A DNA stretch of 64,000 nt from Thunnus maccoyii (lineage: Eukaryota > Chordata > Actinopteri > Scombriformes > Scombridae), in contig NC_056550.1 in NCBI RefSeq assembly GCF_910596095.1, positions 17,826,501 through 17,890,500 of the forward strand, read 5' to 3'. Of the stretch, positions 1-64,000 are shown in pieces. Under the pieces are notes generated by a model. The model saw only the letters and a program-made list of their open reading frames with translations, was not told where the DNA came from and did no database searches. Every line of letters begins with the position of its first letter. Position 1 is the stretch's first letter. The position numbers and the translations under genes are program-made.

Positions 1-42
1 CAGGACCTCTCTGAGAATGTCTTTGGTGCATATATGATATGA
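1..42 (+). CDS. tnfsf14: TNFSF14-like ligand, copy 1, C-terminal tail (partial)
   Basis: The window opens inside the last exon of a TNF-superfamily ligand gene. The first 14 codons read QDLSENVFGAYMI followed by TGA. This matches the end of the two downstream paralogues, which finish in ENVFGAYMI (copy 3) and DNVFGAYMI (copy 2). The F-G-A-Y-x-hydrophobic ending is the last beta-strand of the TNF homology domain. The 3'UTR that follows, to about position 420, is also alignable with the 3'UTRs of both other copies. The rest of the gene lies upstream of the window, so its integrity cannot be judged. Confidence 0.85.
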   Translation, partial: QDLSENVFGAYMI

Positions 43-420
43 ATATCATATTAATATTTTACCAGGAATTCTAAAAATTGGAGTAAGAATAAATAAAATT
101 GGATAAGAAATCATATAACATCTTTTTTGAGGACTAATGGTTCTCTTTTAATGAAAAGGTAAACACAACCAGATTGGAGTGAAAACCTGGAAGTGTTAAG
201 AAGGTCAGGACTGCTGACTCTTCAGTTTCTAAATTGTGTTTGACAGTATAACAAAATTCATTTTTTACATCAGGGACTTTTTACATGATACCTTATATAC
301 TAACTTTACACTTAATCTTTTGTGTGTTACAAACTGACATATCATGGATGGATATTTTGAAGATGACTTATACTGCTTAGTTGGATCTTCATATTTGTGC
401 TGAGTTTAATTGCATGCATC
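43..420 (+). other. 3'UTR of TNFSF14-like copy 1
   Basis: This stretch aligns without large gaps to 7341-7730 and 16786-17150, the 3'UTRs of the other two copies. Shared blocks include the AT-rich start after the stop codon and a block around 180-240. Homology fades at about 420, where the copy 1 sequence changes character. The AATAAA signal used by copies 2 and 3 is therefore not present here. A separate AATAAA followed by an A-rich tract occurs at about 936-957. Confidence 0.7.
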
Positions 421-1199
421 ATGTTGCAAACCAGTCTCACATCAAAATGTATAGTAGCTATGTTAGTCCACAGTGCAAAACATATTAGTTTCAGATGCTT
501 ACGTTTCTTTGGCCTATTCTTTTCTACTGGCCTGCATCCACAGTGCAAGTGGCCAGTTCCTGTCTGCAAAAACAAACCAAATGGCTGAAATTCCTTTTAT
601 ACTCAGGGGAAATGCAATATTTTAGGATAGTTTCAGCACTGAAATTCCTTTTAATGACATTTCTAGTGAGAAATGTGCATTTTATTTTCATAATCTTTGT
701 TCAGGGAATGTATATGATTTTAGGTTTGTTAGTTATTATGCAATTATTTCAGGTCTTGCCAGAAAACCGTAGGAATGCAATGTTTCCGACCGTTGCTATG
801 GTGGTTGCTATGGACCCTGCTGTCGCTGAAACCATGTCGTTGCATGTTGTTTGAATCATTGTCTTTGCATTGTGTTGTTATTTGAGCTGTTATGTTATTT
901 GTGTTATTTTATGTAACTGTTTGATTATGTTATTTCAATAAAAAAAACAAAAAAAACATAGAGTTTAGAGTGGAGAAATGAACTGAGTTTGAAATCCAGA
1001 ATTTGAAGCTTTGCAACCAGAGGACTTGCCGCCTGTAAGTATTTTCCTCACTGTCAACGTGTCAAAGCTTTCTTTTAATGATATCATTCATCATCAACAT
1101 TTATCAACACAAAAACACAAAAGTGTCCTTGATAAGTCAACAATATGATAGGTTAATGTTAGGGCCATCAGTTTTAGTTATTTCCCCTTTTTCTCTACA

Positions 1200-2210
1200 G
1201 CGTTGATTTGCTTCTTCTTCTTCCTGTGAAGTTAACAATTGGAAATATGGACAGCGCCATCTGCCATTGCAATCCATATTGTGGTTGGAGATGGGATTAC
1301 ATCTGTAGTGATAATGACTTGAAAAAACTTTAGAAATTTAAGCTCTTCTATTGAACTGTGTGCTATGAAGGAAACTTGGCTTGTACGTTCAAGACTTAGT
1401 GCTGGATGTCACAGTCACGTTCAGAGATATATATAAAAATACCTCATAAACAACGTTGCTTCTGGTTCTTCTTCTGCACATGGATTCAACAGCGGAAATA
1501 CGGACAACGCCATTCTGCCACTGCAACCCACATTGTGTCGGAGGTGGGATTATACCCGTAGTGATAAGAACTACCATAGAGAATGAATTGAAAAAGCTTA
1601 GAGAGTTTAGCTCCATTCCGGTTCCTCATGCATGGGAACTTTGTATGTATGTTCAAGACATAGTGCAGGATGTCTCAGGGATGTTTTGAACGGGCAGTAC
1701 AGTGCATCCGATCAACTTCATCGATCAACATGTTGCTTTGTTGACTGCATTGGTGGAATGAACAAAATGCCAGAAGAAAGAAATAAGAGTATTTATCAAT
1801 ACAAAAATTTGTATGTAGTTACGCAAGTAAAATGGAGGGAAAAAGAGCTGAGAGCACTGTGAAAAACATAGGAAAACCAGGAAGTCTAATGCTGAAATTG
1901 TGAAAATGTGCATTCAAATGTAGGACTAAACTGGCATTAAAAACAGACACACACAAACGCCGCCCAAGAACACCTCAATGCCCAACTTTCAAAAATATTG
2001 CTTCCAGCGCCCACTGACATTCTCTGAACGCCCCCAGGGTGGCGATACCGCCCATGTTGAGAAATGCTAGTTCAGCCAGTTAAGCTCTATTCCTGTTCCT
2101 CACGCACAGGAACTTTGTATGTATGTTAAAGGTGTAGTGCAGGATGTCTCAGGCACATTTTGAACAGGCACTGCAGTTCATCCGATGAACTTCAGCTCAA
2201 TGCAGAATTG
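1200..2210. repeat. Three diverged local copies of one interspersed repeat
   Basis: Segments at about 1203-1400, 1450-1720 and 2077-2210 resemble one another. The first two share a CTTCTTCTT tract, a block around GCCACTGCAACCCACATTGT and a GAGGTGGGATTA block. The last two share the block CAGGAACTTTGTATGTATGTT and a block ending in GTGCAGGATGTCTCAGG. They look like independently decayed insertions, or a local duplication, of a non-coding repeat. I cannot assign a family. The short open frames across them are not conserved between copies. Confidence 0.55.
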
Positions 2211-2376
2211 TAGTCTCCAGATATTCTGCATGTGAAGCGTTTAGGGAGCATTGTTAAATTGCAGTGTCTACTGATAGTCTGCATGAGAGGCATTTAGGGG
2301 ACGGGCACAACTCTCTCTAGGTTTTGAGAAACCGTCCCCTTCCAAACAGGCCCATTTGGAACGGGCACTGCACTAG

Positions 2377-2608
2377 TCATTTTAATGTTTGCAGTTATCG
2401 TGTGCAGGCAGGTGCATCTCTGACAGCCTCCAAAGGGGCTTTGCTGATACATCTAAAGATTTCTATATTTGACTCTGAGCTTTGTCTGAGCCTGAACACT
2501 GTCTCTTCTATTTGTCTCTGCAACCACATTGAAGCAACACTCTTTGACAACTTCTGGAGGATATTTCGACACTGATTCATTTTTAGTTACGGAAAGAGCA
2601 CTGTTGAT
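2377..2608 (+). promoter_or_regulatory. 5'UTR block of TNFSF14-like copy 2 (intron signals lost)
   Basis: This block aligns to 13965-14255 upstream of copy 3. Relative to copy 3 it lacks about 55 nt that contain the GTAAGC donor of the predicted 5'UTR intron. At 2591-2592 it reads GG where copy 3 has the AG acceptor (14238-14239). If expressed, the block would be retained in the mRNA rather than spliced. Confidence 0.6.
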
Positions 2609-3023
2609 ATGGCCAAGGGTGGGTATACCTCTTTGTATGTCATGGACAACCATGCCACCCACCCTCCAGTGCCACCCAGGCTAAGCCAGGGGCGACAGCA
2701 TGCCAGTGTGGGACAGACCCTACTGTTCATCCTGATGAGCGTGGCATTGTGCGGCATGACCATAGAGGCCTGTCTCATCTACCATCTCTACCAAACTGAA
2801 TCTGTGAGTATCAACCTCATCTCTGAGTCTGCACCAGCCTACGATACCTTTCACAATTTCATCCTATGACTTCTTATCAACTGAGTGGGAAAGTGCTTCT
2901 TTTTTGTTTCATTAAGTCTTTTACTCTCACTTTCCTCGTTAGCTGTAACTGCTATTCTCACTTTCAGTTTTCCTTTTTTTTTTCTTTAGCAGTTTTCTCT
3001 TACTTCATTTATTTTTTCTCTTA

Positions 3024-3137
3024 CATCGTGTGCACGAAAAATGCTTTTTTGGAATTTAATATAAATGCATACAAAATGCTATTTCGTGCGCATTTATATT
3101 AAATTCCCAGAATTTAATTAGTTTGTGCGCACAAGAT
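3024..3137. repeat. Fold-back (palindromic) MITE-like element, unit 1 copy
   Basis: The outer arms carry CGTGTGCACGAA on the left and the near-complement of TTTGTGCGCACAAG on the right. The inner arms start with AATTTAATATAAATGC and pair with GCATTTATATTAAATT. About 22 of 25 inner positions pair. The same element in unit 2 is a perfect 23-bp inner palindrome. No coding capacity is seen. Confidence 0.6.
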
Positions 3138-3426
3138 ATAATTCATTCACACATTTTAATTAATTAAATACAAATTAATACATTTGTACATTTGTCTTCC
3201 AAAAGGAATTATATTATATATCAAAATGTTATGGAGACATTAAAGCCAGTGGTAAATCACCAAAGAGCTGCACAGATCAGTTCATAAGATCATCCCCTCC
3301 CCACCCGGCTCCTAGCACCTGAGATGACTGGCTGGTCTCAGGCCAGCAGCTCCTCACATCTCTGAGAACGTCGAAGCAGATTTACAAACAGGCGTTATTT
3401 GGATAATCTGATCACATATTGGGAAT

Positions 3427-4214
3427 CTACATGGTTACTTTCGTTCTCTGGATGGATGAGACCAAAATCGAACTTTTTGGCTTGAATGAGAAGCGTTCTG
3501 TTTGGCGATGAGCAAACACTGCATTCCAGTATAAGAACCTTATCCTGTCTGTGAAACATGGTGGTGGTAGTATCATGGTTTGGGCTGCTTTGCTGCCTCT
3601 GAACCAGGACAGCTTGCAGTCATTGAAGGAGCTATGAGTTCTGAGTTGTACCAGCACATTCTACAGGAAAATGTCAAGGTATCTGTCTGCAGTAAGACAA
3701 CGACACTAAACGACAAGTCGTTCTACCAAAGAGTGGTTAAAGCAGAAGAAAGATAATGTTTTGGAATGGCTGAGTCAAAGTCTTGACCTTAATCCTAAAG
3801 AAATGCTGTGGAAACCTGAGGCATGTAGTTCATGCAAAGAACCCCACAACATCCCTGAGTTGAGACTGTTCTGTAAGGACACATGGGCTAAAATTCCTCC
3901 AAGCTGATGTGCAGGGCTGATAAACAGTTACCGGAAACGTTTGGTTTAAGTTATTGCTGCAAAAGGGGGTCACACCAGTTACTGAAAGCAAGGGTTCATA
4001 TATTTTTGCCACCCACAAATGTGTAAGATAAGATAATTTTCCTCAATAAATAAATGAAAAAGATGAAAACAATGATTTTTTTTGTCTCATTTGTTTAACT
4101 GGATTCACTTTGTTTAGTTTTAGGACTTGTGTAAATATCTGATCATGTTTTAGGTCATATTTATGCAGAAATACAGAAAATTCTAAAGGGTTCACAAACT
4201 TTCAAACAACACTG
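3427..4214 (+). mobile_element. Tc1-like transposon remnant, 5' part missing
   Basis: Translating fragments in shifting + frames gives typical Tc1/mariner transposase pieces. These are DETKIELFGLNEKRSVW at about 3460-3510, HGGGSIMVW near 3565, and LDLNPKEMLW near 3790, a decayed form of the PDLNPIE motif around the last catalytic acidic residue. Stops and frameshifts separate them. The 3' inverted repeat ends at 4214 in AACAACACTG before a TA. The left end joins unrelated flank directly at GGTTACTTTC/GTTCTCTGG, so the 5' inverted repeat and the start of the transposase are gone. Confidence 0.85.
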
Positions 4215-4671
4215 TATATATTTTTTTGCCCCTGTCCCCTTAGGGGCTCCATATGATGGCATTATGGTGTGACTTCTAAAAAATTATTTTTAATATTGGG
4301 AGACAAAAGCAGGCCCACACTCACTCTTTACACTCACACGAATGTGTGAGATCTTGCTCAGGTTTAGTGAGACAGAGGCGTCAGTGAATAAAAGTACTTT
4401 CGTGACAGAAACAAAACTGACGTTTACCACATCATATGAATGATTGTTTTTCTCCAAAAACTGCTTACAGGGAAAGAAATTCACTATTATGGGGAAGAAA
4501 GTGGAGTAGAGAAAGAGAAGTACATTAAAGTCCAACCTACTTACACAAAATTCGACTGACATATTCTCACTTTCAGTTTTCCTTTTTTTCTCTTTAGCAG
4601 TTTTCTCTTACTTCATTTACTTCATTTATTTTTTCTCTTACATCGTGTGCACGAAAAATGCTTTTTTGGAC

Positions 4672-4720
4672 TTTAATATAAATGCATACGAAATAGCATT
4701 TCGTATGCATTTATATTAAA
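4672..4720. repeat. Perfect 23-bp palindrome with 3-nt loop
   Basis: The left arm 4672-4694 and right arm 4698-4720 are exact reverse complements around the loop AGC. They form the core of the fold-back element whose diverged sister is at about 3053-3104. The wider element runs from about 4645 to 4757. Confidence 0.85.
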
Positions 4721-5066
4721 TTCCCAGATTTTAATTAGTTTGTGCGCACAAGATATAATTCATTCACACATTTTAATTAATTAAATACAAATTAATACAT
4801 TTGTACATTTATCATTGGATAATCTGATCACATATCGGGAATCTACATGGTTACTTTCTCACCTGAAAAGGTATTAAACCTTAATGTGCAGCAGGTGAAC
4901 TGCACTTCATGGTCTGGGGAGAAAGGCATTTCAATGAAAAAATGTGCCCTATATGGTGCACTATAAAAACATTGTGAAGTAGGGGTCCATTGAATGTATC
5001 AGGGGCCCTTAATATATTTTTGCCCCTGCCCCTGAGACAGCCTGAGTCCACCACTGAATATAAATA

Positions 5067-5760
5067 CAGTGCTGCTTGAAAGTTTGTGAACACTTTAGAA
5101 TTTGCTCTATTTCTGCATAAATATGACCTAAAACATGATTAGATTTCCACTCAAGTCCTAAAACTAGATAAAGAGACATCAGTTAAACAAATGAGACCAA
5201 AACTTTACACTTGTTCATTTATTTATTGAGGAAAATGATCCAATGTTACCTGTTTGTGCCTGGCAAAAGTATGTGAACACCTAAGATTACCAATTCATTA
5301 GAAGGGGAAATTAGAGTTGGGTGTTGCAATTAATGGGATGACAATCAAGTGTGAGTCTGTGAGGCCCTGCCTTATTTAAAGAGGATAGATCTGGGTCTTC
5401 ACTGTCAAACTCTGAGCTTCACAACACAGGTTTGTGGAAGTGTGTCATGGCTCAAACAAAGGAGATTTCTGAGGACAAAGAAGAGTTGTTGATGCTCACC
5501 AAGCTGGAAAGGGTTACAAGACCATTTCTGAAGAGTTTGGACTCCACCAGTCGGCTGTCAGACAGATCATATACAAATTGAAGACATCCAACACCATTGT
5601 TGAAAAAGATGAAAACAATGATTTTTTTGGTCTCATTTGTTTAATTGGATTCACTTTGTTTAGTTTTAGGACTTGTGTAAATATCTGATCATGTTTTAGG
5701 TCATATTTATGCAGAAATACAGAAAATTCTAAAGGGTTCACAAACTTTCAAACAACACTG
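5067..5760 (+). mobile_element. Tc1-like element, internally deleted, both ends present
   Basis: The element starts with CAGTGCTGCTTGAAAG after a TA and ends with the complementary AAACTTTCAAACAACACTG before a TA. The terminal inverted repeats extend into the block AATTTTCTGTATTTCTGCAT. At 694 bp it is less than half the roughly 1.6 kb of an autonomous Tc1. The inner sequence keeps the transposase start region: ATGGCTCAAACAAAG near 5448 and helix-turn-helix-like sequence to about 5595. It then jumps to the 3' end at AAAAAGATGAAAAC, so the catalytic domain is deleted. Confidence 0.85.
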
Positions 5761-6414
5761 TATATATTTTTTTGCCCATGTCCCCTTAGGGGCTCCATAT
5801 GATGGCATTATGGTGTGACTTCTAAAAAACTATTTTTAATATTGGGAGACAAAAGCAGGCCCACACTCACTCCTCTTTACACTCACACGAATGTGTGAGA
5901 TCTTGTTCAGGTTTAGTGAGACAGAGGCATCAGTGAATAAAAGTACTCGTGACAGAAACAAAACTGACATTTACTACATCATATGAGTGATTGTTTTTCT
6001 CCAAAAACTGCTGACAGGGAAAGAAATTCACTATTATGGGGAAGAAAGTGGAGTAGAGACCGAGAAGTACATTAAAGTCCAGCCTATTTACACAGAACTC
6101 CACTGACATCCCCAGGGGGGCAGGGGCAAGACTTGATGTTCCATGATGATGGATGGTCAGATGCTTTCACTGCATATCTGACTCAGTTTCCTGTCCTTGT
6201 GTGGTGTTCTGCGTGATGGCAGCAGTCACGGGGTGTACCTACCTTTTACAGATTACCAAAAGCACAGACCTGTCCTACTTGCTCTGCACACAGTGGTCCT
6301 TACAAACATAAAATCTGCTCACATGCAGATCATAGTTTTTTTTTTTTTGTTTTGTCTTTTTAATTTAAGCTTTTTTCATCTTATTTTCTCAACTTGCATA
6401 TCCACCAATGGTGA

Positions 6415-6454
6415 TTGCATCTGCATCTGCATCTGCATCTGCATCTGCATCTGC
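6415..6454. repeat. (TGCATC)n hexanucleotide microsatellite
   Basis: About six and a half units of the hexamer lie in intron 1 of copy 2. Copy 3 has only a short unexpanded version (GCATTCACATCTGCATGTGCATGC) at 15883-15906. The expansion is therefore specific to copy 2. Confidence 0.9.
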
Positions 6455-7340
6455 GTGCTCACAAACAAAAAATAAACAAGCACAACTGTGAGGTGAACTG
6501 TTTTTATTTCCATTGCAGGTCACCTTAGCGTCATCCTCTAAGATCATCACAGGTATGTGTCAGCACTTTTGCACTTTAATTTATATTCAATTTTAATTGA
6601 TAAATACTTTCAATTACTTTATGCACATTAGAGACATGTTTATGTCTGGTCCACACACAGAACAAAAAATTACACAGTCCTGTTATTTCTCCTTCTAAAC
6701 CGGTTGCACATCTGACAGGTGAGGGCAGCACTGATATCCCATCCAATACCATACTGTTAAATGTATTACCAAAGCAGAAAATAAGTCAAAATTGTCATAT
6801 TTTTTGCTTGTAAAAATGAAGGCACATTCTCAAAGTGCAGGGAGGGTAATCATGTGGTATATTTGTCATTTTTGAAGCCTCAAAAATAAAAAAAATATTA
6901 TACTTCATGTTGTCAGTGTTGTTTTCTCTCTTTCTTTCTTTCCAGATGGACAAGATGTAGTTCATGCAAAAGACATTATGGCATGGAGCACAGATGCAGA
7001 CCCTCTCCTCTATGAAATGGACTACAAAGACAGAAGTCTTGTCATTCAGAAGGAGGGGTATTACTATGTCTACTCCAAAGTTTCCTTCTCAGACAACGAT
7101 GTATTTCATCATCTTGTTGATTTGCGTACTGAAAAGTTTACTGGGAAAAGTATTAACCTCTTGAAGTCCAGGAAATATTCCAATCTTTCCAAGCATTCCT
7201 CTTACAAACAATCCAACAGTTACTTGGGTGGAGTGTTTCACCTCTCCAAAGGTGATGCCATTTTTGTGAAAGTGAGCAACACCTCAAAAATTGTGCAACA
7301 GAAACCGTCTGATAATGTCTTTGGTGCATATATGATATGA

Positions 7341-7860
7341 ATATCATATTAATGTTTCACCAGGAATCCTAAAAATTGGAGTAAGAATAATAAAATTGGA
7401 TAAGAAATCATATGGCATCCTTTTTTGAAGACTAATGGTTCTCTTTGTAATGAAAATGCATATTCACAACCAGATTAGAGTGAAAACCTGGAAGTGTTAA
7501 GAAAGTCAGGACTGCTGACTCTTCAATTTCTAAATTGTGTTTGACAGTATAACAAAAGTAATTTTTTACATCAGAGACTTTTTATATGCTACCTTATATA
7601 CTCACTTTACACTTAATCTTCTGTATTTTACGAAATGACACATCATGGATGGATATTTTGAAGATAACTTTGATATACTGCTTAGTTAGATCTTTATATT
7701 TGTGCTGAGTTTAATCATATGCATCATGTTCATGTTAAAAACACACACAAGCTGTATCCTTATACATTTATTTATATCTGAATAATACAACCGCTTTCAT
7801 TACACTCTCTATGTGCAATAATGCACGCAAAAGAATGAAATAAACAGCTCATGATTTAGA
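7341..7860 (+). terminator. 3'UTR and poly(A) signal of TNFSF14-like copy 2
   Basis: AATAAA lies at 7839-7844, followed by a GT-rich stretch at 7862-7885 that fits a downstream cleavage element. The same signal and GT-rich element are preserved after copy 3 (17313-17318). An intact cleavage signal remains although the coding frame is broken. Confidence 0.65.
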
Positions 7861-9087
7861 TGTGGTTGTTGTTTGTTGGTTTTCTCAAGTGAAATGAACT
7901 CCTCTATGCATTTCCTGTTGCGTCAGGTGAGACGACACTGGAGCCTTTGCAGAGTGGTGTCAGTATCAGTATCAGTAGCAGCGAAAGTTTCATCCACCTG
8001 ATGCAACAACATCACACATACAGTAGAGAAGGTATTTTTTAAATACAATGACAAATAACAATAAAGTTTCAGTGTAAACCATTCTCCTAACGTCAGAGGC
8101 CAGCCGGTATCCACTGGGTGAAAGGGCAAAACCAACATCTAGACCTGAACCAGCTATCACCTGTAAAAGAAACACGGGGATAGAGTTCAGTATGCATGTA
8201 CAGACTCTAAGTAACACTTATTCAGCACTCACTCACATTTCCAAAGTTATCTTCACATTTTTATTCCAGCATGCAGCTCACAGTTCAAGAACTCATTAGA
8301 CTATCTGGGCAATGGCTATTTGACATTCAAATTTAAATCCTGATAGTACATTGAGCTACAACCTACCTCACATATTACCCCACAGTGATAGTAATGGGAC
8401 AGTCTGTGTATCTGTATCTGAAATTCTCTCTGTCAAAAGATGGGTTCAGACACAGTTCAGCAGCCCTGTTAAGGATGCAGTAACTTTCTCAAGGTTTATT
8501 TATTTATTTTATCATATCAAGCCTCTGTGTGAGAGGTTCAATGCAAGAAGAATTTCAATCCTCTGGACCAAGGTCAGTCATTAGATCCAACCATGAGCCA
8601 GTTTTTTTCAGCATGGTCTATTGGGGGGGGCTGGTGTACAGGCAGTGAAAACACAGCCTAAAAAGTTATGTTTGTTTAAAACTGTTTTAGGGTTGTATAT
8701 GAGGGCAGATGTCATCATTTCCATTAGTAAATGAGGGCTAATAGAGTTACAGCAGCTTATTTTGATACTCATTTGACAAAAATAACTCTTCTTCTGTTAT
8801 AGCACAGGGAAATGAATGTGGTTATCCACCCACAGTAAACAGTGGCCTGCTTCATTTATGGTTAAAGCAAGAGGAATAAGTGCTTTTTATTGACACAAAT
8901 CTCTTCTGATCAGATATTTTTTTGTTCAAATTATGTCCTGTGTTATGCATCTTGTAAATTTATAAGATGTTATGAGGTCACTATAGGGTATTTATTGGGA
9001 TTTGCATGAGCTTTGTGTTAACATTGTTATCTACTGTAGATTTATGAAGAGTCAAGTAAATGATCTGCTGAAATCTATAAAAGGGAA

Positions 9088-9175
9088 AACTTCAGCTTCT
9101 GTTAAGGGGCCAAATATTTTTGTTGGAGGGCCAGATTTGGCCCACAGGTCGCTATTTTTGTGTACCCATGTTCTA
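9088..9175. repeat. Possible DNA-transposon end
   Basis: A block containing AGGGCCAGATTTGGCCCACA resembles a phrase I associate with terminal sequence of fish hAT-type elements. Only this short piece is recognisable and I cannot delimit the element. Confidence 0.25.
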
Positions 9176-9229
9176 TCTCACACAGGCTAAGCCCTTTACT
9201 GGACTCTATGGGTAATACTCTCACTCTCC

Positions 9230-9600
9230 AATCACATGCGGGCAGTCGCTCACTGAAATCTACACGTATGTAGCTAGCCAATCCGGCTATATAAGCAGTG
9301 TCTCACTGGCACTCACCATTTCTTTATTCCCTCAGCGACGGCGAAGCAGCTCACTGATCTCTCTGCTCCAGGGATGAAATTACTGGTACTTGTTCGTTCC
9401 TGCCCATCATGCCCCGTTCTCATCGCTACCGCCGCTGGGCATCACTTCTGCTTCACCTGGTATCCTTCTTGAGAGTGCAGGGCCACATGGAAACAGGCTG
9501 TCCCGACTCAATTGGGTGGGCAGCGGTGAGAAAGCCGCAGCCTCTGCTGGCTCAGGACAGAGAAATGCTGGAATATTTCAAAAAAATATTCAGTGAGTGA
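9230..9600 (+). promoter_or_regulatory. CCAAT/TATA-bearing unit, possibly an LTR or promoter relic
   Basis: The block AGCCAATCCGGCTATATAAG at 9277-9296 places a CCAAT-type box about 10 nt before a TATA box. Short overlapping open frames of about 65 codons follow (9390-9600), including one starting MPRSHRYRRW, and resemble nothing I know. The unit lies inside the dead tmed1-like intron. It may be a retroelement LTR, but no partner LTR, primer-binding site or polyprotein is visible. Confidence 0.3.
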
Positions 9601-10059
9601 TTGCGTGCGTGTGATTGGAGAGGAGCTCTGCCTGTTTTATAGAATTAGGGTTACAAATTCATAACCTTTGTTCCAGACAACCCTGTCTTTGTCAGACAAA
9701 CACAAATGATTCAGACTGTTTAAATGTATACATGATCTGCTGCTTTTTTTGTGGGCTGCAATATTCTCAAAATGTTGTGTCAGAAAGTACAGTTATGCAT
9801 ATAGTTCCACATCAGGAAGCAGCCTTTGGCCTACAGAGCAGTGGAGCTGTATTTGTTATTGTTTGTTGAGTAAAGCTTTGGAACAAGGCAGCCAATTGAT
9901 GAATGAGACCTCCGTGCAGCAGCCTCGAAGCATCATGAGTCAACTGTTCCAGGAAAATCTCCTCTCTGACTCAACACACAGTGACGTGTCACAGCAGAGC
10001 AGCCAGGACTGATATTACATTAACATAGTCCTGATAACTGTGATGTGATGTTAGAAGGT

Positions 10060-10705
10060 GAAACAAGGTGTCAGGTTGGGGAAGCAGGAGTGGCCCAAAC
10101 ACAGAGGCCGGAATGCAGATATGATGAAAAAATCTCCTTTAATCGTGGATGGTCATGAACAGGCGAACAGAACTAGCAGACAAAACAAAACGAATGATCC
10201 AACAAAGACTCAATTCAAAACCAGACCTTAAATACAGACTAAACTAATCAGGGAATGGGGAACAGGTGACGAGACACAAGGGCAGGCTGGGAGTGATTGG
10301 CTGAGGAAACACAGGAAGCAGGGCAGGGCTGATGAGACTGATACAGGGCAGGTGTGGGGAAGACACAGAGCAGAGCAGGGCCAATGAGGGTGAAGCAGGG
10401 CAGGTGAGGAGGAGTACATGAACACACAAGGGACACACAGTAACAAAACCAAAACCCAGAAAATACAATACTCTAAATACAACCCACACCAACCTGTCCA
10501 AGAACCATCATGAACCTAAACTAAAGTATACAACACACCAGGCTAAACAACAAAAGGCAGTCCAAACCCACCACCCAAATATAACAAGAAAACCCATATG
10601 ACCAGAAGGACTAAACAGAAGTGCAAACCCCAAAGAACACAAGAACATAAAAAGACCAAAAAACACACAAAGTCCAGGCAGGGTGTGACACAAGGTCACA
10701 ACCAT
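10060..10705. repeat. Unclassified interspersed repeat
   Basis: The stretch is A/C/G-rich and purine-biased. It runs from about GGTGTCAGGTTGGGGAAGCA to GGCAGGGTGTGACACAAGGT, with internal near-repeats of GCAGGGCAGG and GGTGAGGAGG. The composition and the opposing GTGTCA/TGTGACAC ends fit a class of teleost repeats, but I cannot name the family. Minus-strand open frames of about 85 codons here are low-complexity artefacts. Confidence 0.4.
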
Positions 10706-11902
10706 AAAATGACTGAGTTCAATAACACATTATGAGAGACTTGAGAACAGGTGTGCTTGGAATTTCAGGCTAGCTATATTTAGTGGTATTTTACTTTAAA
10801 GTACAGAACTGGCAAAAATATTTACTTATATTTTGATTATTGTACTGATTTAAAATGAATTTCGGTGGCCAACATATATTTTGGATGTACAGTCATCATC
10901 TTGTAAATGTATGTTTGTGATAGACCTTTAAAATGCATTTTTGCAGTTTGGATCATTTTTGTTTTTCTACCTGTTACACAGGACAGGTGTGTTCTGCAAC
11001 AACAGCAGTAGTGGATTTCTTATTTCTCTGCATGCAAGTCCAAAGCCTTGTCACTTGTTCTTCAGTTAGACATTATTCACAGACTTTCATAAAGCTGTAC
11101 AAAACTAAACACAACATTACACTGTCACTGTACCAGACAGACAGGAGAGAAAACTGTATTTACCTGGTATGCAACTTACATTCTGTCGTTATTCACGGTG
11201 GTTTGATAAAAACACTCTGTGCTGCCAGCAGGTAACAGAAATGTAAATTCCATGTCCTGGTGTGGCCCCAAAGCCAAAGTCAAGCCTACAGTCAGAGTAA
11301 ACCATGCCAGCAAAAAGGGCTGTGCAGAAAAATTCATTATCCTCTGGTTGCAGTGCATACTTCATTTATTCCACACGTTCTTCTATGTCATACATGCACA
11401 ATAAAGCAATTTCACTGTATATCTGCAATGGCTTACTCTCATACTCCGATGGCTGGAGAATAGCCTGATAATTGGTTCCTTGATTAAAGCTGAATGTGTG
11501 GATCCACTCTCTGTGTCGACCAATAGCGCTGAGCAGTCTGAACTGCAGTCTCATGCAAAAGTGAGGTGTGGTGACAAGGTGCAATATACACCAATTGTGT
11601 AATGTGTGTACAACTGGAGTATAGGCCTGTAAGTCCAGTTAGATCCTATAGGGGGAGCTGTGGGTAAAAGCACAGAAAAGGGGCCTTGAAACAAATATGT
11701 TAACATTTTTATTTAAAAAAAAGAACCCACGGTAACACTTAAGAATAAGGGTACAATGCTTAACTAATAGCTACTACATGATTTATGATGATTTAATGAA
11801 TAAATTAATGCAGGATGTGTCATGAATTCTTGTAGTTCACTTTTATGAAATGATAAAGTCACTATGAGTTTATGTGATTAGTGACTTGGATCATACCGAC
11901 AG

Positions 11903-12376
11903 GTGACAAATCAAAGGAAAAACCAAATAAAGTGTCTTAGTAAGGTGTTGGGCAGCCATGTGCCACCAGACCAGCTTCAATGTGCCTTAGCATTGATTCT
12001 ACAAGTCTCTGAACTCTACTGGAGGGATGAACACCATTCTTCCAAAAGATATTCCCTCATTCGGTGTTTTGATGATGGTGGTGGAGAGCGCTGTCCAAAA
12101 TCTCCTATATATGTTCAATTGGGTTGAGGTCTGGTGACTGCGAAGGCCATAGCATATGATTCACATCATTTGCACACTCATCAAACCATTCAATGACCTA
12201 TGGATAGGGGCATTGTCATCCTGGGAGAGACCACTCCCATCAGGATAGAAATGTTTCATCATAGGATAAAGATGATCACTTAGAACAACTTTGTATTGAT
12301 TTGCAGTGACCCTTCCCTCTAAGAGGTCAAAATGCCCCCCACAGCATAACAGAACCACTGGATCCCTCACTGTAGG
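11903..12376 (-). mobile_element. Tc1/mariner transposase remnant
   Basis: Read on the - strand, 12382-12161 gives the DGSGLSQDDNAPIHRS segment around the second catalytic Asp. Further downstream, about 12155-12060, the frame gives MLWPSQSPDLNPIEHI, a stop, then EILDSALHHHHQNT. The latter is the canonical PDLNPIEH(I)W motif with Trp replaced by TAG. Together these define the C-terminal half of a Tc1/mariner DDE transposase, broken by at least one frameshift and one stop. I do not see clear inverted repeats. Confidence 0.85.
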
Positions 12377-12399
12377 AGTCAAGCATTCAGACCTGTACT

Positions 12400-13960
12400 G
12401 GTTTTATCTTTAATTTATCACTTGTCTGTACTTGGATCACTTGAATTCACTTAAGTCATACCTTAATAATATACCACCAAATTAGGCATCTTCAGGTTGC
12501 AGCTTGACCAAATAGATCCTTGTGGGCTTAATGTCACATTTGCAGGCTAGTGGTTGGAAGGTGAGTTTTATGAGTTGAGGTGAGTTTTTAAACCGGAAAC
12601 ATCTAGCAGGGACATATTGACTAATCATATGAGAATGAACAGACATGTTTAGACTTGTCAGCAGTTTACAATGTACTGAAGTGAGAAAGAAATACAATTG
12701 TGTCATATTAACATTGTGTCGGGAATCAGATGACTTGTCAGCATTACTAGAACTGTTTCTGTAGGCAGCAACATGGAGATGTTTGCATCTGGCTTCCAGT
12801 TAGATATTTCATATTTCTATGAGAAAAAGTGCTGTTCTGCTTTCAGAGAAGCTGTTCAAATGCCCCTAGATTCAACTAGATTCATGTATGAAGCAACTGA
12901 GAAGTAACAATCATTGATTAATGATCCATCAATTGTTAACTAATTAGATATAAACTCATAGTGACATTATCATCTCTTAATAATGAATTACAGGAATACA
13001 TTATGCATTAAATCATCATGGAACATGCATAAAGTCTGCATTAAGCACGTGTTTTGCACCGTTATTATATTACCAGAAACTCCTATCACTTGTAATCTCA
13101 TATCTGTATCTGTATCTTTTTGTTATGAATACAGCCCAGCAAATTAAATTATTATCTTGATCCCATGATTTACTCATTTCCTGATAACAAAACCCTCAGT
13201 AACTGATAATGTTTGTGAGAATTGCTAGGACAGTATCGGTGACAGGGTTTAACTATCTAAATTATGTAATACTTAGTTTATCTTTGCAGGAAAAATCTAC
13301 TGGAAAGTCAGAAGTCAACAACAGAGCAACAGCCCTCCTTAGTACGCCGCCCTGCTGCTTGGAGGTCTAATTTTCTACCATCACATCATGCTTCTCAGGT
13401 TTTCAGTTCAGTATATTCAGCCTTAGGCCCTTTTACCCCTGATCCGGTCCTACCCTACAATCATGCTGTCACAACTCATTCATCATTCATGTTAGTATTT
13501 GAACATAAAGTATTTTGAAATAACTTATTTTTTTCCATGTTCACTTCCATCTATCACACAAACACACTATTGATTTCAGAGGTGAATATACTCTCTTGAA
13601 TATTTTTCTAAAAATGTGATTGTGATCTGATCCAGAGTAATATGTATAGTATTTACACCCTCAATTCATTTAACAAACTGAAGGAGCATACATTATTCTA
13701 AACAAACCACTTACTCTCACCGTACCATGGTGGTGGTGCACTTGTTGGTGTCAGACCATGAGACAAGCCGCTAAGCAAGAACATGAGAGAGAGGAAGTGT
13801 GAATGGATATTTCAACATTGCTTTTACAATGACGTGGGAGGGCGTGAAGGGGAGGTTAAATGCATTGTGCTCACCCACTTGGTAATTGTTGTCTTTTACC
13901 TTGAGGCTTTGTAACTGATGGTCAGGTTCTGTAGCTGCACCAGAAAAATTTGTATCAACT
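12400..13960. other. Intergenic DNA upstream of copy 3, nothing recognised
   Basis: AT-rich sequence separates the transposase remnant from the 5'UTR block of copy 3. I see no exon with splice borders and no repeat I can name. A promoter for copy 3 must lie in or near its 3' end, but no clear TATA box can be assigned. Confidence 0.5.
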
Positions 13961-13964
13961 ACAG

Positions 13965-14255
13965 CATCATTTTAATGTTTGCAGTTATCGTATGCAGGCA
14001 AGTGCATCTCTGACAGCCTCCAAAGGGGCTTTACTGATGCATCTCAGGATTTCTATATCTGACTCTGAGCTTTGTATGCGCCATCTCCACTTGAACCAAC
14101 CACAAGTAAGCCCACCCATTTCGCTTTTTCACACCGTCTGTCACACTGTCTCTTCTGTTCATCTCTGTGGCCCCATTGAAGCGACGCTCTTTGACAACTT
14201 CTAGAGGATATTTCCACACTAATTCATTTTCAATTACAGAAAGAGGACTGTTGAT
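13965..14255 (+). promoter_or_regulatory. 5'UTR of TNFSF14-like copy 3 with predicted intron and uORF
   Basis: CAA|GTAAGC at 14105/14106 and ATTACAG|AAAG at 14239/14240 define a 134-nt 5'UTR intron. After splicing, an ATG at 14076 opens a 14-codon frame (MRHLHLNQPQKEDC) that stops at 14252-14254, one nucleotide before the main ATG at 14256. The ATGCGCC context is weak to moderate. The intron and uORF are predictions from sequence only. Confidence 0.5.
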
Positions 14256-16785
14256 ATGGCCGAGGGTGGGCATCCCTCTGTGTACGTGGTGGACAGCCAT
14301 GCCACCTTCCCTCCAGTGCCACCCAGACTAAGCCAGGGGCGACGGCGGGCCGGTGTGGGACAAACCCTGCTCTTCATCCTGATGAGCGTGGCATTGTGCG
14401 GCATGACCATAGAGGCCTGTCTCATCTACCGTCTCTACCAAACTGAATCTGTGAGTATCAACCTCATCTCTGAGTCTGCACCAGCCTACGATACCTTTCA
14501 CAATTTCATCCTATGACTTCTTATCAACTGAGTGGCAAAGCGCTTCTTTTTTGTTTCATTAAAGTTTCCTTTGAAACCCTTTTTACTCTCACTTTCCTCG
14601 TTAGCTTTAACTGCTATTCTCACTTTCAGTTTTCCTCCTCTTCTTTTTAGCAGTTTTGTCTTACTTGTGTTCTGTCATGCTTAACCCAAAACTGCTGTTT
14701 TTGTTGATAACACCTTTAAAATTCCTTTAAACACTACTCTTAAGTATTTATAAAGGGAATTTCTCTAGTTTTCTCAGTAAGATCTTTGATTTCCTTTAAA
14801 CACCCGAGTCTTATATTCATAATGTAATATTTATGTTGAAATGTAATTACTTGTGAGGTGAGTGAAATATGTACTAGTGAGTGAAATATGTACTAATCAA
14901 ACTAAGGTAAAATCTCAAGACCAAAATCGTAAAATACAAAAATGAGTGACCTCAGTACATAAAAAAGCTTCATGAAATATTATAAAAGCAACACATTTCA
15001 TGTAAAGGTGACTAGAAAGTTACTTAAGACCTGTAAAATTTCACGATTGTGAGTTTTATGAGTGAAATATACAATACGAGGTAGATATGCAAGTGAAACT
15101 ACATTCTTAGGGTTAGGGTTACATTTCACAGTGTCACACACTACTCATGGAAAACTTGCTGTCATAGCTGTATTACCAAAGTGGAAAGTGAGGAGTCAAT
15201 TTGTGATTTTCCCATAGTGTTATGATGGAGTTATGGTGTGACGTTTAAAAAACAATTTCATTTGCATGTCAGGAGACAAAAACAGGCCCACACTCACTCC
15301 TCTTTATACTCACACTAATGTGTGAGATCCTGTGCAGGTTTAGTGAAGCAGAGGCATCGGTGAATAAAAGTACCCTCGTGACAAAAATAAAACTGACATT
15401 TACTACATCATATGAATGATGACAGCGAAGGAAAATAGAAAGTAGAAGTAGAAAGAAATTAGTATTGACAGAGAAGTACATTAAAGTCCGGCCCATTTAC
15501 ACAGAACTCCACTGACGTCCAGGGGGGCAGGGGCAAAACTTGGTGTTCCATGATGATGGATGGTCAGATGCTTTCACTACATATCTAACTCAGTTTCCTG
15601 TCCTTGTGTGGTGTTCTACATGTAGGCAGCAGTCACGGGGTTGGGAGGAGGGGGGGTTCAGCGAAAAAAAACACTGTATAAACAGGGGACAGTGGAGGAA
15701 AGGAAGTGGTCTATTTCCTGTAGCATGATTGTGATCTACCTTTTACAGATTACCAAAAGCACAGACCTGTCCTACTTTGCTCTGCACACAGTGTGGTCCT
15801 TACACACAATTCAGATCTTGTAATGTGTAATGTGCTTTTTTCATCTTATTTTCTCAACGTGCATATGCACCAATGGTGATTGCATTCACATCTGCATGTG
15901 CATGCTCACAAACAAAAAATAAACAAGCACAACTGCGAGGTAAACTGTTTTTATTTTCATTGCAGGTCACCTCAGCATCAGTCTCTAAGATCATTGCAGG
16001 TATATGTCAGCACTTTTGCACTCAATTTTAATTGATAACTACTTTCAATTACTTTATGCACATTAAAGACATGTCTATGTCTGGTCCTCACACAGAACAA
16101 AATGCTACTGCCGCTAAATTGCACAGTCCTGTTATTTCTCCTTCCAAACCGGTTGCACATCTGACAGGTGAGAGAAGCACTGATAACCCATCCAATACCA
16201 TGGTGTTAAATGTATTACCAAAGCAGAAAATAGATTAAAATACACTGTTGTAGCTTTTGCTTTTAAAATGAAGGCACATTCTCAAAGTGCAGGGAAGGTA
16301 ATCATGTTGTATATTTGTCATTTTTGAAGCCTCAAAATTAACAAAAATATTATACTTCATATTGTCAGTGTTTTCTTCTCTCTTTCTTTCTTTCAGATGG
16401 GCAAGATGTAGTTCATGCAAAAGACATTATGGCATGGAGCACAGATGCAGACCCTCTCCTCTATAAAATAGACTACAAAGACAGAAGTCTTGTCATTCAG
16501 AAGGAGGGGTATTACTATGTCTACTCCAAAGTTTCCTTCACAGACAAAGATAAATTTCATCATCGTGTTGATTTGCGTACTGAAAAGTTTACTGGGAAAA
16601 GTATTAACCTCTTGAAGTCCAGAAAATATTCCAATCATTTCAAACATCCCGAACAATCCAACAGTTACCTGGGTGGAGTGTTTCACCTCTCCAAAGGTGA
16701 TGCCATTTTTGTGAAAGTGAGCAACACCTCAAAAATTGTGCGACAGGACCCCTCTGAGAATGTCTTTGGTGCATATATGATATGA
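14256..16785 (+). CDS. tnfsf14: TNFSF14 (LIGHT)-like TNF ligand, copy 3, intact, 229 aa
   Basis: Four coding exons join in frame: 14256-14450, 15966-15999, 16096-16167 and 16397-16785 (690 nt). The protein is a type II membrane ligand. Residues 1-35 are cytoplasmic and contain PSVYVVD, close to PSVFVVD in human TNFSF14, and PPVPPRLSQG. A transmembrane helix spans about 36-58, followed by a short stalk. The TNF homology domain runs from PVAHLT (95-100) through LVIQKEGYYYVYSKV to the terminal FGAYMI. Known members bind HVEM/LTBR-type TNF receptors as trimers on activated lymphoid cells; that role is inferred here. The extracellular domain has no cysteine, unlike the disulfide of human LIGHT. 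One sequon, NTS, lies near the C terminus. FASLG is the main alternative by domain sequence. The N-terminal motif and the adjacent CD70-like gene favour TNFSF14. Confidence 0.85.
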
Positions 16786-17345
16786 ATATCATATTAATAT
16801 TTCACCAGGAATTCTAAAAACCGGAGTAAGTGTAAATAAAATCAGATAAGAAATCATATAGCATACTTTTTTGAGGACTAATGGTTCTCTTTGTAATGAA
16901 AAGGCAGATTCACAACCAATTTGGAGTGAAAACCTGGAAGTGTTAAGAGGGTCAGGACTGCTGACTTTTCAATTTGTATATTATGTTTGACAGTGTAACA
17001 AAATCCATTTTTTACATCACAGACTTTTTATATGCTACCTTATATACTCACCTTACACTTAATATTTTGTATATTACGAAATGACACAACATAGATGGAT
17101 ATTTTGAAGATAACTTTTATATACACTGCTTAGTTAGATCTTCATATGCATCATGTTCATGTTAAAATTTTTAAAAAACATACAAGCTGTATCCTTATAT
17201 ATTTCTTCTCATTCTTTCTGTAACATGTACTGTACACTATTTATTTATGTGTGAATAATACAATTGCTTTTAATTCTGCTGTCTATGTGCAATAATGCAC
17301 GCAAAAGAATGAAATAAACAGCTAATGATTTAGATGTGGTTGTTG
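16786..17345 (+). terminator. 3'UTR and poly(A) signal of TNFSF14-like copy 3
   Basis: AATAAA lies at 17313-17318 and is followed by the GT-rich run TGTGGTTGTTGTTTGTTGG (17335-17353). Homology with the copy 2 downstream region continues past the signal to about 17530 (8065 in copy 2). That marks the right edge of the duplicated unit. Confidence 0.7.
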
Positions 17346-17530
17346 TTTGTTGGTTTTCTCAAGTGAAATGAAATTCTCTATGCACTTCCTGCTGCATCAA
17401 GCAAGACCACACTGGAGACTTTGCAGAGTGGTCTCAGTAGCAATAGCAGCGAATGTTTCACCCCCTCACTGCAACCACACGACACACACAGTAGAGAAGG
17501 TAATTTTTAAATACCGCAATGACACATAGC

Positions 17531-18052
17531 AATAAATCGTTGATATGTCAACCACCTATGTTGATGCTGTAATACTGGCCTCAAAGTACAGTACATCAGT
17601 TTAACTTTTACCACAAATGAGCTTCTCTTGAGGGTTTGGAAGGACAGCATGTGTAATATGTTTATTCCGCACATTCACATTGGCATACATATTTGCTGTG
17701 ATGCCATACTGTACGTGTAGATGATCATTATCAATCCATCACCATGGTGACAAGCATGCTAACATGACCTATATAAGTAAAAAAAACCGTATCACGTTTT
17801 TTTTTTCTTTTTTGTTTCTCTGATGCAATAATTGTTACGCTTTCCCTTCATCTGAGTCTATTCGAAGAAGCAGCTCTTGAAAACACCCACAGAGTTGTAT
17901 ATTTGTAAACTGAGGAGGAAGTGGTAGTGGGTTAAGCTGGGGTGGGGGGGGGGAGGAGGGGGAGTGTCAGCAACAGATTGCCTGACTCACTTTCCAACCC
18001 CAGACCCGGAGAGCAGTGGCTGGTGAAAACTGCACTTTAACAGGACTGGATT

Positions 18053-18087
<35 letters not shown>

Positions 18088-20310
18088 GTGGGTGTGTTGG
18101 TTAAAAGCCAACCTTGAAATTCATTTTCCTCCAGGAATGTATTATGAGTTTTTTTTTCCAATTGGTGAAAACACTCTGAACTGAGAATGTGGTTACAGTC
18201 TAGGGTTTGGATATATAGGGTCTAAATGCAAAAAGTAATGCATTATCTGTGAAATCATATGGCTCAGGCGTTTTATAAAGTCCCCTTGTATTTTCATGAC
18301 AGCTTCTCATTGCATGTGTGAGTCATTATCTTCCAGCGCTGGCTGACCTCTAAGGTGTGAGAAGACTGCAGCGAAGGAAGGGGAGCTGTATCAGCTGTGT
18401 GGTTGGGTTTCACACTGTTTATTTTATCCTCTCATCATTAGACCTAGGTCTAGACATGACTTTTACAAAGAAATTGTGTGGGATGAGCAAACTCAGTGAT
18501 TGCCTATGATCTGAAACAAATTGTTCACACTTCCATATATGAAAGTAGTATTTTCCAATGATAAAGCAGGGCTGTATTGTCAGATATCAGTCTGTGGCGC
18601 TACCGTCAACAGTTTTTTTTAATTACACACAACTTCTGAAAGAAACCACTCTCTGCTTGTCACATAGAAGCCTTTCTTTCTTTCTTTTTTTTTTTTTTTT
18701 ACAAAAAAAACATTATGTTAGGCCTAGAGCAACATTTCTATTTATTTATTTTTTTTGTCAAAGCAAAACTGAAAGATGTGGTCATGGTACACAGCACACA
18801 GTCCACAGCTAAATACTGTCCCCTTGTGTCAGCCTCCAGAGCAGGTAGAGAACAGTGTGGTGCTGACATTTAACTTCTTAGGCACTTTACTGTTGAATTC
18901 ACTGAAAATACAGTGTCTTTAACTAGATAAATTCATAACTTTTGTGTCCTCAAGTTTGGTAGCAATGTTATTTTTACTCAAGGTATGAAGTCTTGTGGCT
19001 GGATTCATGAATGTTGCTCTTCTCAATAAGAATAATTTCACAGATCTCGAATTCTTGATAATCCTTTTATTATAATGTTTTGACGTTATTTACTGGCAGG
19101 TAGTGACAGTCACTGAAATATAACAGCAAGGCTTGAATGAACATTTTTCACTTTCGATTGACTGACAAACTGACATTTGGATGGAAATGATGGAAAGAGA
19201 TGATGAAGGTTTCAACAGAAGCTGCCGCATATTTTTATGTATTTTTATATTAATTAAACAACTCTTGTACGTCTGCCTTGACATTAGGCAGTGGAAAGCA
19301 AATGTAGGAACAAACCAACCCATGCTGATACCTCTAATTGTGTGAGTGGGTGGTAACTGGGTATGTATGAATTCATGCATCTTGGACTTCAACCCAGTGT
19401 AATCGAAAGCTGTGGTGGTAACAGCTAATACAGAGAGTGGTAAGAGATATGGGACGCTGCGGCCGAGGTTTGGAAATGAAGAGTTTTCAGATGAAACCTC
19501 AGTAACTTGGAAACACTGTGACTTGACTGTGATGACTAATGTTTGTTCCAGTTACTTTTTGTGTACTGTATCTCTGTTGCTGTGATGTAGGTCAGTTAAT
19601 ATGATGTTGGATGACTGGGTAAGTCAAATGATTTGGCTTTATCAGAATCTGGAGGGCATATTCTTCGACAGCATACAGCAGGGAGGGTCCCACTATCTTT
19701 CTATTAGTGACTCATTAGCAGCGAAGACCCACTGTTAACTTATGACCTCTCACTTTCACTTTATATCTGGGGTCTCGTGAATGACTCACAAACAAAAGCA
19801 CGATTTCATCACGCTATTCATCTGCTCTGTTATTGTCTATATCAGGGCTTTTACACACATCAGAGACAAGAAACAGTGTGAAGAAGATGTAGTTTTTAAT
19901 ATCATTGTTACTTTTTTATGACAAAATGTTTCACGGTTACAGAACAGAAGTGCAATGCCTTTGTTGAATGTGTGATCACACTAATGTACTGATATCATCA
20001 GGAGCGCAAACGGTTCCTCTGTTAATTAAAAACAACTGCAAATCAGCAACAAAACCAAATATTTCTTCACACGAAACTTTCCACATAAACCACCAGGACT
20101 CGTGCTTTCACGTGTCATCAGTATGATATTGTAAGTAAGTAAGTAGTGAAGGCGATCACCTCTGTCAAGTCATTTCACTTTTCATTTTAAATTTGATTAT
20201 GAAAACAAATGTATGTGATTGTGGTTCTTGTTTTTACTTGATTAACAATTAAATGGATTCAGTTTCTTAAAAATCATTGTGAAAAGATATGAGAGTTCCA
20301 GAAACAATGA
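17531..20310. other. Intergenic region with simple repeats
   Basis: No exon with splice borders is supported. The region holds a G-rich run at 17939-17962, a (GT)n microsatellite at 18052-18084 and poly(T) at 18687-18700. The rest is AT-rich sequence without recognisable repeat family. Confidence 0.6.
18052..18084. repeat. (GT)n microsatellite
   Basis: An uninterrupted run of about 16 GT units. Confidence 0.95.
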
Positions 20311-20319
20311 AATCATAAC

Positions 20320-20325
20320 TTTATT
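20320..20325 (-). terminator. Possible poly(A) signal of the CD70-like gene
   Basis: TTTATT on the + strand is AATAAA on the - strand, about 1.07 kb after the CD70-like stop codon. Choosing this one among AT-rich candidates is uncertain. Confidence 0.35.
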
Positions 20326-21392
20326 TTTCTCCTTTTTCTTAAACACTTACAGATTACATTGTCCAGTATGTAGCTTACAATATTAGCCACAGATTATTGC
20401 AATAGTCAATAAAAAAAACTGTACATACATTCATTGACAATATATGTCATCCAATGACACACATTGTCACACAGTGACATACATTCATTGGTTATTAGCT
20501 GATCTGACTGTGGAATTTTAGTTATATACAGTATACTGTGTACCTGCATACTGTATATATCTGCATTTAAACAATAAATAATTACAACATAAATATGATT
20601 CATACAGTTCAAACATAATAAACCAGCAAAAAGCAACAGTGAAAATATTTTGGCTGAAAAGGTAGTTTGCTCGCCAATCGATGTGGCAGCTCAGAGTAAT
20701 TCATTTTTGCAATTACCTATCACACATTTAAAATATACTAAACTCCAACAAGGAAATAAAATTTAAACAATCAAGTAAGATCAGTTTATGCTGAGTACCT
20801 TCTTCACTTACTAAAAATTAGCTCCTTGATCTCAGCTATTTGAGAAGCAATGAGAACAATCCAACATTTTTTTCCTAATCCATAAAATATACAGGGGGAA
20901 ATCCACCTGATTTTACAGTATACTTCACATTATTTCTATAATACCATACAGCTGTGTTTTAAAGCGTGAATTTGAAAAAGTTTCCCCGCAAGCATAACTG
21001 TAGAAAGCAGATTTGTAGTGATGACGTCAACTTTAGACCAATCCTGGAGCTGCTATACAGTATATTGACTTTACTGGACAAAATCATTGGACATCAAATC
21101 AATGTAATTTCTGTTTAAGGGTATCAGGGGTCTGTATAGTCCAGACCAGAATTTAAAGGGATGAGGGTTTTTTACCCACTCTGTGGGTAAAAGATCATCT
21201 TCGTCCTGTGACACCCTGTCTGACACCTCTCTAACTGCAGGGACATGTTCAAGTGATTTGCTGATCCGGCAAAGTACACTCAACCATCTTTGCATCTATG
21301 CAGGGCCACCAAAAGATGGATCACAGAGCTGGACAGGGGCACTGGAACATGCCAAGGATTTAGAATATATATTTATTGTATCAGAATTGCAT

Positions 21393-24300
21393 CTAAGGCG
21401 TGCCCATGTAGATGACATCCAGGTGGGTGAGATATTCATTGACAGCAATCAATGTGGATGGCGGGTCGATGGTGACCATCAGTTCGCCTCCAGCAGAGAG
21501 TCCCTGTACCTTGCCGAGGAGGCCTGTGCTGCATGTGTTTGTGTTAATCGTACCCTGCAGAATAATTTTTTCTTTCAACTTCAGCTTCACCATTTGTTTT
21601 TTTTCTTCACATGAAGACAGTGTCACCTGAAGAGTCAGGAAGAAATATCCATCCCTCTTTATGGTCAGATTACATCCTTCTTCAGAGATCAAGCCTGAAC
21701 CCGTTGTTTTTACCTTCCATGAAACTGTCGTGTTTTTGACTGTGGGTGACAGAAAAGCTGCTATTAGCTGTGTTTATTTTTTTAGAATTCAATTCTGATA
21801 ATCTGTTACATGTTTATTAAATTATATTGTACTGGAATTAGAGAGATCTGATCACAAGATTATCTGTATTTTCATCAGCTTGTTTTTGTAGCCCGACTCA
21901 TTGCTTACAAATTTGTGCATTCATTCTGAATGAAAATACTTAAACAACTTTACCTGAACTTCCTACATAGGTGATCATGCTGCCCCAGTGAGGCCTGTTG
22001 TTAGACTGTTGAAAAAGAAGAGATCTATTAATGAAAATATTAACATTAAATATGTTGCAAACATGGCTTCAACACAGACACACAGACCAACTATGTAAAA
22101 GTTAGATTTTTTAAAATTGTGCTAATGAGACTAGTACTTTCATCTTAAAAGTGAGAACAGAATAAAATGTTCACATCTTCAGAAGGCAAATGAAGACACA
22201 ACAGCTTAGTTTAGTGGCATTTCCCCGAATGTGGCAATGACGTCACTGTGCTTCCTCCAAGAAGTGACGAGGGCGGTTAGACTGACATAGTAACTGAGAA
22301 GAAGTAATTTGAGATAGATTTGCCTGGTCTACAGGATTGTCTGGAATATTGGGATTGCAGTTTTTTGCAGAGTAAAAATATAAAAATCTAACATCAATAG
22401 CATGACATCCTGATCACCAAGAACAGATGTATGCAGATTGTGAGAATACATAACACAGCACAACACACCGAGGTCAACAGGAGAAGCACAAACTCTGAAA
22501 CTGGGGTTATCTTACCGGAGTTGGACTGTCTGCCTGCAATGGCATTGAGCCCCCCAGTGCTGCATTGCTTTTATTCTGAAACTGGAGCTGGAGACGGAAA
22601 CATAAAATACACTGATATATTGCTAAATCAAAAATCTGAATGCAAAGCATTGTCTATAAAAAGCCTTCTTGACTCTAAACATTTAAACATATTTGCTTGG
22701 TAGTCAAAAATAATGCTAGACTTATATTTCCTATACATTTCATGATTATGCTCCAAATGGCTTGATCTAAAGCAAACATTTCTATCAGAATATTATGCGA
22801 ATGCTTTCACTATTTGGAGTCATGACAAGGGTCTCTGTATCCTGCTGCAGACCACAAGTATGGGTATCATTCTCACCAGCTGTGTGACTACCAAAACCAC
22901 AAAAAAGAACAGATGCACCGAGCAGGTGTTTCAACATACCGGTACTGACATTCACCTTCTATACTCCGTTAGTTCTTTCTGATGTGACAAAACTGTTGCA
23001 CAATTTGACAATGTAAAGTTTGTATCTTATTACTATAAGATACTGTATCATTACACCCTGTAAACTCAATCTGATGATATCTTAAGATGTCTCACCGGCG
23101 CATGATGTCCACCTGTGAATAAGAGGACGATGAACACAATTTGGAAAATAGAAAGGATGGTGGTCCACAACAGCAGGACATGGATCAGGGTATGCTGGAT
23201 AATCTGTGGCATCGTCAGTCCGACGGCAGAGCTCAGTGGAGCCTGAGCCTGGGGAACGCAGGAAGACAGATGACAAGTTTGTCTATGTTAAGAGCTGACG
23301 ACAATACAGGTCCTGGGTTTCCTCTGCTGTTCACGAAATGCAGTGTGTGTCTATGTTCGCTTCCTGAGCTCAGCATGTGCATGTGATGAGGACGTTTTGA
23401 TGTCTGACTGTACTCTGCCGTGCCCTGAGTATCTATAGAACAATGAGGAATCCAGATGGTACTTTCCCCTGCATATATGTTACAAAGCACACACAGAAGG
23501 CCGTGATCATATCTGTATCTTGGGGCTGGCCCTACTCTCCTACTCACCACAATGCACAGACAAAAAGGAGGAACAAGACTCACTGCCAGGGAGAGAAGGA
23601 AGAACTCTGACATAAATTCATTTCAAAATGAATTACTCGGTTCCGTATTTATAATAAGACTTTATGAAGGGTTGGGCGATGGTTATGGCGTATGTATCAT
23701 CTTTTTTTTTTTTTTAGATTTAGTTCTTGTAAATTATGAAAGTCATTGCCTTGCTGTTTTTTTTGCCACTATTTCCTCTTTTTTCCCCCTGTATATGTAT
23801 TTATATTCATCCCATATACGTCTTCATATTAAAACTGCTAGAAGCACTTCAGTAATGTACAGTGTGTGAGTGAAAGTTGATTAAAACAATTCAAGGAAAA
23901 TCATTATTTCAGCAGTTATCAGGGGTTTCAAACTGGGATATAAGATTCCAACAGCATTTTTCTCAGCACAATTTCCTCTTTGAAAATCTTTGAACAAAGG
24001 CTAATAACTCCAGAAACTAAAGAGATAAAATGAAATTAATATATAATTGAAATATACAAAGCATGCACAAATACACATGGGTGATAGACGTGTTTTAATC
24101 CCAGGAGCAAATGCCCTTTCTTAAACCTAATCCCATCTAAATACTGTCCACATTGTTATCATTATCTTATCCTTCATCTGACATAGTAAAATAGTAGAGA
24201 AAAGCATCAGAGGAAATGTCACAAACACATAAATTGTGGAACTGTCAAAATGTCAAGATACGTTGTTTACCCGACTGTTTGCACTTCTTAAAAAAATACC

Positions 24301-24411
24301 ACCCGCATCTAAATTTTGATTGAGGTCAGTGATTGTGGTTTCACTTTCTTTGGTACTTACTTTGCCTGGGGAAAGTTTCATGGCAGCAAAACAGGATGGG
24401 CTTTGGTACAT
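21393..24411 (-). CDS. cd70: CD70 (TNFSF7)-like TNF ligand, 224 aa
   Basis: Five coding exons on the - strand join in phase: 24411-24361, 23248-23096, 22587-22516, 22005-21954 and 21739-21393 (675 nt). All introns are GT/AG. The protein is type II: cytoplasmic about 1-37, starting MYQSPSCFAAMKLSPGK; transmembrane about 38-61; a stalk (exon 3); then the TNF homology domain from RPHWGSMITYVG (about 96) to GTP at the C terminus. The segment LTIKRDGYFFLTLQVTLSSC closely follows LRIHRDGIYMVHIQVTLAIC of human CD70, which is the main reason for the call. Two sequons (N112, N133) and three domain cysteines (132, 153, 179) are seen. CD70 drives T- and B-cell co-stimulation through CD27; that function is inferred. 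TNFSF9 is the alternative. The frame upstream of the chosen Met is open to a possible acceptor (TTGTCTTAG) at about 24451, so a 5' non-coding exon is likely. At exon 3 two acceptors 6 nt apart are possible (22587 or 22581). Confidence 0.75.
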
Positions 24412-25520
24412 GTATGTGTCATCAGATTGAGTCGGGTTGTAGTCTAAGACAAAATGATACCTATAGGCTACTTTTATGACTGTCAGAAAAAAGAAACGGC
24501 ATGCACAGACTTTTCACTGACTTAAATCCACTGAGGAGTCAAAACAAGACAAAGTAATGGTGGAGATTTTCAAAGAAAATATTTCTACATTATACGTCAA
24601 AGTCCTTAACTTGACATCCTTTAATACACATTACAAAATCAATCATATCACATTGTATCAACAGAGAGGGAATCATTTTGACTCCAGCCATTTTAGATAC
24701 ACTCCTCATACTGTTGATGTACACTACAGTATGTTCACTTCCTCTGATATTCAAGTGACCAAATGATGATTTACAGCCATCTAGTGGATGTGAATCAATA
24801 ATGCACAACACAGCGAGGCTTAAATAAGATAATATAAGTTATAAATCTAAATACAATATTATTTATGCTTTATCTACATACAGTAAATGTATAACTGTGA
24901 CATTATATGTTCCTAATACACATGTGAAGCTGGTGCTTTGTTGTCTGACATTATATTAGGGACTGTCCAAAGACAAGCCACAGATAAAAGCACAGCATGT
25001 TTAAAAAGGTGATAATAAGTACAAGTAAATATAGAAATGATGCATTCTAATTAATATGTGGGCCACTGTGTCAACAGCACTGCCATAAAAGGCTTTGACT
25101 GTGAAGTAGCTGCAGGCGTGTAATGTATACAAAGCAAGTTTTGCCGGTAAGAGCTCACCAGCTTTTCTAAAAGTTTGTTTGAGTCTAGATTTTAACATTT
25201 TTGGTGATTTTTTTTTTTTACTGACAGATTACTTTAAGATATTACAGTATAAATTCTGCATGAAAAGAACAGACTTTTTGTAGTTTTAGAGAAAGAGAAA
25301 GTGAGGCTTCCGTTTAGAAACTCATTATCTAACAACATCAATGACTCTGTGGTTTCACGTTATGGGAGGCCCACACCCTCCTTCATTTGTACACAGATCA
25401 TTAAATTCAAATGATTGGTGGAGATGGAAATTAGAAAATAGAAAACAGAATGAGAAAAAGAAAAAAGATATTTTATATTTAGGCTCTAAAGATATATGGT
25501 GTCATATGCTGTGTAGACTG

Positions 25521-25597
25521 TAAAGCTCCTTGAGGCAAATTTGTGATTTATGATATTAGGCTGCAGTATACAAATAAAATTGACTTGACTTGACCAT
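25521..25597 (+). mobile_element. 3' tail of an L2-clade LINE or derived SINE
   Basis: The phrase GCTCCTTGAGGCAAATTTGTGA, followed by a block ending ACAAATAAAATTGACTTGACTTGACC, is the well-known tail of teleost L2-type retroelements. In those, CTTGAGGCA is followed by ATAAATAAAATTGA and short tandem repeats. Only the extreme 3' end is recognisable. Confidence 0.65.
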
Positions 25598-25705
25598 ATT
25601 TTCCAAGTTATTTGCAGTTTTCAATTTACTTAAATACAATTCTTTCTTTTCCATTTCCATTTTCAAACTATCCTTATACTTCCAGAGTATAAATGGTCTA
25701 ATTAC

Positions 25706-25722
25706 CCCCCCCCCCCCCCCCA
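25706..25722. repeat. Poly(C) run
   Basis: An uninterrupted run of about 17 C residues, followed by AAT/ATA-rich sequence at 25757-25793. Confidence 0.9.
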
Positions 25723-26387
25723 CCCTTCCTTTTTGGGTGAAATCAAGGACAACTTTATTATATAATAATATAATAATATAATAATAATAATAATTTATGC
25801 AAAAAGCATTATTGAATGTAACTCTGCAGTCGATTAATTGATTAATTGAAAGCAAATTAATGTGTAATACAATTATGATAATCGATGAATCATTCATCCT
25901 TTAAGCAACTTTTTAAGATAAAATTCACCTGTTCCAGCTTCTCAAATGTGAATTATTTGATGGTTTTTGTCATCTTTTATGGTTTGACTATCTTATATAT
26001 CGCAACTAACAGACTAGAAAATTAATTAAGGAAATAATCTTCATTATAATAACTGAAATTGCAAATAATTGTTATTTGTATTCATGTGCTTTGACAAAAG
26101 CCAAAGTCTTGAAAGTCTCAAACGGGAGAGAAACGTTTGAGAAGAGATGAAGCAGCTGTGCCTCTGTCTTTACACCAGATGGCAGAAAACCTCCTACCCA
26201 CAATTCACACACAGTGAGCAAAGCATAACTAACCAGGAGTTAATCACTGAGGGATCAAATGACCCGGCTAATTGATTGACTAGGGTAATGAGACTTGAGT
26301 ATTTCATAAGCTGTTATAAACTTATAATAAGGCCTATTCCTCTGGAAGCTTGCATGATAAGTGTGTTCTGAATGTGTATTTATTGCC

Positions 26388-26479
<92 letters not shown>
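26388..26479. repeat. (ATCT)n tetranucleotide microsatellite
   Basis: About 23 perfect ATCT units lie 0.8 kb upstream of the PLPP3-like start codon. Its length and purity suggest a polymorphic locus. Confidence 0.95.
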
Positions 26480-27289
26480 GTAGGCCTCAGGAATAATTAA
26501 ATGAAACGAAAACAGATTTCCTTTCAGAAAAAGATAAGTAAAAGTGATTATTGTAGTGCAGAGAAGAGCAGGATCTGTATACGGGACTGGGCAGGACACT
26601 TAATGGCACAGGAGACATGTGAGTGGAGAGGACCAGTCATTATCCAGCTGGTAGGTCAGGTGGATCCAACATGTTGTGAACTCCAGTCTTATCGTTTGAC
26701 ATTGATTTGGTTGCTTTTTTAACCGCGGAGGTTTTTTTTTTTTTTTAATAGTCAGAGCTGCGTCAATTTACACAGAAAACACCGGAAATAAGACGACTTT
26801 TCAACCAAAGTAAATGTCTCTCAGCTACCTGAGCAGCTGTGAAAAGTGGAACATTCCTCAAGGCCGACTTTACTTCGAAAGCTTCAACCAAAAGTTGTGT
26901 TTTCCATTCATGTGTGTTTTACACAGATGTGAAAGCTGCTCTGTTCAGAGATTACAACACGCTCCCGCTGAGAAGTTTAAGGATTAAGTGAGTGAAGTTT
27001 ACTCGGATGTTTATGTTTTCTTCATTTTTCCCTCCAGATAGCTTCCACCCTTTTTTCCTCCGCACTCTCTCTTTTTGATGACAACGTGTGGCGTTAACTC
27101 GGGTCGGCTGACCAGGGTCTGCTGTCAAACTTTGGTTGACATGGATTTGTTGCACCGACGACGAACGGACTGAATACTTTGGGCATTTTCATCATTCACT
27201 TACAGCTGCGAAGAAAAATACTTATTGCACCTATTTTTTTTTTTTTTTTTTAAAAAAGCAAGTTGCCAGTAACTTATTAAACTGAAGCC

Positions 27290-30200
27290 ATGCAAAAGTT
27301 CAATTCCAGCGGTAGCCACAGCAGCACGCTGCCCCGGGACGCGGAGCTCCAGCTGCGGTTAGCTGACAGTGGAGGAGCCGGGGAAGGGAAGGAGAACGGC
27401 GCCGGGAAGCATTTCCTCACCCAGCCTGAGGAGGAGAGCTCGGTTTGCACCAAGAGGAGGATGCTCGTCGGTTTGGATGTAATATGTCTTTGTGTCGGTA
27501 AGAATAAGTGTAGATTTTAAATGAATGGTTTTATGCAAATACTTTTCCCAATGTTATAATGCGAGAGAGAGTTCAGTTACACTCAAATGTCCTGTAATTC
27601 CTATTTAAATGCACTGAAGGCCTGTTTTTCATAACTTTTAAATTGTAATTATATTTTTTTAAAGGTCCCACTACCTCTATCAGATTTTGTCTTTGCACGC
27701 TTGTCAACAGCAGCTTTCGGGGGAGAGAGAGAGAGAAGGAGAGAGAGAGAGAGAGAGAGAGAGAGGGGAAAACACATTGGATGGGGATTTGTAAAAGTTA
27801 ACGAAGCTGCAAAGCATTTTTCCAGAAGTCAAATGGAAACTGTTCAAAAGAAAACTTAAGCTCAGTCCCCTCTGTGCACGTGGGGGCAGGAGGGAGGGGA
27901 AGGTGGGAGGTTTGGTGGTGGTGGAGGGGGGGGGGGGCTCAGCTGGCAGGAGCAGCTGGAGTTGTCCCGGGAATTCATCTGTTCCTATGGTAACCCCCCC
28001 CTCAACCCCCCACAAAAAAGTTCTCGGGAGAAGGACGTGGGAATTGGGATAAAAACATTCCCGTGCTTGTGTTGTCGTGCCGAAAAATGAGCTCTGTTCA
28101 TAGTCAGCCTCTGTCACTGCAGGATTACTGAGTGTCACTGTGCTCAGCTGGAGGACTGTGCATGGTTATAGTGCAATACAATGTACCAGCAGATTTCATA
28201 AGCAGAATTAGAAACACATGGACAACAACCTTCTGGCCACTAACAACCATAATAAAGGGGGTAAAAAGTTTCTGGATAAATAGATAGAAATTGCTGATTG
28301 ATTCTGTTTGATAGGGGATTTAATAAGCTAATTGTGACAAATAATAATTGTTTTTGTTATTAATCTCATCAGTTATTATTATGTTTTTACATTCTAGTGT
28401 TTATGTTAAAATGTTGAAACTAAAGATTACTTTGTATCCCAAACCTAAAACCCAAACGTTTTTCACTTACAACGAAGAAAAGCAAGCAATTGTTTTGTAT
28501 CTGTACAAGTCAAACAACGTATAGATAATAACATGTCATCGCTATTCACAATATTTGATCAGACACCTCCATGTGATAAGTTTCGATCAAATAGTGTTTT
28601 GGTGCTATATAAAACTGCATAACTGTGGTTATCCCAGGTTGGATAATCACAGTTGGATGAACTGATTCTTTCTTTAAGCCTCAAAAGTTCATGAATTATT
28701 AGCAAAACTGAATTTTTTTGTTGGCAAGTATTGTGTCAAAATCCTTAAATGTAGCAAGACAAAAATACACAATGTTAAAATCTTAAATAAAAACAGACTT
28801 TTAAAATAAAAATGAAGAATTATTGGCAGTACCATATTCTTAAGTGCCCAAAGTATTTAGGTACAGTGCTCTGACGACTTCCTGTTCGAGGGTTAGATTT
28901 TATTTATGCATCAACATTTATGAAGTATTTTCATGATGTAGTTTTGTCCACAAGGTGCTTGGAAGAACTTATACGTATACTTTTGGGTAGTTTAAACTAC
29001 AGCATTGTTGGAGATTAGATTTTAGATTATTCTACATTGGCATTTGTTGTGTTAATCTGCCAAGAATTAAGTTTCTACAGCTGTCAAAGAAATGTAGGAA
29101 ATGAAAATGTTTCTCTCTTAAATGGGAATACTCCAGCAAAGAACCAATACTTTAGAACTGTACTTGGACTAGAGTAAATACATACTTTCCACCTCTGGTC
29201 AGTCTTGTGAGTCTGCTGGAGGTACCCAGTTCCACTTTGGGACCTGCTGTACCAAGCTGATATATTTGCAGTTGAGTGACACAAAATGTAATTTCATGTT
29301 CAATTTCAAGTTTCGTGTCGTCATCTCGCATGATTGCCATAGGGAAGGGAACATCAGTGTTGTGTGATTGAGTGGTTATCTGGACCGGCTGCAAACACGA
29401 GAGAGGCGGAACCCGTCTAGGCAGATCGACAGGTCGGTTGGCGGTTAAAGCATAGGAAGAAGCCCCGCAGACAAAATGACATTGTCATTGCTGTGTTATT
29501 CTTCACCCCTGCAGGTATGCTATTAGCTGTTTACTCCGCACACTTGTCAGCAGCTTTGTTCTATGTTTATAAAGTGGCTAGTGGCCCAGCATTGTCAGCA
29601 CGATGAAGGAAATGGTCTCATACACTGAGCACACCACTTGCTCTTTATCAAAACTAGGTTCCCTGACCCCTCTGACTTGATTACAAGACTTAGACTGAGT
29701 CACCTAGCCTCAAGCTGGACACAACTGATAGGATATAGTGATAGTAGTATAGTATAGTCATTCTCATGACTGAGGTCGATGTGAAATACAAGGTGCTGGG
29801 GATGGAGCAATTTGCAAAACTCATGTTTGATTTGATACAGTGACGTGTTTCTGATACCAGTAACGGAAAAAATGTCTAAGAACCTTTCACTGTTTATTCA
29901 ATTCATTACAACCTTCAACATTATGAAAGTACAAGCTATGGTTTTAGAGTTTGTGATGAAGCAATGGAGTTTTTCCTGACTCATTTAGTCCAGTTTCTCC
30001 GCAGGAAAAAGTGATTTACAGTGTTATCAAACACAACCAGATGTGCTGACATCTGCAATCATGCAATCATCTCAGATCAACAACTCACCACTGCCTATTA
30101 AACAATACATGTTGTGGATTGCTTTTTATTGGATGACAGAGCACAATATAACATATTGTTATACCCATACTTGCCACCGGTAGAGCTTATTAACGTCTGC

Positions 30201-33200
30201 CTCTGTCCTGTTAATCGCCAGTCAGTTATCAGCCTAACCTTGACTCATCTGTGGGCAGTCAGTCATGAATACCCTGACTAATTAGAGATGAATTGGGTCC
30301 TTTATCTTGCAGAACCCTCTTATCTTGACTAACACAATTTTCCCTTAAAAATGCCATCGTCATACTCCCTCAGACGGTTGACCCGCCAGCGTAATTCATC
30401 CTGTGAAGGGGCTCATTGACTACTGTAACTGTGGAATTTTACCCTGAAGCATCCCATCCTCATTATGTTATCAGCTCAAGAGGGATTCCACAGTGTTCCT
30501 TGGTTTTCACGGCCTCTACACGTGTCTTAGTATTTACCTCACATTTAAAATTCTGACATATAGACATATAGTGTATGTTATGGCATTATGCAGGGGCTTC
30601 AATCTGTGGAATACTGTTATACTGATGACATTAAGTGAGGACTCACATTACCTGATCAGACTCTTTTCAGCACCAGGCTTGTCTAAAATCGTTGTACTTC
30701 GGTAATAAGGCAGTGTTGTTTGTGGGGCTGTTCTGACATGCACATGATAGATTCTTCACAGAGATGGATTGTTCTGGTTCAGCTCAGTGTCAGTAAGTTC
30801 CTTGTAAACAATAGAATGCAAATGCCTGAATCTGTTCAAGTGTTTGCTTGTGTGATAAAGTTTGTGCATGCATTCCTGGTGGGGCCGTAGGAGTTTGACT
30901 GGGAGAGAGCTGACAGAAACTTCGCCCTGTGGCTGCATCTAAGATCTAGTGTCCAGCCAGCCAGGGGTCAGGAGGTGTCGGGTGTTTGTCATATCTTCTG
31001 AGCATGCAGGGACAGGCCTCCCAGCCTGCACTGCTGCTCCCCTCCTGCACAGGTGGTCCTCACTCTGTCATCACCCCAATAAAAGCCAGTTATTGACTCT
31101 CTTAAGAGTAATTGGGAAATGACTGAAAGTGGCTCTTGAAAACCCACTATTAGCTTATACAGCCTAGAGGACCATTATCATTGCCACTAGGCTTGACCTT
31201 CTTCTAGATGTTAGTTGTGAAATAGCTTCATTTTCACACATACCTGATGTTAGCTTGAATCTAAATAATGTAAATTGTATAGGGATATCAATTTAACACA
31301 ATAAAGTGAGTTCATTAAATAATAAATCTTAAAACAAAACTAGTTTTTGGATACTACAAAGAGAAAGCTGAAATCAGTTGATCACTGTTGTGTATAAGAG
31401 TGAGTTTTTGTTCTAGACGTGAAGCAGCATGCCAGGACAAGAGCCCTAGTATCTTCCTGAGTGATCACAGCACCCTCTTTCTAGTTTATTACTGCCTTTC
31501 CCCCTTCTCCTTTTCTCCTCTTTAGTGCAGACAAACTCTATTTTGGGAAGATGTCCCAGCAATGTAGTGAGGTGTGTGAGTGTGTGTGTTCTATGTCTGC
31601 ATGTGATTTTTTTGGGCGGGTGACGGGTTTATGCTAGAGGATTCCTGTTTTGGCAGAGAAAGCTGCCTAGTGAGTGAGACAACAAGAAGCCAACACGTCA
31701 CAGCATGTCAGTGTATGTAGGGCCAGGAATATTAAATTGTCTGCTATTTGTATGTATGTGTGCGTGTGTGCATGCTTCTACGTAAAAGTGTGGGTGTGAG
31801 TGTTTGTGTGTGTATGCGTCATTGTGGCTGCTAGCGCAGACACCCTACTACAGCTGCCATGTGCATGTTGTTTGTTGACAAATTAGCCGGTCCTGTTTTG
31901 CTTGCACGTCTTAGGCCCTGATCAAACACACTCTGAAGTTATGGAACACATTGGCGTCACTCTATAGCTGACAGATGGAGAGCCATTAAAAGTGGCTCAG
32001 ACAAATCATTAGCTAGTGGAAGAAGTGATTTTGCTGACTCTCCCTCGTTAGTGTATTAATGCATCTACTTCCCATTTGACAGCACTGCAGAGGTTCAGGA
32101 ATCCATTAGCTGCACCCTCCCTCAAACAGGCACCATAGACGCATTTGCTTTACTTTACTGTCAATACGTCTTCCCTCAACCATTAACACACCAGAGCCAG
32201 CTCAGGCCTTAGAAATGTCTCAGTTTCCTGTGGGCTGAGGGGCAAGTGATAGCCTGAATGAGGGAAGAGTCCCTGGGGGCGGCAGGAGTGGGGGAGTATA
32301 GTGGGCCGTGGAAAGAGAGGTGTCTGAAGAAGGGGTTGAGGATCTACAGTAGGGGTCAGAGGTCAGACCCAGGGGCGCCTGAGGGATCTTCTTCTCAGCT
32401 GTCTGTTTATGTCCTCCTGAGGAAGTAGTACTCAGAGAAGGATCGGAAAGGTTCAGACAGCAAATAGCTTCAAATGTACTTTTAATGAGGCAGCTGCAAT
32501 CTTCTCCTCGATGAAGGTTCCATAAGTGCCAGGGTGGTCCATAGGTATTAACCGTAATGAGTGAATAAAGATGTGTGCAGCGCTCTAATCCCCAGTGCTC
32601 ATTAGCTAGAATGGGTTTGGGAGGCTTACCATCAAAGTATCTACCTGAATCAGAATACAGCCTCTAGCTCCGCCTTTGCGTCTGTCAGAACTAATGACTC
32701 GTCCTCTTCTGTCTGTACCCACATATGGAGACTTAGACAGCCCCCCTATGGCGCCATGGTTTGGTTACCCATCATTGGGACCGTTTTATCATTGTGTCAC
32801 ATCTCACCTGCTGGAGCCTTTCCTTCCTTCACCCTCCCAAGCTCCACTCTGTAGTTGTTCCAACTGCACGTTCCCCTGCAAACCAAAACACACTGACTAA
32901 ACAGCCCTGCAGCCCTCAAATCTTTCCATACATGCTCCCACAATCAAGCCGCTCTATGCCAAATACCTCCCCTGCAGTCTCAACCACAGCCTTGTTTCGA
33001 TCTCACATTGCAGACTTTCAGACCTCACCTCACCGTACACACCCTTACCTTCACACCGCGAAACCCACCACAGGGCTCCTTTAAAGTTTCCAAGGTACTT
33101 ACCACAGTGGCAGGTCCTTTATGTTCCTGCTGAATCAGACAGAAAGACAGACAGCCCACTTCAGGCCTCACCACTCATGCCCTGAACTCCAGAGCCGGGC

Positions 33201-36200
33201 TCCAGGAAGCAGGTCAGTGAAGTGTGGAGAGAACAGAAGCAGCTGTGGGAAGCATGTCTGCACTGGCCAGCGGTAACAGTAACAGTGGTAAGGGTAAGCA
33301 AGAGCTCTCCTGGTGTGCTGGTGAAAGGTGAAGCAACATAAAGAGAGTTGGAACTACCTTGCTCTCAAAAAACATTGTATTTGTGTTTACAGGCACTTAA
33401 ATATTAGCATTTTTGCGAACAAGGTGCTTTCAGCTATTTCTCACTAGGCCTTTTTGGAAGCCACTGTATATGAGATACATGCACCATATGCCTTAAAAAA
33501 TAGCATATTTTTTGTAGTGGGGTAGGAGGGGGTAATGATGAGCTTGTGGAAAGAGAAATGATGCAGTGGGTATCTACTTAAAGATATTGCATGGAGTCCA
33601 GCTGCAGCAAATGCTGATGATAGCAGATGGTTAGCACAGATCCAGGAGTGTTGTGGCTCCCCAGCCCCTCTTTGTTCTTTACTGATTAGTCTCTTTGTGC
33701 TACCATCAGGGCAGACAAAACAGATCAGTCTCTAGGAACAATCCAGCCAATTATAAGAAAAAGAACAGGCATCTGTCAGTGCAGGGGGTTGCCACTCACC
33801 CTTGTCCCACCTCTCCACTACCTGGCATGGCCCACCCAGGAAGAACAGGAGAAACCACCCTCTAGGACACTCACATACAGAACATGCCGCCCTTTAATTG
33901 AGTTTGTGACAGTTTGTGATTTACCAATCATAATCACAGCTTTGGTGCGAATGACCTCATCTCCTGTTACAGTGTTACCTGCCGTGCAGTACAACAGTCT
34001 GTGTGTATGTCTCTGTGCTCTTTTGTGTGCTTGAGCCAGTGTTGTGGTGCGTACAGTCTTTTCCCTGACTGCCTCTTTAAACAAAGACTTTTTTTATATC
34101 AGGTGAAACATAAAAGACTTGGCTTTGCCCCTAAAGTACCTGACTCGAACTGAATAGCGATTAGATGAAAGAACAGATCAAGGCTAGCTTACCGCACGGA
34201 GACAGCTTTGTGCAGTTAAAGTCGTTGTTGCACAAATAATTGTACAATCCCACCCAGCCCAACTGCATAACTGCTGTTTATGAGCATGTTAGACAGGCCA
34301 TTACACTGCTTCTTGTAATGTCATTACCAGGGATTATCACGCTTGCAAAGATCCAAATTATGACACTTCACAAGTCAGTTCACCAGCTTATTATTTTTTT
34401 TGCAAGGTTGACTTGATGGTAAAAAAAAAGCAGCTTAAGATTTAGTTGGGAAACATTGGCACACTTAAGCTGGTGAGGGGCCCAGTGAGGGTGGACCACC
34501 CCTGAAGGGTGCTGCAGCAAGCTGGGCTACAGCCCACGCTCAGGCCAGTCCTAAACTGCAGGCCAGATGGACCTGTGTTGACAGGTCACTAATTGTCTGT
34601 CCTCCAGCTCTATCAAAGGGCAAATGTAGAGCAAAGCCTGTACAGTCGAATATTATTGGGTCTGATGAAACAGATGGCCATTGCTGTGGCTCTGACATAG
34701 CTTTAGGCTGAGTGTCATGCTAATCTATGAGGATGCTCGGCCTGTTGGTCCCATAGCAGTAGCATTCCTAGGAATTCATTTGGGTCTGTGATAGTGCATG
34801 TTTGCCTCAGTGCATGTCTTTAGGGTTGTTTGATTTTATGTGGTTTGCTGGGTCTAGCATGGTTTATTTGGTTATTATAGGTTGGTTTAGTGTTTTTTTC
34901 AGGCACTGGTGGGGTTTTTGTGGTTTGTTTGGTTGTCTGTTAGTCTATGCGGCTGTTGATTTGGTTTGTTTGCATCCAAGTGTGGTTCTTATGTGTATGT
35001 GAATGTGTTGAGTCTGTATGTGTGGTGGGGGTATTCTGCTGGTTGAGGCGGGGTCGTGTTTACAGAGCGGGTCCCAACAGAGCCCAGATCTCTGACCCTC
35101 GCATTCCAGAACCACCGCTAATCGCCTCCGTCTGCTGTTCTCCATGGAGAAACCCTTGCCGCATCTCTCTTGGCTTCATCTCTCCAGTTTTCTCTCACCC
35201 CAGTATTACTGCCCTTACCCCCATTTGTCAATTTCCTAGCCTCATGGCTATGCATTTTAGCCTAGTTTGTAGTTTGACGCTGTATTAATCAATAGATGTT
35301 TAGCAATATGACCTTAACTGCTACCACTACCATCTGCCCTCTTTTCTTTGCACTGTGCCTTTAATCACTTTCCCCATCGTTGTTTTTTTTATTTCTTGCT
35401 TTTGGTTGTTGTTGTTCTCCTCTCACAGTGAGCTCATTCTGGGCTGTGGTCATAGATGTGTAAATTAGAACCAGAACTGTTTCTCAGAGTGAGGCACATA
35501 TCCCCTCTACTCTCATTCCTCCTCTTTCTCCTCTTCTCCTTCCTTCCTCCCTCCCTCTCTCTTTCTTTCTGTCCCTTTTGACTGTTTGAAAGCATTCCTG
35601 CTTTGAGTGTCAGGCCCAGCGAGCAGCACATTTTGCTCTCGCTGTGTAAGCCGACCCACTCCTCCGCCTCCTTTTGGGTCCCCTCACAGGCCTTCCTGGC
35701 ATGGCTCTCTTTTGAACATGTCTTGGCCAGGTGCGGAGGTTTACTCACAGCTGCCTGACAGATGATGTGAGGGTCTCCGGAGTGTTTTTGTGTCTTGTTG
35801 TGAAAACTGTTTTAATGTAGTTGTAAAGCATAGAGGTTGACTGTGACACAGCAGCTTGTAGTTTGTATAGCACTGCGCAGATGCTGAATAACCTCACATG
35901 TGGTTTCTAGCACTGTCACTTTGCTTTTTATTTGTTGGTCAGCATTGAGACTTTGACAGAACTCAGGTTGAGGTCGATTTGGTGGATTTGTTTTATCTAT
36001 TTAATTTAGAAGCTTTGCAGCTTCGCCACAGAGGAATGACCTTTGGTTCATGGCCATTAGTGCCGAGTCTGTTCATGGACTTCATGCAAAAAAGGGAAAA
36101 CAACACAAACCATCAGTGTTGGCAGACCTGAGCTCATAAAATAAGCCGCTATCTGGCTCAGTACTTCATGGTTCCCATTAGACCTCCATATGTATTAAAA

Positions 36201-39200
36201 TGATCCCTTAAGAAGTCAATGTTCCTACTGTTATCCTGAGTGTTTGTGCCTTAATGGAGAATCTGTCCATTACATCCCTGTCAGTGTAGCACAATATTGA
36301 TTATTGAGAGAGCACTGACCATATTGTGAAATCTGATGAGAACAGATGAGGGGGTTGGTAATAGATGGGATGAAAAGCAAAAAGATCTTTACAGGATATG
36401 CCACAAAACTGACCTGATTTACATAAAAATCAGCTTATCTTATGGTAGAGTAAATGTTAAATGCTGTAGTTTATGTTGCAACAGTTGAGGACGCTATACA
36501 TGTTTTCCTTGTCGTATAATGAGAACCTCCAGTGATTTTACAGCCAGTAAATTTAAACATCATCCTCCAATCATTGGTCAATATGTTACCATGAAGTATA
36601 ACTTTGAATCTTAAAATTACTATGATGCTTTGATTACAATGCATACTACACACAAACTCTCTCTCTCACACATGCACACCAGGAGTTATGTCAAGTCAGC
36701 AGGCTGAGCCCGCTGGATGTCGGATGTTTTTTTTTCTTTCAGTTAAAATGTATTCAAAATGCAGCGTATTGCATTACAAGCCAGTGAAAAAAAATCACAC
36801 CCACTGAATTTGAACCAGAGATGAACCAGACCATATCTCATCAGGATACTTTCCAGGTCTCCACCAAGGTATAATACACACAGATAAGGGGATTATGATT
36901 GGCAGATTAAGAGATGAGTGTTCATTTTATGCAGGTAGCAGGAAGGAACCATGCAGGAAACCCTTATACAGGATATTTCTTTTTAAAATAACAAGAAAAA
37001 AAATGTGTGACGAAGTTCTGAATCTGAACGAGTGAACTATTGAAGTATTGAGTCTAATATAGGGAGTTGTGAATGAGTGAATGAAGGACAGATTTTGGAC
37101 CAAGTACAATTATCTGACTGTATAAACTGATGCAAACAAATCAGATTGATTTTAAGTCATCAGTTTTCTGTGGTATTTCTGTCCTTATAGACATTAAGAC
37201 AATGTTTGAATGTAATGCAGGCCAACTCAACACCCACACCACTAACTATGGCTGCAACATAGTGTCCAGGAAATCATACAATATAAGATTCAGTAAAAGA
37301 TTTAACTACACAATTAATATCAGAGCTATTTCATTGGATTACATTAGATGATACAGGTGTATCTAATAAACTGGTAACACATAGTAATAACTCAATAGTT
37401 TGAGTAGATTCAACTGCCAATTGTTGTAAAAGCAGTAATCCTAACCACGAGAACTCCAAACGAATGGGTCTCTTATCATAAATTCTTGCATGGTAGATAG
37501 CACCTGAATGTGTTTGGTACATCAGTGCGTGACAGTGTGTACACGCAGGCTGAAATTAGCATTATTTGCGTTGGTTGCACGTGAGACGAGGACCTGTATA
37601 CGTGGCGACTGAATGACCTGAGTGAGAGATCAGGGTCAGATGAGAGGTGTTTCCTATCTCTCACTCTCTCTTTGTTGACGTCACACCCTCTGCTATCTGC
37701 CTGCAACGTGTTTCCCTTGTCTCTTTCCCCCTCCACTTCCTCACTCTGGCCTCTCTTGGAATATATGGAAGCGGGCCGACTTTTATCTGTATTTTGTCTT
37801 TCTGTTAGGGCAGCATGACTTTGACTACAGAGGTCACCAACACACAATTTTAACACACACTTCTAATCCAGTTTGGTTGACCACGCCTGGCTATATCTCA
37901 GCTATAGTCAGACACGAGTTATCTCGTCATGTGTTTTCTGTGCTGATAGCCTTAAACCTATAGATTATTACCCTGGTTTATCAGTTCAGTGATGCTGAAT
38001 GAGCAGTATTTGTGTGTTAGAAGTAGACTGGATGTCTGTGATAGCTAACACACTGAATAATGGCTAAAAGTGAAACAATGCTAATGTGGAAAAATCTCAT
38101 AGAGGTCATAGTTGCATACTTTTGGCCAGGTATTCACGTCCCACCCTTAGTCACTTATAAATTGATTTAGCATGCTTAAAGACTTGTTTGCGTGTCATTG
38201 TTTGTGGTTTTAAATGTGTATTTGGCCGGATTTTGAGAGTGTATCCTGTGTACTACTCAGTCACGTAGTCCAAGAGATTCCCTGGCAGGAACAGTGTTTT
38301 GGCCTGGGTGCGTGCCAGCTAACCAGCAAGCCTGGGATGACAGAGAGAGGCACAGAGGTTAATGATTAGTCCCATGTTCTTGCTGCATTCCATGGGGTGA
38401 CAAGAGGACATGGGATAAGGGACAGAGAACTGAAGCAGGCCAGGCAGGCTTTTACCGGGCAATCGGCCATTAGTTTGAAGTACAACATAGAATAAAACTG
38501 TGCAGCTCAGCCTTCGTTTTGGGGGATAAAAACCCTCCATCTCCCTTTTTGGTATCGTTAAAATGTTGTGCAACTTTTCACCAATAAACTTTGACCGTCA
38601 GACTGTGAAGTTTGTTTGCTTAAGTGGGCTAGACCATGACCCCCTTTTCACCTGATACAGTAATCTTGCGATTAGTGACCAGCCAGGAAACGTAGTCAAC
38701 ACATAATATTAACAATTGTTAATGTAAGATTAGATGGATTCAATAAAAGTCCCTGCTATTCACCGGAACAAGCAGTCATTGTTAAACAATACCTTGTTCT
38801 TCTTACAGTGGGTTTATTGTCTTCTTTTGGCACATAAAAACTCTCTGTGTAACATGCTGTTTAATATCCTCTCCCTCCTTCCTCATCTTAATTCTTCACT
38901 ATCATTCCCATCTCCCTGTCTGTCTATCATGCCTGTCTGTCTGTCTGTCTCTCTCTATCTCCTTGTCTCCCATCTCTCCTTCTCCCCACTCCTCCAGTGG
39001 AAGCAGCTATGAGTGGAATGCTTGATCCCCCGGGAATCTGGAATTCATGTCACCAAATAACTGAGACTCTTTAAAGCGGCCCCCCTCTTCATGTTGCATC
39101 CTATGCCATTCTCCTGTGTGACAGGAGAAGGCAATCTTTATATGAGCCGACTGTAACAATTATCTCTGTATGTTGCTCTCTCCGTCTCTCTCTCTCTCTG

Positions 39201-40135
39201 TCTGTGATCCTTGTTGCAGAGACCACATGCTCACAGACATTCATCAAGCCATCTTTTGTTTTTTGTCTGCCTCCCCTCCCTTTCTTTGCCCCATCTCATC
39301 AGCTTCCATCCCATTCTTTGCGTGTGAGTTGAAGGCAGTGACGCCGTACAGGCGAGGATTCTTCTGTGGAGACTCCAGTATTACCTATCCCTACGTGGAG
39401 AGAGAGGCCATCCCAGACAGCCTGCTCATTGCTGGTGGCATAGCCATCACTGGCCTTACAGTAAGACAATGATACCTGTTAAGAATTGGCCCAGGGCGTT
39501 GAAGTTGTCATCACTTTAATATGATGTAATAGAGCATGTGTTTGTTTTAAGAATAACACACACATACTGTCACCGTCCCTGTATTTGTGCAGCTGTTTTG
39601 AACGACTTAACCAGTTTCTCTTGTCTTATTTCCTTCTTAGATTGCACTGGGTGAATGTTACCGGGTGCGTTTCCGAGGTGTACACTCACGGGCATTTGTT
39701 CGCAACCGCTATGTGTCATGTCTGTACAAGGAGCTGGGAAGCTTCCTGTTTGGTTGCTGCGTAGGTCAATCTCTCACTAATATGGCAAAGCTAAGCGTGG
39801 GGCGCCTGCGACCCAACTTCCTGTCTGTCTGTAACATCACCTATGCGTCCATCAACTGCACTCCGGGCAGCTATGTGTCCCAGGTCACCTGCAGGCAGCA
39901 CAACCAGAAGATGGTGGAGGAGGCGAGGTATGTAGTGTGTGTGCATGCAAGTTTGTGTTAAGACATGATTTGCCTTGTTTACTAAGGGCGGGTATACACT
40001 AACTTTACTCTACAGTTAATATCTAACCTTCGGCATCTTTTATTGATATCTTTCAGGAAGTCCTTTTTCTCTGGCCATGCTTCCTTTGCCATGTACACCA
40101 TGCTCTATTTGGCAGTAAGTCACCTCTGCTTTATC

Positions 40136-40211
<76 letters not shown>

Positions 40212-42353
40212 CACACCATCACATCTGGAATGTGACCCTCACATTCACCTGAGCTTATGTTGTGTAATTACAGTATTTTGTACTGTGCAGCAATGTTGGG
40301 GGAATATTGCAGCTCTCACTTTAGTTTTAGTTATTAAAAACAACATGATCCTTCCTCCCTAGAGGCCAAGAACACCATGTGCAACTATTAACTAGATAAG
40401 CTAATTAAACATGCCAAACACACACCAAGACATGTGCTGGTAAATATATTCACACATTGTGATCGTGAGGGAGGAGAGCTTTGAGAGCAGCAAATTCTCC
40501 AAAGGCATCCTGCTTCAAATTGAAAGGGTTGGTGAGACAGAGAGAGAGGAGGAGGAGGGGAGGGGGAGGTAGAGGGGTGGTGGGGGGGGGGGGAGTAAGA
40601 GAAGGAGGGGGAATGTTTTCCACAGGGGAACATGAATAGATGAAGAGACAACACGGACAGAGGAGGCCTTGTTGTGGGTCTCATTTAGGGGAGGGGGTAG
40701 AGGGCTGAATATGCCTGCTGAGAGATCGACAGGCTTCTTTCAGCAAGAGACACCCCTCTCAACCCCCCCAGCACTCCCCCATCTCTTCATCTTTCTCTCA
40801 CACTGCACTGCCCAGTAGTCATGGGCGCATTGTGAGAGAGAAACAACAGTTAGAGCGAGACAAAAGCACATTATTATCCTTAAAATGTGCACATTCCACG
40901 CGTATTCCTCCTCGTTAACCCTTAAATTATAGTTTTATGTGACTCATTTATTGTGTACAGCTAAAATGAATGAAATGTGAGAAATAAGAGAGAGGAGAAA
41001 AGAAAATCACTGCCTCTCCTATTTGCACTTTTGCACTATAGAAGTCCAAATGAAAAGCAGCTCCTCTCTGACCAGAAAGACAAGGATGAGTAGGGGGAAA
41101 AAAGTACTAACGAGAAGAAGTGGTCTGAGAAAAACAAGGACTTCAGTGTATGTTATCCCTGATTTCTCTCCTCACTCCTTTGTTTCTCCAAACACAGACT
41201 ACAGGCACAAACACAGCCTTGCATGCAAGTTCGCTGCTTGCTAGTTTTTTCAGCAGACTGTAGACAACCTGGAGAGAATGTGTCAAACCTGTAGCTACAT
41301 GCCACCCGAACCATAGCCAGCTGCTAGTGTTTAAGGCGGGAAGAGTGACACCTGCTCTCAGCTGGGATAGGGAGAGGGAGAGAGGGACCCGGTGAGAGGT
41401 CGGCCTCACCACAGGAATGTAGGCCACATGCTCCCCAGTGGTTGATGGGCCCAGACGGACGTCCAACCACCTCATAAAGCTAGCCCTGCATCTGCATCAC
41501 ACTCGCCCTGTGACCCATTTTTTACAGACTCAAACATCAATATTGTAATGTAGCGCTGAACCAGGAGACGAGGATGAACAAAGGGAGGAAATGGGGTTTA
41601 GATGGTGTTAATGGACTCATGCCAAGCTTCTCTTTCCCCTCTGGGTAGCAGAGTGTATGCCTATGTTTTGCATAATGGGCTCTGCCTGTGTTCATAGAAT
41701 TTGTATTATAGGTAATAATTATCGGTTTATGTTTTTGGCACACACGTTAACACACAAGCAGCCATATGTATATATTCACCCCTCTGCATAGGTTATAAAG
41801 TGAGTAAAAATATGATATTAAAACTAGCTTCTTTTTCACAGTTCTACCTGCAGGCACGGTTGTCGTGGCGAGGAGCTCGACTGTTACGCCCACTCATACA
41901 GTTCCTATTAGTGATGATCGCCATCTACACCGGCCTGAGCCGCATCTCTGACTACCGTCACCACCCAACTGATGTCCTCACAGGCTTCATCCAAGGAGGG
42001 CTCACTGCATACTGGGTGGTATGTTGAAAATGACTAAACTTGTCTAAATAGTTCTTTAATGACAGTTATCTCTGTCTTTACAGGATTTGTTTCTCTCTCC
42101 TCTCTGTTGACTGAATTAGCTTAAACAATAGACTCTCTCACCACTTTCCTTACCCGGATCTCTTGTGGTGTGTATAAACAGTAAATGATTGGCAGCGTGC
42201 GTGATCTGTGTATATTTCCTGACATTGGTTTTGCATCTGTGCCTGCAGGCCTTCTACATCTCCTCAATGTTTAAGCCATGTGCCCGTCCAGACCTGTCTC
42301 CCACTAACATGTCCCTGGAGAGTCCACTGTCCAGCCAACAAACTGTCTGTTAG
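27290..42353 (+). CDS. plpp3-like: PLPP3-like lipid phosphate phosphatase, 330 aa
   Basis: Six coding exons join in phase: 27290-27497, 39303-39460, 39641-39927, 40057-40114, 41842-42018 and 42249-42353 (993 nt). LPP-family enzymes are six-pass membrane phosphatases that dephosphorylate lysophosphatidate, phosphatidate, sphingosine-1-phosphate and ceramide-1-phosphate on the outer face. All three catalytic motifs are intact: KLSVGRLRP (172-180), SGH with nucleophile-assisting His225, and [12 protein letters not shown] with Arg271, His277 and Asp281. Two sequons (NIT 187, NCT 194) lie in the large luminal loop. The phrases [18 protein letters not shown] and [13 protein letters not shown] fit PLPP3 better than PLPP1 or PLPP2. 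So does the long N-terminal tail of about 57 residues. The RGD present in the loop of human PLPP3 is replaced by CRQHNQK. A fourth, fish-specific LPP paralogue is a real alternative. Confidence 0.9.
27498..39302 (+). other. Intron 1 of the PLPP3-like gene (11.8 kb)
   Basis: The intron is flanked by GTC G|GTAAGA and CTCATCAG|CTTCC. It holds a (GA)n tract (27721-27766) and a G-rich block (27880-27940). Otherwise it is unremarkable non-coding sequence with a few repeat-like pieces; I see no nested gene. First introns of this size often carry enhancers, but none can be pinpointed from sequence alone. Confidence 0.8.
27721..27766. repeat. (GA)n purine tract
   Basis: An almost pure GA repeat about 220 nt into PLPP3-like intron 1. 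Confidence 0.9.
40137..40207. repeat. (AC)n microsatellite next to a splice donor
   Basis: About 35 uninterrupted AC units begin roughly 22 nt after the exon 4 donor (GTAAGT at 40115) of the PLPP3-like gene. Confidence 0.95.
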
Positions 42354-43815
42354 CAGGCACATGCAATCAGAAGACAAGTGAACATGGACTGCAGAAAGAC
42401 AGGGCGAATGTCAGATAGCACAGGTGAGGAGCAGAGAGAAGAGAGAAAGAGAAAGGGAATCATATAAAAGAAGGATATGATTAAAAGTTGATGGAGTACA
42501 ATCTAACACATGCTTGCTCTTTTGAGCATACTGATACACAAACATAGATTCACACAGTAATCTAACAACTTCACACTCTCACATATGTGAAATACAAGAA
42601 GCACATTTGACTGCAAGTCAAACCCGTCCAGTGAAAAGAACTGCATAGTATATTACAGATATTTTTTTATATATGAAAAAAAATAAAAATGTCTATTTTT
42701 CAAGAGGACTTTTAGAAGCTGCTAATGTTGATAGTTGCCAGTTGTTTCTTCTGTGATGGAGGCCTTTGGTCAGTGCATTCAGTTAGCTTTCAAAGCACAA
42801 CTGGTCACTCTTTGGTCCTTTTGTGAGGGAGGAGAAAATGCCAGCCTCCTCTTTTTTTTTTTTTTTTGATCTCCTGCTCAGCTTGGAAACATCACACAGC
42901 AGCTGTGAACTGATGCCATCAGACCTCAGACATAAACACAGCTCTGTACCGAGTGACAGACCTGGTAGTGATAAGGAACAAGCACTGGCTTTAACTTCTA
43001 ACCATCTTTACCTTCAGTGGCTTGATGTGCCGCTGCTCTAATCAGACTACCCTGCCTACGATCACTACGATTTAACAATCATCTGTACATAAGCAAAGAA
43101 AAAAAACAGTATTTGTGCTGTAAAACAATGTTGTCTTTCTTTATTTTTTTGAGTAACCAAGGCAGTGTCGGGGAGAAATCTGACCAGGTAACTATCTTTC
43201 CCCTTCACTGCCGCTTTTCTGTACTAACCACTTTGACTGTGTCTCAGAGGTGGAGGTTTGACTGAATTTTTGTAACCTTTGACTTTTGTCTCTGAGCTGC
43301 ACCTTGATTTATGCCACTCTGACAGGAGAGCCCTCCTGTGCGTCTTTATTAATAGCACTTGAACGTACATAATGGAACCTTCTAATTATAATCAATATTA
43401 TATATTTTATCACAAGTTTGAATAATCAGTGTTTATTTTTGTTAATGTCAGACTCATACACTATATTTGTTTTTGTTGTTTTCTTCTTGAAATGATAATT
43501 ATTCAAATTGAATGTAAATAGCAATGTCATTTTATAAACCACACAGAATTTCAAAAGTATTAGTTCCAGTTTTGGACAGTTTTTACATGTTTATGTAATT
43601 GTTTATATTTACGTTTGTATTGATCAGGTACGGAAAGTTACTATTGTATCTGTTGTAACTACTAGACTGAGCCACAGATATTATCAGAAAGCTATATTTT
43701 TTGTGTTCCCAGTTATTGTTGTTTGTTTATTTTGTCTGTGAATGCCAGAAAAGGCAGAAATAACCACTGTACTCAAAAAAACCAAACCAATAAAATGAAT
43801 GTTGAATGTTTTTAA
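42354..43815 (+). terminator. 3'UTR and poly(A) signal of the PLPP3-like gene
   Basis: The AATAAA at about 43789-43794 is followed by a T/GT-rich stretch (GTTGAATGTTTTTAATTTC). It lies about 1.4 kb after the stop, a plausible 3'UTR length. The intervening DNA is AT-rich with poly(T) and no open frame of note. Confidence 0.65.
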
Positions 43816-44363
43816 TTTCTTATGTCCTCTATTATTTCTACCTTGTATCAGAAAAACTGAAAAAGCCATCTACCGCAGTCCCTTTCATGCTTGCCAGGCA
43901 CACACACATACTTAATCTCTATGTCACAATATTTATGTCAGCCATTTGTAAGTCAGTCAGCATACAGCCATTAATTTTTTACAAACAGGATGCCAGATGC
44001 TGCGAGGAGGTAAGGAAATCTGAGCTGAAACAAAATATAAACACTGAAATGATAAGTGATTTAACCTCCTGTTGTGTTTGGAAGCTTCCACTCCAGTGCT
44101 CTCCTAGTTTCTTTCATTACTACAGCTCTCTCTCTCTCTCTCCCCCCTTCACACCCTTCCTCGCTTTGCCCCTTCCCTGCTCTCAGTTCTTTTGGAGTGC
44201 AGTGGAGCATGATGGACTGTTTTAGGGGGTCATGCTACCATGGAGATGCTTAGCCAGATACAGATTGGGGCGTCTGAGGCATTTTCTTTCATTTCTTTTT
44301 TTTCTCTCTCCGATCCACTTCCAGGCCGAGGAAGGAGAATAAAAGGCAGCCCAGATCAGAGAG

Positions 44364-44401
44364 AGAGAGGGTTAAAGAGAGAGAGAGAGAGAGAGAGAGA
44401 A
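44364..44401. repeat. (GA)n tract
   Basis: A GA-rich run with a few interruptions. Confidence 0.9.
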
Positions 44402-47400
44402 GGAGGGAAAGCGACAGTAATGGGTGTGTACATAATGCTGAGGTAAGGGGGACAGACGAGCAGGAAAAGTGGTCCAGTAATGAAGGGAAGGAGTAATGGA
44501 GCAGTTGGCAGAACAGATGGGGCGGTAGATCGGGGAGAGTGAGGGTGATGGGCGTGGGGCTTCGATGTGGGAAGGAATGTGATGGTGGTTTTCAGGCCTG
44601 TTTTGTTTCATAATACTGTAACTAAGGAGACACATTTCATTCCTGAGCAACGTATATGCCTGTGCTTGTGTGACAGGTTCTTGTCTATCTGTGTCGGCTT
44701 CACTATTTGTTATTGTCTTATGTTTAGGTGTGTGTGACTGAGCTGAGCGGGAGTTAGGCTGCTCCAGTGAGCTGAGCTTACACACCCTGTCAAACATGAC
44801 ATCTCGTTTACACTGTGACTGGCGTCCTCCTCGCTAACCCTTTTGCCCTAATGGAAGTGAATGGGGGTCGACAAGCAGAGGCAGATTCTGTATGTTCAGA
44901 TTATTAAGGTCTAGGCAGAAGGGCCTCACTATTTACACTTCTGTGATTGTGCACACAGAAGGAACAGTAGCCCAGCACTACGGTCATTTAGAATGGGGGG
45001 TATTCAAACTCTTATCTTAACAGGTGAAAGCCATTACTGTCCACACGCTTGACTGTGAAAGAAAACTAAACCCACTTTCTCCCTCTTCCTCATACTTAGC
45101 TTTGGGGATTTCCTTGATAAGATTATGATTTTTGTGAAATTGGACAGGTGCAAAAATAGCACAGTGTACTCCAGGGAGCATTGATTCAAATCAACACACA
45201 GATAAGTGTGCTGCAGCAAGCACGTAGCTCACCTGTGTATCTTCACGTCTGAGGAGAGGACACCTGTATAATGCATGTTTTTTGTCAGACATTGATAACA
45301 TCATCAAGGCATTTGCAGCCCAGCCGGATTCCATTTACTTAACTTTGCCCCCGTTGTGATGAAATAGTCTTTTTGATGGAGATGTAAAACATACCTCCTC
45401 CTACAGTCCTCACGTAATTCAACCTGTCTTTGTTTAAAAGCAACTGAAAGCTGCTTAAGGCTGTAAAGCGATTCAACTGTGAAGAGGAAAAAGAAATTTC
45501 CTTGCATATGAATTTTTAAGTAAGACTTTTTCGCTGTGGGTCTCCGAGGCATTACAGACATAGTCTCTGGAACTCTGCTGGCCTCTTATCCAGCTGTAGT
45601 CCAATTCTTAATAGAATTAAAAAGGATTAATGGGCTCTTTAGTATGCTCGAGTTCAGACCTGCTCCCCCGGCCTCACTGCTATGCATATTTCTAAATCTC
45701 CCATAGTAATGACAGTCAATGAAAGCAGTAGCTGCAGCCTTTAGCACTGCGAGTGGGCACATTGTGTCCCGATATGAGTCTGTGAAAGGCATTAGTGTGT
45801 GTGTTCCTGGTTAGATAAATCTCGCTCCCCCTGTCTTCTCTCTCTGCTCTTCAGGGATTAGGATGTGCCAAGCCACGTTGGCTCATGGTGTAAGTTAGAA
45901 ACGTCCCTAAAATGGATCTACAAAGAACTACAGGTGGATAGCAGGACCACAGTCACTGCCAAATATGGGAACCTTGCGTAGGCGTGTGATGTTCGTGCAT
46001 TTTCTCACATACACAACAGTAAATCACTTGCATACCGAATTTATCACTCTAAGACATACGTATGTACACATAGATAGTACACATACTATCTGATGAGGAC
46101 AGTGTCATTATGCTATCTGATGGGGATAATATCGCTTGAATTGAGGCTTTGTTATGTGCTGCACCACATGCGATGTGCAGGTAGCTGAGGCTGGATATGA
46201 AGGGTTTTTGAAGCTTATATTAATTGTTAATGAAATGTGGAGAGAGATCAGTCAGTGAATGAACATGTATTTGAGGATGATAAAAACAACAAACTTCCCT
46301 GGAAGAGTAATTCTCAGCAATATCTCTGTTCTGAATCAATTGAAAGAAACAAAAGGCACACAATTTTCTAAGGATGTTGTTTTCTGCTCTTTAAGAGAGC
46401 AATTTTATCTGACTGCTCAGGAACATTTCATTGGCAGACAAACTATTTAAATTATATGTTTTAAAACAACAAGTTTTGCTGAAGATCTTTTCTCACTAGC
46501 TGGTCATGAAATGCAGCACATGGAGCAGAAAACCTAAGCCACTATTTACAATTTTGGAGGTCATATTATTGTCTTCACAAGGGTGATGAGGTGTTACGAA
46601 AGTACAATACAATGGAAAGGTTACCTGATAAGACCTGGCGCCATAATGTGTGGTGTGTTTATTCTAGTGTCAAGCTGAATGTTTTAGGGTAGGGTGACCT
46701 TAGCTACCTGCAGCTTCTCTTTGTCGGAGACGAGGTGCTCTCTCTCTGTCTCCTGTAAAAAAAAAAAAATCCAGAGGTAAACATGTTTAAATAGTGTTTC
46801 CAGACACAAGGGTAACACTAACAGGTAAGGATTTCACTCACAATCATAACAACTGAATTAAACTTTGACTTTCTTCAATAAAACAAGCTTATCTACGAGG
46901 ACCTAGACAAGACATGTCGATAGAGATACCAAACCACTATGTTTATACTATGCGGTCTGAGAGATGTGGAGTGTGTATACGTGTGTGTGTGTGCGTGTTG
47001 GTGTTTGTTCCATAACCTGCAGGCTGCTGAAGGCAGACTGGAATGCAAAAACAAGAACCTTGGAATAAAACCAATAGCTAGGATCCATGAGGTGTCACAG
47101 ATGACTGCGGTGGAGAGGTGGGAGGACAACGCTAGGTTCCAAGGTCAGCAAGCTAAGCCTCCCTCAGCACAAACATTCACATGTAGTGGTAATTTAAGTC
47201 TGACGTGACACTTGTGTTAATACAAGCAGGGGAATCATAAAAACAGCCCGTTCATCACTTAAGCAAATTACAGTGAACGTCATGCAGTTGGATATATGCA
47301 ACTGACCTCAGTGCACTCTAAGGCTGCGAGAGGATGATCTAATAACAGATATGTCTTGAGAAAACAGTTCTGAGATTAGCAGTGTGTATGAAACAGTGAT

Positions 47401-47569
47401 ATAACATATGATATCTGTGTTTTTTTACCCAGTAGACTCGATATTTAGTCCTGTACATGTATGTGAGCAGAGCACATACAGAACCTGTATTGTGTTTACA
47501 CCTCTGTGTGTGTATATGAGATGTCCTTAACGCCATTAATCACACTTATCCTTACACATACCATCATAA

Positions 47570-47799
47570 TCTCACATATACAACACTAAACTCTCCCCCA
47601 CATACTATCATACTCTCCTACATATACCATTTTAACCTGTATTAGAATATACTGTACAGAGAAAGAGTAGCGTATGAGAAATATTGATGTGGTTTATAAG
47701 AGAGGATTATTGTGTGTGTGAATGAGATTGCATATGCACATTACATGATGTCTAAGAGAGAGAATGATAGTTTTTGTGAGATATGTGAATTAGTATAAT

Positions 47800-47845
<46 letters not shown>

Positions 47846-48470
47846 ACAGAATGAGTGTGTGTGTTCTAAAAATGGTGTTATGTGAAATACAATATCAGTG
47901 TGTGTGTGTGTGTGTAAGTATGTGTGTGTGTCTATGAGGAAGTGGGATATTCTATGTGACAAAGAGAAATTGAGTGTGTGAAAGGTGACAACAGTGAGTG
48001 TAGGAAAGAATAGTAGCATGAGTGAGAGAGCTTTATTGTTTGTGTATGTGGGTGTGTGTGACATGCTGTGAGGGAGAGAGTGATTGTGTGTGTGTGTGTG
48101 TCAGTGTGTGTGAGAGAAACTGAATGCATGTGGTGCAAAACTGCTGCGAGTGTTTAATTAAAAAGGAAGGCAGTTTGATTGAATGAGTGGGTAAATTCTC
48201 AGCTCCTGAGAGGCTGAAGTCTCATAGGCAACAATGTGCATACAAATCAAGTTACAGGGTGTTTAAGGACAGCTTAAAATTCACCTTTTTTTTTTTTTTT
48301 TTTGCTAAAATGTTAGCAAGTTAGCTATTATTTTCCAGATTATTTAGCTTCATTAAGTTATATAATTTACATTCAGTCAATCAAACTCTCACATACACAC
48401 CTACTCTCATTTACATATACTATTATCATCTCTTAAATGCAGGAATATAATGCAAAAGAATATACTGTAG
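47570..48470. repeat. TG/CA-rich degenerate repeat domain
   Basis: A pure (GT)n array (47801-47839) lies among shorter TG arrays. Two similar blocks flank it, about 47570-47665 and 48375-48475. Both contain CTCACATA, ACTCTC, ATATAC and AGAATATACTGTA. The similar blocks suggest an old local duplication with microsatellite growth between its copies. Confidence 0.5.
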
Positions 48471-51400
48471 TTGTATGTGAGCAGTATATGATTGTGCGTG
48501 CAAGAGTTTGCAGCCGTGCGTGTGGGACTGTACAGTGGTCTACTGTATGTGCGAGACCATGATGCAGTGCGTGTCTGTGATAGCGAGGATGGTGCTATCA
48601 GTGCAGAGCTGCTCCTAATTAAAGTCCTCCCTAGGAACCAGCTGGAATAACAGGGAGAATTGAAAAACCTGAGGTGCTGAGGTCACACTTACAACACCGC
48701 AGTACATCAGAGAGCCAATGAAACGTGCTTGTCGGAGCTTAGGATAGTGTTAAATGCAGTGCAGGCCTCTCTCCATGCTCCTGTGTGTGTGTATGTGTGT
48801 ATGCATGCAAGCCTTTCATCTACCCCCTCTGAGCATGTAAGTGTGATGATAGCTTAGCGGCAATAGTTTAATGAGTATGCACACAGTAGACACCCGGCAA
48901 TATTCCTGTAATTCCTAGTAATGATTGAGGTGAGCTTGTGAGTAATTCATGTGTGTAATGCTGATACACTAACATATTTTGCAAAGGAGAGTTTGTTAAA
49001 TTGGCAAACAGAGGGCAGTAAGTACATCAGAGAAAGTAGCAGATATTATGTTTAATAACAGTAATAACTTTTTAAAGCAGTTGACCGCGCTTGTCTTTTC
49101 CTACTGTTTTATTTGCCTTTTAGTGTCTTTTAAAATAAATAGACTTTTTCCTGTTGCTTTTGGGCATTTTGTGGACTACAACAGCTTTTGCGATGGATTG
49201 TTTACAGTCATTTTGTGTAATTGTTGAACAATGTCGCGGCTGCTGGCTACTATTGTTATTAGTGTGAACCTTCGAGGGGGTGAGTTATGGTTGCCTCTGT
49301 CCTGTAATTATGTTTCTCCTTCCCCTCGGACAGATGATGACAACAGTGGAAAAGCCTGTGAAGGAAACCTCCTGTTGGAAGATGTAGAATGATGGCGGTG
49401 ACAGGAAGACAATCCCAGGCCTGGAACCACAGAGGCACCTACCTGTCTAGACGCTGAACAGCTGGCTTCGGCTTGAGCTAGCACACTGCAAAAAGCTTCA
49501 CGAGTCAGTAATCTTGTCTCAAAAAAATAAAAAAAAAATTTATGTGGTTGAACAACTTGTTTACAGTGCTAATCAGATTTTTTAAATCACTGTTACTGGT
49601 AATCAGTTGTGAGATCAGCCTTACATCAAACAAAATAAAACTGGAGACACAATAGGCCTTTTCAAAGCAGACATTTTGACTTGTTGTAGCTGGAAAAGCA
49701 CAAGTGTTACTGAAAACATTAAAGACGGCTCCATCCTATTCAAGTGTCTAAGTGAGTCATGAAAGTGTGACAGTGAGCCAGCAATACCAGGACCTTGAAA
49801 GGGGTGAAATGGAGATCATCCATCATTCATTTTATCATTTACATCTCTGGTTTTCCTACTGTGTGATGTCAAAAAGTCTTCCATGAAAAAGGTGTGCGGG
49901 CCTTCCCCACTTTGATTTGTCATAGCAAGAAACTCATAGGTGGATATCCCTAAAGACAGCTTCAGTCGGTTTGAGTGTCCCAATACAACACATTTGTTCA
50001 TTATTTTTAATGAAACCAAGTTTTTAAACGTGTTCAGACATACTTTTTTTCTTTTTTTTACAGTGTGCTGTGCTTCTTCTCTTTCCTCCGCTCACCTCTC
50101 TGAGATTTTTCAGGTGAGTGCCCGATCGCCCCACTGATCCGCAGCACAGCCAAACACAAGGCTTTGTTTGTATAACAATAGGGCTCAGCCAAGTGTGAAC
50201 CGCTACAGAAGGGCTGTCTTAACAAGACATGACAGTGATAGACATACTGACTTAAACTGACATTTCATGAGCTGCAGCAACTCCCATTTACAAATCCATG
50301 TCCCCTACAACTCCTGTCATGTCAGTCATAGCTTCAGGAGTCTGGGATTCTGCTGTGATTGAAAGGAAACAACCTATAAACGAAATTAACCAAATGGGTA
50401 ATTTGATGTGAATTTTTTGCATACTTTCTCATGAGCACACCAGGTGCACAGTACATGCTAGTGCTTGTACTTGTTTGTGTGACAGAGAAAATGGTTGCGT
50501 GTGTGAGTTGAGTTGAGTTGTATTGTATGTGTGTGTGTGTGTGTGTGCTTGCTGTGTGTATATTTATGTGTGAAGCAACAGAAATAACAGAGGGCACGGT
50601 ATAAAAAAATCCTGATTGTTTCTGAGGGATTATCCTTCACAATGCAGGGCTTTATCAGTAGGCCTGGACTGCTGTAACAAGACACGCTCACCCTGGGTTC
50701 ACCCAGCCAAATACTGAAACTTGCGCCAGCTACGAATCACAGAGGGGGGGAAAGAAATGAAGAGAGTAAAGAAAAGAAACACGGAGGAAAATGACGGTGG
50801 AGGAGAGCAAAGAGCAGAGAAAAGGAGTAAGAGATGACAGGGGGAAGAAAAGTGGAGTGAAAGGGGAAAGTGGGAGAGAAAACAGAATAAGGAGAGTGAA
50901 ATATACAGAGAACAGTTGAACAAGTTTAACTGGAGGCCATGCTTCAAAGAGAGAAGTTTGTTTTCTGTCAGAGATCCCTCTCAGGAGATTGAGCTGGAAA
51001 ACAGATTAATAGAGCCTGTCCAAGTTGCTCTCTGATATTGCGCAACATGTGCCTCAACACCATATGAACAAGAGCTGCTGTGCATCTTACTATGCAGTGC
51101 TTCAACGTTGATATTTGTCTTTTATAGCCTAATGTACATGATGCAGCCTCACCAAGCCTTCATATTCAAACACTGACAGGCCCTCAGGCAGGGGTTGGTC
51201 TGTTAGCTAACATCTTTCAGATCGTTCATGTTTGGCTCGGTGGTGGAGAGGTGCTCCTGATTGGATCATTTTATTTGCTTCTTTTTATTATACTTTCTCA
51301 GCAGGCTCAAGTTGCCGTGCCCAGGCTAACCAAGCTCTGTAAAGGGGAGATGTGGTTTTGGAAACGATAGGGAGAGTTGGCTGACTATGGAAGGGGCTTT

Positions 51401-54400
51401 AATATGTGTATAGGAGGTGTAGGTGGGGTGGGGGTGCTCATGATATTGTGTGAGGCCCTGTGACTTCATATATTTGTATATTCCCATTATACCTCCACTG
51501 CAAGCACTAATGAAAAATATTCTTTCAGGCTTGCTAATTTACTTTTATTAGCTGCTCATTTTTTGGTATGTCCGTTTCATAATGTAACCACATAGCATGA
51601 CTGAATGTATTGCTGAATGTGGTTACGGCGTTCATATTTCTCTGTATGCATTTTTGTCAGCGTGAGTTGCTGTTGGTATGCTTCCTGTGCTGGCAGTGTG
51701 TAGATGTCCCTCTGTGATATCCAACCTGTGCCAGTGGGGGTTTCAGACTTCATACTGAGCGGACAGACCAAAGAGTCTGTAACAGTCCCAGCACGATTTG
51801 CCGTTCTCTCAACTCACCTCTTCTTTGGTGTTGCACTCAGAATGAGGGATTATGCTTATTACCATTTTACTTGAAAGCACCCCTGGTGACTCAATGCTTT
51901 TCCGAGCCACGGATTCAATCACTGCTACGGTTTGGGTTCAGGGAAATGCCATTTAAAGGCCTATGCTGTTGCTCTCTGTTTGCATAATATAACTTGGAAA
52001 TGCATGTATTCTCTACAGAAACTACTCAGCGTCAAGGTGTGAACACGATACTGTTTTCTTAAAACGAGTCATTCATGGTCTGTATGTGAAGTTTTGGTTT
52101 GGTTGCGGTCGGCTTTATGTCGGGTGTATTTTGAAACCATTGTGGAGCAATGCAAACTCAAGCCAAGCAGGGTACTAAGCAGCCAGCACTATTGTTTCAG
52201 AGCTACTCAGGATTCTTGGGGTGTTGCTTTGCCTCAGCTTTGACTCCACAACTCACACACCCCGAATGGTGCACCCATTTTTTTTTTTAAAAACTTGGGT
52301 TCATAACAGTGATCTGCATAAACTTTATGGAGGTTCATAAAAAGATTCTTTTAAATACCAGACTGTGCAAAACTGTTTACCTTTCAAACCCTCCAAGTAT
52401 CCCCATCCAGATGGACAGAGAATGAGGAAATGGACTTTAAGATGTGAAGAAAGCTATTTATCTCTCGTCGCCACCCTTATAAGCAGAACAAAAAGGAAAC
52501 AGTTAGGACAGATGGGAGGGAGACCCAAAAGCAGCAGAATTGTAATTATTTACCCTAAAAGTCCTGTTTAGACTGTTTGTTTCTACATTCAGATTACATA
52601 ACTAGACACAGTGTTTGTGGGAGTGTAGGCTGTGGGACATGTATGTTCTTAGCTTTGTGTGTGTTTTCAGCCTGTCCTGCGTCACTGCTGCTCTCCTCTG
52701 TTTATGTAGGGGCTCTGTGAATATGGAGAGGGATGGAAGAATATCCAAACCTCCCACTGTCACTTGATATCTATGGAAAATGGATCAGATGATTGGAGGA
52801 GTCCACTTCCACATTTCGTCCCCCACATGAGAGCTGAACCAAGTCCACTCACTCTCTCTCATTCATGCCTGTCGTCATGCTGTCATCAGTATTTACTAGC
52901 CAAGGAATGATGAAGTGTTATAAAATGATGCAATGTTAAACTGGTTAGTCACACCAAATTGGCCAATAAGTGAATCCGGTCGGCTGAAGTCTCACTTTAT
53001 CTATTTTAATATCTAAGTCACTGTAATAATCATGTTTAAGGTGAAAACTTCAGTGTATGTTTTGGAAGCACATATTTGCTCGACTACGCTGGAGTATCGG
53101 CCATGTGAGAGAGACAGGGAAGGGCAAAGGAGAAGCAGAGAGATGGAGGAAGGGAAGTAGATGAAGTTGAAGAGATAGAGAGGGGCCCATATTAAGTGAC
53201 ACAGACTATAGTCTGTTTTTTCTCAGTGGACCAGAGAAGATGCAGTGTAAATGAAGCGTACTGCACCATGGCGGCTTCTGCTTTATCTTTGTAGTTTGTG
53301 TCTGTGAGAGAGAGAAAAGGAAATGACAGAGGCCTCTCTGTTCACACTCTTTTCTCTCATTTTAGAATATGTTTGGAGGACTGCCATCCTCTTCCTACAA
53401 TCCATCTCAAAAGATAACAGGAAGATATATGCAACACAAATGTGTGCATGCATGCATCTGCCCGAGTGGTAAAAATATCCTGTCAAAGTATAGGCAGAGC
53501 TCTGTCAGAATCCATACTGCACGGCAAGACTATGCTTATCTAATGACACATCTGCATATTTTTCAGGTAGCTTTTTGGTACCGTGGCATTTGTAAGAAGA
53601 TTGTTGTCATCTCACATTTTGCTTTTCTCCAGAATGAAATTTAAAGCCCTGTGGTGATTTTGTGTCTCCTCCCAATAGGGCTGTCTTTTCACTGTGTGTC
53701 TCTGACCTGTAGGACAAGGGCCTCCCCTTGTGTTAAGTGTACAAAACTACATTTGGCATGTGGACAACCAACGGGTTAAATACTTGAAAAATTAATTAAT
53801 CTCTCGGGATAACTTGGCACAAAACCCGTGCACTGTCCCAGATAACTTACATTTAAGAAATGAGCGATGCAGGGGGGTTTGGGTGAGATTGCCTGTGACG
53901 TTATGGGCCAGCCAAAGACCTGGTGTTGTAGGGGAGGAAGAAAACAATGTGATGTAATTTTTTTTTTTTTTTTTTCTGAAAGGGAAGATGTTATAGTTTT
54001 GGGAGTGGCTTGAGGAAAACAGGGAAATGAACAGACTGCAACAGAGGCGTAGCAGAGACATAATCATAGAAACAGATGGAATTACATTGATTGAATAAAA
54101 GGTTACAAAGAGAAGGGGGAAGGGTGTTGAAGGGTTTGGTAATGCATAGCAGTATATCTGTATAGGTCTGTGTCTGGAGTTATTGTACTGCTATAAAATC
54201 AAGAAAATAGATAATTATAGCACACGTTTCCCACACTCTATATAAAGTATATTAGTTTAATATGAATGAGGAAAAAAAAAAAACTCTCCAAACTACTATA
54301 AACAACATTTTTGTAGCCCAAATGAAGGCAAACATCCTGGCACTTGGATTCGGAGATGACATATTTCCATTTCCTCTTTTTTTCTGTTCCTTGTTTTCTT

Positions 54401-54442
54401 TGACCTTAGCTCAGAAGCCGCAGTCTCTTTGTTCTCTGTCTG

Positions 54443-56675
54443 ATGATTGACAAAATGATTAAAATATGTCTACTTGCTACCATGATTATGCAATCCTGTT
54501 ACGGCAAAACAACAGGTAAGAGATAGAGAACAGTGAATATGTATTTCTGTCCAGTTTTTCCAGTTTTTCCATTATATTCTTTACTTCCGCTACTAGAGAG
54601 CTAACCAAGAGCTAATCAAAGTCTGCTCTGCATGTTTGTAATGTCGGTTATGTTGTTCCAGATGTTTGTAAAGAGCCTGATTTTTTTTTATACTTTACCA
54701 TTGTCTCACAGAATGTCACCAGAAAAACATTTCCTGTCCTGACATCAAGATAACGGAGGGCTTCAAGTTCGCATTTGCGTTCCCTGGGGGAAGAGAGATT
54801 TCTGAGATTTCTGTGTATGACAACGAGGTATTTTGATTTGCTTTCGAGCTCTGAAGTATTCCACAGTTCTGTTGGCAAAGGTTTTATTGGTCCTTTAATA
54901 CGTGTGTGTGAGAGAAAAAGGGAAGAGAAAGTGAAAGTAAGTTTCACATTAACAATAACTCACTCAGTGTTTTGTTTGGTTCCTCTTCTATTTTATTATT
55001 TTTGAACAGACTCTGATTGCTCATGCTGCGCCAAGAAAACAACAGTGTGACCATCTGCCTGATGTTGTGAGCATGGACAATGGTTCAGTTGTTACAAGAC
55101 ACTGCAGAGACCTAAGAGTACAGTGCATAGTTTTCGATGTGAGTTCTCTACTTTTATATGTACTTATGTGAATTTAATCCATAAAAGTCAAATGGGTTTA
55201 TTTAGATTTTCACTAGCAAGGACCACACCTTCAATGAGATGCGTTTGGATGATTTATTGAGGAAAACAATTAATGCGCATAGTTCTTCCGGTTGCTGACT
55301 GCGTTGTGGTGAAGCTTACGGGGAATCACGAAGGAGAGGAAGAATCATGAAGAAACACGAAGAGAGAAATAGGGTGGGAGGGAAGGGCGCAGAATACGAG
55401 AGCGGAAGAAGCAGATAGGGTTAGGTGGTATTTATAGGAAAGCCGGAAGTGGCGTAATTGAGGTGTGGTCCTGCTCCTGAAAATTCGCTGAATAGCTTCA
55501 ATATGTGAAATATGCACTCTAGGATATCACAATATAGACTTTTCTTTTTGCTTTCCAAGGGGCAACATGTAGCCGAATACTGTATGGAATATGACACTAC
55601 TGGTAAGGCGGTGAGATGGTGTAGATAACTGATTTACTATTGACTCTCATCTTACACTGCTGATCATATATACAAAATATATACAATTATCTCACCTCTT
55701 TACTTCAGCAGAGAAAACGAAGACTTCTGATTTGCAAACACCATGGGGCCTCAACAGTGAGTGACATTATCTGTGTCAGTGTCTCACATTTTTGTTGGGA
55801 ATAATATAAATTATATTTCTGGAAAGAAAATCAAATTAAACTTTGATAACATATAATCATTGTGTCTGTTGTTCAGTTGGTGTATCAGTTGCTGTGCTGT
55901 GTGCTGTACTGCTCATTGTGGTGCTTTGGTGGTGTTTCAAAAAGTGAGTTTTATTCAATTTTCACAGTTACTATTAATGTAATTTACACATTTACTTACA
56001 CAGTGTCTTGCATGGATTCAGAAATATGTGTTTGTTGCTTGTTTCATGTTAGAAAGCAGAACTGTGTGGCCTCACTTCTTGGATTTTTTAGACACCTACT
56101 AAGCTGCTCTTGCCACGGAGGAGGAGTTTCCCAGGCAGAGAGGGGAGAAAGAGAAGAAAATGGGTCAGTTTTACTTTTAACATACAATATGTTTCATGTT
56201 TCATTTGAGCACACATACATGCACTAAGATACAATTAGTTAAATCCTCTTCATTGCATATTCCTATTATAAAGTCATTCAGTCTACCAATGACTTTTTAC
56301 ATAAAAATTTGACATTTTTAAAAACTCAAAATTCAACAAGTGGAACATTTCAACTGAATATTTTAACACATTTATGTTTAGATGTCCCTTTAAGACACAA
56401 TGAAGGAAGTGAAAGCCAGAAGGGCACAGCTGATGCTTTGGAGATTCAACACAATGGCGAAATTGAGTCAGCGCATATTCAGAAGCTACTTTCAGATCCG
56501 TGAATTTCTATTAAACTTGCATATGATTATGTTGTCGTTATAGGCTGAGTGAAATACCCTCTGACACTGATCAACATGGAAATAGTGGAAACAATATTGA
56601 TGCAGATAAACTTGAAAGTGTGCACGTTGTGCGCTTTATCCACACTGACCTCTTATTAGCCTTTATGTCAAAGTG

Positions 56676-56722
<47 letters not shown>

Positions 56723-58396
56723 AAGAAGAATAGGAAGTCTAGACTGTAATCTGCTAAAGCTACATTTGTCTCCACAGAAATGATTCAACAGCCAATGGAA
56801 GGACTCCTCAAACCCTTAGTCTGGACCACAGCTTGAACGACGTGGGAATCGAGCTAACTAAAAAGTGAGAATGAGAATTGCTTACTTTTCTGTGGAGATT
56901 AAGGTGAAGTCTCCCTTTATTTAACTGGTAGTGACTGAAATGTCTCAGAGGAGATTCTGTACCATTCTTATCAAGTATTTGTTTTGCAGCGGAGACTTGA
57001 GTGCCCCTGATGTTAACAGAGCCTCTAATCATCGAACCATGAACAGGTTTGCCTTTGGGATTTGATGGGTTGTCAGTGTGTTATTGTCAATTCTTTTTGT
57101 CTTTTATTCCATCAACACTATTTAACAACTTCTTACTATGTCTGCCTCAGGAATGTGAGGGATGATCCAGGAGGAGTGAATGACACCAGAGGACAGTTCA
57201 CTGTGCGGTAAGTCTTTAGTCGAACAATTAAGATAATTGTAGATATTATACTGTAACAGAGTTACAGAGAATTATTACCATCCTGCATTACATAAACAGC
57301 TCTTTTGAGAGTTGTTAGGGTGTATGATGAGAATGTGTTGAAGATGATTATAAGATTATGTTTTTGAGTTTCATCTGTCTGCCTCCTTGAGGTTAATCAA
57401 TTCGTATGAGTAGTACAGTGTAAAAACAGGTATTATTAATTGTATCTTATGAAATACTGTCATTTCACTGCAACCCACAGGTTATGTTCGCTTTGTAGAA
57501 TAGAATAGAATAGAATAGAATAGAAAACTAGAAAGTGGAGATATAGCCCACCATAAACAAAACAGAAATAAGTGCTACATTTTTATATACTCTAGCCAAG
57601 AAATAAAATTATTCCTGTCCTAAATATTTGAGTTAAAGGGTTAACAAAAACCCAGTTGTTATCCTGGTAAATCAATCAGATGACTAAAGCTTGATCACTT
57701 GCACTGAAATACTCATCTTAAGGCTCTTTTACGCCCACTGAGTAAACTGATAAAGGCTGTAATTTTTTTCTCCAGGAGCAGTGAAAGGCACGAATCACAG
57801 GATCATGTGAATGAAGGACAACCGCTGCTGCCAAATGAGCGGTGAGACTGTCATTTTGTACTTATGACTATGCCCAAAGAGAAATCTGTGTCACTCTCCA
57901 GTTTCCAGTCTTCTTCATTCCTGGTGTCATTTGGCCTGTTGCTGCTGTTTGGACAGCTGTTGGGAGTAACTTTCTGAACTGCCCCCACCGTCCCACCCCA
58001 CTGTCCAACCCCCCCCCCCCATATCAGAAGTCAGAACTTCACAATACGTCTGACGCCTGCTTGGAAAGTGAGAATAAACCAAACTTTGCTGTTACTGTGC
58101 AGAGGCTCATGTCTCTATTCCTTGTTGTTTCTGTCTCCAGAGCTGCCGTCCAAGATTTTGACATGACAGCCGTAGCTTTGGTGAACAAACACGGCTTTCA
58201 CCCAGACCAGGTCAGCAGGTGCTCTACCGTGCTAGTAAGTAGGAAGCTTTCTATAAATGCTATATTATTGGGGTTTTTCCTGATGAAATGCTCTTTTTCT
58301 TTTGGTTTTGTTTGAATTTGCACATTTTGTTTTCTGCAGGACACTGACGTGGAGTCAATGTCATCCAACATGAAGAACCATAATATACATAAATAA
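54443..58396 (+). CDS. Unrecognised type I membrane protein, 14 exons, 369 aa
   Basis: Fourteen exons join in one frame: 54443-54515, 54712-54827, 55010-55138, 55560-55602, 55709-55756, 55877-55943, 56053-56163, 56395-56499, 56778-56864, 56990-57046, 57151-57207, 57776-57841, 58141-58234, 58340-58396 (1110 nt). A signal peptide (about 1-20) precedes an ectodomain of about 110 residues. That ectodomain has six cysteines (26, 33, 76, 95, 102, 114) and three sequons (NIS, NET, NGS). The transmembrane segment is 137-157, followed by KKK. The 210-residue tail has no tyrosine, so no ITIM or ITAM. It has a CSC pair near the membrane and an acidic dileucine signal EGQPLL (311-316). Exons 8-12 are all phase 2 at both ends. 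The ectodomain could be a diverged Ig-like or receptor module, but I do not recognise the family. Every junction was chosen by GT/AG and frame. Exon 8 has the weakest borders (CTTTAAG acceptor, GTGAAT donor). Confidence 0.7.
55218..55472. mobile_element. MITE-like element in intron 3
   Basis: The left end reads AGGACCACACCTTCAAT and the right end, reverse-complemented, reads AGGACCACACCTCAAT. These short inverted repeats enclose about 255 bp with no coding capacity. The element lies between exons 3 and 4 of the unrecognised membrane-protein gene. Confidence 0.6.
56510..56515 (+). terminator. ATTAAA signal just after an intronic stop
   Basis: If the exon 8 donor (GTGAAT at 56500) is not used, the frame stops at TGA 56501-56503. 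An ATTAAA signal follows seven nucleotides later. This could end a short isoform that lacks most of the tail. Confidence 0.35.
56672..56720. repeat. (GT)n microsatellite before exon 9
   Basis: About 24 GT units with one GC interruption end 57 nt before the exon 9 start (56778). On the transcript this is a UG repeat. Confidence 0.95.
57496..57525. repeat. (TAGAA)n pentanucleotide repeat
   Basis: About six units of TAGAA lie in intron 11 of the membrane-protein gene. Confidence 0.9.
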
Positions 58397-59475
58397 ATAA
58401 ATGTATAATAATAAATAATGATAATGATAATAATAACAACAATAATAATAATAATAATAATAATAATGACAATAATAATAAGAATATATTATTTATATAT
58501 CTCTTTATATATATCTCACAATCAGGGTCTCTGGCTCTGACTCTGTACAGGAATGGGGTACTTTTACTGGCAATCCTTTGGCATTGAGTCCAGCAACTTT
58601 TGTTTGAAACATCATTTTCACACCACAATGCTTTTCTGCCTTGCGGTGCACGCTTTAAGAAAGATCAGACAATTCCCAGGGAAAGCAGTGCTGTGTGTTG
58701 CTTTCACCCTATTCATTGATATATGATTCATTGGTACATTACCTGACATTTAACACATTATAGGGTCGACAGGTGAAATGGAAATCACTGCTCTTATTAT
58801 AAGAATAATTTGAGCTTCGTTCCCACGTATATAAAATGCTTGGATTGGCAAATCTGGCAGATTTTTGGGTGAATCAAAAAATCTGCCAGAAAAAGAACCT
58901 CATACCTCAAACATAGCTGTGAGATTAATATTATTGTACCTATATAACAGAATTGTCACCATTGTAATATCTATAGTATGAGTCTATTACAAACTAAATA
59001 GATGTTTATTATATGTTTATTATATACAATACACTATATTATACCTTATTAAATATATATATATGATCACTACATCATTACATTATACACTTGTCCTTTC
59101 CTTTTTGAATACATTATGTATGATTTCTTTTTTTTTTTTTTGATTTTTACACTGATCAGCTGTAAATAAACCTGCTTTTACCCTATTATCGCTGCATAGT
59201 CTAGCATCATGTTTATAGTTATCACCTGAATCATAGCACCTTTTTTTATTGGATGCTTAAGTGTTATTCTGTATTAGCCACAGTGTTTTATTTTCACTCT
59301 GCATTTGTGAATCTTAGCGTGATTCTGCATTAATCATTTATTTTTTAAGTGCTTTGTTGCATTGCTTTTCTTTTTAAGGGTTAATTGAATCAAATATAGT
59401 AATAACAATGATAGATATATTAGAAAATGATAAATTCATCTCATGTATTTTGAAATAAAATGTTTACTCCATCCA
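58397..59475 (+). terminator. 3'UTR and poly(A) signal of the membrane-protein gene
   Basis: The stop codon overlaps the start of an AAT/ATA-rich microsatellite (58390-58470). The best poly(A) signal is AATAAA at about 59454-59459, followed by T-rich sequence. Confidence 0.5.
58403..58475. repeat. (AAT)n-rich microsatellite
   Basis: An imperfect AAT/AATG repeat immediately follows the stop codon and would sit in the 3'UTR. Confidence 0.9.
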
Positions 59476-59479
59476 GGAT

Positions 59480-62400
59480 TTCAATGTCTGATTATTTTTT
59501 CTTTGGTTTCTAAAAAATTGAACACTGCTCCTGGAGTATCAACCTTTTACCACAAGGGGGCAGTAAATAGTCATGAGTCTTACAGCAGTGAGTAACATAA
59601 CCAACAGAATTACACCATTTATTAATCCTGCTGAAAACAGTTAACGTATATTTATTTCATATTGTAATAATTTGAAAATCCCTAATTGTACTAACACATA
59701 AAAGTATATATCATATTTTTGTATGATAAACCGCTGTGGGTGGGGCTAAAATTGCTTTTGTTTCAATAAATCAAACCCTGCTTATAATACTGCTGATTGA
59801 CTATTGTGGATTTTTAACGCAATCAGTGTCTGTGTTTGGGTTGATCACTGTATTTTCTGGTATAGTGCTCTGATTTATTAATCAACCAATAAAGTATATT
59901 ATGCATCACTAGGTCATTTAAGTGTTATGTATGTTACAGATTTCTTGGCCTGGTGGCTTGATGTATGGTAGTAATTAACACAACACACAAATACTCCAAG
60001 GTTCAGGCTGAATTCAATACATCTCTTTTCTCTGTCTCTTGAGATCTGCTTAAGAGTTGCTGTGGGTCTTGATTTGTCAGTGTCTTGAGTCTATTTTAAG
60101 CTTCCCTAAATGTGCACTGACCTTGAAAAAGCCCCCTTTTTACCTTTTAGATGGACTGAGGGCCAGGAAGTGCGTGTGTCAGGAGTTAGAGGCTTTGTTG
60201 CTCATGTTTGGTGAGCCAGTGTGTGAAAGTGTTACCGTAGCACCGGCATAAAAACGGGGGTGACTGAATGGTCAAAGCCCCAGAGCCTCCCCTCTCAGGG
60301 AGTTTCACTGAGGGGACATGAGCGAGACAAGAGCTGGGCAGATGGGTGGATGGGTAGGGGGTGGATCATCACATGTCATCGTACATGTACAACGTGCAGC
60401 ATGACATGAAAACACAACAGGTGCACGGGTGAGGCAATGTCGCAGAAAGGCTGTAATTATGGATGAATCCTCTATGCTCTGATGCACATAATAACTAGAT
60501 ATCAGCTAATTAGTTACCAATCACACTCCACTGTGGCCAGGATTATGAGCAGTCAAGGAAACAACACTCAGTGGGAGCTAACACTGATCACACCGTATCG
60601 GGGATAAGAAGGCTTAAGGGGCGCTAGATGGGCTGCAATAACCCAACCACTTAGGTATGTGTTATCCCTAACTGATCTCTAGCTGATCACAATGTTTATG
60701 CTTATTCCTGAGTGTACTAAAGGTCGCCTTCTGTTGTGCGCTGCCGTAGCTTAACAGACAGCTGCAAGCAAACAGTGCTGCATTCAGAAGTCAGAAGCTG
60801 TATTCACACCACGGTTATTAAAAGATTACATCAGGGATCACACCACACTGTATGATTAATTACCTTGACTGATGCTCTGTAAAACTGAATCCAGCTGAGC
60901 AAGTATGCCCACAGGTCTGCATGTACATACAAATACGTATGAGATGGTTGAAAGCGTCACTGTGGCTGGTGTCGGAAATACTGACTCAGGGTTACTGTAG
61001 TGAAACAAAGCCTTGCTTTCCCCAGATTAGTATGAGACCAGTCCTCTCATCCTCCCCGGTGCATAAAGCTCTTACAGTAATAGTCCCTGTCCAAACACTG
61101 TGAGTGTTGCTGCTCTGGGTTTTGTCTCTTAAACTGACAGCTTGCTTTTTTACTGTATCTCTTTGATCACTTTGTGTAGTATGTTTTGGACAAAGACCAG
61201 CGTTTGACAGAATCATCATCCAAACCATCAGGTCAAATCTGCATATGCATACAGTGTGTGGTTCAAAGGGGAGCTGACTCAGGAAGGGGCTGGGCTGCTT
61301 GGCTTCAGTCCCCTGCTTCCCATGGTTCACAGATGAGCAGCACAATGCTGTCGTAACAGGCAGCTTAGCTCATGAATAAAACATAACCACAGTATTAGTG
61401 CTTAAAGATGTCTTTTCATTCCCAGTTTGAATCACGAGGTAGGTATATTGAAGTTTATATGTATATGATTAATAATAATTTCTGTGCGCTGTTATGCTTT
61501 TATCGCACTGGCACATGCACAAGCACACAAGCAATTATGCTGCTCATCAGCACATAACCATACACACATATACACACATACACACACCTCAATTGAGCCC
61601 GTTCAAGATGTTCCCAGAGAAACCCTGAAGCATGAACTGTGTATATTTTCAATAGTTTTTTATTAATATGTGCTGATACAAGGTCGCTCACACCTGCGAT
61701 GATGCAAACACTCAAAGAAAATCATCCCCTTTGGCCCAGACAGCTGTCAAAGCAATGACTGTGAGAAAAAAGAAAAAGAAAATAAAACAAATTAACATCA
61801 TTCCTCAATGAAAATAGAAACAGAATCAAGGTTTTAGATCACAAATGTCTCAGCAGTACATGATAAATTATCAGTTTTATATAAAAATCACAGAAAGCTC
61901 TGGAAATGGTGCTATATGTTGAACTCACAATGTCAGATTGTTTCTACCATTTCCTACAGCCTGCTACGTAAAACCCAAGCACCCGATAATTTATTCCCAT
62001 AAATTTAAGCATTTAAGGGACTTCCAATACTGACCAGATTCTACTGTTCAGAGCTAATTAATACAGCCCTTAGCTGATACTCCGAGTATCCCATTCACAC
62101 CTGCTATAGCCAGCTATTCCACTTCTGATAACGCACACAGACTGTGATTTTTCTGCCCCATGGACCATCATGGTATGGAGATCACTACACATGCAGGTAC
62201 AGTACAGCTCCTCCACACTCTGGAGAATAAGGAAGAAATACAGTAGAAATAACCATGCCTACAGATTCAGCCTGCTCCTGCCTAATGTGGATGGATGTTA
62301 ACATGTAAACAGCAAACCCACTTCAGTGTATACTGTTATTTAAGACTACCTACCCAACTGAATGTATATGATATACTATATGACTGTGTGAGAAAAGATA

Positions 62401-64000
62401 TGTTTGTTTTGGTTTTGGACCTGAGGGTCTCTTTGTAGAATGGGCCTTTCCAGGTTTAACATTTGGAGAACCCCATCCTCTGTTAGTCCTACCCTGTTCA
62501 TCAAAAATGGCAGCTGCCCTGACTTAGTGGCACAGCTCCACATATACATATTCAACACAAAAGAGAAACAGCACAATCCTCATCATTGGTGTTTATGCCA
62601 TACCCCTACATATTCTTAAAACTACTCTATATACTCTCTAAAAGTACTGTATAGTAGTCATGTGGACACGTAACAAGAGACCAATAACAAAATAGTACTA
62701 CTTTATCATTGTTTACATTTGCGTTTTAAAAATCTCTATAGGAAAATCCAGTTGCATTTGTTAGCACTCTAAAAATCTCGCTTTAATTGGCTGATGCGGC
62801 AGTGGATTCTTTTTCACATTTTTTTTTTTTTTTTAAGGAAGCATCCATTAGACCAAACAACAAGCACATCATCGTTCTCCCTCTACAAGCACATTTGTTT
62901 TATTCTGTGAACAAACTTGAGATCTGACATGCCAGCTTGATCAATTTTAACCGTAATGTGATAACCTCTGGACTACATACCACCAACAGAAAGCCATCTG
63001 AAATAAAGCAGCGCATTCATCTTCTTATCTCCAGATCCGACCCTGCACAGCCTCGTTGCAACCCCCTCCTCCTCCTCCTCCTCCTCCTCACTGCATCCTC
63101 TCGCTCTCACTGCCTATAGCTATGAATTTGTGACATCTCTGCTGTCTCCCTCTTGGGCCAGTCTTTGCAGACATAATGACCCTCTACTGCCCTGCTGCTG
63201 GTGAACTCACACACCAGTATCCCATCCGCCCTCCTGGTGTGATCTAGGCCACACAAATCACAAATCAAAAATAAAAAAAAAAGGTCTGTGTGTGAAAGGG
63301 TCAACTGCAAGTGAACAGACTGTCGGCCTGCTGGGACCTCTGCTGTCTAATGATAGACTGAACAATGCCACAGCTCACTCTCCACTGACACTAAGCTGCA
63401 GGGGTGAGACAGCACTGTGTCAAAGGTTGGGCATCCCACTTTTTAAACAACTTCCCACCAAACCGCTGGAGCACACGCGTCAGGCTTGCCACCAGCATGG
63501 AATGGGAATTGTGTCAACCATTTGCACACAAAGACGGAAAAAGAGAGCCGGAAAGAGAGTGAAGGCGAAAACACTGCAGTAAATTAGTACCCACGGTGTT
63601 ATTATTGTAATCAGAGGTTTGGAGGGTTTTGAATGGTTGAGAAACTCCCGTTGTGTGAGCCTTCGTCCGACAGCGTGGGCCGCAGATGTTCTACTGTATA
63701 ATCACTATCATTTACCACAGTACAGCACTCCTCTGTTTATTGAGATATTAATCTGGGATAAACAAAGCTTTTGACAAAACAAATTAACACTCTCAAAGAA
63801 GTGCTGCACTAATGGAGTCCATTGAGATTGATATTAAAATGCGGATGAGATGTGGGGTGTGAGGGGGTTGGGGGAGGGGAAAAAGAGGAGCTTGGAGGTG
63901 TTGGAAAAAGAGAAGCAGGCCCAAGGTGACGCACATTCCTCCTCTCGTGGGGAGTGTCAGGCTAAACAGTGTTTCTCCATGGGGCAGGTCCCAGCTGAGC
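59480..64000. other. Intergenic region, nothing recognised
   Basis: Neither strand shows an exon chain. Simple sequence is limited to an AC-rich stretch near 61555-61590, a poly(T) at 62819-62834 and a (CTC)n run at 63065-63090. The short open frames lack conserved motifs. Confidence 0.55.
63065..63090. repeat. (CTC)n trinucleotide repeat
   Basis: About eight CTC units. Confidence 0.9.

Follow-up and report, generated by a model that had tools for sequence, protein, structure and literature searches.

The plus strand of the 64,000-nucleotide window from Thunnus maccoyii analysed here likely carries, at 54443–58396, a real gene for a small cell-surface receptor, which adjoins PLPP2 and a group of immune-signalling genes. 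Its predicted protein matched no known family in the libraries compared, and it is best described as a likely receptor gene without an assigned family rather than as a proven new kind of receptor.

The original prediction had placed a gene of 14 exons at exactly these coordinates and on this strand, and both proved correct: the exons join without a break into one frame of 369 codons plus a stop codon, and all 13 introns are bounded by GT-AG. Exon 1 (54443–54515) encodes the likely signal peptide with a possible cleavage site after CYG (residue 21) and contains two in-frame ATGs, 54443 and 54455, the second of which we take to be the better start by the Kozak rule, having an A at -3. On the same strand, TATAAA at 54241–54246 precedes the first ATG by about 200 bp and represents, by the TATA consensus, a weak promoter candidate; the same word also starts at 54192 and 54297. 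The ectodomain is spread over exon 2 (54712–54827; Cys26, Cys33, sequons N30 and N62), exon 3 (55010–55138; Cys76, Cys95, Cys102, sequon N87), and exon 4 (55560–55602; Cys114), followed by the stalk in exon 5 (55709–55756), the transmembrane helix in exon 6 (55877–55943), and the juxtamembrane region with the candidate palmitoylation motif CSC (residues 177–179) in exon 7 (56053–56163). The tail extends over exons 8 (56395–56499), 9 (56778–56864), 10 (56990–57046), 11 (57151–57207), 12 (57776–57841), which harbors the acidic dileucine motif EGQPLL, and 13 (58141–58234), up to exon 14 (58340–58396) with the C-terminus and stop codon. Near the gene end, AATAAA or ATTAAA words were detected at 58392, 58410, 59048, 59165, and 59454.

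Splice sites were ranked against all GTs and AGs of the window using an approximate vertebrate splice matrix. By this measure, 12 of the 13 donors were found within the top 0.3–8.3% and 12 of the 13 acceptors within the top 0.8–9.3%. Both exceptions border exon 8, namely the acceptor of intron 7 at 56395 (top 16.4%) and the donor of intron 8 after 56499 (top 44%). Of three starts tried for this exon (56395, 56382, and 56343), only 56395 preserves the frame, while the other two break it. Skipping exon 8 stays in frame and results in a protein of 334 aa. In addition, an open stretch at 56544–56672 on the plus strand, absent from the earlier model and encoding LSEIPSDTDQHGNSGNNIDADKLES..., is a possible additional tail exon: its acceptor (top 7.4%) and its donor (top 6.1%), the latter bordering a GT repeat, are better than the splice sites of exon 8, and if it is inserted after exon 8 and before exon 9, the frame stays open with 412 aa. 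Since exon 8 can be skipped and this stretch also fits the frame, at least three frame-keeping versions of the mid-tail exist. Exons 7–12 all run from phase 2 to phase 2, so skipping any one of them keeps the phase, and exon 3, which is phase 0-0, can likewise be skipped in frame.

Exon 8 could also be read as a mark of degeneration, or of an indel in the assembly, in a gene that is partly broken or wrongly joined: either a receptor in decay or two separate transcription units merged in the model. Its weak borders, the acceptor at 56382 that is off by one base, and a codon choice that does not favor the frame would agree with such a gene. We nevertheless consider this very improbable, given 14 exons without an internal stop, strong splice sites elsewhere, and a frame that stays intact also without exon 8 or with 56544–56672 added.

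For the coding signal of the gene, exons were chained by dynamic programming over splice and codon scores, a scan whose model leaves out first and last exons. On the plus strand of 54301–58500, this revealed an in-frame chain of eight exons with a score of 45.6, compared to 12.8 on the reverse strand. Six exons of the chain (2, 4, 5, 9, 11, and 12) are identical to those of the 14-exon model and two share one border with it, namely exon 7 (same donor, other acceptor) and exon 13 (same acceptor, other donor). Exons 3, 6, 8, and 10 are absent, as are exons 1 and 14 by design; the relaxed scan included exon 6, with exons 3 and 10 missing from its chain as well. None of 200 dinucleotide-preserving shuffles reached 45.6 (mean 6.1, SD 2.7, maximum 13.7). 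As a comparison with real DNA, 29 half-overlapping segments of 4.2 kb over 1–63000 were scored on both strands, and the highest values were obtained for the receptor gene (45.6), a segment with PLPP2 (45.2), a minus-strand TNF-domain gene (40.9), and the second half of the receptor gene (39.3). The best segment without an identified gene scored 32.8 (minus strand, 29401–35700). Real DNA thus gives higher chance scores than shuffles, and the receptor gene leads the best segment left unexplained by 45.6 to 32.8. Chain scores also rise with the length of the stretch, reaching 82.4 for 35000–44500 with PLPP2 and, for 42500–54300, where no gene was identified, 35.3 on the plus and 30.0 on the minus strand. 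In a stricter single-exon scan, no exon of the receptor gene passed. The frame used was strictly best by codon score in five of the 14 exons, with one tie, so that codon choice gives no support; both other frames contain stops in 11 of the 14 exons, and the used frame has none internally, the exons having been chosen as open. Altogether, the receptor gene is very probably coding.

The segment scoring 32.8 derives from an in-frame chain of four exons at 29186–33129 on the minus strand, which was found with this score in two segments and comprised five exons with a score of 33.9 in the relaxed scan. It may be due to chance or represent an unrecognised gene.

Analysis of the deduced protein bore out the type I layout that had been proposed, with a likely signal peptide, a glycosylatable ectodomain with six cysteines, one helix, and a long tail. 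The putative signal peptide was assigned by eye and by an acceptable -3/-1 pair (C19, G21), and is only moderately hydrophobic (best hydropathy 1.25 over 19 residues and 2.24 over 11 residues). The ectodomain comprises about 90–110 residues with cysteines at 26, 33, 76, 95, 102, and 114 and sequons at N30, N62, and N87. A single transmembrane peak (hydropathy of 2.87 over 19 residues from 135) indicates a helix at about 135–158, followed by KKKQNCVASLLGFFRHLLSCSC and then by the polar tail. Tryptophan occurs only at 133 in the stalk and at 154 and 155 in the helix, and none is present in the folded ectodomain.

The tyrosine-free tail with a dileucine motif was likewise confirmed: there is no tyrosine in the 210 residues after the helix, which also lack tryptophan, and EGQPLL is located at 311. 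This stretch matches the pattern [DE]xxxL[LI] and was the sole sorting signal among the tail patterns searched. A second match to [DE]xxxL[LIM] sits in the ectodomain and, being on that side, cannot serve as a sorting signal. Five CK2-type sites, one PxxP, and one PxQxS were also matched in the tail, while ITIM, Yxx-phi, TRAF2 major, TRAF2 minor, TRAF6, WW, 14-3-3, and PDZ-end patterns were all absent from it. Three of the four TRAF patterns are thus missing, and the fourth, PxQx[TS], has one weak match, PDQVS at 341. Both the dileucine pattern and CxC could arise by chance.

The ectodomain, the tail, and the whole protein were compared with Pfam, with matches considered up to E=10 and with HMMER filters that lose most weak matches, and with solved structures. 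In agreement with the original prediction, which had failed to place the protein in a known family, no credible match was found in either, and in the profile search of the ectodomain no family reached its curated cut-off. The Pfam matches below the curated cut-offs, i.e., Syndecan (E 0.021) and DUF347 (0.075) over transmembrane residues and TMEM145_N (0.059) in the ectodomain, were rejected as chance. The same applies to the matches among solved structures, which paired the tail with designed ankyrin proteins (best 0.081) and the ectodomain with KCMF1 (0.33). The tail showed no Pfam family and no death-domain match. NCBIfam, a prokaryote library, gave two sub-threshold matches around the helix and none above cut-off. 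Pattern searches, which detect close relatives only, were run on viral and prokaryote collections, in which fish orthologues would not be sought. Six 8-residue patterns from the ectodomain and helix gave nine stretches in viral contigs, and six patterns from the whole protein gave 43 in prokaryote genomes; none of these was confirmed, as expected of a vertebrate gene. Within the window, no paralogue was found (best non-self match E 0.46), and Rfam and tRNA scans revealed no hits. A search of open-licence PMC literature with a few word choices returned no title or abstract naming such a gene beside PLPP2. Since no homologue was found, exons and motifs stand without support from conservation.

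With regard to the fold of the ectodomain, our leading structural guess is that it is possibly Ig-like. Specifically, we tentatively suggest, at somewhat less than even confidence, a divergent immunoglobulin-superfamily receptor with a V-set-like domain of the CD2/SLAM kind that lacks the usual core disulfide and in which the extra cysteines would pin strands. By eye, the length of about 90 residues fits, and eight candidate strands in V-set order can be traced (IKI, FKFAFAF, EISEISVYD, TLIAHAAP, DVVSM, SVVTRH, LRVQCIVFD, and AEYCMEYD); by the usual pattern of Ig domains, TEGFKFAFAFPGG resembles an A'-B turn and EISVYDNETLIA a C-C' hairpin. With a CD2-like consensus string, z was 1.63, a score that 87 of 1000 shuffles attained. 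However, up to E=10 neither an Ig family in Pfam nor an Ig chain among solved structures was found, and V-set and I-set consensus strings did not stand out from shuffles (scores attained by 413 and 654 of 1000, respectively). Furthermore, the would-be B strand has no cysteine, the folded ectodomain lacks tryptophan, no DxGxYxC is present, and the admittedly crude Chou-Fasman method does not yield eight clean strands. Three exons for one Ig domain are also an unusual layout. Because the Ig-like guess failed these sequence tests, the protein was not filed under the Ig superfamily.

With slightly lower confidence, the protein may instead have diverged from some other known receptor class (TNFR, class I/II cytokine receptor, IL-1R, CUB, or three-finger), and its family would become obvious given fish orthologues. 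Immune receptors that evolve fast often diverge beyond recognisable similarity, and TNF-superfamily ligand genes are among the neighbours. Yet no Pfam family of TNFR, cytokine receptor, IL-1R, CUB, or three-finger type appeared up to E=10. The absence of TNFR repeat spacing, already pointed out in the original prediction, was confirmed by eye, and TNFR_c6 repeats were found in the ectodomain neither with Pfam to E=10 nor with a TNFR consensus string (765 of 1000 shuffles equalled it). Features of class I cytokine receptors are lacking as well: no WSxWS and no paired N-terminal cysteines with C-x-W were found, tryptophan being restricted to the three positions outside the folded ectodomain. Tyrosine motifs of ITIM/ITAM type are not present in the tail. 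A CUB consensus string gave z 2.4, equalled by 26 of 1000 shuffles, as the best of seven tests and from a patch of 22 residues, with no CUB profile in Pfam up to E=10. Together with the CUB and CD2-like strings, the sushi (349), V-set, I-set, fn3 (697), and TNFR consensus strings made up these seven tests (shuffles of 1000 equalling the score in brackets), after which none was convincing.

Upstream of the receptor gene, the window contains PLPP2, a pair of TNFSF14/TNFSF6-like genes, and a diverged gene with a TNF domain. PAP2 was matched by the exons 39641–39927 (E 0.00098, under the cut-off) and 41842–42018 (7.8e-11, above the cut-off) of a gene that we take to be PLPP2. TNF-domain exons on the plus strand are located at 6876–7340 (Pfam TNF, 2.8e-23) and 16342–16785 (1.2e-22). 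The first of them, which alone was compared with the PDB, was closest to a TNFSF13 fusion construct (3.8e-14), followed by TNFSF14 (6e-10), TNFSF6 (6.5e-10), and TRAIL (2.9e-9), so TNFSF14/TNFSF6-like is a likely, not a proven, label for both genes. They lie in tandem and in the same orientation at 2377–8065 and 13967–17536 and share three blocks of 82–84% likeness, about 3 kb in total. Positions 1–394 are 88% like 16744–17147, a region that spans the end of the last exon of the second gene and its downstream flank, so the window may be preceded by another copy. On the minus strand, 21393–21773 encodes a diverged TNF domain (Pfam 1.9e-4, 21.8 bits versus a cut-off of 23) in a gene at 21393–23248, whose exon at 23096–23248 likely encodes the transmembrane segment of a type II protein. 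Its PDB matches were weak (TNFSF13 fusion 0.0011, CD40 ligand 0.039, and BAFF) and included neither TNFSF9 nor TNFSF4, so that an identity as one of these is a guess from its position. Two published studies describe TNFSF14 as adjoining TNFSF9-type genes and as tending to duplicate (PMC7674686, PMC11762692), which fits the layout of the window. This layout and the compact introns point to a fish. For the original suggestion that the gene may encode a fish-specific immune receptor, the TNF-superfamily ligand genes nearby would agree with an immune role but prove none.

With evenly balanced confidence, we propose that this is an intact vertebrate gene whose product spans the membrane once as a type I glycoprotein and most likely serves as an endocytic surface receptor without tyrosine signalling; its ectodomain may be fast-evolving and is possibly Ig-like. 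We infer the receptor role from the layout; an adhesion molecule or a membrane ligand would appear identical. The signal peptide would be cleaved, N30, N62, and N87 would be glycosylated, and the six-cysteine ectodomain would bind a protein ligand. As the motifs suggest, and as the original prediction had held plausible for lipidation and internalisation, palmitoylation near CSC may tether the juxtamembrane region to the lipid bilayer, and EGQPLL may recruit AP-2 for clathrin uptake, so that the protein would cycle between surface and endosome. Working without tyrosine phosphorylation, such a receptor would clear or deliver its ligand, as a scavenger, decoy, or sorting type, rather than fire a kinase cascade.

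Compared to known systems, it shares with CD2/SLAM-type receptors, whose V domain lacks the core disulfide, the type I layout, predicted glycosylation, a compact ectodomain, and by eye the V-set order, but it shows no Ig match in Pfam or PDB, its ectodomain spans three exons, and its tail, having no tyrosine, carries no ITSM/ITIM. With the TNF receptor superfamily, it has in common the type I layout and a cysteine-containing ectodomain, here with TNFSF ligand genes nearby; in contrast, it lacks TNFR_c6, repeat spacing, a death domain, and three of four TRAF patterns, leaving the weak PDQVS. Some members of that superfamily have neither a TRAF-binding motif nor a death domain. Endocytic sorting receptors with [DE]xxxL[LI] tails likewise carry an acidic dileucine in a long polar tail, whereas the ectodomain here matches none known and its uptake is predicted. 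Very improbably in our view, the gene could have founded a receptor family of ray-finned fish whose ectodomain fold is new, linked to the TNFSF14/TNFSF9 block and binding a neighbouring TNF-type or other fast-evolving immune ligand as a tyrosine-independent recycling decoy. If orthologues across fishes and selection on the ectodomain were found, an uncharacterised receptor would join a block of TNF-superfamily ligand genes, while an orthologue in a named family would make it an ordinary annotation gap. The exon model, with the uncertain mid-tail marked, makes the gene directly testable.

Apart from the genes, traces of putative mobile elements were observed in the window. The open stretches 3512–3753 and 5473–5685 resemble, by the motif HGGGSIMVW and a helix-turn-helix-like stretch, a Tc1/mariner transposase. 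Intron 3 of the receptor gene harbors an element at 55219–55472 with perfect inverted ends of 12 bp (AGGACCACACCT and AGGTGTGGTCCT), 230 bp apart, which looks like a small non-autonomous DNA transposon.
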